Assembly (NCBI RefSeq): GCF_048771995.1
Contig: NC_133027.1
Coordinates: 103,952,001-104,016,000 of the forward strand
DNA length: 64,000 nucleotides
Reading direction: 5' to 3'
Source of the DNA: Taeniopygia guttata
Taxonomy: Eukaryota > Chordata > Aves > Passeriformes > Estrildidae
Part shown: positions 1 through 64,000 of the stretch, in pieces
Numbering within the stretch: position 1 is the stretch's first letter
Layout of the letters: every line of letters begins with the position of its first letter
Translations under genes and position numbers: made by a program
The notes under the pieces: generated by a model
What the model was told of the DNA's origin: nothing
The model's input: only the letters and a program-made list of their open reading frames with translations
Database searches by the model: none

Positions 1-382
1 GTGGCTCTTACCAGCCAAGAAAAAAAGAGCTGAGGGAAAGTAACAGGAGATTTATGAAAGTTCACCGTACACTTTGATGAATGTGTGGGCAGGTAATTTT
101 GCACATGCTTTGGAATATGTTGTCTGTTACAGAGAAATTTATGCATCCCAGAATTGCTTTGGAGTGATCAATGCTGGGGAGTTGTTCGGACTTGACTGGG
201 CAGTTGGTAATGTTAGCATTCTTCTGGGGCCACTGCTCTCTCCTTTCCTGAGCTTTTCCAGATTCATGCTATTTTAAAAAATATCCCAATACAGCTCTAG
301 ACAGTGTGCATAATTAATTTTTTAAAAGCATATTAATAGAAAAAGGGAAAACTTTCATTTAGAATAATTAATTTTTTTTTTG

Positions 383-417
383 TTTGGTTTGGGTTGGGTT
401 GGGTTTTTTTTTTTTTA
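383..417 (+). repeat. Low-complexity (GGGTT)n and poly-T
   Basis: GGTTTGGGTTGGGTTGGGTT followed by a T run. G/T-rich, not the telomeric hexamer. Confidence 0.85.
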
Positions 418-3400
418 CTCTAGAGTTCTTCTTGTACCAGAAGGACTGGAATTTAATTTTTTTGAGATGGGCTTCCCTTGAGATTTATAAAATTTAATAA
501 TAACATCTTTAGAAATGTAAATATTTAGGGTTTAAATGTGGATGTGCATGTCCATGCATTTAAGAGTAAAAGAGTTCTGCCTAAATTTTACCTTTTTAAA
601 GTCAGAATCTGCATTTATCTATCTGCCTGCTGCAGCATGAACAGTTTGTTCTGTAATGCATGAATAAGGTTTGTGAACAATAAAGCCAAGAGTTAATACT
701 TTAGAGGATGGTATAAAGTACAGTAAGAAAAACAAATACTCTATTTTTTTCAGTCTCCCATTAATACTAGTACTGTCGATCTGGACTATAATGTCTTTTA
801 GGATTAAATAAAAGTGTCAGTTCATCTGAATGACTGAGTGAATAATGTATTAATGTGCATTTGATGTGCACATTTACGAAGATGTATCTGCCAAGCCCAG
901 TAAAAAAATTGCTTCTACAGAGAGTCCTTCTTTCAGAAATGATACCTCTTGAGGCATTAGAAACAAACAGGGCTTTTCCCTCCAGCTCTTATCGTCCCTC
1001 TTCACCATCCAAAGTAATCAGATAAACATTATTGACATGTCAGTGAATTCATCATTAAATAATGATGAATTATCACTTCTATCACTATAATAGCAAGGTG
1101 TTTCAGAAAACTTAAATGAAAGAAGGCTGCAGGTTAAGGGGAGGACTTTTATTCAGTCATGTAAGACATGTACATAATGTGGAAGAAAGCATCTCTAAAG
1201 ACCCCAAGCCTTTTGAAAAAATTGTAACTCCTGATCAACAGCGAAGAAGCATATTTTGCATTTTGTCATATTTATCTGTCATGCCTCTTTTCTCAGTGCT
1301 AGTGTCTTGAAACTGCTTCTGCAGCAGGAGTCACAGCCAGTTCTACTGCAAGTTCTCTGCCACCAGCACACACTCAAATACTCACCAGCTGTTTTGCTTT
1401 GAAAAGAAAAAAAAAGACAACCTGGTGCTGTTACCAAATGCCAAGACCCTAGTTGAGATGCAGACAATGTCTCCAGGCTCCCATTATGCTGCCTCAGCCC
1501 TGAGCTCTGAAGAGTATCGATAAGGGGCACAAAATAAAACAGGGAAATCAAGAGACGCTGAGTAATAGACCTTTGAATCTTTGTTATTGTTAGATTTACA
1601 AATAACACAAACTGGTTTGGGTAGGGAAGGGAAAGCAGTTTGCAGTTCAGCTCTGGCCTCGATACAATATAATTTCTCATATGTGGAAAAAAGCATATTT
1701 GAACACTGAGAGTCACGGTGGTACAATGAAAGTGAATAAATCATGGCTTCTGAATTAAAGGGTCAGCCCCTCTATACCCTGTAAAAGGGGTAGCAGTGCT
1801 GGTGCTAGCATAAAGCTTGTCCACCTGAATGCATAGGGCATTATATGTGCATTGAGAGAGAGGGGAGTTTTGTGTCCTGAGTATTTTCCATCTTGCAAGA
1901 TAATCTTTCCTCTGTACCAGGCATTTTTTCATCTCACTTCATATTTTGCCTGTGGCCAGTAAAACTTACAGTTTTCAACTCAAATGAAGATTTACATTGA
2001 GATTCTGGATTTTGAATGAAAAGAAACTCTAGGTGCTGAAAGGCTTTTTTTTTGTGTGGATGTCAGCTTGTGTGTGCAATTGTTCAGCCTCCTAGAAAGA
2101 GTTTATAGTTACTTGCTCTTAAAAATGGCACCAAAACCCAAAGCATTTTAAGCATAACATACTATGCTTTGCCAAAAACCAAAACTATTTCACCTTAATT
2201 AAAGTCCCTTCCTGGAAGAGGTGCCTGGCATTCATGTAGTCACAAGGCTTGCTAGTCTTTGTCTCTGAGGAAAGTCTGGTACTGCTCCACCTTTTCCTAA
2301 GTCCTTGCTACATCTCTGCCCTTCACCCATTCCAGCAAAGCTCTGGTGGCATGGTAGTCCCACTTCCCTGTCCCACTGGTGCTTCTTGCTGTTGTACATA
2401 GAACAGACTTCAAAGCACAAAATAACTGGAATGATCAAAAAGTCGTTTTAGGGCAGTTGTTTTAGTTGGGTTGTAGAACTCAGGTGGACAAAACTGTGTT
2501 GCTTAATTCAGATCACATTTTTGCCATGTCTGAACAAAAATGAAGGCTAAAAAATAATGTATTCAAGGGAAAACTGTGTGTTTGCCATCTTTGCACATCT
2601 CTGTAAATACATGGGCTATTGTGACACTACTGAACTTGGAACTCAGTCCTCCAAACACATTCTTGGCTTCAGGTAGGGCTGTTATCTGCCTGCTTTCCAA
2701 TCACAGTGCCCAGTTTGGCCCACACATGGACTGATCTGTTTGTCTGAAGTGACTTGGGTTTTGTATTTCCAAGGTAGCAACCCTAGATGGAGCAATAAAT
2801 ACTCTTTTCTGGCAACGTTTTTCTCCTTAAGATGGCAGCTTGCATCCCATTATTTTTAAGGTAGCCCACTGAAGCAGGCTGTTGCTTTCAGACAAAACCA
2901 CAAGGACGTGCTGAATGTGGTTCCTGGGTAAAAACACTTCATGATTTCCCACCAGACTTGTATTACACTAGAGGTTTAATCCTTCTCCAAAAGATACGTC
3001 TTTCTTGAGACTCAGTTCCAACCAGTAAAGGATGGGTCATTCAGAATTTAAAAAAGAGAAAACAGACATTGCTCTTTGCAGTTTGCAGTCCTGATAGAGC
3101 AGCCTCCCCAGCCTCTGGGGGATCAGGTAACAATGGGGTTTGATAATACTGCCGGAGTTTATTTGAGGGATGTTGACAAGCCTAATTGCTTGGCAGCTCT
3201 GAGCAGCTGTAGGGCCCCTGGCTGGTCTGGGGAAGGAGGAGAGGGGGGGCATTAACTCTTGATTTGCCTGTGGGGTTCCTCATTACAGCCAGAACACTGC
3301 CTGAGAGAGGGTTACTGTGACACCAGGCTGTGAGAAACACTCTGGGAAAGCAGGTGAGTCTAAATTATGGGAGGGGACTGAGAAAGATACTGAAAGGATG

Positions 3401-5646
3401 GAACAGTAGTGGAAGAATGGATAATGTATTTTAAATGGATAGCAGGTCTAGAAGTGGCCTTTCTGTGTGTGTCCTCTGCACATTTAAAATAATGTGCAGC
3501 AATGTCAGTTCTTGCAATAGAAGCATTTTCCTGTGTTATCCAGACAGTTGTCTGGGAAAAAAAAAAAAGACCAACAACGGCAAAAAACCCATGACAAATC
3601 ATTTCACTAACAGAGATGAGTGAACTTCCCTCAGCAGTCTCTCCACCATTTATTTCTACTTTTCACTGAACTTTGACTTCTAAAGCAAATTCTACTGAGA
3701 AACAGAAGTGAATGGGGAAACCTACCCAACATCATCATTGCCGTCTGTGATACAAAACATTGCAGATGTGAGAATTTGCATCATTTCCACTCTGTGTTCT
3801 ACCCAACTGAAAATGGGTAATTTGCAAGTCTAGCAGCAGGTATATAGCTGTAACATGGCAGGGTAAAGTTGTTTTGGGAGTTTCAATCATGTATTTCCAG
3901 ATTATTTTAGTGAAAGTGAAGTCCCCATTTTGCATTATGGCAGTGGTTTTGCAAACAATGTAGTTATCTGATGTGGAAAATAAAACACACAATTGTGCAA
4001 TTGTTTTGGAACACAATAAAACTGCCATTCTCATTAGGCAGTGACCATTTGATACAGAAATCCCTGAATTATATCTTAAAATTCTGCATTAGTACTCGGC
4101 ATTTCATCCTTTCATGGCTTGTGCTAGCAGAAGATTGAATAGCCAGAAGTTTAGCAGAAACCAAGAAGCCTGCATCTCTTCACCATCACTGCCAAAAGGT
4201 CTGCATGGTGTTAGCCACAATATCTTCCTCGTCTCAATTCTCTGTCTGTTGGGAGACAATCTTTGAAATTTGGCATGCATGGACAGCCCTAAGTCAGCCC
4301 ACTTGGCACAACTACCCCAGGCCCAAAGGATTTCTAGGATTACTATCTTTCAGAGAGACCCCAGCTGTGGCATACAGTGTTATGACTTCTTCCTGCCATG
4401 TACATAAGCTGTCCACATATCTACCTGGTCCAAAACATGGGTGCCATCTCTTAGTTAAGTGTCAAAAGGAAGCATATTCCTTCCCTTAATTATTAATAGA
4501 TTCTTCTCCTTGATTTCATATTTAATTAAGCATTTAAAATAGTGTTCTGAACACATGCCTGCAACATTTCTTCATGAAACCAGAAATTTCAAGTCTGTAT
4601 CATCTGTATGCTCTGCACATGAGATTTTAATTCTTTTTACCAATACTTGGGCTTTAGTGTAAGGGTTCCTAACATGAGCTAAAAACCCTAGGAGATGTAA
4701 GAGCTGTTTCTAAGGAATGCCTAAGAAAAGTGAACTGCAAATAGTTTTTTTTGTTTTTTTTTTTTTTGTAAGAACTTAAACTTTCAGCAGGAACATTTTC
4801 AAGGGTTGCAAATCAGAAGCTGTTGAGAGCTCCTGCTTCAGTGTTTTCTTTCTGGGAATGCAATTCAGACACGCCTGCCGAAAAGATGACTCCCTGAGCT
4901 CTGAGAACACTGAAAGCTTCCTTTGCACAACTCATGTGACTTCTTTGTGTTTGTCATTTGGCTTGGATCAGTGAATCCCACACAGTGCATAATTTCTGAT
5001 AGGAATGGCCAGAAGTGCTTATATATCAATCCATACTGTCTGCTATTCAGGGAATATTTTGGCCACACCTCTCTCTGGTGCAGACCTTTGGAATTTTCCT
5101 TTGGTGATTTGCAATCCTCACTTTTATTTTCTTGGCAATATGTAAACTCTGAATAGGACAGAGCTATTTTTAGCTGTACATCAACACATTAAAAACAAAG
5201 AAATAATTCCCAGTACCCATACATGAGCTAAAGTATAGGAGGATTTTAGATAGCTAGTAAACTCAAGTTGCTTTTATGGGCTTTAATGGCTAGCAAGCTA
5301 ACTGTTCATTTTCCACTGCAAAGTGAAAAATACCCTCCTATCCCTTATAAATAGTCTCTCCTTTCATCACTTCTATCAGAGAAGAATACTTTGTCTTTGT
5401 TTACTAGGTGCCTCGTCCTCTTAGAGTGCTCAGAGGATTGATAAAAGCTAATCAGTTCCAGCATTTAAGATACAGTAAATGACACAATTACCATCTGTGT
5501 ATTAATGTACATCAAGGTGATTAATTTGATTTTCTTCCAGCTCAGTGAAAAAGAGCACAGTAAGGTAAAAGGGGCCCTGGATTCCCAATGAGTATTTTCT
5601 CCTGCATAATGTTTGTGGGGCTTTTTTCCACCTGAGGCAGTTTTAC

Positions 5647-5683
5647 TTTTTTTTTTTTTCTTTTTCTTTTTTTTTTTTTTTTA
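5647..5683 (+). repeat. Poly-T/C tract
   Basis: Two T runs separated by CTTTTTC. Low complexity only. Confidence 0.9.
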
Positions 5684-6040
5684 ATGCAGCTCTTAATTCC
5701 ATGCCACCCTAGAGCATGAGCCACCCAAAATGGCATTTATGCCAAGAAAGTGGAAGGCCACAGCACTCTGCCAGCAGTGTCCATGTGATTTCCATGGCAC
5801 AGGAAAAGCCTACAGTGCTGTGTAGTGCTCTGAGGACTCAGACACGAGCTGCACATTAAAAGTAATGCCTGCTTCCTTCTAGTCCCTTAGGCCATGAACA
5901 GCTTTGCTCCTAGGTGGCACGTTAAGGACAAAATGCTTGATTTGAGGCAGCACTAATTTGAAGCATCAGAGATTTGCTCAAAAATAACCTGAACACCTGC
6001 GTAGAAATCCTACACCTGGCCTTTTCTCCTAATGCAGTTT

Positions 6041-6195
6041 AGAGAAGGTTGTGGATGCCCCATCCTTGAGAAGGTTCAAGGCCAGGATGGATGAGCAGCC
6101 TGGTCTAGTGGAAGGTGTCCCTGCCAATCTTAGGAGGGTTGGAACTTTGTGGTCTTTAAGGTGCCTTCAAAATCAAGCCATTCTATGGTTCTAGG
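6041..6195 (+). mobile_element. CR1 LINE 3'-end fragment
   Basis: Contains the avian CR1 tail phrases GAGAAGGTTCAAGGCCAG, CCTGGTCTAGTGGAAGGTGT and GGTTGGAAC, ending near CCATTCTATGGTTCTA. Only the last 155 bp remain, as is typical for 5'-truncated CR1. Non-coding. Confidence 0.9.
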
Positions 6196-6431
6196 ATTTG
6201 CAATTCTTCATTTCATTTGACACATGCAGAAAATAGGGACAACCATAACAACTCCTGCTACAGCCAGGGACCACTCCAGCCATCATTTGCTGGTGATTAT
6301 GAAGGCCCTTAAAGGCACATTGTTGAAGAACAACTGGAGTCTTATTCTGTCATTAACTCACCTTTTGGCCTTGAGCATGTTATTGACATTCCTGGTACCT
6401 TGAGCGAAATGGTTGAAGGCAAGGGGCTGCT

Positions 6432-6517
6432 GATGGATGGATGGATGGATGGATGGATGGATGGATGGATGGATGGATGGATGGATGGATGGATGGATGG
6501 ATGGATGGATGGATGGA
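6432..6517 (+). repeat. (GATG)n microsatellite
   Basis: About 21 uninterrupted tetranucleotide copies. Having length 4, it opens frames coding repeated WMDG on + and HPSI on -, which are not genes. Confidence 0.98.
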
Positions 6518-9500
6518 CTGGCCACAAACTCCTTCCTAAGCAGGGCAGCCTATTACAGTTTTCCTCTGCAGACACAGGAAAGGGATGGCCTTAAGCAGCC
6601 CCAGCATGGCCAAGCGAGCCCCGCAGGCTCCCTGCAATGCCCCCATTTCCCAAAAGCTTTCCCAAAAGCTGCTTATGTGCTTCCCAGCGAGGAACTGGCT
6701 CCTAATGATTCAGTGTCCCTCTGAACTAGTTCGTGGCGCTGCCAGCAGATGTCAGCAGGCGATAATAAAACGCAGTCCTGAGCCTCGCAGCAGAGCGTGA
6801 ATTTGGGGTTGCCTGCACCCAACCTGCTCTGCTGCTCTGCGACCTGGGGGTATCCGAGCCACCCCATCAGCCGTGGCATCGCCACCCAGAGCAGGAGCCG
6901 CCACCGCCTGCAGACACCTCCCAGCTGCTTTCTTGGCGTGATCCCCTCCTAGACCCATCCCGGAATGCCGTGATGCCAAGCCCAGGCCACCTGGGGAAAG
7001 GGGCACTGCCCAACAGGACACTGGGGCCATGGGGAGCATCAGGCGACCCTGGCCGGGGGAGGGCAGCAGGGCTGGTACTTTCCCACTATTAAATGAAATG
7101 TGGCAAAACAACAGTGCTGGGAAGCCCTCGCTGTCACCTCTGGTTCTGCCACATACAAATAGCCAGTATGTCACTGGATCTGCCGACATGCCACCGCTAA
7201 GAAGAGCAGTGAAAATAACAGCAGAACCAAACTGTAAAGCTCCATCCCCAAACTCTCACTGTACAGGCTTAAGAATCGCCTCAAGTGGCAAAATAGCATC
7301 ACAGCAATCCCCATATAACAGTGTTTATATCACTGTGGCATGCTGTTATAAAGGTATAGGATTAGATTTTAATGTGGCCAGAGCCAGAAGTGGAAATGGA
7401 ATGCATTCAACTCAATACTGATCCTCTTCATAACCTCCAATAGATCTGCTGACACTTCTCAGAAACAATATTTAATGTAACCAGGAGGTTTCATATCAGG
7501 ACTTTTTTTCAGCTGTTGGGTATAAGAGTAGTTTGGTTCTTACTGTGGTTTTAGTGCTCCAGGCAGAAAAACAGATCCCAGAAAAACATCCTGCAAGTTA
7601 TTTGCTGACTACTGACTCAATCCTGGCCTCACAGTTATTTGCTGACTACTACCTCTGTCCTGGCCTCACTAGCAGAAATAAGGGTGAGGCAGCAAATCAT
7701 AATTCTTTGTGCACTTCTTGATGAACAACTCATCCCCTCATCAAGGAAACTGGAGCTGTGTGAGCATTGAAGAAGCATGTGGGAAATTGCTGTCCATTTG
7801 CTACAGGAGGTTGAAGCAAAATATCACAACAAAGCTTGAAGTAATCTGTGCTTGCACTGAGCCCCAGAGGCTTTCAGGAAAGCAGAATGAAATCAGTGTC
7901 CTGAATCTCAAGTTTTTAGTAAACCACTCAAAACTTCAGCTGGAAGCAGACAGGTCAGCACACACCAAGAGGCCGTGCTGGATTTAAATTTTCTTTGTGG
8001 CTCTTTGGAAAAATATAAACTTTTCTCACTCAGGGCCACACATCAATTTGTTACTCAGATTTCCAGCCTTTACAGGAAGACTAGAAGGCATCTGATTAAA
8101 GCAAACAGATTACAGAAGCATTTGATTAAAAAGCAATTAAGGAAACTTTTTAATAGAATTAAGAGACATTCAAGTAGCATCAAGTAGTTTTGCCTTTTTT
8201 TCTTGTTGTTGGGCTTTCTTTTCAAGTCTCAACTGTCTACAAAGAAATATTTCTCACATAGTTCAACCCTCATATTTCACTGAACATGTTTTTCTGCACT
8301 GGATAATTTACTTTTTTTGGCCCTGGTTTGAAACCCATTTCAGGTGGTTTGGCATTATCTGAGCCTGAAAAGGGATTGGAACCTATGCAGAAAAATATGA
8401 GTATGCCAAAGGCTTTGCCAGCTCTGCCCCAGCTGTCTGAATTGTCACCAAGCACAGAAAATACTGTCCCCAAAGGACTTGCTCCTTGATATTTATAGGC
8501 AGCTAAAGTGAAGCAAGAACAAACCCTTCTGCCCTGGTCCTCTCAGGGAATTCTCCAGGCAGGCAGTACTTCATCTGTGCTCAAACCAATGAAGAAGAGG
8601 GATGAGAATAAGAAGATGGAAATTCATCAGTGCAAATTCTAGACGATGTCAGGAAGTAATAGGAAATTCCTTACTCATAACCTGTGTATGGAAGGAATAC
8701 AGGGGAAATAGGCAATGTGGAGATGGGACTGGCGAGTATCTAAAAATACCTGTGCACTGGATTTAAGTCCCTTTGGATGGACCAGAAAGTCTAAAGCACC
8801 GGTTACAGAAGCTCTAGAAAGACCTACAGTTTCAGGAGTAAAGGACATAAGAACATTGCTGAATAAGATTTACAATATCAAATTTGGAAATCAAGAAAAT
8901 TAGCTTTAAAGACCAGTTTATGGTATCTTACATCTTATTACTTGCAGCAGCTGATTCTTCAGGTTCCCAGGGTGCATTAATAGAAATTCACCCAAAGCCA
9001 GAAGGTATCACCAGCATTAGTTTACCTCCCTGAAATCAGGCAGAGCAAGTTCCCACGGAGCTTAGCTTGGTATTTTCTTTTATGCTACATTGCTATTGCT
9101 ACAGTAACCCCAAGAAAACACGAAACCAAGGCTGTTTGCACAGGTGTATTTGTTATTGCAGGGTTTCTCCCGAGGGCTGCAGCACGGAGGAGTGAATACA
9201 GGTGTTGGAGGCCAGCAGGGCTTGACAGCCACAACTCAGCTCCTTGTCATCCCACCCTCTCCCCCTGCCCCTTACCTTTCTGCAAAAATACCCCTTGGAC
9301 TATTTATTGCAAAGCCCAGCAAGGGAGTTGGTGATCTGAGAGGTTTACTGGTGCCAGCCTGAGTTTTTCCACAGGGTTCAGATCCAGTCCTGAGGTCATT
9401 ATTCCCTTATCCAGCTTATTTTGCTGTAAACTAAAACATGTACATGCAGGATTAAAGCAGGTGTTTCAATTCTGTGCCTGAACAGAGAAACATTTAAATG

Positions 9501-11187
9501 TGTGCTTAAATGATTTGTGGAACTAACGCCTGGCAACTCCCAATTTCTCCTCAGTATAAAGAAAGAATCAGCAGATGACATGAGAAGTTAGTCATGAAGT
9601 TCTGAGAATTACCTGGAAGGAAATTTAGGGAGGAGGTAAGTTAAAAAAAAAAAAAAAAAGAAAAACAAACCCAAAACTCTTCTGTAGCACTTCATTTTTA
9701 CAGAAAATATCCACAGCTTCCATAAGAATTTAATCTGTTTTCCAGTATGCACCAGAATAACAGCCTTTCTCAAAAGTACAGATGCACATCAGATATGATG
9801 TTCTGACAGTGCAGGAAACAACCTTTGCAGTCCAGCAGGAAAAGGTCAGATCCTCTTGTCCCTCTGTCTGCTCAGAAAACCCTCAGAAAATGCTGCTGTA
9901 AGAACTCTGCTCAGGTGTGAAAACTTTCCCTGTCCCACGGCTGTTTATCTCTCAGCATGAGGAGATGAACCTACCTCAGCCAGTAAAGCTGAGCCCAATC
10001 AATGCCTGGAATGATAATGCAGAATATATTTAATATATATTCATATTGAGTAAGTTCAATATATTCTTTTCTAAACATTTGATTCTCAGCTTAAATGTCA
10101 TGTCATGTCCCTTCTTCTTTGATTACAGATATAACCTGGAACTGTGAGTTATTTCTCTAGTCCAGAATCATATAGTTTAATTTTTTTTAGTTTGTTACCA
10201 GGAGGAAGAGTCACATAGTTTCAGCATTTCACACAGTTTCTTCTAACTTATTATCCCCTCTTCACACTATTCAGGCCTCTCACTGTTCCCTTCTTTGTCT
10301 TGTCAGATTTCTCTTTCAATGACTCAATTAACTCTGATGGAAAGTTCTTTCAGCTGTTTTCTTTACTGCTGCTCTATCTTTTTTCCCCTCACTGCTGCTC
10401 TATTTTTTTCCAGACAACAAAAGGGTAGATCTCAGCTGCTGATGCACTGTTCCCAGCAGCCCGTTGTATCCAGGAAGGCAGGCATTGAGGAGGCATTGAG
10501 GCAATCTTTGACCACTCTGGAGTCATCCTGAGCCCAAACCCCAGTTCAGGAAGGGTGAGCACAGGTCCTTTGGAAATCCAAATACTCTGTGTGTTGAAGA
10601 AAAATAACAAAATGTGATATAAGAAATGGAATTTTAATATTGTTACAATTTTAGAGGGAATCGAACAGAACCATGAATGGCAAAGAGCTACTTTGGGTAT
10701 AGCAACACTTTCCATCAAGCAGTTGTTATCAAATGGATGGAGGTATTGGTGTTGCTGTTTTGATCCTGATACCTCACACTTAGATTTTGTTTGTGCTGAG
10801 CAGAAATCCAAATATCTTTTTGGCTATGTTTTAGGAGGTAGTACAGGTTCACATGCACTTTTGAATCTAAAGTAGTAAGAAAAATTATTACTCGTGATCA
10901 CTGTAATCTCACTGCAAAGGGATGCTTGAGAGATTGTAATATTTACCAGGAAGATGAGTTTTTGAGAGAACTGTGGCCAGAACTGAAGCAGGATCAAAGA
11001 GAAAAGACATCAACACTCATTGAGGCATTTAGATTTATATCATAAGCCTGACATAAACTGGAATTTACCTAAGGGTCTGAAGAAAAAACAAAAAACACTT
11101 AGGGCAATGTTGTCTGTATCCTCTCTCTCTTCATCACGTGTCATAGTGAGTTCTGTGATCCCTGAACAGATGTTTTTAAATTATATT
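6518..11187. other. Intergenic, nothing recognised
   Basis: 6,590-7,240 is richer in GC than its surroundings and has overlapping frames on both strands up to 145 codons, with no family resemblance. Otherwise AT-rich, with an A-run near 9643. Confidence 0.55.
10021..10075 (+). repeat. AT-rich inverted repeat
   Basis: AGAATATATTTAATATATAT and TCAATATATTCT form a partial hairpin. Non-coding. Confidence 0.5.
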
Positions 11188-11262
11188 CTTCATATAAAAA
11201 TTAACATTTAGTTCATATAAAACAAAAATTAACATTGAAGTTCATATAAAAATTAACATTTA
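11188..11262 (+). repeat. Short tandem repeat of a 20-bp AT-rich unit
   Basis: Three near-copies of TTCATATAAAAATTAACATT, separated by a few bases (one copy has an extra CAA). Confidence 0.85.
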
Positions 11263-11450
11263 AAACTTGGAAGAAAATGCAGTTTTCCATGATTATACCC
11301 CTCCTACAATCTCAAACAGCTCTAAAATCACCAAAGTTGTAGTGAAAAATAAGCAGCTACATCAGTGCCATGACCATGCATCTGTCTGAAGACTACAAAT
11401 GGAGGTAAAACATATCCTTAAAAATATGGATTATGGATTCCTTCTTCTAG

Positions 11451-11614
11451 AGGACACTCAGCTTCTACAAATTTCATTAAGGGTTAGATTGTGATACTCT
11501 TATCAGTTTCAAGTGATGTCTTAATTCTTCATTCCAATGGGATAATTCAAAGAATTAGGTATTACACAACTTGAAAAAGGTACCACAATCTAACCTTAGA
11601 AGCTGAGTGCTCTC
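11451..11614. repeat. Palindromic MITE-like element
   Basis: The two ends mirror one another: CACTCAGCTTCT...GGTTAGATTGTG on the left, CACAATCTAACC...AGAAGCTGAGTG on the right, and similarity continues inward to a centre near CCAATGGG. About 164 bp, no coding capacity. Resembles hairpin-type non-autonomous repeats common in reptile and bird genomes; family not named. Confidence 0.75.
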
Positions 11615-13611
11615 AATGCACTCTGGCACCAGGCTCATTGCCAAGAAAATTAATGTTAGACTTTTGAGGCAAATAATACTCAGTGTTTTCCACAAATCAT
11701 ATTTTCTATCGTATGAGAAATTTCTTAACTTATAGACTAAATCCTTTGACGGGAGTGGAGAATAGCTCCCGTTTCACTGCCTAAGTAGTGTTCCATTTAA
11801 AGGACATTAGCTAGCCAAATGAAAAATGCATGAATCAATCAGCAACCAGGACCTTGATCTCCAAATGAGACAATGCTAAGCTTTGAGATTTATAGTCTTG
11901 CTTCCAGAATTCCATTATTTGGAGGAACAACAACAATAACAATGGGAGATGACATCAGAACAACGCGTGCTCTTCTTTTCTTTTCCTTTCCTGTTGATCA
12001 CAAGATGCTGACTTTGTGTCATTCACCCCTGTCAAATGAGTAAATGTACAGTGCTTTAAAACCTCACCAGATGTATGCTGGGTTCAAAATAAAATAAGAA
12101 TATCTTGAATGGAAGGGCATTATTTCCACTTGCATTTTGCACTGCTAATTAGTTTCTCCACAGAGCAATTGGCTATTTCTTCCCTTTTGCCTTTATTTCT
12201 TCTGCAAACAGAACTTCTTTTGATTTTTGCATAGAGAAAACATACTGGTGGGAGTCATACTGAACTGGTGTAAGGCAGACAAGGATTTCATTCACTCATG
12301 ATTTTTGTTTTCTTGTCCCTATAAAACTGCATTTGCCCCTTGACTTTATGATATCTACAGTGGGTGAACTTTCTTCAGACATTGCCTGGCAAGACCTGAC
12401 ATACAAGGCTTAAATGCTTCTGCCATAATACCAAAAGTGAGGGAAGATAAGGAGGGGGTAGATTTACTGGAAGAGGCAAGAGGGACTCTCATTAGCACCA
12501 TCTGGGCACAGGAACATTCACAACTTATTGTATCTTGTAATGAAAATGTGGATACTTTTGAAAGTGATTGTAAAGGTCGGATTCAAACTCAGCCCTAAAC
12601 TCCCTCCAGACGAGGGGATTTAGAATTTGTTCAGTGCCTTATCCTGCATGTATGGCTCCTTTCTAGGGCTGTCTCCCTTCTGCAATTATCATGGCATAAC
12701 TCAGCCAGTGAGGCAGGAAGGAAGGATAAAAGATATATCAGAGATAGGAATGCCCTTACTTTAGTAACTTACAGGTTATCCAAATCCTCTATATAATTTT
12801 AGGACACATCAAGCTAACCAGGTAAAGCTCTTTCCCTGATGGCATGATCTTCACTTGGGATGACAGTGAGTTTAATACAAAATACATCAAGTTAGGGAGG
12901 TAAAGAAAAAATTGAATCATTCGAAATTTCCTCACCTTTCAGGAGTAACTCAGTAACTGAAAATGGCATCCACAATGAAATCATGCCCTGTATACCAACC
13001 TGTGTATAGAAAAAGGTGAATTTCAGTGTTTAACTGCCAAAACAACCACCTCATTGACATGGAATCTCTTCTCAGCAACTTCGTGCATTCTCTTGCAAAT
13101 AAATCAGCACAGAGCTATTTACTTGTTCAGCTAGCAGAGAGAAAATCCCTCCAAAGAAATTGGTGTATGTGCTTGCCAATAGAAAACAATGCCTATTGGG
13201 GTGCCATCTCCAGTATCATGAGCAAAAAAATGCACATAAATCTTAGACCTGAGGTAAATGTTGTCATAGAACTGCTGGTAAATCATTACTGCTTCACCAC
13301 TAGCTGACACATTGCTGTGAAAACGTGAAAGTGCTGATCACTGAACTGCAGCAGGGCTGTTGTTTGTAGCCATTAATGTATTGTGGGATCTTCTTGTTCT
13401 TTGGGGAATGATGCAGTGGGCCACAGTCAGAACAGCCTTCATTTCTTGGTAAGGAATCCACACCTCCTAGCAGGAACATGGATTAAACCAAGAGCAGTTT
13501 CTTCCACAGATTAGTCAAACTAATATTTTAATCCCCTTTCAGCTTCTATTTGCTTATCACTTATTACTTTTGCATTTGTTTTCCCTGAAAAACATTTGTT
13601 TTCCATCTCAG
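11615..13611. other. Intergenic, nothing recognised
   Basis: AT-rich; a 93-codon frame at 13026-13307 has no recognisable domain. Confidence 0.55.
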
Positions 13612-13726
13612 GATGCATTTTACAGAACTTATGATGAAGACTATGAGGAGGAAGCAATTGCTTTCCATGCTTCTGACATGATACAAAAGCCATTGGAGTC
13701 AATATGGGAATTCCTCACTGGCTTTG
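13612..13726 (+). other. Exon-like open segment, gene unknown
   Basis: 115 bp lie between a strong acceptor (pyrimidine-rich, TTTTCCATCTCAG) and a consensus donor (GTAAGT). Only one of three forward frames is open, reading DAFYRTYDEDYEEEAIAF...QKPLESIWEFLTGF, an acidic and non-repetitive peptide of normal composition. I do not recognise the protein. Donor phase is 1. It may be a coding exon of an unannotated gene, a non-coding RNA exon, or chance. A possible last exon follows at 15625. Confidence 0.4.
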
Positions 13727-14952
13727 GTAAGTTTAGGATTAGACCATTTTAAACACAAAGCTTTATGTTTAAAAAAGACAGTGGAAAACAGCCATGAGTA
13801 AATTTGGAAATATGGTGGCTAAGAAACCATTTGTCTTGGAAAAATAGTAGATTTAATATTAAAAATATTTTTAAAATATATTTTTTAAAGGCAGGCATCC
13901 ATTTTTTATACTTTAAGTAACTTGTCATTATTATTATATATTATCATTAGTGGGGGTGCTTGCTTAACAAGAAATTCTTATGTTTTTCAGAGTTCACTTG
14001 CTCCTGCTGTTTATAGGAGCAGTTTGCTGAGACCAGCAGTCCTCAGGTCATTTATTTCAGACAAACCAACCCTGGCTGGCCACTGCTGCTGTCCTGAGTG
14101 ATGTGGCCATATAGAAGGCACTTTAATGTAGGACATCATGGCATTGTCTGGTGCTGGTTAGTTGATGACTCAGTGCCATTTCCAGGGAAATAAATGACAG
14201 AAAAACCCCGTCTTTGTACCTCATACATACCCAGGTGAATCATGTTTTGGAAAGAGAGGGGATAAGGGAATGGACTGCACTGGAGCTCAAAATTAATCTG
14301 TAACCTTCAAAAAAAAAGGATCCCCATGCTACATGGCCTTGAGGAATTAGAAAGTTTATACAGCTTTGGGAAGAAAAACACAACTCAAGGTGAGGGGAAG
14401 ATGTAAATGCAAGCTGAAACTAGTTCCCCTTTTGTGGGAAAGCCTACCTTTTTGACATTGTCTCTGTTCTGAGACCAAATAAAAATTCTTCTCAATTTTT
14501 CCTTGAAGTGAAGTGCTGACAGAGAAAAAGTATTTAAGATTAGCCCAAATGATTTGCTTTTACTTTGAAAATTTTAAAGTGTTTGAATTAAAATATATTT
14601 TGAAATTAAAATATATTTAATTTGATCAGGTATTTTTTTTTACATTTTTAGTGTAATTAGATTTCAAAGATTTAACATTTTCCATATAAAGTTTTCCTGA
14701 AAAGTTCCTGACAGGCAGGAAAAATAACTGGGCACAAGTACCACAAAGTTTTTAAAATACAGCCCACTGCACTGCAGCAGGTAGCTGCATGTACACTAAG
14801 GCTTTGACTGTGCTGTTCTAACCTGCTCTCAGCACAAAGTTTCTTTACCTGCTTTTGTTGCTCCAAATGTTCTTTTAGAGTGCTAATGTGAAGGAAGGGT
14901 CCTTGTGGTCCTGTGATGACACTCCTTTTTTATCAATAGATGTCCACTGTGG

Positions 14953-14977
14953 AAAAAAAAAAAAAAAAAAAAAAAAA
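14953..14977 (+). repeat. A25 homopolymer
   Basis: Uninterrupted run of 25 A with GC-rich sequence (GTGGCTTCCGTGGCCCCCTG) right after it. No retrogene body is recognisable upstream. Confidence 0.9.
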
Positions 14978-15624
14978 GTGGCTTCCGTGGCCCCCTGCAG
15001 ATGGAGGAATCTGGAGATCTGAAGTTGGGTTTCCCATTTCAGTAACATATTGTACTCACTTACAGTGGCTCTTCTGTTAGCTAAGAGCATCACCCAGCTT
15101 CCAGCACAGCTACAGCTGCAGGAAAGGGCTGGCAGCTAACACAGTAATGAGTAAGTATCTATTGAGATTCACTCATTACTATTAATTTCCCCATTGCTTC
15201 CAACTGATTCAGGAACTACTTATGGAAATTCTTCTTCTTCTGTCTTGCTGAAATCCAGCGCTGTTGCTGTCAAACCTGCCAACACGCGCAGCAATGCTTC
15301 TGTGATAAAATAAGTCCAATTCTATCCCAATCTTGCTTTCCTAGGGAAGAACAGAACTCATTAAATAATTATCAACTGTGACAAGAAAGTAGCTGGCCAA
15401 ACACTTGCTGCTAATCTAGGCATGACAGCAGGACTATACCTTTCAAAGCAGTAATTAGTTAGATGAACAACAACATAAGTACCAGACAATGACACGGAAA
15501 GGACTGTCCCTAAAGGACAGATCCATTATTCGTAGGGTTCAGTGTTTGTGTGACTTATGAATGTTATTTTGCAGTATAAAATTACATTTCTCCTCTGCTG
15601 CCTTTCTCTTTGTTTTCTGCACAG

Positions 15625-15668
15625 TGTATGGAAGGGGACAGAGAGAAAATCTGGAGCTGAAGCCATGA
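15625..15668 (+). other. Possible terminal exon paired with 13612-13726
   Basis: After the acceptor TTTGTTTTCTGCACAG, splicing from 13726 keeps frame and reads VYGRGQRENLELKP then TGA. No poly(A) signal was verified. This is a guess built on splice signals only. Confidence 0.2.
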
Positions 15669-15895
15669 GAGAGCAGGTGGCAGAAGCTCTGCAAGACCTT
15701 CCTTATGTTCATGAAATGAGGGTGGGTGGATAGATCTCACAGTAGAGCAGCATCATCAGCCTGCACCCCCTGTCCTGTGTGGATAAGAAATCTGGTGCTT
15801 GCACCCTGCCCTTGTTTTCTGCTTGGACTGATACTCACCCAGTATACATTTGTAGATTAGATCTGGTGATCCTCATGACTTTTCTTTCTCAACAG

Positions 15896-15968
15896 GTCAG
15901 ATTCTTAGGTGGTGTAAATTGATGTAACACAATTGAAGCCCGTGGAATAATACAGATTTATCCTCAGC
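15896..15968. repeat. Degenerate palindromic interspersed repeat
   Basis: GTCAGATTCTTAGGTGGTGT...AATTGAAG...GATTTATCCTCAGC: the ends are roughly inverse of each other around CAATTGAAG. Same pattern as 24964-25050. Confidence 0.55.
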
Positions 15969-16099
15969 ACACACCGAAACAGCAGTAAGTGCCAGAGGTG
16001 TTGTCCTATTAGATAAAGGAAATCAGAAGCCCAAACTGCTATCGTGGAATGTAGAAAGCAGGATTATGATCGCTCGTGGAGTCGAAGCTGAAATTACAC

Positions 16100-16185
16100 C
16101 CAGCCAAACTTGTTTTCAACGGGACTGTTCCAGTGCTTAAAGTTAAGTATACACATAAGTGTTTGCAGGATTAAAGCCTTGGTTT
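16100..16185 (+). repeat. Ancient amniote-type interspersed repeat scrap
   Basis: CAACGGGACTGTTCCAGTGC and TTAAAGTTAAGTATACACAT AAGTG resemble a widespread reptile/bird repeat with the text AAAGTTAAGCACGTGCTTAA. Assigned from memory; boundaries are uncertain. Confidence 0.4.
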
Positions 16186-17006
16186 GTAATGACAGAGCAA
16201 ATCCAAATAGAGATGGATTAGCTGGCAGGGGGCAGGTGAGGTGGTCAAAGGCACATGCAGTTCATCATATGGCTCTGTAATTTACTACGCGATTATCACA
16301 ACGACATATTTGGTGTGGGGATATAGATATACATGCACGCATGTATACACAGAGCCAAACTTTATTGGCACAGAGGCCCCACAGTCATTTCAGATTTAGA
16401 CTCTGGGCTGCACTTGTTCCAGGACTGTGTGTCTATTGCCAACACACTGAAGCGCCTCAGGCTTCAGTCTGATTCTTTGTTTGCTTGCCCATTAAAGTTC
16501 TTATCCCACACTCCCTTTTGGCAGAAAATTTTGTTATTTCTGCTTTATGCTGGCCTAGCCCCTTCTCTTGCCTCTGTTCCTATTAACCTATAGCAGTGAC
16601 AGCCAGGAGCAAACTGAAGCAGCTGGTTGGAGATGCTACTATCAGACCAAGAAACAGCTGTTGTGCAGAGGGGCCACCCTGAAAAACTTCTATTTCAGCA
16701 TTGCTGGGCTGCAGTTTGGCCTTTGCAGTTGGGGAATTGGGGAAAGAGAGCACTTTCATTTTCAGATATTTAATTGCTGAAAAATGTAGGGGTGTGTGCA
16801 GCATCTTTATTGGATGTCACACAGAAGTAATGCTTTCCAGGTATTTTTTGGCACTTCGCAACATTATCCTCTTACTGCCAGCATGGAGTGGCCCCATGTT
16901 GCAACTCAGTGTGCAACTGACTTCCAATTTTCCTGTTTAAATTAATATTTACCAGTTGGTTATTTTTGGCAGACTTTTATTGATAGCGCTGATTCAAAAT
17001 AAATAG

Positions 17007-17070
17007 CCAAATTCTGCCCTTGGTTACAGCCTATGACATTTGGAGTTAACTCCACTTTTACCAATGCCAC
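17007..17070. repeat. Degenerate interspersed repeat
   Basis: CCAAATTCTGCCCTTGGTTA and TGGAGTTAACTCCACTTTTA belong to the same old palindromic type. GGAGTTAACTCC is itself a perfect 12-bp palindrome. Confidence 0.45.
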
Positions 17071-20000
17071 CAAGTGCAGCCATGGTCCTTTTCCTGCCTT
17101 TTTGTAGCATGACCTTTGTGCTGTTCTTACCTTTAGATGAGAGTCAGGCTGCAGTTTGAAGCTGGGATACAGCATTGAGTAGAGCTCCAAAATATATTGA
17201 TTGGGCACTTGTCTGAGATATGTAATAGTCCCTGTTATCTTACCCTTCAGCAACCAGTCACTCCAGAATGCCATCGTGTATGTGCAGAAGAAACTCTTGC
17301 AAAAGCACTATAAATCAGACCTTTGCTATCAGCCAAAAAAAAATAATTACTGGAGTACTTTTGTATCCATCAAAAATCAGGTGGATTAATCACTTCAGAC
17401 TTAATTTAGCTATTTCTAAACTAAAGATGAAGCAGAGTCATTGACCAGGGCATAGGACCGACACTTAAATAGACTCAGAGCAAGTGAGGTACTCAAAGAA
17501 GCTGCACAGAATTTTCTGCATGTCCTGAATCCAGGATGTTGATACGAGTGAAAGCCTCAGCTCTGTCTATAGTAAAGCTGTAAAATGGCACAGCAGTGCC
17601 TGTGTAGTTGGCATGTGGGCCCAAGAGCTGTTGCACTCAGCTCACATTAAGAGCTGTGCTTTGAACCACATTCCTGTTTGTCATCTCAAGGGTGGGAAAC
17701 CGCCAAAAGAACAAAGTCAGCCACCAAGGCTGCCAAGCTAAGTTTGCTGTGACATTGATAAATATTCAAGCCAATGTCTTTCAAATGTTATTGTGAATCA
17801 CCTTTCCCTCCTTCCTTCCCCTGCTTCAGTCATCTTGCTGGCTCAGAATATTCACCTTTGTCTCAGACCTCAGCTGCCTTCACTTTATTGCATATGATTG
17901 CTATTGTCTTTGTCTCTTTTATCCGCTTCACTGTGTCTCATTTTCCTAAAGTATCTGGCACCCACTTTTCCATAACACTGTTCCTTTGTTTCAGGAAAAC
18001 ATAATTTCAGGAGGCAGCAGAAATACAGCTCCAAAGGCCACAGGGTGACATCCTCTCTCACCTGATCTTTATTCATATCTGGGTTTAATGGTACTTTTTT
18101 TTCCATTTCTCAAGCACCCTGCAACACCCTTCCTCCCTGACAGGAAGACACATTTTAATTCTCATAAAAATGCTTTCCTTCCAATCTTCTGTTCTTCAGA
18201 AGTTTCAGAGACCTATCTGTTAAATGCTGGTTTTCTCATGTGGATGGACCTGTTGACCTGGTTGTGGTTCATTACAATTTTGACAATTTTTTGTCCTTCC
18301 TAGATTTAGAAGAACTTAGACCCTTTTGTCATTTCCAATTCCTGTCTTCCCAAATTCTGTTTTGAATATTGTGGTAGGAACAATTGAGAATTCTAAGTAT
18401 CTGACCTGTTTGGCTTTCTAAAAGTAATATTTTTTAACATAATACCATTAATCTTGTGTTTGTGGCTCATACATAATCAACCTACACTGGATATCATCAA
18501 CAGCACTAAAAAAAAAAAGTTGTTTCTCTTATTTCTACCAACTCAGGCAACGATGCTGTTATGCTGTCCTTTATGTACACTTTCTTAGCTCCCTAGTGCA
18601 TTAAAAAAGGGCCCTCAGTCCATTGAAATAATACAAAATCTCAGTTGCTGATGGTAGTGGTATGTGATTTCCTGTGTACGTTTTACACCAGAAGGTACAG
18701 TGCCTATTGTACGTCCCCATTTAGAACTCAAACACAATGGCTCATGCAGCTGCATGGTGACCTGCCAACAAAGTTTAAGACAGCATAGACTTCCACATGA
18801 ATCTGCAGATTAATGAGACAGAGAACTATCTTCTTTTTTTCCCCACAAAAGGCTACTCGTGCATTCAGAATGTGCTGCAGACTAAAACCAAAGTTCAGCT
18901 CGCCACAGGAGTAGAGAGAGAAGAAACATGCACAGGATAACACTCAGAAACAGCCCAGCCCTTATGGAAAACTCCTGTGGAATTTAACACAAAACGATAA
19001 CGATTTCTACAGCTTTTTTTTTTTTTCCCCTACCATCCTATAGCTCAGATACCTCTTCTATTAAATTCTATACAATGGCTCAAAAAACTTCATATAAAAG
19101 ATATAATGCTCCATAGGTTTTAGAGTAATTTTATGGTGTTCTGTTACATTTCTATAGGACCCCCTTGTTTCTATTCCAATTATATTATCCACAACTTTTC
19201 ATAAAAGGCCTACCTTATAACAGGCCTTTTCCCTCTCTTTGTGTTTTCTTTTAGCAAAATGCGTAGAGATATATACATTACAAGGTGTGTTTCTTACAAC
19301 TCCATGATTTTAGGCATATTTCAGCAAATTCCCATATGTGGCAAAAGCATTATTTGTCTTTTGGCTAGGAAGCTTAGTAAATTAGTGAGAAAACTGTCAA
19401 AGCCATACAAATATAAATTTACAACTGCCTTCTCATCTTGATTAGGCTAATGAAACAGACTAGTGTGGAAGAGGAAGAAAAACAGGAGCTTTCAGTCTTT
19501 TTTTCCTATAATTTTGAAGTAAAGCCCAAACTATAAACACTTACAGAAATCTTTCTTGGCAACTGCCCTCTCAGGACTTTATGTTAAAAGGTGAAGTAAG
19601 TAGAGCAGGGGTTAATTTATCTCCCAGAGAAAAGTCTTATGGAAGTGTTTGAAGATTACAGTCCTAAAATTATGGTGTAATTCTTATATGTATCTGTCTT
19701 TTTGGAATACAGTGGTTTTGTCTTGGGTGTGAATTAATTTCCATTTCCAAAATAATCTCTGTGATTTTGGGCTGCTTAATATTTGTCAGTGGACAAAGAC
19801 AGCAGGTACTTCAATGGTGATCTGATACCTTTAAATCTGAAGATGCCAATCCACTGTGGAAAGATAGCTCAGACTATTGTTTGAGCTAATAATTTGAGGC
19901 CAGATTATTCCAAAATGGATTGGAGAAATGGCTGCAATATAAATCTATTTTTTCATTCAAAATGTCACCAAATTAACTGTGTTATACCAATACTGGATTC

Positions 20001-21339
20001 AATAGTCCCTGTTTGGCATAGCCATGGCTCCAGACATGAAATTGTCTTCACATACATTGTTCAGAGGGGAAAAGGAACACAAGATATTCTGCATGGCCTT
20101 ATAATGAGCAATAAAAATTACAATTACTAAGGAGACGTTGTCTAAGAAATAAGTTTCATAACTCACTTTTGCCATTTAAAGAGTTAGTGATTAAAATAAG
20201 TAATTCCACATCTATGAAGGCAAATGCTGGGTATATTAAGAAATGTGTAGAAGACTAAAAGTTAAGGTAATTGAGCCAATGAAGATCACATGGTCTATAA
20301 TTTTTTTCTCTTCCATAAATTTCACAGAGTAACTGTGAAATTACAGAGAGGCATGAGAGAGAAGCTTAAAGCAAAGTGGCAAGATTTAGTTTATCAATTT
20401 GAGACAACTATTTTTAGTCACTGATTCTTGACACGAGGATTCCCTTGCCAGCTTTTATGGCTTGAAGAGAAGGGACCCTGGAAAGTTTTGATAAAATGAG
20501 AATATCTTTAAAAAGGACACATAGAATTCATAAAAGTAAGAGCAGTCCTCCTTGAGTTGATTAACTTCATTTATTAAACAAAAATTTTGTGTCAGTTTTG
20601 ACTCATCAAGAGCTTATTTTGTTCATAAGAATGCTTTTGATGATATAAAAAGGTTTCTGAATACATGAATCACAATCAATACTATCCAAAGCATCATCAG
20701 ATGTCATAAAAAGGGATTAGTTCCAATTCCCTAAGTGTTAATGTGGACTGTGTATCCATTTATTTTTATTATCAAATATTTATTTCATTCCTGAGATGAC
20801 TATATTATGTCTGACTGCTTTCATGATTGCTTCAATTCATCTAGCTCCTGCACACATTTCAGAACTTTTCCTTTTTTATATAACTCCCTTGAGAAGCAGC
20901 TTTGCATTGCCTCATTTTCTTTCTTTTCCATCTTTAAGAAAGTTTTGTCTCTCTGGATTTTCTCTGAAGATGTTTTAACTGATGAGCTGTGATTTCAACA
21001 CTGTTTCCCTGACTGACTGAGCAGTGGTCTCATTCTCTTTGTGAATGTGTTCACTGAAGTTGCTGCTGTGGTCCAGCTGAACACAGTTTTCAACTCTCAG
21101 TCCTGCAATCCCAGTGCATCTCCTGTTCTCTGTCTTTCTTTTGTTCTTTAAGATATTTCTTGAAGTATGGAGAATCCCTACTCCCCTTCTAGTACTGGAG
21201 GAAAAGTGTCATATTAATCTTTGGGAATGCAGTGGTTTTCAGTGACAGAATTTATGATTTATGTATTCGTCCATGAATTGCTGTTTTTATTTATTATTAT
21301 TTCAATGAAACAGAGTAAAATAACATGTAAATATATCCA

Positions 21340-21830
21340 CAAAGTTCAATGAGGCCAAGAGCCTGCACATGGGTCAGGGTGATCCCAGGCACAAGTACAG
21401 GCTGGGGGATGAAGGGATTGAGAGCATTCCTTCAGAGGACAGAGGGATGTTGGTGGGTGAGAAGCTCAGCACGACCTGACAATGCACCCTGGCAGCCCAG
21501 AAAAGCCAGCTGTGTTCTGGGCTGCATCAAAGCAGTATTGCAGCAGGTCCAGGGAGGTGACTGCCCCCTCTACTCCGCTCTGGTGAGACCCCACCTGAGG
21601 GCTTGTGTCCAGCCCCAGCAGAGAAAGAACATTGATCTGCTGTAAGGAGACCACAACAATGATCTCAGGGCTAGAGCACCTCTGTTATCCAAAGATAGGC
21701 TGAGAGGGTTGGGGTTGTTCATCTTGAAGAAGAGAAAGCTCCAGGGAGACCTTACAGAAACCTTATGGATCTAAAGCGACCTACAAGAGAGATAGCAACT
21801 TTGTATAAGGGTAGGTAGAGATAGGACAAT
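21340..21830 (+). mobile_element. CR1 LINE fragment with ORF2 C-terminal remnant
   Basis: A frame at 21349-21645 reads ...CVLGCIKAVLQQVQGGDCPL then YSALVRPHLRACVQ, the conserved C-terminal end of CR1 ORF2. Following DNA (GGCTGAGAGGGTTGGGGTTGTTCA, in part) is the CR1 3' region. Truncated at both ends and not functional. Confidence 0.92.
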
Positions 21831-23434
21831 CTGACAGACTGGGATTCTCCAAATTGTTGTCTTAAAGAACATTTGCTTTTCCATCTGGTCAATCATATCT
21901 GCCACACTGGTCCCTTTACATGCTTGGGCCCTGAAGTTCATTTACCCTCTGCAGTCCAGGTGCTCCAGCCGCATATATGGATTCTGACAACTCCAAGTCC
22001 CACACAGCCTTTCTTTCTCACCCCATTGAGAGGCTTCTCAGAGACATAAACCTGCAAGACAGTCATACTTAAGATAAAATGAATTATAATTTTATCACTA
22101 TAATTATTATATTATTGCCATTCTCTCAACTCTGAAAGCTAACAGGCACTGACAATGGACAAGGGAGATGTGAGTATTTATCTAAAATCTACTTGTCTGT
22201 ATCTAAAATACTCCCACAGCACAATTCTCCATAGTGCTGAATACCTGAAATCCCTGATCAGTTCACACTTATTCTGTCTCCACTCTGGATCATTCCAAGA
22301 GCATCCCCAAAAGAGTGCAATGGCCGTGTGACAGATGGTTTCCCCCAGGAAGCATTCCCAGAGGCAACACGGACGAGACTGCACCATATTATCTCACAAC
22401 ATCCAGCCCTTCAAGCATTCCCTGTGCCCCATCCCTGAGTTCACAGAACTCTGCCCCTTGGAACCAGCACCACAGGGGCTGTGTTAGTAGATTCAGGGAC
22501 ACAAACACTGAGCAAACACCAAAAATTAGGAGTGCTGTTCATGGGCCAAAGCCTCACTAGCCCGGGCCCAGAGCAGAACTCCCAAGTCTTGACTACATTT
22601 TTTTTCTCCCATCTGCTTAGTGGATGCCACACAAGCTAAATGACCACCAAAAAAAAAATTGGTTCAAGTAATGAGAATTGCCAAAGCCACTGATTGTGAT
22701 AAAAATACTCTATATTAGATTTAATTTTCAAATGCACTCTGGCACCTAATGCAGAGGTGGGAGAGCACCACATTTGTGTATAAACACATCTGGAGGCCTT
22801 CCAACTTCTGCTGGTGTGACACTTCTCACCACAGTGTCCCTCTACCAATATTTAGTACTCTGCTGGACCAGGTTTCCTCTTTCAAGAAGTAAAAGTACCT
22901 GCCATCTGATGATGGATGGTGGCTCTTGTATCAGCAAAATCTGTGTTCTCGGATTCTGTCCATGAAGAAAAGCAAGAACAGAAGGAAAAGCAGAAGGGAT
23001 GGTTGACCTGGAAAACACCCAGAATGCGGACATGAATTAGCCTGCTGAAAGACAGGCTCCTCAGACAACAGGGAATCATACCCTATAAGAGGGAGCTGGT
23101 ATACACAAAGAAGGCTCTTTGGTTTCCAGAATCCATCCACTCCATGCTTTTTTTTTTTTTTTTTTGGTGTTTTCATTCATGAAATTAAACCAGGACAGTA
23201 AGGGAAGAAGGTTAGAACAATATTACAGTTCTCCCTCCTTCCTGCTGTTACTTCATTTTGTTGGAGAAGAGACTAGAAGGAGGAGTAGTGGTCTGCAGCA
23301 AAAAGGAAGAGAAAGGAAAATTATGACATGCACTGAAGATTAAGATATCTGTATATCCAGCAGGGGAAAAAAAGGGAGTATGTGAAGTATATGATATACA
23401 GAAGAAATCCCAGCAATGGAATTTGCCAGGAACT

Positions 23435-24045
23435 AGATGAAGGTGGTAAAATCATTAATAATGTAGAAAGCCATATCCAATAAATATGTCTCTCCTTAAT
23501 TTGGAAAAAGCAGGATAACAGCAGTATCATATCAGGCAGCCAAAGCCTTTTTCAGTCCATTAGTAACCAAATAGGATGTTAAATATCTACTTGTGATAAA
23601 AACCTGCAATTCATCAGGCCCAGATAACTTGCACCTGAGGAGTCTCAAATAGTTGGGGGAGGACATTCTTCCTTCCACATGTTAATTTTTAATGGGTCTT
23701 GAAATAACACAGAAATTCCAGAAGACTGGAAGAAGTCTGATGTTTTGCCAGTGTTCAGCAAGGACGAACACGACGACCTTGGCGAATGCAAGCCAGTGAA
23801 CCTAACTTCAAACTGGAGAGGAGGTGAGGGGGGAGCAAAATAATAGAATATGGGATTCAACTGATAAAGAATGAAAGGACAGGAAGTAATTAATGCCAGT
23901 CAGCATGGTTTTATGGAAAATAGGTCTTGTCAGACAAACCTGATTAGATTACAAATTTGGTTAAAAAGCTAACTGCCTCAGTGTGATATACTGAGACATT
24001 TGTAAGGCATTTGATTTAATTTTGCAAAACATTCTGATTTTTAAA
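23435..24045 (+). mobile_element. Old CR1-type LINE, reverse transcriptase fragment
   Basis: Degenerate coding text recalls CR1 reverse transcriptase: SGPDNLHL, PEDWKKSDVLPVFS, INASQHGFMENRSCQTNL. Frames are broken in several places. More diverged than the fragment at 21340, so an older insertion. Assigned to the CR1/L3 group by memory of the protein pattern; the subfamily is not known. Confidence 0.85.
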
Positions 24046-24963
24046 AAAATATTGTACAGCCTTGGTGAAATACCCCCTAGTAAAACAATCCTTTTATTAA
24101 GCAGCAAATCTCAAAAATGTTTTATCTCTGGGAAGTCATCACTGAATATGGATATTTTTAGCATGGCTGGGAAAGGGTCAGTCTTAGGCACAGTATTTGA
24201 GCATTTCTGTAGCTGAATTAAGTATAAATTACTGTTGATTGTACTGCTAATGCAATCTTTGCAAAAACAAATAGAAAAATAAACAATATGTACATAGATG
24301 TGATGTTACATTTTTATACAGCATTGGTGTAGCTACTAAAATACTTCACATTTTCAGCAATCGTACATTTTACAGTGCTGAAAAAACCCCAGAGCTTTAA
24401 AGAATAGCTGCAAAACTCATTGTTAAAGCTGAAGAAAATGTCTTACTGTGAGAACTTTATAGAATATGGAGATATTGCTTGCTTGCAGTGAGTAAATAGC
24501 TCCATCAGCAGAAAAGCAGCTCACATACTTTCCTTTTTCAGCACTCCCAGTGTGCTTGGAAAAAGGAGTTAGGCAGTCTTAGGGCCCAGGTCACCCTGAA
24601 GGGCTTCTGTTTCCACATCAGTAGCAGGAGAAGTTAAATACAGCCTGGTGGCAATGGGGTGTCCCTCATGTCAGGAGGGGTGCCTGACCTACTACACACA
24701 GCAGCACTCGTGTAGGTCGTCTGCATCTATGAAGGCTCCAAGATTTTTCTCTTGCTTGTAATCCCTCTCCAAGTAAAAGGGCAAGATAAAATGACCCTGG
24801 ATAATTCAGAAAGTGTCCTTGCCAATTATCCTAGGGAGCCTCAAGGAGTTATCAGAGGATCAAAGACCCTTCTCTAGTCTTCAACTCAGAAAAGTTGCAG
24901 CTAGACAACAAAAGGAGAGGCCGGGGAAGAATGTGACAACTTAATGATGCTACAGTAGCACCG

Positions 24964-25050
24964 GGTAAGATCCTCAACTTGAGCAAGCAGGTGCCACTCC
25001 TTCAAAGTCAGTGGAGAGATGCTAATTTACACCAATGGAGAATCTGACAT
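24964..25050. repeat. Degenerate palindromic interspersed repeat
   Basis: AAGATCCTCAACTTG...CAAAGTCAGTGGAG...TTTACACCAATGGAGAATCT: inverse-complementary halves around CTTCAAAGTCAGTGG. The best preserved of the four copies of this type here. Confidence 0.6.
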
Positions 25051-27807
25051 AATATGTTTTTTTATTTGCTTGAGTCCTGCCGTGGCTCCATAAGCAAAGG
25101 TTAATGCAGGTCTGCCAGGGGCAGGCTGGAGTTAACACAGAAAGGCAGTTTCGAGGTTGCTGATTCTGATAAAAGCAAATTGTGAACTGCAAGCATCTGA
25201 GTGTTGAGTGTCACATTCACACCTAACTGCTGCCCTTGCCTGTTCCCCACAGTCATCCAGCTCTGTCATCATGGTATGTTCCTGAAACCACATTTGTGCT
25301 GCTGTCACTTTTTGTCTTTGGAAATTTGTGTACAGGCTTTCTATAATGACATACTAAAAATGCTTGTAAACTTCAGATGAGTGGATTACAGTATGTTTAA
25401 CTAAGGAAAATCACTTCCATGTATTAGGCAGAAACTTGAGTCTTTACTTCTTCTAGTTCTGCACTTGCAATAGGGATGTTAATACTGATAAAACTGATAG
25501 GTGAGGGCAGTGAGGAGTTTGTTAATAACGTCACAATGTTTCTAAAGAGAAGTCAGATATCTTCATAGGGTTACCCATTTTCTCCACTTCCACCAATCCT
25601 CTTTGACTGGGAACAAAGTTCTGACTATCAACAGAACCACGGCATCTCTAGAGTATTTTTGTTTGTGTTTTAGTAGTCAGCAATGTCAACACTGTCAACA
25701 TGTCAACAATTAGTGGCACAGATGTAGAAGATAACATGAGGGCAGATTTTGAATGTCACACCCAGGCCCCTCCAGGGCTGGGAGCACATCTGCCTAGAGA
25801 TGCATCGGTGACACACCATCCTTGCAGCCCCCACTGAATTCTGAATTCACTGCCATCCCTGAACTCCCTCCCACCTTGCAGGTTATTTCCTAAAAGTGAT
25901 CAACTGCACATTTCTTCCTTGAAAGACAGCATTTCCCAGCTCTTGTTGAGTTTTTACATTAACACTTGATCTCTGGTTCACAATGAATAATGCCCTTACC
26001 TGCTAAAAAGGTGCAATTCTGAACCCAATCTACTCATAAATTGCAAAGATACCAGAAACAACTGCCTAGTTACAGCAGGAAAGAGTTTAGGACAAGCCAT
26101 GAAATCTACCCACAAAACCTATTAAAGCAGCTTATGCTGAGTTTTTGTTACTTACACTGCACTGTGCGATGTGCAGCTGCCCCTGTTGTGAGTACCTGTT
26201 CTGGTGAGCTGAAAGCAGTTGATGGTACCAAAAGGTTAAAAAAAAAACAAAAAGAAAAAACAAGGGATAAAAAAGACAAGGTTACTATACCAGATCTCTC
26301 TGGATATAATTGCATTAAATATAGAAAAGGTTATCTACTGTTTCCTCTGTCCTTTCTCTCCCCATAGGCTGCTGACCTATGATTGTTTCTTGTACCTACC
26401 CTGTAGCTGATTTTATTGTTTATTCCTAGCCCGCTCCCAGTTTGCTCGGGGGCCCGTGTCTTAGCCAGTGACTCCCTGCTCCCTTTCCAAGTTCAGAACC
26501 TTTCTGGCTAAAGTCTGCAGTGACACATAACACAAAAAGACAGCTCTGGGCACGGGGCATGCAGCGCTCCTGGAGAGAGCAGGCGGCGGTTCGGCGAAAC
26601 TGTTTCTGGAAGATTAAGTGATTAAGCCTAACTAAAAGTGACTAACAGGGATGGATCTTTTCCTGTCAAACATAGAAGGTTTTCCATAGAGCAGCTCCAA
26701 GGTTGTGAGTGAAGGTGAACAGCTCTGCTTCTAAAGACTCCTTAATTGTAAGAAATTCAAAGACCAGACGTGACACTTTGTTCTGTGACTTTCTTAAACC
26801 TACACCCTACTTCACATTCTTTCATGAGCCATCATCTTTCTTATTGAAATCAGGCACAACAGAAGTAAAGAAAAGTCAGAAGATATGAGAAGTACAAGTC
26901 TCTGCAGATGTAAGGTATAATTTAGCAAAGTATTTTGTCACCAAATCTTGCCAGGTCCTCAACACATTCTGCAGGCACGGACTCCTCCACTCATCTTGTG
27001 AACAGTGGAGAGAAAAAGACTCCAGTTTCTTCTGGTTGCAGGAAACTCCCTGGTGTTGACTGTTCATTCAGCTTTTGCATGCATATTTATATGGCTAAAG
27101 CCTTGAGAGTCTTCATGAATTGATTACCAAGTCTGTGTTTTGCAATAAACCATTATTTATTTAGACATTCATACTGATTCATAAAAATCAACGCTCAGAT
27201 TTTCTGATGAACATGGTATAAAAACACAGATAAAATAGGGAGATCCAAAAGAATATGTTTTATTTACAGGTTTTGTATAAATACAGAAAACAGGGGATGG
27301 GATAAATACTCTAACAAAGTAGTCACCAAACTGTTTTCATTAATAACTTATCAAACCAGTTTTATTTTTGAAAACATCCAAAGGAAGCTAAAAGCTATGC
27401 AGGCAGCTGGTTGAATTTCTCCTGGAGGGTTTGAATGGGACTGCAGGCCGGTGCTGAATTTCACTCTTGTGAATAAATTCATGCATTATCTTTTGGAAAG
27501 CAATATCTTTCAGGGTGGAATAAAACCTATTTAGTAAATTATTATTTTTGTTTTTAAAACTAAATGACGCTTTATTAAAAAAGAGACCTACTGAAATTTG
27601 AATTTTTCCTCATTACCTGAGGCATAATCAAATTGTCAGCTGTTTTACAAGGGTGATAATGATGTGAAACAGAAGTGTGATAACATTTGCCATCATTCCA
27701 GCTGGTTCCCCCCAAAAGACACCTTCTCACAACCTTCTCATCAGTGAACCCACACAATCTTGAAGAAGCACAAGTTATTGTTTAGAAGTGATCTGATAAT
27801 GAACATC

Positions 27808-27862
27808 AGAGAATCATTAAGGTTGGGAAACACCTCCAAGATTATCGAATTGAATAATCAAG
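27808..27862 (-). mobile_element. CR1 3'-tail scrap, reverse orientation
   Basis: AGAATCATTAAGGTTGGGAA and CACCTCCAAGATTATCGAA resemble the reverse complement of the CR1 3' tail. Only about 55 bp. Confidence 0.55.
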
Positions 27863-28197
27863 ATCATAGATATGAGTCGTTTGACTTGTTTTATTTGAAC
27901 ACAGCATAATTTGAAACATAAATCAAATGCTGACTTCTGGAAAAAATGTAGGAATTTGTCACTGATTTCACACTGTCAGTGTGACCAAGATTTTGCTACT
28001 GGAGTATATCACGCTGTTTTCAGATTTCAGAAGCAAGTGCTCAGCCATTTCATTTTACTGATGTAGAGAGGAAAAAAGCTGAGAATATTTCAAAATAACA
28101 CACAATACACAATACAGCAGCTGAAGAAACAACTGGGCATTTTAAAGGTGAAAATAAAAATATATGTGTTTACTAGTCTTGGGTGGTTTTTTTGGGT

Positions 28198-28239
28198 GTT
28201 TTGTTTTGTTTTGTTTTGTTTTGTTTTGTTTTGTTTTGT
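28198..28239 (+). repeat. (GTTTT)n microsatellite
   Basis: Eight perfect copies of a pentanucleotide, preceded by a T/G-rich run. Confidence 0.97.
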
Positions 28240-29192
28240 AAAACCACTAACTAGGAAAATTTTAAAACCAAGACTAGTTATTTCCTAGAAGTTTTCCACT
28301 ACTTTGAGCAGGAATTATTTAAAGGAATTTACTCGCTTGTGCAGTGTAAGAAGTCAGAGTAGATGGATTTAGGAGTTGTGACTCCTTGTCTAACTATAAT
28401 GAATCTATAAATTAACAAACTGGATTGGCCATAAGGGCAGTTTCCCAGTTAAGTTAATTCATTTTTAAAGTGCATACATTATCAATCACTATTTTAAAAT
28501 ATACTTAGATATAGAATAGTCTATTAGTAAGAGTCGAGGCCTTTGAATTTGACATCCTCAATCTACACTGAACTGGGATGTAAATGGCAGTCTTCATGCA
28601 CTAGATGGGGTACTTGGGTAGATACTGCTCTTATTACTTTAACTGGATACCCTAATTCCATCCCTGCAGGTCTACAGTGGGTCGTGATCAACATCTAGCT
28701 CAGCTGTTGAGGGTGATAGGATGTTTTTCAAGGACTGAACCTATTTTCATTGCCCAGTCTTTCCTTGTGAAAACAGTGATGTTTTAACTAATTGAAATAA
28801 TACGGGTCCAGAAAGATACATTATTTTTGCAGGATCCACTAATGTCGTCACGTTATGATGGATGACACTATCAGAGAAGTTAAAGATATGCACCAGGATA
28901 TAAATTAGTTATATGAAATAGTGTACAATAGTGTATAGGGCACAACTACGTCCTAATTTTCCTGTCCAGCTTCCCTGGGGACTCCCACCCAGCTTGTCTC
29001 CTGCTGCCCCTGGGACCCGGCTCACCCCTGACCGTGCCTGGGGTGTCAATTAACCTGCAGGGAGAGGCTGGGCTTGCCACCTTCTCTCCCTGCCCTGGTT
29101 ATCTATCCAGGAGGCCACAACACCTGAGCTCCCTGTGACCTGAACTGCAAACCTGCTCATGACAGAGGCGCCTTGATCAGGGAGGCCTTGCT

Positions 29193-29706
29193 GCTCCTCT
29201 CAGCGGCACTTCATCACCCTGGTGTGAAATAAGTTTCAGATTACCCCACTAACTATTCTGCTAATGCAGTCAGTATATTCCTTGCTCACTGTGCTCCTCT
29301 AGAGCTCCAAAGGAGAAGCTTGCATGGATAACAAGCAGCTGCTCCTGAAGATACTTAAAAGCTATTCCCTGAGATAACTATGATCTTCACAATATTACTG
29401 CATAGCAATGGAGGATGGAAGTGTTTCTTGGTCCTTTGGCAGACAGCAATCTTCTAAATGTGATAAAACAAAACCAGCCACTTACTATGGCACAAGAAAA
29501 TTTGTGGTTAGGCACGTAAGTAAAAAAAAAAAGACCAAAACAAAAACAAAACCAACAGCTTAACGCAAACCTTAGAGGCTGGAAAAAGACACTGGTGTGA
29601 AGGAAGAGAGCAAAACCTCAGTTGTACCTTTCTTCAAGTGAATGGGACTCGCTTCACTGACTTCACCGGGAGCTGTACTAAGTGCTAACATTAACGAGAG
29701 GGCTCT
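29193..29706 (-). repeat. Left arm of inverted repeat flanking SMYD2 promoter
   Basis: Its reverse complement aligns along about 500 bp with 31373-31860 at roughly 80 percent by eye. Shared blocks include GCTGCTTGTTATCCATGC, CACACCAGGGTGATGAAGTG and CAGAAAGGTAC-like text (one mismatch). Either two old insertions of one interspersed family in opposite directions, or an inverted duplication. Family not recognised. Confidence 0.85.
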
Positions 29707-29810
29707 GAGGCCAGCGGGAGAGCCCCTGCCCCGGTGCCCTCGCTGTCCGTGATGCGGCTGGGTCTGGGGGATGCTTCCAGCGCACGCAGGATGGCGTGTT
29801 GGGCATCCCC

Positions 29811-30105
29811 TCGGAGCTGCGGGCAGAGCACAGGGCTCGGAGCTGCGGGCAGGGCTCGGAGCTGCGGGTAGGGCTCGGAGCTGCGGGTAGGGCTCGGAGC
29901 TGCGGGCAGGGCTCGGGGCTCAGAGCTGCGGGCAGGGCTCGGGGCTCGGAGCTGCGGGCAGGGCTCGGAGCTGCGGGCAGGTCTCGGAGCTGCAGGCAGG
30001 GCTCGGAGCTCGGAGCCGCGGGTAGGGCTCGGAGCTGCGGGCAGGGCTCAGGGCTCGGAGCTCGGAGCTGCGGGCAGGGCTCGGAGCTGCGGGCAGGCCT
30101 CGGCG
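29811..30105 (+). repeat. GC-rich minisatellite upstream of SMYD2 start
   Basis: About 13 imperfect copies of a roughly 20-bp unit CTCGGAGCTGCGGGCAGGGC, some shortened or fused. It makes a long open frame on both strands rich in Gly, Ala, Arg, Ser, Glu and Leu (29796-30605 on +, 29920-30513 on -). Those frames are repeat artefacts and not the SMYD2 frame. The array ends about 150 bp before the start codon. Confidence 0.9.
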
Positions 30106-30255
30106 GGCAGCGGCTCCCGGTGCGCAGCCGCCGGCGGAGCCCGCGCCGCCCGGAGGAGGCGCTTCCCGCGGCGGGCGGGCGGCGCGGCGGCGGCCCCGGG
30201 CTCCCGAGAGCAGCGCCGGAGCCCGGCCGGCTCCCCTGCCCTCCCCGCGGCCGGG

Positions 30256-30437
30256 ATGCGCTCGGAGGCGGCGCCGCAGCTGGGCGGCCTGGAGAGGTTC
30301 GCCAGCGCCGGCAAGGGCCGGGGGCTGCGGGCGCGGCGGCGCTTCGCCGTGGGCGAGCTGCTGCTGAGCTGCCCGGCCTACGTGGCCGTGCTGACCGTCA
30401 GCGAGCGCGGCAGCCACTGCGACGGCTGCTTCGCCAG
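30256..30437 (+). CDS. SMYD2: SMYD2 exon 1 (coding part)
   Basis: Encodes residues 1-60 and two bases of codon 61. It carries the GKGRGLR SAM-binding loop and the first two MYND cysteines (CDGC). Donor TTCGCCAG|gtaggg. Very GC-rich, inside the promoter CpG island. The 5' UTR start cannot be read from the sequence. Confidence 0.95.
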
Positions 30438-33400
30438 GTAGGGCCCGGGCGGCTGCGGGGCGGCAGCAGGAGCGGAGCTTTCCCCCTGCTGCGGCAGCGT
30501 GGTGTAAAGTCACAGCTGGCTTTCCGTGCTCAGCAGCTCACGAAAGAGAAAGGAAAAGGGGGGAAAAAAAAGTTCTGCTCTTCCCGTGCTCTGGCGGTCA
30601 CGTAGACACGTGCGTAGCCATCCTCCCGCAGGAAGTTTCATTGATGCGTCTAGTTTTGTCATAAGTTCGTGTTCGCTGGTTTTAATGGAGGTGTGGTAAG
30701 GGAGAAAGGGTGTGCGATCGCCTAATTCACACTTCACATTCCCTAGTGCGGATGGAATAGCTATGAATGAAATGTATACATCTCCGTATTGAAAAATACA
30801 GAAATACTTGTGTATTACCTCTGTCTGAAACCTTAGTCTGCAAATTACTGTTACTGGGGCGGAGCGCAGGCAGTGCAAGAACTTGTTTGTCGCATGGCTG
30901 GGGACACTGGGACTGGAGTGCTGCCTGCTCCTGGTGCTTGGGGATTCCTTGGTGCTGGAGGGATGCGAGGGGCTCGAGTTTGCTGCCTCCTGACCTGCGT
31001 GAAGGGGAGGTATTCAAGTGTTTGCCTCATGCCTCTCAATATGAGTGCTGCAGGGTGTACTAAAAGGGGTATTAGGGTTAGCAAATTCAGCACGGATATG
31101 ACACTGGGACGTCACACTGTACCATATTTTTAGAAAGTGTAGTACTTTTTGTGGCTTCTGATAGCTTACTGAGAAATTAAGTGCTTACCTGGTTATAACT
31201 CAGAGTAAATGTTAATAGTTGCCTCAGAAAAAGAAAAACAAAAAAACCAAAAAACAAACAACCCCCCCCCAAAAATCCCCAAACCACCTGATGCAATTTC
31301 GCTATTTTTATCCATACATCCTTTTTCTTTCCTCATTACTTTATCTACTTATGACTTGGTCACTTGATTCACCACTCTCTTTGCATATGAACACCTAATG
31401 TAGTTCCTAGTGAAGGTGCTGAAGTGAGTTCCATTAATTTGCAGAAAGGTACAGCTGAGGTGATTTTCCTCATCTCCTTTATGCCTTTTCCCAGCCTGTA
31501 AGTTTTGCATTGAAGTGTTGTATTTTGTTTTAGGTTTTTGTTAGCTCTTGTACCTAACCACAAATTTCCTTGTGCCAGAGAAGTGCCTGGTTTTGTGTGT
31601 CATATTCAGATTTGTCTGCCAAAGGACTGGGGAATACTTCCATACTGATATGGAGTAATACTGTAAGGATAATAGTTATCTCATGGAATAGCTTTTGGTT
31701 ATCTTCGGGAGCAGCTGCTTGTTATCCATGCAGTCTTCTCCTCTGGAGCTCTGGAGGAGCACAGCGATCAAGGAACGCACTGGCTGCGGCGGGACAGCAG
31801 CTAGTGGGGTAATCCGAAACTCTTTTCACACCAGGGTGATGAAGTGCCACTAAGAGGAGCGATGTCTCGGTGATGTAAGGCGATCCGCCGGTGCTCAGAC
31901 ATGTGTTCTGTGTCTGTGACTGCTGCATTAGCGCTGAACTAGCACGTACGAGATTCCAAACTGCGCTGCTGGAGCTTGCGAAGAGCCCTAGCAGCCCCAC
32001 CAGCCGTGGCAAGGAAACTTGGCGAAGTCGTCGTCAAAACTTTTATGGTAGCATGGGCAAAATGAGGCAGTAACATTGTATTTGCATGAGATAGTGGTTG
32101 TTACTTTAAATACGCGGTTGTAATGTCAGCGAGAGGAGCCGTGATGTTAGCCCGGCTCGCTCATGTTGCACCTTGTGTGCTTTGCAAATACAATCAGAGG
32201 GCACCAGACTTGCTGGGGTTTATGGTCTCCAAACACCATGACCATGGCCACCAAAATGTTGTACACTATCACATCATATGAGGACCCTCACCCTTGATTT
32301 ACTCCAGTGAGCTTACCTCAGTGTAAGGCTATTTTTTTTTAATTTTCTTTTTTTTTTTTTTTTTTTTGCTACTTACGCCAGGGAGAGTGTGCAGACATTT
32401 TAAAAGCATTCAATACTGCTGAGAGATCCCTATTGCTGTCATACCAAAATGTCACTTGTTGGGTAACACATGTTCTATTTTTGGTGGGATCTGTTGCAAC
32501 ACATGCACTTTAAAGAAGAAAAGGACCTTCCTCGTGGCAGTTCCCTCTGGTGGGGTATATACAAACATAAAAAAGGAGAGTGCGAGCCTTAGGACTGCTC
32601 AGAATACACAGATGACAGGGCAAACAGGGTGGGACAGTAAGGGGATGTCAGGTGACAGGAGATCAAACAGTATATTTAATAACACAGTATTTTTTCTTGG
32701 CTTTTGGAGGCATTTACTCAACAAAGGTCATGCATTCTATAACCAAAGAAGCAGCAGACTTGTCACAGCAAAGCCAAAGGGTTAATACTGGTGAACAAGT
32801 ACACAGAGCAGTTTTAAAGTTTGCAAAACACAAGAAGTTTAACTCATTATACTTCATATAGTGGCAAAAAATGATGCTGTCAAGTACCATAGAGTAACAT
32901 GTTTCCAAACCCAGCAATTTATAAAGAAAGCAGAGTCCTTTTGCATAATGAAAGTTGCTTGGAAAAATGTTCTTTTGAAAGTCTAATACAATTTCCATTG
33001 TGAAATGCAAAATTGTGTGCAAAAAGTGATCCAGTATACAGTTTTATTTCATTCATGTTTCTAGAAAAGAATAACTTCTGCTTTCTTTTTAAGGAAAGAA
33101 GGATTGTCCAAGTGTGGAAGATGCAAACAGGCCTTTTACTGCAATGTGGAATGTCAGGTATGGTCCTGGAATTTAGGAGGGTGGGGGGAGGGAGAGTGGG
33201 GGTTGCAGAACTTCAATTTTTGTTTGTGTTGAATTGATATGTTCTAATTGTAGCTATGGTTAATAGCAGTCTAGTCAGTTCCAGCATCCCACAGATACTG
33301 AACACAGAGTTGTGCATTGGACAATTACAGGATTTCGACAAGGTCTGCATGAATCTTTCAAGATCAGTAGCTTCAGGGCTTGGTACTACTGAGACTTTGA

Positions 33401-36400
33401 TTAGAGCTGCCTGTCAACCCACTAATTATGTCTGTATTACTTCTTCCTTAAAGGACAGACCAGATAATTTAGCATTAGCTCACTAAACTGGTAAGAAATC
33501 CCGTGTCTAATGGAAAAAAATCAAATCACTAAATAGCCATCTTAGGAGAGAGAGAAAGACTTTTCTTTTAGGATTTTTTTTTTGAATATTTGAAATATTT
33601 TGAGTATTGAGACTACCACAGCTGATAGCAGTCATAACCATTTGAAACCTATCAGGCTTTCTCACTAACTTACTCACTGTGGCAACTTTTATTCTTTTTG
33701 CTTTTTTAAAGGCCCCTGGATGTAGAATATAAGTGCACACTAATGTAGAGCAATCAAAGACGTCCAAAACATTTGCATGCAGTTTTAACTTGATTTTTAA
33801 TTCAAATTAGAAAAAGCATCTTAAAAAAAAATAAATATTAGAATCTAGCCTTTTTAGGCCTCAGCTTCATGGGAAAGAATTATCCAGTGTCTGTGTGGAA
33901 AAGCTCAGCTGGGTTGCTGGTTCAATAATGTGAGCTACAGAAGGTCTGTGGTGCTGGGCATAGAGTGTGGAACAATGCTTATGAATGATTTGAGGGTTCC
34001 AAGGTCTGGCATGCAGCTGTGTGTTAGCTATAAATAATCCAAACCTTGTCCCACATGTTAACGTGCTGTTGGGTGCCTGGGTCCATGCCAAGTAGTCCCT
34101 CTTGTCATTACCTGGACAGAGATGTCGTGGTTTATGCTGCTCAGTTCCCAGGCACTTTGGACGTGGCTGTTGCTTTGATTTCGAGGATGTCTCTTATTTT
34201 CCTGTTGCAGAAATGTCAAAAGAAGCCTGACCTATCCTCAGGTTTCCTTCTATAACCTCTCCAGCTTCCTGCTTCCCCACAGAATCCTAGTGAGTTGTTG
34301 GTGAATCAAGCAGCCTTTTGGTTTTGAGGCACCAGGAAAACTCAAAAGGTTTAAAAGAAATGCATATTTTACAAAATTTGCAATACTTCATAGACTTTCC
34401 AAAGTGAAAGCTTACTGTATGAGCATCTTTAAGGGTCTTGAGAAAAATCTGGATGAGCTTTAAAGACAGTGTAGAGAAAGCCTATAATTTTTTCATGAAA
34501 AATGCTTATTTCTAAGAAATGTTTCCTCGTGTTGTTATTTCTTACAAGCTTTTAACTAGATGAGGTAAGGAAATCCTTGAACAAAGCAACTGTTTAGCAG
34601 CTTTTATCTGAGACTGTGAGTATCTTCTCTTACTATATAAAATGTACAATGGTTTATGAAACAGCTGTGCAAGATTTTCTGAAGTAGGGAAGCTTAGTGA
34701 TTTGTGCTGGGAAAAATAGCAGGTAGATGTTATGTTGGAAGTAGAAGAACTTACTTCTTCTCATCCATGGTCCTTTGCTTTCATCACAAAAGTGGCCCTC
34801 CCTCAGTGTCCTGACTTCCAGCCTTGACAAAGTTTATACTTTTATATTTACAAACAAGGAGGCTTTGATTTTTTTTTTCCTGGTAAAGTTTTGTGTATGT
34901 ATTTCTTTTTTTTTTTAATTTTTTAAAAATTTTTCTTTTTTGGTGGTCACAATTCTCTCTCTCTAGAGGGACATGTTCCTAGAGTAAAAACCTGAACTGC
35001 TCGAATTGAGTGTCCTTAAATCTGCTAAAGCTGATGCTCAGCAAAAGCTTGTCTGTCTAATAAGTTAGAGAATTAGAATCTTTCCCATCTGTTGGTGTGT
35101 GGTATGATGCTCTAGATATAAAGGCCTTTTTTAGATTTTGTTGATGTCTAAACTATAGTATGACGTGCACAGGTACTAGCACCTCACTCTTGCTGGTGAT
35201 ATACATATGGCTTTTGATTCCCTAGTTGATAAAACACTGTCTTCCATATTTTGGGCCCTTCTGAGTCAGTCTGATGAAATTTATGAACATTGCTGAGATT
35301 GGATTCTTTGACAATTACCGTCAAGCACAATATTCTCTAGAAACCAGTCTTCATTGACTGTACGTGCTACACAGACAGTCTGCATTGCATCTTCATCCCT
35401 GTCTTGTTCAAAGGTACTTTTCAGCAGTTCATCAATTCTTTGTAAAAGCTAAAAAGGATATCTGTGCCTTGATACTGAATTTGTAACACTGGAATGTACA
35501 GGAAATGTGTCCCTTTTGCCTGCATGGGTGTGAGGCATCATGCCACAGTCATAGAAGGCCAGGGCTGTACTTGAGAACTGTCATGGCATTGTTAATTTCA
35601 TTTTTATTTTATAAGTTAATTTTTCCCTGTAAATCTATATTTTTTTGCTCTGTTCAGCTAAATATTGTATGCACCAAACAAGGGCATGGTATGGTTTCAT
35701 ATGTTGGTTAGTACCTTGTTAGTCAATACAATGCAGTTAGACAGACGTTTACCACCTTAGGCACACTGGGATTAAAGATGTCCTACACCACAATTCATAG
35801 GAATTCTTGCTCATTGTGGGGAGGGGTGGATCTATGCATACACACAGGCTTTGGCACAGCTCCTTAATGTCCCTATTTTGTTCCCTTATTTTGCTTTTGG
35901 GATGGATAACCACATGTTTGGCCTGCATTAAGCTGGATGTTTGTGTAGGTGTGGACTCAGGGCACATAAGAGTGGAAGTTGCCTTTACTACCTTGTTGCC
36001 TTTACTACTGTCCTTGCTGCTTTTAGTGTTTTGTGGGATGAATCTAGTCTGGGTTTGCTGGGTGTATCTTTTCCCAAGCTCTAATCCAGGTCTCCTTTTA
36101 AAAGGGATTGTGATTTCCAGCAGATTCACACCGTCCCACTCTGCAGTTTCACCTCCTTGGAGCACGGGCCTGTTATTATAATAGTGGCTTTCAGCCCCCA
36201 TCTGCAGATGTTTGGGTCTTGACTTCTTACAATAATTTTAGTCAAGCAGGAAGAGACCTGTGCTCATTTATTCTCTTTAGAAATTAGCTGAAACACCCTA
36301 AAGAGAAATGTTTTAAGACAGTTATGTGGTTGCAGTTATGTGGTGAACTTGAACCAGCTACTGGAACTCCTCTTGCTGTTATTACACGTGGCTATCATTT

Positions 36401-39400
36401 ATCCCAAAGAGAGTGGAGATCAGCTAGTTAGTGTGCAGAAGGAGATATTTCTGTGGTGATTTTCAGCATTTGAAATATATTTTGAACAAACCATTTACGG
36501 ATTTTTCTTAACATATCACATTAAAGGCTGCTGTAGTTGGCAATGCTGGAGCGAGTGAAACAGGTATTTTTGACCACCTAGTAAGCCTCAAAATGTAGTT
36601 GCACGCCTGTAATTAGCATTAAGCAGGTGTGTTTTAAATGGGAACTTGTAGAAATTGCCTGCTTCTCTCTGTTAAGATGTAGAAAAAAATGCAAAAATTT
36701 TTGCTGTAATGATTCTGCACAAAAGGAGTTTGACACTGCAAGATTGCAATGGGTGTCTGTCCTCTATACAAAAAGTTTTCCAATGTATTTTTCTTCAGTA
36801 AACGTCTCTGTGAACATGTTAAATGTTAACCCATGAAAGCCAAATACCTTCCATAGCCCAGCGTTTGGTAAATGATGATAGGGAAGGATGGCTGTGAAGA
36901 TATATAAAACTTCTACGTAGCTTCACTGCTTGTTGAAAGGCTGCATCAGAGAACTTTACCAGTTAATATCAGAGATCAGAAGTTGCCTCACTGAAATTCA
37001 GTGAAGGATTTGGATGCCATTTGATCACAATTGGGCCTTAATATTTTGAAGGAATGAGTTTAACCCCTGCACTGGCTTGCCCGTAATTTCTCTCTGGTAT
37101 TATGTGTGTTTCTTTTCAACTGAGTGAAATAGAACAGAGTTTTTATTTAGTATTGAAAAAGTCCATATGAAAAAGGAGGTATAAGAACATTTGTTTGGAC
37201 ATGAGTTTTATTTTTTTTTTAATATTTTGTCACTTGTTGTTTTTCTCCTACAGTGAGGTATAAGACAGTGTTCTGGGAATCAATCCAGCAGTCCTGGATG
37301 GCAGAATATTTTTTGAAGAATTTGGTGAAGAGGAGTGTTCCCATGCTTTGATGTAAAAGGCATAAGCTTTAAAGAACTTCCCTTCCAAAAATGTTGTCAC
37401 TCCTAAATGAAGGGAAAAATATTGTGGATGTAATGAAAATAGGAAGAAAATATCATTAATGTAGCATTAGGGATTCAGCTAGAACAATGCTACTTGTTAT
37501 AATTCAAACTACCTGGAGGAAAATGTGGAAAAGAATGCAAAATACAGTCCTGCTGTGATCGCAGGGAAAGCTGCTGTCATGGTGTTTCTATCCCAGATAT
37601 TACTCAGCCATCAGAACTCTCTTTTTTTTTTTTGTGGTGTTTCAGGCTTTTATCTCATTTTGCACAATTCAGCCGTATCTTGTCCCTTTAACCTCCCTAC
37701 CAGTTCATATAACTCAGTATGATTCTGCCTGGGGAAAGATTTTAATTAACGATGTGTAAAGAATAAAAGGACAAATGGATTTTTCTTAAAAAAACACTGC
37801 TTAGAGACAGACACGTGATTTTGCATTTTGATTTTTTGTTTTATCAGGTAATTTCTCCTGTTTATTTAATGAGTGTGTATGGATGAGAGTCCTGCAAAGC
37901 TTCAGGTTCAGTGCCTTCACTTTTTGAACAATCACGCTAAAGTTAGTGGCTGTCCTGAGTAAGCAAGAAGAGGTGAGAGATGAGATTTCCCTCTGTCTCT
38001 TTTTAACCTTTAGCCTGTAGATTCCTAAGCAAAGGCTGTCAGGAATTTTCCAGAAAAGGTTTTGGGGCATACATAGGAAATGGGTCTCTCTGGGGATGCA
38101 TTTTGTAGTGTGACAGCTGTAGGAGAGTTGAGAGTGTAATTTCACATGACATGATTACGGTGTAATATACTATTTTGGTTCTGGTCTGTATTGCCACATC
38201 CTCTTAGAATATTTACACTGAATATTTCAAGCAGCCTGTATGTAGGTTTTTTTGGAAGTACCATACTGAGATATCAAGGACAGCAAAGTTGACATTGTGA
38301 GGGCTTGAATACCCTTGCAGTGTTGCACTGCTTCAAATCCTACCCAAGGCTGGAGCAGGTGTTGACCTTTCTTTTCCTAATAAAATAACCTCCTAAAGCT
38401 GTCTGTGCCCAGGAGACTTGTTTTCAGTGGAAGAAATTTTGGTGTAGTAACTCTGAAATTAGTAATCTTGCCTTTTGTTTTGATCTGCAAAACCTGTAAA
38501 TAAGCTGACCAGCAAGAGGCACTGAGGGTCCTGCGTCCCCTGACTGTTTCTGGCTTTGGGGTGCTCGATGTCGTTCCCACAAAGAATCCATCTCCCAGAA
38601 GTCCTGTATCATATCTTCCAGTCCTGTGTAGATGCTTCAGACAGCCTCCAGTGTGTCTCCCTGGTGTTTCAAACAGCTCTTGCCTTTAGTGGTTAGGCAG
38701 CTGAGGGAAATTGTTCCTTCTGTGCCACTCAGTCACTGTGATGGGCTATATTGGTGGGTTTTTAAAATTATTTCTAAATTTGGAGGTGAATTGGCCAACA
38801 CAGTGTCTTCCATACTGAGTGAATCACAATAATGGGATTTAAGAACATTCTGGAAGGTGCTAAAAGATTTTCAAGTTTTCACTTACAGATTTGTGGGATT
38901 TGTTGTGAGTTTTTTTTTTTTTCTCTGCTAGTGTTTTCCACCAGTTTGAATCTGTTATGAAAGCAAAATTTGATGCTCCCTAAGCAGACAGAACACTATA
39001 GGTCTGTTCTAACATAGTACTATAAACGTGTGTTTGGGATGAGATATAGCAATAAATAACTGTGCATTGCTTGAATATTTCCATGTTTAAATGAATTAAT
39101 ACAAGTAAATGTAATCCAGTCTGAGGACAGTCTCTGCTAGTGCAGGTTGTTAATATGTGATTCTGTGCTATTGTTTGGAACATTCTGTGGCCCTGGGTGA
39201 AACTTGTAGAGTGACAAAAGCCAGTGAGTGCCTTGTGCCATCACTCCTGTATATTGTTACTGTCTGTTGAGCTAGGAATATGCTATACATTACCTAAAGT
39301 ATATTCTATACATTTTACTAAAATGTTTGTCTGTATCAGTGTTTTTTCATTGTCTATCTGTACTTTCATTCTTCAACATTTAGGGAAAAAATTCTGATAA

Positions 39401-42400
39401 TTCCATCAGAATGTTTGTGTTTGACCTTACAGTCAAATGATTCTTAGTGATTGTGAATCCATTGACTTCAGACACATTACTCCTGATTTCACCAGGGTCA
39501 CCTCATAATGAGGGGCCAAAGTATTAAATGGAAATGAACCCAATGAAGTCATCAAGCTCAGACCTACTACATCCTCACATGCTTGATCTGAACAATAAGA
39601 ACTGGTGATTTATAAATCATGTTGTCTGTTTGTTTCTTTGTCATTTAATACTTTTTTTCCGTTGAGTAAATGAAGATGTTCTGACCTCAGCTCATCCCTT
39701 GTGAATTTGTTTGAAAAAAAGCAGGATAGCTGTACCCCTTAAATCTGACTCAAGCTTTTGTTCCAATTTAGTGAGCGTCACCTTATTTTTTAAAGGAAAC
39801 ACATTTCACTTGACGTCTAGGATCTGGCAGGACTTGCTTCATCCCCTTTTTCGTAAGTTTGTCTCCATGGCAGTTTTAAATTTTTTTTTCTCTGTTTTCA
39901 GAAGGAAGACTGGCCAATGCACAAACTGGAATGTGCCTCCATGTGCACTTTTGGGCAGAACTGGCATCCCTCAGAGACTGTGAGGCTAACAGCAAGGATC
40001 CTTGCCAAACAGGTGAGCAAAAAGGCGAGGCTTGGGAGATTTGCTCGTGTTCTGGTGTTAGGGAAGGCAGGGAAATAAAAATTGAGACTAAAGTCATCAA
40101 GCTCAGACCTACTACATCCTCACGTGCTTGATCTGAGCAATAAGAACTGGTGATTTATAAATCATGTTGTCTGTTTGCTTCTTTGTCATTTAATACTTTT
40201 TTTCCATTGAGTAAATGAAGATGTTCTGACCTCAGCTCATCTCTTGTGAATTTGTTTGAAAAAAAGCAGGATAGCTGTACCCCTTAAATCTGACTCAAGC
40301 TTTTGTTCCGATTTAGTGAGCGTCACCTTGTTTTTTAAAGGACCAGGGCCAGCATGGTCCAGCTGGAGACTGTTGCAGGAAGCTAGTGAAAAGTTAGTGA
40401 GGTCTTCAGCTGTAACCTGTGACCAAGGTACTGCTGAACAGAGCCTGGAGATCTTTACTGATGGTTTCACATTGGTGTTTCAGCCTCTGTTCTGGTACAC
40501 TTGAGCTCTTGGTTACACGTGTGGGCAAGCACCAAGACCACACTAATTAAGAGAAAGAAGAATAGGATTTGGTGTTTGAGTTTAATTCCAAGGAATGCTT
40601 CTGGAGTTATCTGGCTGCATGCACTCATACCTTTATTAAGCAGTTGTCTGTTGTAGTATTTTTCAGCTATGGTTGCATAGCATTGTGTAGCATATAACTC
40701 CCAGTACATTTGTGAGTCAAAACACCTCTGAGGTATTAGGTATAAACATTTATGATTATGAGTTAGCTGGTGAAAACCAGAGTTTGAGATAGACCCTTGG
40801 TGTTTGAAAAAAAGAGTATTGTGAGTAAGGAAAGAAGATTGTAATGTCGACCTCCATTTCAGTGTTCCTTAACTATATGGATACTGAGGATAACACAAGT
40901 ACTTACAGGGAGGGAATGGGATCCATGAGTTTCAAGGTTATTGTGCTGTGTATCTTCATAGAGCTCTAAACTCTCTCTGCAAAAATAAATGCTCTTTGAA
41001 GCAAATTTTTGTGCTTGAGGTCTGCTTATGTGACAAGGGAAACCTGGATACTGTATGTAGGGAGGATTTTGGTGGCCTGCTGGGGAGGTAGCTGCATCCT
41101 TGCTGTGTGTGTAGATGTGTGTGCATGAATGTACATGTGTGTGACTTAATTAAAGCGCCTTTTGGGGGTGATCCACAAACAAAATCGAATGTTTAATGAA
41201 AAAAAGTCGTTGGAGAAAATTTCTGCTTTTATCGCTTACAGGGAGGGGGGAGAACCCTACATGTCATATGAAAGCTAAATATGCAAACCACAGTCCCTGA
41301 ACCTCAGCTGCTGGGCCACCTGCAAAGCCATATTTAATGGCCAAGATCACAAAGAAGTGGCCTTAGGCCAACAGTGGAGCATTGCTTTTGAACTCTGTCA
41401 ACAGTCAGTTTATTCACTTTCCTCAAAGCAAAGCCTGTCTTCTGCCTGCTTGCTATTGTTAGCAGCTTTCTGGGTGTCTAGAACAAAGCAAATGACATAT
41501 TTAAAATACTGTTCAGTTTATGTATATAAATTTGAGAGGAGTTCATCTTTGGCTGCCTAATTTGATGTGGAGAAGATATTTCTATGCCTTTAGTTAGGGC
41601 AGTCAATTTAACTCATTGGTGTTCATCCACTCTTATTAGTTCCATAGACTGTGGATTTGGGTTTGTCTTGCAGGTAGGAATTCCCAAATTCTGAATGAGT
41701 ACACAAAGCTGCTGAAGTGAAACATTAAATTTTTTTTTCCCTTGTTGTTAGAAAACTCACCCTGAAAGAACACAGTCAGAGAAGCTGCTTGCTGTAAAAG
41801 AATTTGAATCACGTAAGTAAAAAAGGCTTGCAGGTAAACAGAGGTTTTGACTTCACTATATTAATGATTTGTTTCCCCATGGCTCCCCTCCATCAACACC
41901 TTTCAGAACATCCTGCTTCTGCTGGAGGAAAGGAGTAAACAAAGAGAATTGTAGTTCCTCATTTTTTTGAAAGTGCAGTGCTCTTCTTTCTTTTTTTTTT
42001 TTTTTTTTCTTGGCTGTTTGTGGGAGCTGTGAAACAAGGGTGAATACCTAGACAGAGTTAATTATGTAGCATACATCCATCTCTTGGTTCTCTGGTATTC
42101 TAGTGTCTTTTGAGAATTGTAATGTTGCAAAATTAAAATAGCTGGTATTTGTTACCAGGAGGCATAAAATCAGAGACAGCAGAGTTGCTTGATGGTGACA
42201 GTGACTAAGGGGCTAATTGCAGAACCCTCTGGACTGTGCTTCAGTATCTGTCACTGCCAGTCAAATCTGACATGTTATATATGATTCCATGTCCTAAATG
42301 CTCTAAAATAATCTAAAGAAGGAGATAAGGCAATGGCTTGCTTTTAAATGGAAAGCTGCTGTTTACGTCCAGTCGGGCCGAGTTAAAAACTGACCATTAG

Positions 42401-45400
42401 TACCCATCCTGGCACAGTTTTCACCAGTCTGTTGTTTTCTTTCTTGGTGCTGAGCATAATATACACAGAGGCAATGGGTTGTATATTCACATTACTCACT
42501 CTGATGGCTTCCAAAACCTTTTACAAAATGCTTAATAAATGTACTCATTGCTAGGACTGGAGTAGCAGAGTAACCAAGCACAGTAGTCTTATTTGCTTCC
42601 TGAACAAAAGCTCCTGTCATTGCTTTTGGGACAACTGGGGGAACAAGGGGAAAAAATGCCAACATTTAACTTTGCCTGTGGCAAGGATAGTTCTACAGGT
42701 AAGGTGGCAGGATTGAGTTTGAGGAGAATGGGTAAGTTTCTGTGTATTCTTCTGCATTGTAGCCAATATTTTATTAATTTGAGAGATAAAAGACTGAAAT
42801 GTTTTTTTCTGTTGCAGTGTCCCATTTGTCCTCTAGAAGCCTTTGTTTTGTTAGCAAGCACCCCTGTTCCTGCTGCTTTTTGACTCACCTCACTGCTTAG
42901 CACACCTTTATCAGTTGTCTTATGCTTTGCAACACCACTCACAGGATAGGAAAAGGCACCTGGCTGTCAGCTGGAAGTTCAGAATTTCTTATTTCTGATT
43001 GGTCTTCATTCTCATCAAATGCTCCCATTTCATTTTCCTTGGTGTTTTTTGTGACTCGCCCAGCATTCACATCTGCTCTTACAAATAATTTCCTTCTTCT
43101 CTGATTGTTGTGCAGCCTTTTCTCTCCATTATTATTTTGAGTTGGAGAGAGCAGGAGAGAACTAGTAACACTGCCACTGTGATAGAGTGGATTAGGAAAA
43201 AACTTCCAAAAAATTCTGCTTTTGAGAGTAGAGAGAGGGGATCAGGAGCATATGGTGGATCATCTATCTTACTCTGCATGGACCAGGTAGGGAAAAGCTC
43301 AGTGGCCATGGCTTTGGCTAGAACTTGTCATGGTCCTGAGGGTAAATCTCTGGAGAAACCCATAATGGAATACAGTTGGCAGGTGTGCCAAGACATTTCC
43401 ACTGATATTCCTGCTGTCTCCTATTAACAGATATCTGAGAACATCTCTGTTGGTGGTCACCCCCCAGCCCATGGAGATGTGGGCACTTTCAGGCACTGTT
43501 TGCTACCTGTGCCTGAGCAGGTGCCTGCAATAGGTCTGGTGGATTGTATTCCTGGGCACCCTCATGTTCTCCTCCTCTTGCTGCAAAGCAAACTCCTGTA
43601 GCCAGCCCCAGTGTTGTTGCTGGATCCCTGTCATGGGTGGCCACAAATAGCTGGGGCTTCTGTGCTAGGAAAGACCACATATTTTAAAAACAGCAGGGAT
43701 AAGCAGCCTTAGCAGCAGTTTGGGCTGCTTTGTGCTGCTAAGGAACAGGTCAGTATGAGAAAGTGGGTGATGTTCAGTGTTGGCTCATGCCACAGTGGGT
43801 GGGACCATGTGGCTGGGAAGGTCGTGTCAGACAGCTGAGGACAGCTATCCCCAGCTAAAAGGCTTCCAGAGATCCAGGGCTGCTGGGCTGTTTGCTGGAG
43901 TTCACTAGTGTGCTTTAGAGACTACAACCTTTCTCCCAAGAAAGTAGTCTGTGTCCAATTATCTGCTGACCTAAAGATGTCAGAAAATGCTTTTTAACCC
44001 TTCATGTTGGGCATGTGCTGGACTCGGTGATCTTGAAGGTCTCTTCCAGCCTTGTGATTCTGTGATTTTATGTTCTTGTAGCTCACGTGTGGCTTTAGCA
44101 GAGGCAACGTTGTATGTGTGGAAAAGAGGCACTTCTTGCAGTACTTCCAAGTGGCTTGTCCCTCAGGGGTTTCTGTTAAAATCTGGGCTTCTTCTAACCT
44201 AAGGCTACCTGGATGGGGTTTCCTGTTACTGAAATGAAATGTATTTTTTGTCCACAGACCTTGACAAACTAGACAATGAAAAGAGAGAGCTGATTCAGAA
44301 CGACATTGCTGCTCTTCATCACTTTTACTCAAAGCACTTGGACTACCCTGACAATGCTGCCCTTGTAGTTCTCTTTGCACAAGTAAGTTGGCTAGAACAC
44401 AGCCTGCTTAGGTGGATGGTGCTGTAGGAGTTTAGCCTTTCTGAAAGGGGAGAATGTTAATGGCAGTGGAAATGGTAGCTCTTTGCTTATCTTAGGGACA
44501 GATGGCTATACTTGATGGAGATGTGCTTCACTGAACAGTAATGGCTGGATGTGCCCCACTTCCATCCTGAGGGGAGAGGCTCTTGTCTGCAGACTTTCCA
44601 TGAGGTGCTTCTCAAACACTGAAGAAAAGGGGAAACAGCCTTTAATAAACCCTGTCAAAGTTAAGCTTCTTGTGGGCCAAACATTGTGTGGCTGTTGTTG
44701 AACTAACATGGAAGGCTGCTGGCCTGAGACCCTGCAGAGGCAAATCCTTCATTCAGGCTTCAAACTTGTGGAAATCCTTGCTGGGCAGGTCATCATTGTG
44801 TTTGACCTTCACAGGGAGTAAACTTCAGAGACGTAGAAAGAGCAGCAGAAAGCGCAGCCTAAAACTTTTATCTGGTGAATGGCTTTTAAATGTAGTCAGG
44901 TGGTTTGGCCATCTGGAGAGATGAAGGAAAGACAGAATGTCTTGTTAGATAACTTCTGATATGTCACTTCTTTTTTCTCACCTACTTTTCATATGCATCT
45001 GAATTGGATGTATTGTAGTGGATGGAATAATACACCAGTGGAATACTGAAAGATCCATTTTCTTCTTTTCCCTCTTTTGCTTCAATATGAGCTACTTTTG
45101 TACTTAGGTTTCTGAGTAAAATAATATCTTGAGATGGAGGCAAATGATGCACTTCTGTGATGAAAGCTGAGATGGAAATATCCTCTTTGGCAGAGCTGGG
45201 TGTCTACCAACAAGGAGGCACAGTTACTATTTCCTTACTACAGAGATACTCTTATTCTGTAGGGGAATGATTCTTTAGGATGTTTAGCATCTGCTTATCA
45301 TCCCTTGTGTTGTTTCTAATTGCACACTTCCTTTCAATGGCAAGAGTTTTTTTCTCTTTTGAAAACTTTAAAATTTATGTTTGTCAGAGGGATACTTTGA

Positions 45401-48400
45401 AGATGTTAGTACAACCAGTTTCTTGTGCTATTTCTGAATATTTTTGTTAGAATGTAGCCAGAATACCCCAAAGATTTCATTATTTTGGCTATAATAAGTT
45501 TTGTTTCATGTCCTGTCTAAGAGCAGCTCCACCAGATTGTGGTACTTTAACTGACTTCTGTGAGCTGCTGGCTCCCAGATCTCATATTCCATCCAGTCAC
45601 CTCTATGGATGTCACCCATAGGTGTTACTTTAAGCTCATCCTGATAATCAGGTAGCTCTCTGCCACTGTGGACATTAGAATTTTTTGAACTAAAATCTCC
45701 AGAAGTCATCTGGATGCTTCTCAGAAGTGTTTTACAGGATGCAACCTTCTGAGGTGTTAGTCCCAGGATAAATCTTTCCAGAAGAATGGGAGGTATGCTT
45801 GTACCTGAGCTGTGCAAACATATTTCCTAATAATTAGTTAACTTGACCTAGAACCAGTAGTGTTGATATGCTGCCGCTTCTTTGTTTTCCTTCAACACTT
45901 ACTCTGACCTTATGTGGTCTATTTTGCTTCGCCATTCCCCATTGTTGCTCCCTGTGGTTCAGGGCAGTCACTGGGACTTGAACACCTCTGACTCCTTCTC
46001 ATTACTTTTAGTGAACATTGCTAAAGTGTAACTCATCCTTTTGGGTGGAATAGGGCCCTTTTGTCCAAAGTCCTTGCCTTTCACTGCTCTCCTCTTCAGC
46101 TGTTGGCATCATTCTACTCACTTTTGTCCCCATTGAATATAGCTCTTGAGGCTGGAGTTTTTTTTCCTCAGCCTCACCTTGTCATATTTTTCAAACAGTT
46201 TCTCACTTGCCTCAAGTTCCAGCATCTCACCCTTTCCTTGAAGACTTTGCATTTTGTGCCTCCCTTTGCACATTCTCTTTTCTGCCATTGGGAACACCTT
46301 GAACTCCAGTTTTGCTGCTGTTGTCTCTTCACTCTCCCCACTTTACCTGTTTTTAGTCATGCATTCATCTGGTGAAACCAGTGATATCTCATCCCTTCTA
46401 ATCCCTCCTCTTGTGTCATTTCTAATATGATACTTTCATGAAGTGTGTTGTTTCTGGTTTAGTGGAGGGCAGTTGATGATAACTCACTACATATTTTTAA
46501 ATATTTCCCTGTGGTTCAGAATCATCAAGCTGTTCTTTATCAGCCTTTTGTAGCCTTATGTTCTTACTTGCTGTTGATATTATCTTTCCCGTCTATTGTT
46601 TTTGCATTCAGCAATTATTTTTTGGTTTTGGTTCAGGTATGCCCTTGCATTGGCCAGCGCACTGGGAACCTTTGGTGCTATATTGCTAAAAATAACAGGA
46701 TAAAGATTGAGCAAAGATAGCAGAGATACTGATGAGTGAATCAGGATACTTGTCTTAATTGTGGATTCACCCTGAACAGTTCATACCTGAGGAGTGGCTT
46801 TGGGTATTTGTGTACTTCTAAAAGCCAGTCCAGGCTGCATTCCAGCTTATGGGGCATATCACTTTGCTTGGTGAGCAACCTGGTCTACTGGAAGGTGTCC
46901 CTGCCTCTGAGAATTGGAGAACAGGAAAAGACTGGAACTTGATCTTTACAGTCCTTTCCAACCCAAACTATTTAATGGTTCTGTGATTGCTGTTGGTAGT
47001 ACTTGTTGTCAGCTCTTACCCTTTCCAAAACAAATGTTGCACTATACTTGATTGACTGTTCCTGTGCCCTTTCTAGCTGTAACTGTGCTTGGCCATGTTG
47101 TTTTAGTGAGTAGTTGTTTTAGTGTGTTACTGGTGCTTTTTTCATGCGTGTAGGGACATAATGGTGAATGCAGAGAGGGTTCTCTTTGTGTCGGTGTGTG
47201 TGGGATTTGAAGTGGAAGTAGAATGAAGTACTTGACTGAGGTGCATTTTGGCCACTTAAAGTCATACAAACCACATGAAAAAAGCTGACACTTCTGTAAG
47301 ATTCCTTTGACTTGGTTGAGAACAAAAGTGAGAAGGTTTTAAAACCTGCTTGAATCTATTCTATAAGAGAGTTTTGTGAACATGTTCTTTTGATCCTGTG
47401 TCTGTTTAAATTAGGAATACACTTCCTCTCATACTCTGTCCTTTTTCTGTCCCCTCCTATTCTATGTCTTTATGAGGTTCAAGTCTTTCTCAGTGCTGTT
47501 GTTGTTTTCACATGTACTTTAGTCTTTGGTGACAGGTGCCATTGTGGCAGGTCAGTGTGACATATGCTCCATCCAGGCTCTGCAGTGCCCCAGCCTGGCT
47601 GAGTTTGCTGCCCTTCTTTCCTACATTCTCCTTGCATGTGTAGCTCTGCTTTGGCCCTTTCCTTGTTATGGCCCAATGAAATCTCCTTGCCCCATGCTGG
47701 GCCGAGGTTTTGTGTGCTGTTTTTGAGCCCTGCTTCTCTTGGTTGCAATTCACTAGATGTGTCCTGAGCAGGTGCAAGTGTTGGACCGTCAGTTTTTTAG
47801 CATCCTGTGCATTACTTTGGAGTGGGACTTTGTCCTCACTTCACCTGTTAAGATGTCATGGAGCTCCCTGTGAGTCCTGGAGAGATGGATGAAAAGTTGT
47901 AAGCAAATTTCTGCAATTGTGTTTGATGTATGAGAAAGTGATATGTGAATACATGAAGAGTACTCAGCTGACCAGAAACTCATCCAGCACCTTTCTTTTT
48001 TTTCTTAGGTTAACTGTAATGGCTTCACAATTGAAGATGAAGAACTCTCTCATTTGGGATCAGCTATATTTCCTGAGTAGGTTGATTTTAATATTTAAAA
48101 AGATAAGAATAACTTATTTAGAAACAAATAGAGGAAATAGATATCTACCAAAATAATTAATTTATCTTGTTTTAAATATCTTTAATTGGCAAATGAAATG
48201 TGGCAAGTTATTTGCAGCAGTTTATCTTAAAAATCCAGTAATTTTGGTAAAATTGCGCATGTAATTTGTTTTGAAACTTAGATTGTGAACTTAGATTTCA
48301 GGTTGGTAAAGAACACTTATTTGGGTAGCAGGTTCTGGACAAGGACATCAAGTAATGATCAAAGCCAAATGAAAAGGATTGCAGGTGACTTGCTCTTTTC

Positions 48401-51400
48401 ACAACTTTCTGTTTTGGCTGGGTATAATCCTTCCCCTGGTGCTCTCTGAACAATATAATTTCTACCCTTGTTCCTTGGCAAATAGAAAATCCCTTTCATA
48501 GCTTCTTTGAGCCTTCTTGCCATGACAGTGGAAAAAAAATTATATACAAGCATCTTAGCTTTACAAATAAACTACAGATGTTAAGTGTTAACTGCAGTTC
48601 ATGAATGGGGGCCTGCAGCTTTCTTTAGGGCCAAGAAACATTTCTTGCATTTTTAAATCTGTCCTTCCCATTTAATATTGTAGCAGAGGAGGGTATTTTC
48701 TGTCCCTGATCTTTGCACAGCCTGTATGAAGGTATTAGCACTGAGGCTTAGTTTGACTTCCTGGTGAGGCTTGGATTACTCATAGCTTATCTGTGTCAAA
48801 GTAACCTGAAACTTATGGATGCCCACTCAAAGCTGGATGTGATTTTGCCAAGTGCTGCAGACAAGCAGTAGTAGCTAGTCCTTGCTTCAGAGATTCTTCT
48901 TCTTCTTCAGGCAGGTCTGTCATTCATATCCCTGATCTACAGATTGGAAATTAATGCCTTGAAATGCCCAGGATCAGAGTCATTGTGGGAAGAGGAGAGT
49001 ATTAAACCAGGATGTTCTGGAAGCACCATCACTTTGTAAATGCTCAGGATACAAGAGTCAGATCTTTTCTACTTAGCAGTTATGCCTGTGAGCTAAAAAT
49101 ACTGAAGAGACAGTTGTTATTTTGCTAGATTGGAAGAAAAATAATTAAAATTACAAATTTTATCTCAGATAAGCAGTGAACTGCACTTTCTCCAAGCTTG
49201 GTAATAAGGGGTTTACTTTTCTCTATCCATCCAGGTTTTTGTCCAAGTCATATTCTTGTATAACAGACAGAGATCTCCTCCCTCCCACTTCAAACATGGA
49301 GGCAGTTTACATTTGAATAGAAGCCAGCTAAAATTTTAACACCCATTTCAACTTGCAATGCAGCAAAGACTTTTGTTTTCCTGTATTTACTTTTTCCTTT
49401 TTGGTTAAACATGTTTTTCTTTCTCCTCTGAGGAAAACAGTCTGTCTCTCATGTTGATAGTAAAACTGTATGAACATACCTGTCAGCTGTCCTGTAGCAC
49501 TGTGAGAAGGGGAAAACAATAACTTGCCTAGTTCTCCAGTAATAGGATTTAAAAATTGTAATGATTCATTAGCACAGGCATTCTCCATATCATTAGAATA
49601 AATAACAGTACAACAGATTTTCCCAAGGTTACCTTCATGTTAAGCCTCAGAATAAAAACAGCTTAGAGAGACAGACTGACTCAATCTTTCAGACTTATTG
49701 ATTTTGTGAAGTGGTGCTTAACTTTTTGCGTGTTGCTTGTGGTGGTGGTTGAGGAAAACATTTACTTTTCTACTTTTACAGTGTTGCATTGATGAACCAT
49801 AGCTGTTGCCCAAATGTGATTGTGACTTACAAGGGAACCTTGGCTGAAGTCAGAGCTGTTAGAGAGATCGAGCCTGGAGAGGAGGTAAATGCAGTGTTTG
49901 AATTTGCTCTGTCCTCGTGCAGCCTGACAGCATTCATTCTGCTTCTCAGGGATCATTTCGATTAAATGGCAATTTAATAACAGGAAGGAAGGATCTCTTG
50001 TTTCTCAGAGAAATGCAAGATGGTGCTTTGGAAAAATTAGGGTGGCTCAGGAGGACTGAAGGGATTTTTGGAGGCAGTACCCTGTTTTTTGCTAAAACAT
50101 GGGAAGGGCACCTGCAGCAGTCACTGTGTATCTGCCAGCCTCTCTCTCAGTTTACCCATCTGTAAAATGAGGCTGAGTTTACTGATGTTTGGCTGGTGCT
50201 TTGAAATTCCAAGATCAAAGCAAATTATTACTGCTATAATAGTTCCCAGTATAATAGTAATGTGTTGAAATTGAAGCCAGAATAAACAAGGTAAATGGGA
50301 ACAGATAAATCCTGACTTCTGTTTGGACAGAGCATCCACAAAACATAGGACTTGGTCATATCACCTCAGTGGCATTTGCTGGGAAATCACAAAAGAACAA
50401 ATGTGTGGTTTTAGGTGGAGTGAAACTGAGTAGAGAGGAATAAAAATCTGTGAAATTGAGTAAGGCTCTGGGTTTACTTTGAAACTTTCTCAATCAAATA
50501 ATGAATTTGGCAGGGAGTTTTAAACAGTAGAGCTGCACTTTACTAAAAACAAACAAACAAACAAAAAAACCCCCCAAAAAACCCAAAAATGATGTTAAAT
50601 AGAGCTGGGGAGGATGTTCAAATACCTGTAGGGAATGAAGATAGTGAACATCCTCTGGGGACGGAGTTTGTGCAGAATTTCAATGGCTCATTAGTAAATA
50701 TTAATTTAATGGGCAAAGTTAATGCTGATAAGCTCAGATTTGATTTTTGGATAAAATCTACTGTCTTCTGAGGTGTGTAATAGCAGCTGGAAGAAAGTTA
50801 GAGAGGTTATTTTTGTGGATTGTACCTGATCCCCCTTGTGAACAAACTTGATTTAGCCAAGGGTGTGAGCAACTTCTTTTGATACCATTTGCCAGTGATG
50901 ATTTTTGTCTCTGATGTTGGCACTCACTGCAAATGCATTGTGGTTACCAACAGGACTGATTCTGCTTCTGGCTTCAGAATTTTGCTGTGGAATCTCAGAC
51001 ATTTTCAGCATTTTGGGGGAAGGTGTATCATTAGAGGTAGAGATGTGGAGTATTTATCTTGCTTCACATCATCTTCAGGTTGAATTGAATCCTGCCCTAG
51101 AAGTTGCATCAGCTCTCCAGGACCTCACAGGTTTTGCACTTTTGCTTTTCTGACACCTCAGAATGTTCTAAACGTGAGCTGTGGCTGTGTGTGGTCACTG
51201 TGCAGTCTCCCAGCCTGTGTCTCCATCTTCAGGTTCCGTGTAGCCATTACAGGACAACATTTTAAAGTTTTTTTTTCTGTAAATGTGGTTCCTGCATTCC
51301 ACATGCTTTGAAAATATCGAAGGGAGGAGAGGAGTGTGAGGGAAAACGTGAGATGACATGCTCACACTTGAGAAGAAGGTGCACTGTATGAAATTACATG

Positions 51401-54400
51401 TAATTTTACCTTTGAAGAAAAGAGAAACTTTAAGTATAAAGTCTGAGCAAAGCATTTCAAATAACTGTAAATGTGGAAATGGAGCTAAAGCTGTTCCTTG
51501 GTCTGTAGAATGATCAACTGCACTGTGCATAGGATGTGTTTCTTGGGGGAGATCTCGTTTTAAAAGTACAGCATTAAAGCTAGTTGCAGGGGTTCTTTTC
51601 TGAAGACCATTGAAATAGAGGAAACTTAAGAATAGTGTATATGAAGAGCCTTTAAAATGTTCAAAAGCAGGTTTTCTTTGCTTTAAAATATTGCTGCTGA
51701 AGTAAATCTGATATTCATTCTCCTTGAACTGAAGCACTGGGCCTCTCTTCTTTTCAGAGATCTAAAGGTCTTGTCCTAAGTTTCTAAAGCTACTAGTGAC
51801 TGCTGTTGCCCCAATTTTTGTAGGTTTTCAGAAAGAAAAATTTGAAATTCCAGCCTCCAAGAAACCAGGCCACTGTAATTTATCCTAGGCTGGATACCTG
51901 AAATCATTATTTTACTTCTGAAAAGGAAGCATCTCTTTGTAGTCTGACAGGAGCCTGAGATTTATGCTGGGGTAGTTTCCTTATCCACACCTGAATCTTG
52001 CTGTCCTGGGTGCAAGCCAGGGTAATATTTGAGGGAAATTCCATAACAAATGGGAAAGGAACATTTCTCTGTCAGGTTGCACTCACAAGTGACAACTCCT
52101 GATGCTTCCAAGGGGCTTGGAATGCGAGGCAGCAGGCAGGTGATGTGGCTGCAGGGGTCCAAAAGCTGCATGGATATGTCATTGTCATACTACATATATC
52201 AGAACAAGTGTAATAAATATGTTTAGTGATGCTGCTTCTCACTAACTGTTGTTTGGTTTTTTTTCCACCATGTAGATTTTTAGCAGCTATATTGACCTAC
52301 TGTATCCCACAGAAGACAGAAATGACCGGTTAAGAGACTCCTATTTCTTTAGTTGTGATTGCAGGGAGTGCACTACAAAAGAAAAGGTAATGGAATTGGT
52401 GTGAAATGTACTTCTGACTGTCAGGGCACCTACCCATGTCCTTATATATAATATCCTTGCTGGCTTAATTGCATTTTGGAAAGTAGGATAATGGGCATGG
52501 GGGAGGTGGTTGTGTTTTTCTGTCTTTCCATCCAGAATGCTTTCTGATGCTCATTCTTTCCACTGTAATCATGACACACAAGAAAATTTCCTGGTAGAGG
52601 CCTATTTAAAGCTGAGCTACAAAGCAAAGATGAAAACATTGTTAAAAGTAGATAATTATACTGTGTCTGAGCTACTTGGCCAAACTAATTTAGCTCTGAA
52701 CTTTTTTTAAATTTCATCCTTTTTACCAACTCCTAGCAAGTAAATCTTGCTTGGGGCATTTCTGGGATAGAGTGCTGCTGCATTTCCTTGGTGGGACAAT
52801 TCAGTAAATTCTAGAGGACATTGTATGGCATGTGTGGATGGTTTGGAGACACAGCAGAATCTGAGGAATGACCTTTTCTACAATAGCATCATACTGATCT
52901 GCTCAGGTGGTCCTGGGTCACAGCCCCTTGTGATGTGCAGGCCAGAGTTACGCTCATTAAATGGGAGCTGGTGCCCCTCAAAGCACAAAGGAAGATCCAG
53001 ACAGTGTTCCTGACAAAAAGGTCTTAGGTGTTTTGCAGAAAAGCACTCCTTGGAGGGAAAAGGTACCCAAACCCAACAGATACTGAGACAGCTGTTCCTG
53101 TGCAACCATTTGGACCTCTTTCACTGAAGATCCTAGAAGGATTGAGCTCTGTGTAGCTTATCTGTCATTCCAGACAAGATCAGTGTGTCTAGCATAATCT
53201 AATCCTTAAGTTCCAGATATTTTTTCCTCCCATTTTCACCAGGCTTCCCAAAGTGACCAGACAGCCATTTCCTTCCCCTAAATGATGTCATTTTTTGTGA
53301 TTTTTTTTTCCCAGATAGTACCCAGTATTGTTGCTTGAGGCCCTTCTGATGATACCATATCATTTGTGTTCTTCCCCACAGTTACCTTGATAATTTTGCC
53401 ACTGAGTTTAATGAAGCCAGGATTTCATCTGTGATTTTCAACAATGTGCTACTCTGGGAGTCACCTGCCACTCAGCCTCCTTCAATTTTGGAAAGAGTCC
53501 CTGTAGCTCTCTCAGCTGGCACATTAAATAATAATAAAAAAAATCTTGCAACAATGTGAAGCTTGAACAGCAAAAAATTGTCTCTAGATTGTAGCTGGCT
53601 CCTCATGAAATAGAGAGATAAGAGAAAGTGGAGCTGTCCAGCAGAAATAACAAAATATATGGAAATGTGATTTTGTCTATAGATCTGAAGGATCCTTTTC
53701 TATATTTAAGATCATGTCATTTTCCACAGAGATATCATTTGTACTCAACCTGAGGTACTTGAGCTGGTATACCTTTAAAACTAAGCCTAAATTTGTTTTA
53801 AACCCTAATCTTTTGGAAGCAGTGAAATTTCTTATGTAAAAACACTTGCAACACAAAATCGAAAAGCTCTTCAATCTTTCAGAAGAAAGAGACTTAGTGG
53901 AAGTAGAGAATGGCAGATGAACTGGAAGGCCAGGGGATCCTAGGATTTCTAGCCAAGGCTTTAGAGAAAAATTGCAGGTGCACATTCTACCTTTGTTTTT
54001 TCATTCTTTGAAGAGCTTAAGTTCACATCTGTGTCTTTTTATTAGAGAAATTTTGGATAGCAGGTGCACTTTTATTTGTAGGGCTTGGAACATGCCTTTG
54101 TAAGGTCCATTGTGTTTCCTTCAGGATAAAGAGAAACTGGAAATCTGCAAGCTGAATGATCCTCCATCAGCAGAGACAGTAAAGGACATGATCAAATATG
54201 CCAGGAACGTGATTGAGGAATTCAGGCGAGCCAAACACTACAAATATATCCTTTGTCTTACCCTGACTCCACTGGTGTGTGACCTAAAAATCTTGCCTGC
54301 TGGACTTCAGAAGTACATGCAGGAGAAATACTGTGACCAGTAGAAATTAAACTTATCTCTGTCCTCTTTGTGGCTGAAGGTATTATCAGGTAATTGTATA

Positions 54401-57400
54401 ATGAGAGGCCATCGAGATATTGGGTTCCTTGACTTCTTCCTACCCCCTAGTGAATTACTGGAGATCTGTGAGCTCAGCCTGGACAAGATGGGTGCAGTGT
54501 TTGAAGACAGCAATGTTTATATGTTACATATGATGTATCAGGCCATGGGTGTCTGTCTCTACGTGCAGGACTGGGAAGGTGCGCTGTGTTATGGGCAAAA
54601 AATTATCAGACCCTACAGGTAAATATGACAATTTTTTTTAATGTTCTAATTAATAATCTGAACAATAAGACAAGTTGGTGCAGAGATCACTTTTCTCAGT
54701 ATATATTGTATGAGCGATATTTGTATATTCTACTATTTTCCCCTATTGTTGTTGGACAGAAATTTATTTTAGTTTCTTAAGCATCAATGACTACTGTAGC
54801 ATATAATGACTCAGTGTGGAATGTATATTGTATATTCTACTCATGATACCACTACTCAAAAAGGAATATTTAAAGTCCAGGACAGTGTTTGTTGCTGTCA
54901 GAAAGTGGTCTGCAATATACAGCAGGATTGACTCTGAAATCCTTGCTTGCGGTTCTCAAAATAATTTTGTGCTACCTTAGTGCCATGATCATTCTGCTTA
55001 GCTGGATAGATGCTGGTTTCTAAAATACTATAATTTTTTACTAAAGAAGGGCTTCAGCCTTCATCTGCAGCCAGTGTTTTGTACAAGGTAATGGAGGCAG
55101 AGCCTGTGTTGCTGCCAGCCTGGTGCAGTCTCCCAGCCCTGTCTCTCTGCAGCAGCAGAAAGTACAGCCACAGGAGAGCAGAGCCACATCCCAGGGCTGG
55201 GAGCAAGCAGCAGAGGGAGCTGGAGCTGAGCTCAGCTCCTGCTCCCGGAGCTCTGGGTGCCCCATGGCTCTGATCCCGCTGCCCTAGAGCTGGAGGTGCA
55301 GGAGAATGCCCAGGCTGAAGCCCTGCGTGGGGCAAGCACACAGCCTCTGCAGGAGATAAGAATACTGTTTGTGAGCAAATTCTCTGTTTCTGCAGTAGTG
55401 AGCCCGTCGGCGAGAGCCAGGCAGTTACACTGGCTGTGTCTGGTCCTGCCATGAATCTCCCAAACAGATTCTCCTCTTGAGACGTGACTTTCTTGCCAGC
55501 TGGGGGGAGCGCAAGAAAAGCTCTCCCTTTGGAACAGATGCCAACATAAAGTCACAGATCACTTGGCAGCGAGCAGTGATACAAAGAAGGAGCCAACATT
55601 CCCTCCCTGGGGGCTCAGTACTATTTATCTTCCCTGGGACTTGCCCAGCTCCTCTGGCTCCGAGCCTGGCATTCCAGGTCAGCTCTGCCGAGGCGGGCAG
55701 TGCCCGCTCCGTGTGTGCGAGCGCAAGCTGCCATGTGTGCCCTGCACGCTGCCGAGGGCCCCTCACTTTCCAGCCCACCAACCATTGTGGGACACACAGA
55801 GCCGCTGCTGCGGGTGCAGGGTGGCTCCAAAAACTCCTAACAATGCAGGCTCTCTCTGGAGCTGGCTAGATTAAAACTAGCGGCAGAAAGTCATTGCCAT
55901 CTGACAGCTGCTCAGAGGCATATGGTAGTTTCAGTCCAGTTCCCAGCTGACAGGCGTCCCCATCCCAGACACAATTGGCACGGGCTCTTGGCAGTCACGG
56001 CAGAGGGGATGAGCGCTGAATGGGCAGGGGCACCGAGAGGCAGCTTCTTGCCCCATGAGAGGGAGACAGAACTGGGAAAATGCTATGAAACTGCCAGAGT
56101 TGATGAAGCTGAATTTCTTTCTCTCTTACAGCAAACATTATCCCTCCTACTCGCTGAATGTTGCCTCCATGTGGCTGAAATTAGGGAGACTGTACATGGC
56201 ACTGAAGAACAGGACAGCTGGAGTTAAAGCCCTGAAGAGGGTATTTATTGCCTGGTTTCTCCATTAATAACACCAGTTCAGCCATGGGGTCGTTCTGTCA
56301 CTTCTGTGTGCTTCTCTGTCAGTGAGCCTGGTGTGATAGGAAATGCACCATGTGTTAATATATTTGGTCACGAGATTTTTGGCTCAGATTTGGTTTTTCT
56401 GGAGATGGAGGGTAGGTCTGCTCTTGGGTGCCTTTTCACAGTGGGCTCATACTGCAGCAGCTGGAGTGAGAATTATGCTTAAACGTTTGCTCTGAGCTCT
56501 TCACTGAGCTAGAGCTGCACTAATGTAAATGAAGCAAAACCCTATCTTCCCCTCATTTGCTGGGTAAGGACAGGAAAAGTGCTTGGCTCTTATAAAAGGC
56601 ACATAGTGTTTCATTGGAGTCTGTGATTTCTATGTCCAACTTAAACTAGGCATGCTTTTGATAGTTATTTGTTCTGGAACCAATCGATTTTTACATAGCT
56701 GAAGGGAATTCAATGCATCTGGTAATGCTGAAATTGGCAAATACAGCAGTTTGGTTTTGGGTTTTTCTTCACCCCTTTTTATTAGTCTGTGCCTTATTCT
56801 TTAGTTTTTTATTCTGCTATTTTTTTATTAGTCTATGCTATGTTTCATGACTATTTTCCCCTATTGTCGTTGGACAGAAATTTATTTTAGTTTCTTAAGC
56901 ATCAATGACTACTGTAGCATATAATGACTCAGTGTGGAATGTATTTATTTCTTCTTGCTTTTTAGATGCTGGCAACTTTTAGCCAGCAAATAACAGCACC
57001 ATCCAACCATGGTGAAAGATGCTAGAAGAATATATGCTCTAAAATTTAACTGTTACCTGGTTTGAAATTGGCATAGGTTTTCCTTCACTGTGGTGTTAAA
57101 CCCTTGAGTAGAAATGGGAATTGTGCCAGTAGGAGCATGGATGGGGGGTAGGGAGCTGTGAGGTAAATTTGTTGGCATTGTTAGTTTCCTAACACAAACA
57201 TTTTCTAATGACTCACTTCCAAAAGCTGTCTACAGGAACTGCCCAAAGTTATCCCAGCCTCTGATGTTTGGGATTTAGTGGAAAAGCAAACCCATTGTTC
57301 CCTGCCAGTTTGTGAGCAGCTCATCTAGAAGGTCCTCCTTTCTTTTTTGGGCAGGAGGAGGAGTGGAGTCGTTTCTCACTGCTGAGGTGAAACCAAAAGC

Positions 57401-58394
57401 CCTTGTTGTACTGAATTAACAAATACAAGAGCATAAAAGTTTCCCAAGGATGAAATGACCAAATGCTCAGAGGGCCAGGATACTGCAATTCCTTGCTCTG
57501 TCTGAGCTCTGTTCATTTTTAACCATTCTCAGATTTACTTTTTTAACTTACTTACCATTCCCAGACTTACTTTTTAATGGCTTTTAACCATTAAAAAAAG
57601 TTTCAAAATGGTTTTTAACCATTCTCAGACTGAACTTTTTTCCCAGTTCTGTCTAGTGTTGCCTTTTATCTTTTCTCAAGAGAAAATCTTGCCCCAGCAC
57701 ACACTGCAGGGCAGGAAGGTGCCGATCAGGGGTTTGTCTGCCTGCAGCATTCCCTCCTGGGCCTGGAGCAGGCGAAACACTGGGAGTTGGGCACAGCAGT
57801 GTCTGTCCAAATCTTATGGGATCTCACTTTTCCCTTAGAAGTTGCTTCCTTCCTAAAGCATTGGCAGCCCCTGGAAGGAGCAGAGGGTTTACAGACTCAA
57901 GGTTGAAATGGCTCAGCATTACTCCTTGCCCTAGGCCTGCATGTCTCTGACAGCTGAAGGATAAATTGGTAGGAGCAGAGCTCGCTCTGATACTGGCTAA
58001 GTCCTCTGCTGGAATATTACCCACCACACTTGCAGTTTTCTGTCCTGGAGCTGGTTGCATTCAAAGTAGTTTTGTCAGAAATATAATTTTGAAAGGTGCT
58101 TTGGGCTCCTTTAAGATCAAAGATGTATTCTCTGAATATAAAACCTTTATTACTTAGTTTTGAATTTCATTTTATTTCCTACTGGGTTTATGACTACAAG
58201 GGGACAAAAAGTAGCTAGAGGTGTCAGACTGCTTCAAACCTCTAAAGAGAGTATTTATAGCCTGGTGTTATATACGAATCAATTGTGTGAATATTTTTTT
58301 TTTCTTTTCATAGGCAATTGCTATCATGGAAGTAGCACATGGGAAAGATCATCCATACATTTCAGAGATCAAAAAGGAATTAGAGGACCACTGA
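30256..58394 (+). CDS. SMYD2: SMYD2 protein-lysine methyltransferase, 12 coding exons (436 aa)
   Basis: Joined exons 30256-30437, 33094-33157, 39902-40012, 41752-41812, 44258-44382, 48009-48076, 49782-49884, 52276-52386, 54125-54245, 54444-54618, 56132-56240 and 58314-58394 total 1311 nt, an open frame of 436 codons plus TGA. The product matches remembered human SMYD2 (433 aa) along its whole length, with three extra N-terminal residues. Visible parts: SAM-binding GKGRGLR at 19-25; MYND zinc finger with C55, C58, C68, C71, C77, C81, H89, C93; SET core with C184, N209-H210 in NHSCCPNV and Y243; post-SET cysteines C265, C267, C270; then a helical TPR-like C-terminal domain from about 276. From the family, SMYD2 monomethylates lysines of p53, RB1, HSP90 and histone H3, in cytosol and nucleus. 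No frameshift or missing key residue is seen, so the gene looks functional. The start is chosen because MRSEAAPQLGGLERF aligns with human MRAEGLGGLERF. Confidence 0.97.
31223..31288 (+). repeat. A/C-rich low-complexity tract with a C run
   Basis: A-rich text with AAAC motifs, then about ten C in a row. A like tract lies at 50546-50592. Confidence 0.85.
31373..31860 (+). repeat. Right arm of inverted repeat, in SMYD2 intron 1
   Basis: Partner of the arm at 29193-29706. Similarity stops abruptly after CTAAGAGGAGC on this side. The 1.66-kb spacer between the arms holds the minisatellite, the CpG island and exon 1. Confidence 0.85.
32332..32367 (+). repeat. Poly-T tract in SMYD2 intron 1
   Basis: Two long T runs separated by AATTTTC. 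Confidence 0.9.
33094..33157 (+). CDS. SMYD2: SMYD2 exon 2
   Basis: 64 nt, acceptor ctttctttttaag and donor gtatgg. Completes Arg61 and encodes KEGLSKCGRCKQAFYCNVEC then Gln82, the middle of the MYND zinc finger. Ends in phase 0. Confidence 0.97.
39445..39525. repeat. Degenerate interspersed repeat in SMYD2 intron 2
   Basis: CCATTGACTTCAGACACATT and CTGATTTCACCAGGGTCACC match the half-site pattern of the same old repeat type. Directly precedes copy 1 of the exon 3-flanking duplication. Confidence 0.45.
39546..39797 (+). repeat. 252-bp direct duplication, copy 1 (SMYD2 intron 2)
   Basis: Matches 40091-40342 base for base without gaps, with 7 differences, all transitions (about 97 percent). 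Starts AAGTCATCAAGCTCAGACC and ends TTTTTTAAAGGA or its variant. It lies 104 bp upstream of exon 3. Confidence 0.97.
39902..40012 (+). CDS. SMYD2: SMYD2 exon 3
   Basis: 111 nt, 37 whole codons (83-119), acceptor ttttcag, donor gtgagc. Begins KEDWPMHKLEC and so supplies the last two MYND zinc ligands, H89 and C93; ends LTARILAKQ. It is bracketed by two copies of a 252-bp intronic duplication. Being in phase 0 on both sides, its loss would keep the frame but break the zinc finger. Confidence 0.97.
40013..41751 (+). other. SMYD2: SMYD2 intron 3
   Basis: Holds copy 2 of the 252-bp duplication and an imperfect TG-rich stretch near 41105-41145. Nothing else recognised. Confidence 0.95.
40091..40342 (+). 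repeat. 252-bp direct duplication, copy 2 (SMYD2 intron 3)
   Basis: Second copy, offset 545 bp, beginning 78 bp after the exon 3 donor. Flanks on both sides are unrelated to those of copy 1 and no target-site duplication is seen. Exon 3 itself is not duplicated. Confidence 0.97.
41752..41812 (+). CDS. SMYD2: SMYD2 exon 4
   Basis: 61 nt, acceptor cttgttgttag, donor gtaagt. Encodes KTHPERTQSEKLLAVKEFES plus the first base of His140, the linker after the MYND finger. Human has KIHPERTPSEKLLAVKEFES here. Confidence 0.96.
41813..44257 (+). other. SMYD2: SMYD2 intron 4
   Basis: A T run near 41991-42009 and a CR1 tail near its end; frames on both strands at 42589-42942 look spurious. Confidence 0.95.
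44015..44076 (+). mobile_element. CR1 3'-tail scrap in SMYD2 intron 4
   Basis: CTGGACTCGGTGATCTTGAA, GGTCTCTTCCAGCC and TGTGATTCTGTGATTTTATG are the last bases of an avian CR1 element. It sits 180 bp upstream of exon 5. Confidence 0.8.
44258..44382 (+). CDS. SMYD2: SMYD2 exon 5
   Basis: 125 nt, acceptor ttttttgtccacag, donor gtaagt. Completes His140 and encodes LDKLDNEKRELIQND through LVVLFAQ (to residue 181). The stretch IAALHHFYSKHL is identical to human as remembered. Confidence 0.97.
44383..48008 (+). other. SMYD2: SMYD2 intron 5
   Basis: One CR1 tail. A minus-strand 103-codon frame at 45506-45817 has no recognised similarity. Confidence 0.95.
46871..46990 (+). mobile_element. CR1 3'-end fragment in SMYD2 intron 5
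   Basis: GAGCAACCTGGTCTACTGGA, AGGTGTCCCTGCC and CCTTTCCAACCCAAACTATT give a clear CR1 tail, ending TTCTGTGATTG. Confidence 0.9.
48009..48076 (+). CDS. SMYD2: SMYD2 exon 6
   Basis: 68 nt, acceptor tttttttcttag, donor TGA|gtaggt. Encodes VNCNGFTIEDEELSHLGSAI and FP plus two bases of Asp204. C184 and N185 lie in the SAM/substrate-binding part of the SET domain. Confidence 0.97.
48077..49781 (+). other. SMYD2: SMYD2 intron 6
   Basis: AT-rich, nothing recognised. Confidence 0.95.
49782..49884 (+). CDS. SMYD2: SMYD2 exon 7
   Basis: 103 nt, acceptor ctacttttacag, donor gtaaat. Encodes VALMNHSCCPNVIVTYKG and on to EPGEE (residue 238). It holds the SET signature NHSCCPNV; N209 and H210 correspond to the SAM-contacting N206/H207 of human. 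Confidence 0.98.
49885..52275 (+). other. SMYD2: SMYD2 intron 7
   Basis: Low-complexity A/C tract at 50546; a minus-strand 180-codon frame at 51195-51737 with no family motif. Confidence 0.95.
50546..50592 (+). repeat. (AAAC)n and C-run low-complexity tract
   Basis: AAACAAACAAACAAAC followed by CCCCCC and A runs, in SMYD2 intron 7. Confidence 0.85.
52276..52386 (+). CDS. SMYD2: SMYD2 exon 8
   Basis: 111 nt, 37 codons (239-275), acceptor ccaccatgtag, donor gtaatg. Begins IFSSYIDLLYPTEDRNDRL and ends CDCRECTTKEK. It contains catalytic Tyr243 and the post-SET zinc ligands C265, C267 and C270. Confidence 0.97.
52387..54124 (+). other. SMYD2: SMYD2 intron 8
   Basis: AT-rich, nothing recognised. 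Confidence 0.95.
54125..54245 (+). CDS. SMYD2: SMYD2 exon 9 (ends at a U12-type donor)
   Basis: 121 nt, acceptor tttccttcag. Encodes DKEKLEICKLNDPPSAETVK through ARNVIEEFRRAKHYK plus the first base of Ser316. The exon stops before atatcctttg, the U12 donor consensus, not before a GT. Joining to 54444 restores KSPSELLEIC exactly as in human. Confidence 0.96.
54246..54443 (+). other. SMYD2: SMYD2 intron 9: AT-AC U12-type (minor spliceosome) intron
   Basis: The 198-bp intron begins ATATCCTTT, the U12 5' splice consensus, and ends TTCCTTGACTTCTTCCTAC. It contains the branch-site consensus TTCCTTGAC, with the branch A 11 nt before the terminal AC. Only the AT-AC boundaries give the conserved peptide KSPSELLEIC. 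Reading through the intron adds about 32 residues and then stops at 54341, losing the whole C-terminal domain. Confidence 0.93.
54444..54618 (+). CDS. SMYD2: SMYD2 exon 10
   Basis: 175 nt. Starts right after the AC of the U12-type intron; encodes SPSELLEICELSLDKMG through QDWEGALCYGQKIIRPY plus two bases of a Ser codon. Donor gtaaat. Start of the TPR-like C-terminal domain. The apparent TAG at 54448-54450 is out of frame: it is read as CCT AGT. Confidence 0.96.
54619..56131 (+). other. SMYD2: SMYD2 intron 10
   Basis: AT-rich first part with copy 1 of the 95-bp duplication, then an abrupt GC-rich block from about 55,080 to 56,060. Confidence 0.95.
54732..54826 (+). repeat. 95-bp duplicated segment, copy 1 (SMYD2 intron 10)
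   Basis: Identical to 56850-56944 except one base. This copy is bounded by TTGTATATTCTACT at 54721-54734 and again at 54828-54841, a 14-bp direct repeat that looks like a target-site duplication. So this copy appears to be the inserted one. Confidence 0.93.
56132..56240 (+). CDS. SMYD2: SMYD2 exon 11
   Basis: 109 nt, acceptor ttctctcttacag, donor AGG|gtattt. Encodes SKHYPSYSLNVASMWLKLGR and on to GVKALKR, one TPR-like helical pair. The donor is weaker than its neighbours. A partly similar stretch occurs near 58,236-58,270. Confidence 0.96.
56241..58313 (+). other. SMYD2: SMYD2 intron 11
   Basis: Holds the probable source copy of the 95-bp duplication; otherwise AT-rich. Confidence 0.95.
56850..56944 (+). 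repeat. 95-bp duplicated segment, copy 2 (SMYD2 intron 11)
   Basis: Likely source copy, 2118 bp downstream of copy 1 and on the other side of exon 11. It lacks the flanking 14-bp repeat. Confidence 0.93.
58314..58394 (+). CDS. SMYD2: SMYD2 exon 12, last coding exon
   Basis: 81 nt including TGA, acceptor tttcttttcatag. Encodes AIAIMEVAHGKDHPYISEIK then KELEDH and stop. Human ends IKQEIESH, so the C-terminus is whole. Confidence 0.97.
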   Translation, partial: AIAIMEVAHGKDHPYISEIKKELEDH

Positions 58395-58712
58395 GCCTTT
58401 GAATCTATGCAATCTTTCAAACCTTTATTTAAAAAGCCTTGTTATGGAAACCTTCAGGAGCACTTTGAAAAGCGGTAGAGTATGAACACAGTTCTGTCCT
58501 ATAATTGGAAAGACAAACACACGTAGGCCTAGCTTCCACAAATCTACAATTGCGGGGGTTTTTTTGTTTTTTTTTTTTTAAAGAATCATCCGTGGTTTCT
58601 TAAAGGTTGTGCATTTTGATGGCTAATGTGCAGAAATGGCCATTTTTTTTCTTTAGGGGTGTTGGTGTGGATCTTATTTGTGTTAAGTAAATAAAGTGGT
58701 CTTAACCCCTCT
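58395..58712 (+). other. SMYD2: SMYD2 3' UTR and poly(A) signal
   Basis: About 315 nt follow the stop before a canonical AATAAA at 58690-58695; cleavage is expected some 10-20 nt later. This agrees with the short 3' UTR of mammalian SMYD2 as remembered. A second AATAAA at 59517-59522 could serve a longer form, but nothing else supports it. Confidence 0.75.
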
Positions 58713-59974
58713 TGATTCCACTTGTGCACTTAAATGGGTGCAATAGTTTTGTGATACATACTTTTGCCCAAATAATTTTGCATAATCTGAAAAAAATTAG
58801 CAAAAGCCCTACTTTTTCTGTTGTGGTTTGCTGCATATTTCATTTTTTTCTTGCATCATTTTTATTTGCAGTGGCTTAACTGAGAAAGAGGGGAAATAGG
58901 GTGATGAATTATGTACATTTTACAGCAATGCCACCAATGTTCCCTCAACAGTTACTTTGCAGGTCCATCACTGCTCCTGGCAAATGAGCATTCATCAGAG
59001 CAAAGAACTAGAGCTCAATTTGTCTTGTACAGAAAATACTGACACCTGTGTTGGAGCTTGAAGGCTCGCACAAGACATGAACTATGCAACTTCTGGCTTT
59101 TTAGACTCCTTTACAAGTTACAGTGAGTTATTGCAGAGGAGAGCTCATATTTCCTTACAGCCATACCTTCACCTCCAGTGGATTACAACTATTGTAAATA
59201 ATATGTTAGCAATTATTTTTAAGAGAGGGACAGGAATACTTTCTGAGGAAAAAGTCCAGGACTTAGCTTTCTCTACCCATATACAAAACAAGTGGATTTT
59301 TTTTCCCTCCATTCATACCAATGGCAAGAGTGTGCTTTTAAGGATGGGGGAAAAAAAAGAGTGTAGCTATAAACTTTTAGCATCAAAATTGAAATATAGT
59401 GCACAGTAAAATTACCTGCCTCTTTACTGTTTTCACAGTTTATAAAGTATGATGAGAAAGAACACATCACCCTAAGAACTTCATTGTATTTTCTTTCTTG
59501 TAAGCACTGCTCTGAAAATAAAACTGCTAGAACAAGGGTTTGTCAGCTCATTTTGCTGAAATCTTTCATTGCTCTCCAGCCAGCAGTTGTTGCTGGAGTA
59601 CATAAAACTGCACCAGACCTACAACTCCAGAAAGCAAATGCCATTTAACTACAGCCAAGCCTAGGAAGAGGGCACTCGCTGACTATTGTTATCCTTTGTT
59701 TGGTCAAATAAACTCTTGTCCTGGGAAATAATACCTTTACTTCAGCAAGTCTGTCCAGAGCCCACACCACACTTCAACACCAAAGAATTGGATTAGCTGA
59801 ACATGAGGCACCAGTGGGAGCCTTGCCCCTGTTAAACTTTGATTACTATTTACAGGTAGTTATTCAAAGCTCACTGTGGCCCTGGCTGTGCCTATCAGTT
59901 TAACATGGGAAACAAACTCAAGTGGTGTAGGTGTAAATACAAAACCCTTTAGCTGATACAGAAAAGAACACAAA

Positions 59975-62900
59975 CATTTTTTTCCTTGAAAAAAAATGGT
60001 TTATTTTATATTGTGAATATGAGGGACAGCCTTACCAAGAAAACCTTAGTGGCTGAAGACATTCTCACATTTGCAAAAGCATATAAGAAACTATTTACAC
60101 AAAGGCAGTGAAAGGGGTAAAAAAATTATTGCAGTCAATTAATGCTGATAGAACTTTTTATTATAAAAGGAGAAAGAAAAGAAACAGTGCAAAAATACTG
60201 TCAAAAGTAATCAGTTCTATACACAAGATAAAACTGACAAGCATAAGCTTATGTACTGATATGAATAATACATTAGAATATAAAATAGCATGCATAGATT
60301 TTTTTTTAAAGGCTTTAATAGCATAGAATAATTCTGCCATTCAGCCCTAACAGGAGGGGTTGGGGGCAGGAAGGGCACATAACTGATGTCTCATTTTTCT
60401 ACAAAATGTGTACATACAGTGAGGTGGTGAGATTCAGACCACTGTTTTGTGCTGAACTGCCAGGTACAGAATTACAGAACAAATAAAACCAGAGACATCA
60501 CAATACTGAAGTAAAACAGGACAGTAAAATCCAGTGACATAAAACTTAAACATGTTATCTCATTTACCACATTCCACACAATAACATATGGAAATATTAC
60601 AGTCATCTGCATCTGTAAACTTTTTCCTTTGTAAAATAACAAAAGAAAGGTACTCTACTAGTGAGGAAAATGTATTGCCCATATGAAGCAACCTCTAAAG
60701 GATAAACATCCTATTACCACTGTTTCTGGCACTAGAGATTTGCTTTCTTTTAATGACCAAGCAGAAGCAAGAAAATACTTTTATTTAACATACACAAAAA
60801 GGAAGTTCTTATACATTACATCTATAAGTTATAGAACTCACCAGCACAGGACATTGTGAAGGCCAGAGGAATAAATGCTTCTAAAGAGAAGGTAATGTGA
60901 TTCATGGAAGATGGATCCATCAGAAGGTACTACACACAGTGAGCAGCTTTGGCCTCGAGAAGCCCCTAAAGAACTGGCTGCCAGGTGCACCAGTGGGGCT
61001 GAGCACCCTTTTCTAGACACATCCCTGTTTCTTCTCAGCTACCAGCCACTGTCTAAGTCAGGGGGTGCCCCACAACCTGACATGGAAATAGTTTGTGGGA
61101 ATCATTCCTCTTTTCTGCCTCCCTGCCTGATCAAGGAACACTACCCCTGAAATAACTGGAACTGAGTGTCTAACCACTGTGAATCAGTGGCAGTCCTTCC
61201 CTTGCTGTTATATAATGCTGGAATTCTCCAGTGGAAGCTCCTATTTTCAGTGATTTCCAGTTCAGTCTCCAAAGGCAAAGTCCTGTTGTTAAAGCATGCA
61301 GGAAACTCTCAGTGAGGGTGCACAGAAAGCACAGGCAACAAAACTTCAAAGAAATGCCAGCCAAAAAACAGCTGAGAGAAACCAATGGAACTGTAATCTA
61401 AGATACTCCAAAAACACTGATTAAATTTATTTACTTTAAATATTTATATAAAACACTGCTATTTTTGACCTGTGCACTGTTTTGTTTCAAAATCTGGCAA
61501 TAGTTTATTTATGGTTAATACCTCCATCTTGTTTTGCCCCACAGCCATCTGTTCCCTTCCTCAAATCCCCAGTCCCCTGGAAGCAGCTGCATGTATAATT
61601 TCCTTCTCTCTAAAGAGTTGGATGACATTTATAGCTCCCTTAGCACCAGATCCTACAAGAAAACCACTCTAGAAGGCTAAGAGTGAGCTGGGGACAATTG
61701 CTTTTGGGGTTCTGGACTTGCAGCCTTTCTCTTACTGGCCTCAAAACCTATCCCAAACTCCATATGCCTTGAAGAATATGTCAGCAGCTTTATATTGATT
61801 TTGTAGAAGGATCAAAGGCTGTTTTCATGCAGTCCTTCCTCTCATGAGTCCTTCCTCAGGCCAGCTCAGGAATTTGGTCCTGCAATGTGATGCAGGCCTT
61901 TATTACCTGCAGTGGCTGTCACCCAGCATTTTTTCATCCACCAAGACAAGCAGCAAAATTTAACTCAGACCTCCCTCAGTGATGTGTGAGAGCTGCTACA
62001 GCAGAGATCTGCCTGGTGATTCCACTTTCTGAGCACACAGACCACAAACTGTTAGTGAGGCTGACAACAGCTAATTCAGTCATCATCTCCTCCCAGGAGA
62101 CCAGTGGGAAGTCAGCTGTTGGAAATGCAGCATTGTCACTTAGCTGTGCTGAATTTTCCCTACAGATTGCTCTGCTATATCCAAGTACAAGATTGCCCAT
62201 CAACATTTCTTTTAGAGCTGCTTGTGGACTACACACATAGCAGGTATTGGATCAAAAAATAATGTCCTGGCTGGCAATGACAAGTGCTATTGAAGCACTT
62301 ACTAGGTTGGAAAAGAATGAGTGAGTCTCTGTTTTGCCATTTGCATTTCTGTTTGTCTACAAGAAAGTAATTTTAAAAAGAAACTAGCTTTTGAAATCAT
62401 GCAAATATTTAATAATATTTGTAGCTGGGGCAGCTGATTTAAATAAGTAGAACAGAAATGAACTTCAATATACTTCAAGGACTGTGCTGGCAATAGGCTG
62501 AGTAAGCTCTCAGAGATGTGTCTTCTGCCAGCTAAAATTAGCTTAGGGAACTTCTGATAAGGCTGAGCATTTAGGACCCCTGTATGCGTATATAGGAAAA
62601 TGTCTGTGGGAACAAGCTTCATCTTTCCTCATGTAGTCAAAGACAAGAAGTGCCAAAACAAGCCTTTGTAGGACCTGAAACAAGTAGGACCTGAGCAGCT
62701 GATGTCCACCATCCTCCCCTGTGACTGATGGAGGACAGAAACAGGATCCCCACAGCACTGAGCAGCTCACAGCTCAGCTGTCATCTCTCCCATCCCTGCT
62801 CGAACAACGGGAAGCATGAAATGCTCAGACCATAACTTTAACCAAAAAGCTGATGCCAGCATCTCAATACTATAGTTGGTAAGAGTTTAAATTAAAAAGG

Positions 62901-64000
62901 CAAAGGTTGTTAAAGACAGATGAAGAGTGCACTAAAAGAACAGACACAACAGATGCCCAAGCCAGACTTACTCATCTGCTGCAAGTTCTCTCTTGGAAAG
63001 CATCAGGGAGTGTAGGCTGAACATGCCAGACTGCAAGGTGGGTGCCCTGGGAGAAGACTGCTTGTGTCAAAATTGTGTTCACTGATGAATTATTGTGAGA
63101 TTTTCAATCCAGACTTTACTCCAAATTGATCAAACTGGTCTCAAACTACTGTTATGCTTTGATGTTAAAAAACATGCAACACAACAAACAGCAACTCCAA
63201 ACTGTCTTCTCTCCTCAAGGGTTCTGCTGTTTAAAAGTCTGCAGGATGGAAACTTAACAGCACTGTTGCTTTAAGGCCCATGTGTTCATTCCTGCCATGA
63301 CTAAGAAAAATTGGATGCAAAATGCATTTTCCTGACACTCCCTAAAGGTTAGGAAATACTGCCCAAGCAGTTTGGCCTGATAAAGCTACAACAGGTTCAA
63401 AGTGAGAAGGTTAATTTTTTCCCCTTACAAAACTACCACATTTCAACCATAAAACATCAGCATGCTGAGGGCTGCTTGTAAGCTGGGGTGGAAAAGAACT
63501 TCTGAAGACATGCACCAGCCCAATTCACTTATGATATTAACAGATCTAGTCAAGATAAAATCTAGCAGAGAAAAATACATTGAAGTCAGATGAAAGGAAA
63601 AGTTTAAAATTACCATTCTTTGACAATGAAAAGGAAAAAGTGACTCACATTGGCCTCTATCTACCATACCAGCCACATTAGGAGTTAATTGGAAATGACT
63701 GCTTACCACATGGCCACTTATTTGGCTCATTAATAGACACTGACTTAATTTGGAAAGGATTTTTAGTGCCTTTTTCTAATTAATGTTTTTCTAAGACACC
63801 TATGATGCATCTTTGCATAAAAAAAACATTTGCTTAATTTTCTTCCCTTCAAACACAGCTCTTCACACTCTCTTATGCAATAACTTTCCTGTGCTCAGTG
63901 TAGCAGCAGAAATACACATTGCAGCCAAGAGCAGCTGAATAATAAGACAGGGGACAGATTCTTTTCCCTCCTGATTTTCTACTTCTCACATCCAAGTGGA
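59975..64000 (-). other. Putative 3' UTR of a convergent minus-strand gene (PTPN14 by synteny)
   Basis: On the minus strand AATAAA occurs at 60005-60000, followed by a GU-rich stretch (TGTTTGTGTTCTTTT, about 59984-59965) as expected of a cleavage site. In human, PTPN14 lies next to SMYD2, points toward it and has a very long 3' UTR. The whole stretch up to 64000 is AT-rich with no convincing exon on either strand, fitting a long UTR. No PTPN14 coding sequence is in view, so the gene name is inference. Confidence 0.4.

Follow-up and report, generated by a model that had tools for sequence, protein, structure and literature searches.

Can an intron that begins with AT and ends with AC, sitting inside a methyltransferase gene, really belong to the minor spliceosome, and if so, does it do anything beyond being removed? 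The question comes from a 64-kb stretch of Taeniopygia guttata DNA (the window, whose positions we use throughout unless a contig is named). A preliminary description had called the gene SMYD2, placed a U12-type AT-AC intron at the border between its SET/post-SET part and its C-terminal domain (CTD), and proposed that retaining the intron could change the form of the enzyme. We are all but certain of a plainer answer. This is an ordinary, conserved U12-type AT-AC intron near the start of the CTD, with an orthologue in mammals and, most likely, a paralogue in SMYD3.

The name of the gene holds. Against solved chains, the spliced protein scores 863.8 bits with phmmer for SMYD2, versus 240.2 for SMYD3 and 236.2 for SMYD1, and it has the same residue as human SMYD2 in 365 of 436 alignment columns. 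The coding part is complete in the window, 30256-58394 on the plus strand, with an unbroken spliced reading frame of 436 codons in twelve exons, placed by protein-guided splicing:

30256-30437, plus strand, exon 1, coding part from the ATG
33094-33157, plus strand, exon 2
39902-40012, plus strand, exon 3
41752-41812, plus strand, exon 4
44258-44382, plus strand, exon 5
48009-48076, plus strand, exon 6
49782-49884, plus strand, exon 7
52276-52386, plus strand, exon 8
54125-54245, plus strand, exon 9, which closes the N-lobe and carries the opening 33 CTD residues
54444-54618, plus strand, exon 10
56132-56240, plus strand, exon 11
58314-58394, plus strand, exon 12 to the stop codon

An Rfam scan of the window at gathering scores gave no matches, and four window open reading frames gave no Pfam families and put a name to no neighbouring gene.

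Ten of the eleven introns have GT-AG ends; intron 9 is the sole AT-AC. It occupies 54246-54443 on the plus strand and interrupts codon 316, the equivalent of human SMYD2 Ser313, after its first base (phase 1). At 198 nt it is also the shortest, the remaining ten running from 1513 to 6744 nt. U12-type AT-AC introns have the consensus donor ATATCCTTT and, near the 3' end, the branch site TTCCTTRAC. A motif scan of the window found the first two of the following signals; the third comes from the sequence and the protein-guided join:

54246-54254, plus strand, U12-type 5' splice site ATATCCTTT
54425-54433, plus strand, U12-type branch site TTCCTTGAC, branch A at 54432
54442-54443, plus strand, AC 3' splice site

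Donor, branch and AC end are where the preliminary description had put them. Donor and branch each agree with consensus at nine of nine positions, and the last intron base lies 11 nt past the branch A. Each of the ten GT-AG introns has at least three mismatches at donor positions 2-9 and at least three in its best branch candidate near the 3' end, where intron 9 has none in either.

How much weight can such motifs bear? We defined an exact motif set as donor, branch and an AC 9-16 nt past the branch A, within an intron of 60-3000 nt. On both strands of the window it occurs once, at intron 9, and it arose in one of 200 first-order Markov simulations, each of a single 64-kb strand. Loosened motifs do turn up by chance in the window: with one mismatch tolerated in the donor and one in the branch there are nine AT-AC combinations on the plus strand, intron 9 among them, and two on the minus strand. 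With 11 such combinations, the motifs alone are weak proof, and they leave room for a chance match, the true intron being an ordinary GT-AG one whose exon borders are slightly shifted.

What settles the call is the protein join and not the motifs. Around the borders given by homology, up to 30 nt away, we tried every in-frame pair of the types GT-AG, GC-AG, AT-AC and AT-AG. The AT-AC pair 54245/54444 came top with a score of 122; the runner-up (103) is also AT-AC and inserts residues. The top join reads ...RRAKHYK-SPSELLEICELS, identical to the residues in solved SMYD2 chains, and of the pairs tried this one alone recovers the conserved K-SPSELLEIC. Among 81 GT/GC-AG pairs tried, 17 are in frame, and none of these 17 recovers the conserved residues. 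To the chance match we therefore give almost no credence.

A decoy had been pointed out five bases beyond the acceptor, and it is there:

54448-54450, plus strand, TAG resembling an AG acceptor, within coding sequence (Pro-Ser codons)

Joining the AT donor to it would excise 205 nt and shift the frame. The same AG could serve a different arrangement, a shifted twintron in which a major-spliceosome GT-AG pair, 54277-54450, alternates with the AT-AC pair and lengthens the protein by eight residues. Twintrons are known from 18 human genes (PMC3564746), this pair removes 174 nt in frame, and its acceptor, CTTCCTACCCCCTAG, is rich in pyrimidines. Judged by eye, its donor, GTGTGACCT, looks poor. An in-frame pair is also to be expected by chance, given that 17 of 81 are in frame, and this one would swap the conserved SPS for 11 residues missing from solved SMYD2 chains. 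SMYD genes go unnamed in the main text of the twintron paper. We regard the arrangement as very unlikely, and keep to a single AT-AC intron.

The preliminary description was wrong about the place of that intron in the protein. In SMYD2 the N-lobe comprises residues 3-279 and the CTD, of seven helices, residues 280-432 (PMC3125274). Since the CTD starts at 280 and the split codon is 313, intron 9 lies inside the CTD, about 33 residues in, and does not mark a domain border. The hinge residues of helices H and I are 294-300 and 319-322 (PMC3125274); going by these and the sequence, intron 9 would seem to fall at or near the turn joining the first two CTD helices.

This placement bears directly on what retention of the intron would produce. 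A stop at 54341 had been predicted, and is present:

54341-54343, plus strand, in-frame TAG; read-through adds 32 new residues and gives a 347-residue product

The product would end there, as claimed; it would not be the catalytic half freed of its CTD, as had also been claimed, for 33 CTD residues would be kept. One could imagine a switch in which poor minor splicing yields a stable 347-residue SMYD2, with the catalytic half and without most of the CTD. Retained intron 9 is open in frame for 32 codons up to the TAG, and it is just 198 nt long, shorter minor introns being more retained in mouse and human tissues (PMC6717393). Mutation or deletion of the CTD increases the activity of SmyD1 (PMC3125274). 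Against this, the CTD of SMYD3 is reported to be essential for basal activity (PMC4414169), and 467 of 722 mouse minor introns were unretained in all eleven tissues of the retention study, whose main text does not name SMYD2 (PMC6717393). The putative product would carry a 32-residue foreign tail behind its 33 CTD residues, and no report of minor-intron retention in SMYD2 stands among the literature matches listed.

There is also the fate of the message. A stop further than 50-55 nt upstream of an exon junction predicts nonsense-mediated decay of an mRNA. The retention stop lies 275 nt ahead of the next junction (54618), well beyond that rule, so a retained SMYD2 mRNA is predicted to decay. 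We think decay or nuclear holding of a retained transcript likelier than a short enzyme, and consider the switch improbable. Minor splicing is limited by unstable U6atac in a study whose title calls minor introns molecular switches (PMC3728624). Tuning of SMYD2 amount through minor splicing is a reasonable idea; tuning of enzyme form by retention finds no support here. Should intron 9 have a regulatory role at all, we infer that it most likely concerns transcript amount, with retention leading to nuclear holding or decay.

Does this genome have the machinery? Searches of its 1.14 Gb (41 contigs), with snRNAs scored against Rfam cut-offs, found a U12 gene on contig C2 (149.2 bits), U6atac twice, on C19 (133.4 bits) and on C5 (95.6 bits), U11 on C25 (106.1 bits) and U4atac on C9 (85.7 bits). 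All are above the cut-offs, and for each of the four snRNAs none of 14 control genomes matched. The 5' region of U12 complements TTCCTTG of the intron 9 branch site without gaps, over 7 nt with one G-U pair. U6atac complements TCCTTT of the donor over 6 nt, and U11 does so over the same 6 nt with one G-U pair. Genes and complementarity together amount to a capacity for minor splicing, not to its use.

In minor splicing, U11 and later U6atac act at the donor, and U12 pairs with the branch site. For intron 9 this would mean recognition of ATATCCTTT by U11 and then U6atac, pairing of U12 snRNA with TTCCTTGAC, and excision at the AC ending at 54443, which would leave exons 9 and 10 joined in phase 1. 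That the minor spliceosome does remove intron 9 is what we infer from these sequence features.

Comparison with the homologous intron in other vertebrates had been proposed as a check, and it comes out in favour. Table 1 of PMC7367187 has six SMYD2 rows. Five of them, those of human, chimp, dog, mouse and rat, show a U12-type phase-1 intron, and the macaque is the exception. The donor is ATATCCTTT in dog, human and chimp and ATAACCTTT in mouse and rat, and the U12-type rows have branch TTCCTTGAC and an AC end (PMC7367187, Table 1). The dog row reads ACAAAT/ATATCCTTTA...CTTTCCTTGACA...AGCAC, the slash marking the exon border (PMC7367187). Gene, phase, branch motif and AC end are thus the same in mammals as in the window, and the dog donor flank, ACAAAT/ATATCCTTT, matches intron 9 here. 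The differences are small: mammals have T before the branch motif, where the base here is G, and their 3' end is AGCAC, where ours is CCTAC. That the mammalian rows share the donor position and the AC end (PMC7367187) is a further argument against the chance match.

The macaque row is printed as U2-type, with borders ACAACT/GCCCTG...CACAG, and serves the authors as an example of class conversion (PMC7367187). We think an annotation slip likelier, because the U12 branch site remains printed in the row. The preliminary description had warned that gene finders allowing only GT-AG would misplace this boundary; this is plausible, and the odd macaque borders lend it mild support. The U12-type intron of SMYD2 is, then, already catalogued in mammals and not new. 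What the window offers is a minor-class intron conserved in another vertebrate, of a kind that such gene finders can misplace. Elsewhere, the intron, exon and splicing passages of a paper on SMYD evolution (PMC4521844) have nothing on a SMYD2 U12 intron, and in PMC7140081 and PMC12249604 SMYD2 comes up just in a list of primers, in a reference and in one row of a table.

The paralogues may take the story further back. A first search of the same genome gave seven matches, among them L006 and L007 for SMYD2, L008 for SMYD3 and L011 for SMYD1. A second gave eight: L014 and L016 for SMYD3, L015 and L020 for SMYD1, L017 and L019 for SMYD2 by position, with L018 and L021 left out. SMYD3 and SMYD1 identities were checked by comparison with solved chains. 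The weak matches L009, L010 and L012 have no SMYD assignment. In SMYD3 the search brought out one intron of note:

C4:83149419-83152842, SMYD3 intron, GT-AG with U12 signals, 3424 nt, phase 1

Its donor, GTATCCTTT, has no mismatches; its branch-like TTCTTTAAC has one and places the branch A 16 nt from the intron's end. The last base of the upstream exon, which closes with ...YPKSKE+G, is C4:83149418, and GTATCCTTTCAG comes next; the downstream exon opens with AG TGG AAG CAT at C4:83152843, just after TTTCTTTAACTAAAGCCAATAACAG. Joined, the piece scores 101 bits to solved SMYD3 chains and 29 to SMYD2, aligning 87 on 87 residues with length unchanged over the join. The split codons of SMYD2 and SMYD3 share a MAFFT column (51), both in phase 1. 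SMYD3 residues 32-87 align to SMYD2 315-370, which puts the SMYD3 split codon (residue 30) at 313. Counting against the match in position, the SMYD3 upstream exon is 11 residues shorter, which opens an alignment gap further upstream.

Taken together, these comparisons make the SMYD2 and SMYD3 introns most likely paralogous, in which case the intron is older than the split between the two genes. Independent gain in each is a possible alternative, and it requires two insertions that agree in position, in phase and in class. No paper on SMYD3 and U12 splicing was found among the matches listed, and U12DB, MIDB or IAOD may already catalogue the SMYD3 intron; it is the one modest addition of this analysis.

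Set beside its relatives, intron 9 shares its alignment column, its phase 1 and its U12 signals with the SMYD3 intron, which differs in its GT-AG ends, its 3424 nt and its one branch mismatch, and whose splicing we take from homology only. SMYD1 has an intron in the same CTD stretch (C5, L025) of a quite different kind: ordinary GT-AG, GTGAGT...CACTCAG, in phase 0, lying before column 55 and so 11 nt downstream, with four mismatches in its best U12 branch candidate. The SMYD1 piece has solved SMYD1 as its top match (132.5 bits, 85 on 85 residues). On balance we favour a history in which a phase-1 U12-type intron near the CTD start predates the SMYD2/SMYD3 split, having AT-AC ends in SMYD2 and GT-AG ends in SMYD3, and in SMYD1 disappeared or gave way to a U2-type intron 11 nt away. 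If that is true, two lysine methyltransferases, SMYD2 and SMYD3, would both depend on the minor spliceosome and SMYD1 would not. The three paralogues offer a small natural case of U12 introns holding their place while ends or class differ.

Overlapping the AT-AC intron of SMYD2 (intron 9) is a GT-AG pair, at window positions 54277-54450, that keeps the frame and ends in a pyrimidine-rich acceptor. The two together may possibly form a twintron, a reading that is unsupported. The SMYD2 primers exon 8F and exon 11R, listed in Appendix C of a leukaemia splicing study (PMC7140081), are placed such that the stretch between them should cover the AT-AC intron. Elsewhere in the window, a GC-rich tandem repeat (29810-30103; units of 19 and 26 nt, with higher orders of 45, 90 and 109 nt) lies a short way 5' of the SMYD2 start codon (30256), and a perfect GATG microsatellite of 21.5 copies occupies 6432-6517.

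The same genome holds a second U6atac-like copy (G000:C5:41832848-41832973, our stretch L004), which scores 95.6 bits against 133.4 bits for the copy on contig C19, and is either a variant gene or a pseudogene.

A GT-AG intron of SMYD3 in this genome carries U12-type signals, a donor GTATCCTTT and a branch-like site TTCTTTAAC:

G000:C4:83149419-83152842 (L022, the SMYD3 region, 6420-9843), SMYD3 GT-AG intron with U12-type signals

This intron and SMYD2 intron 9 share the identical column of the protein alignment and the identical phase.
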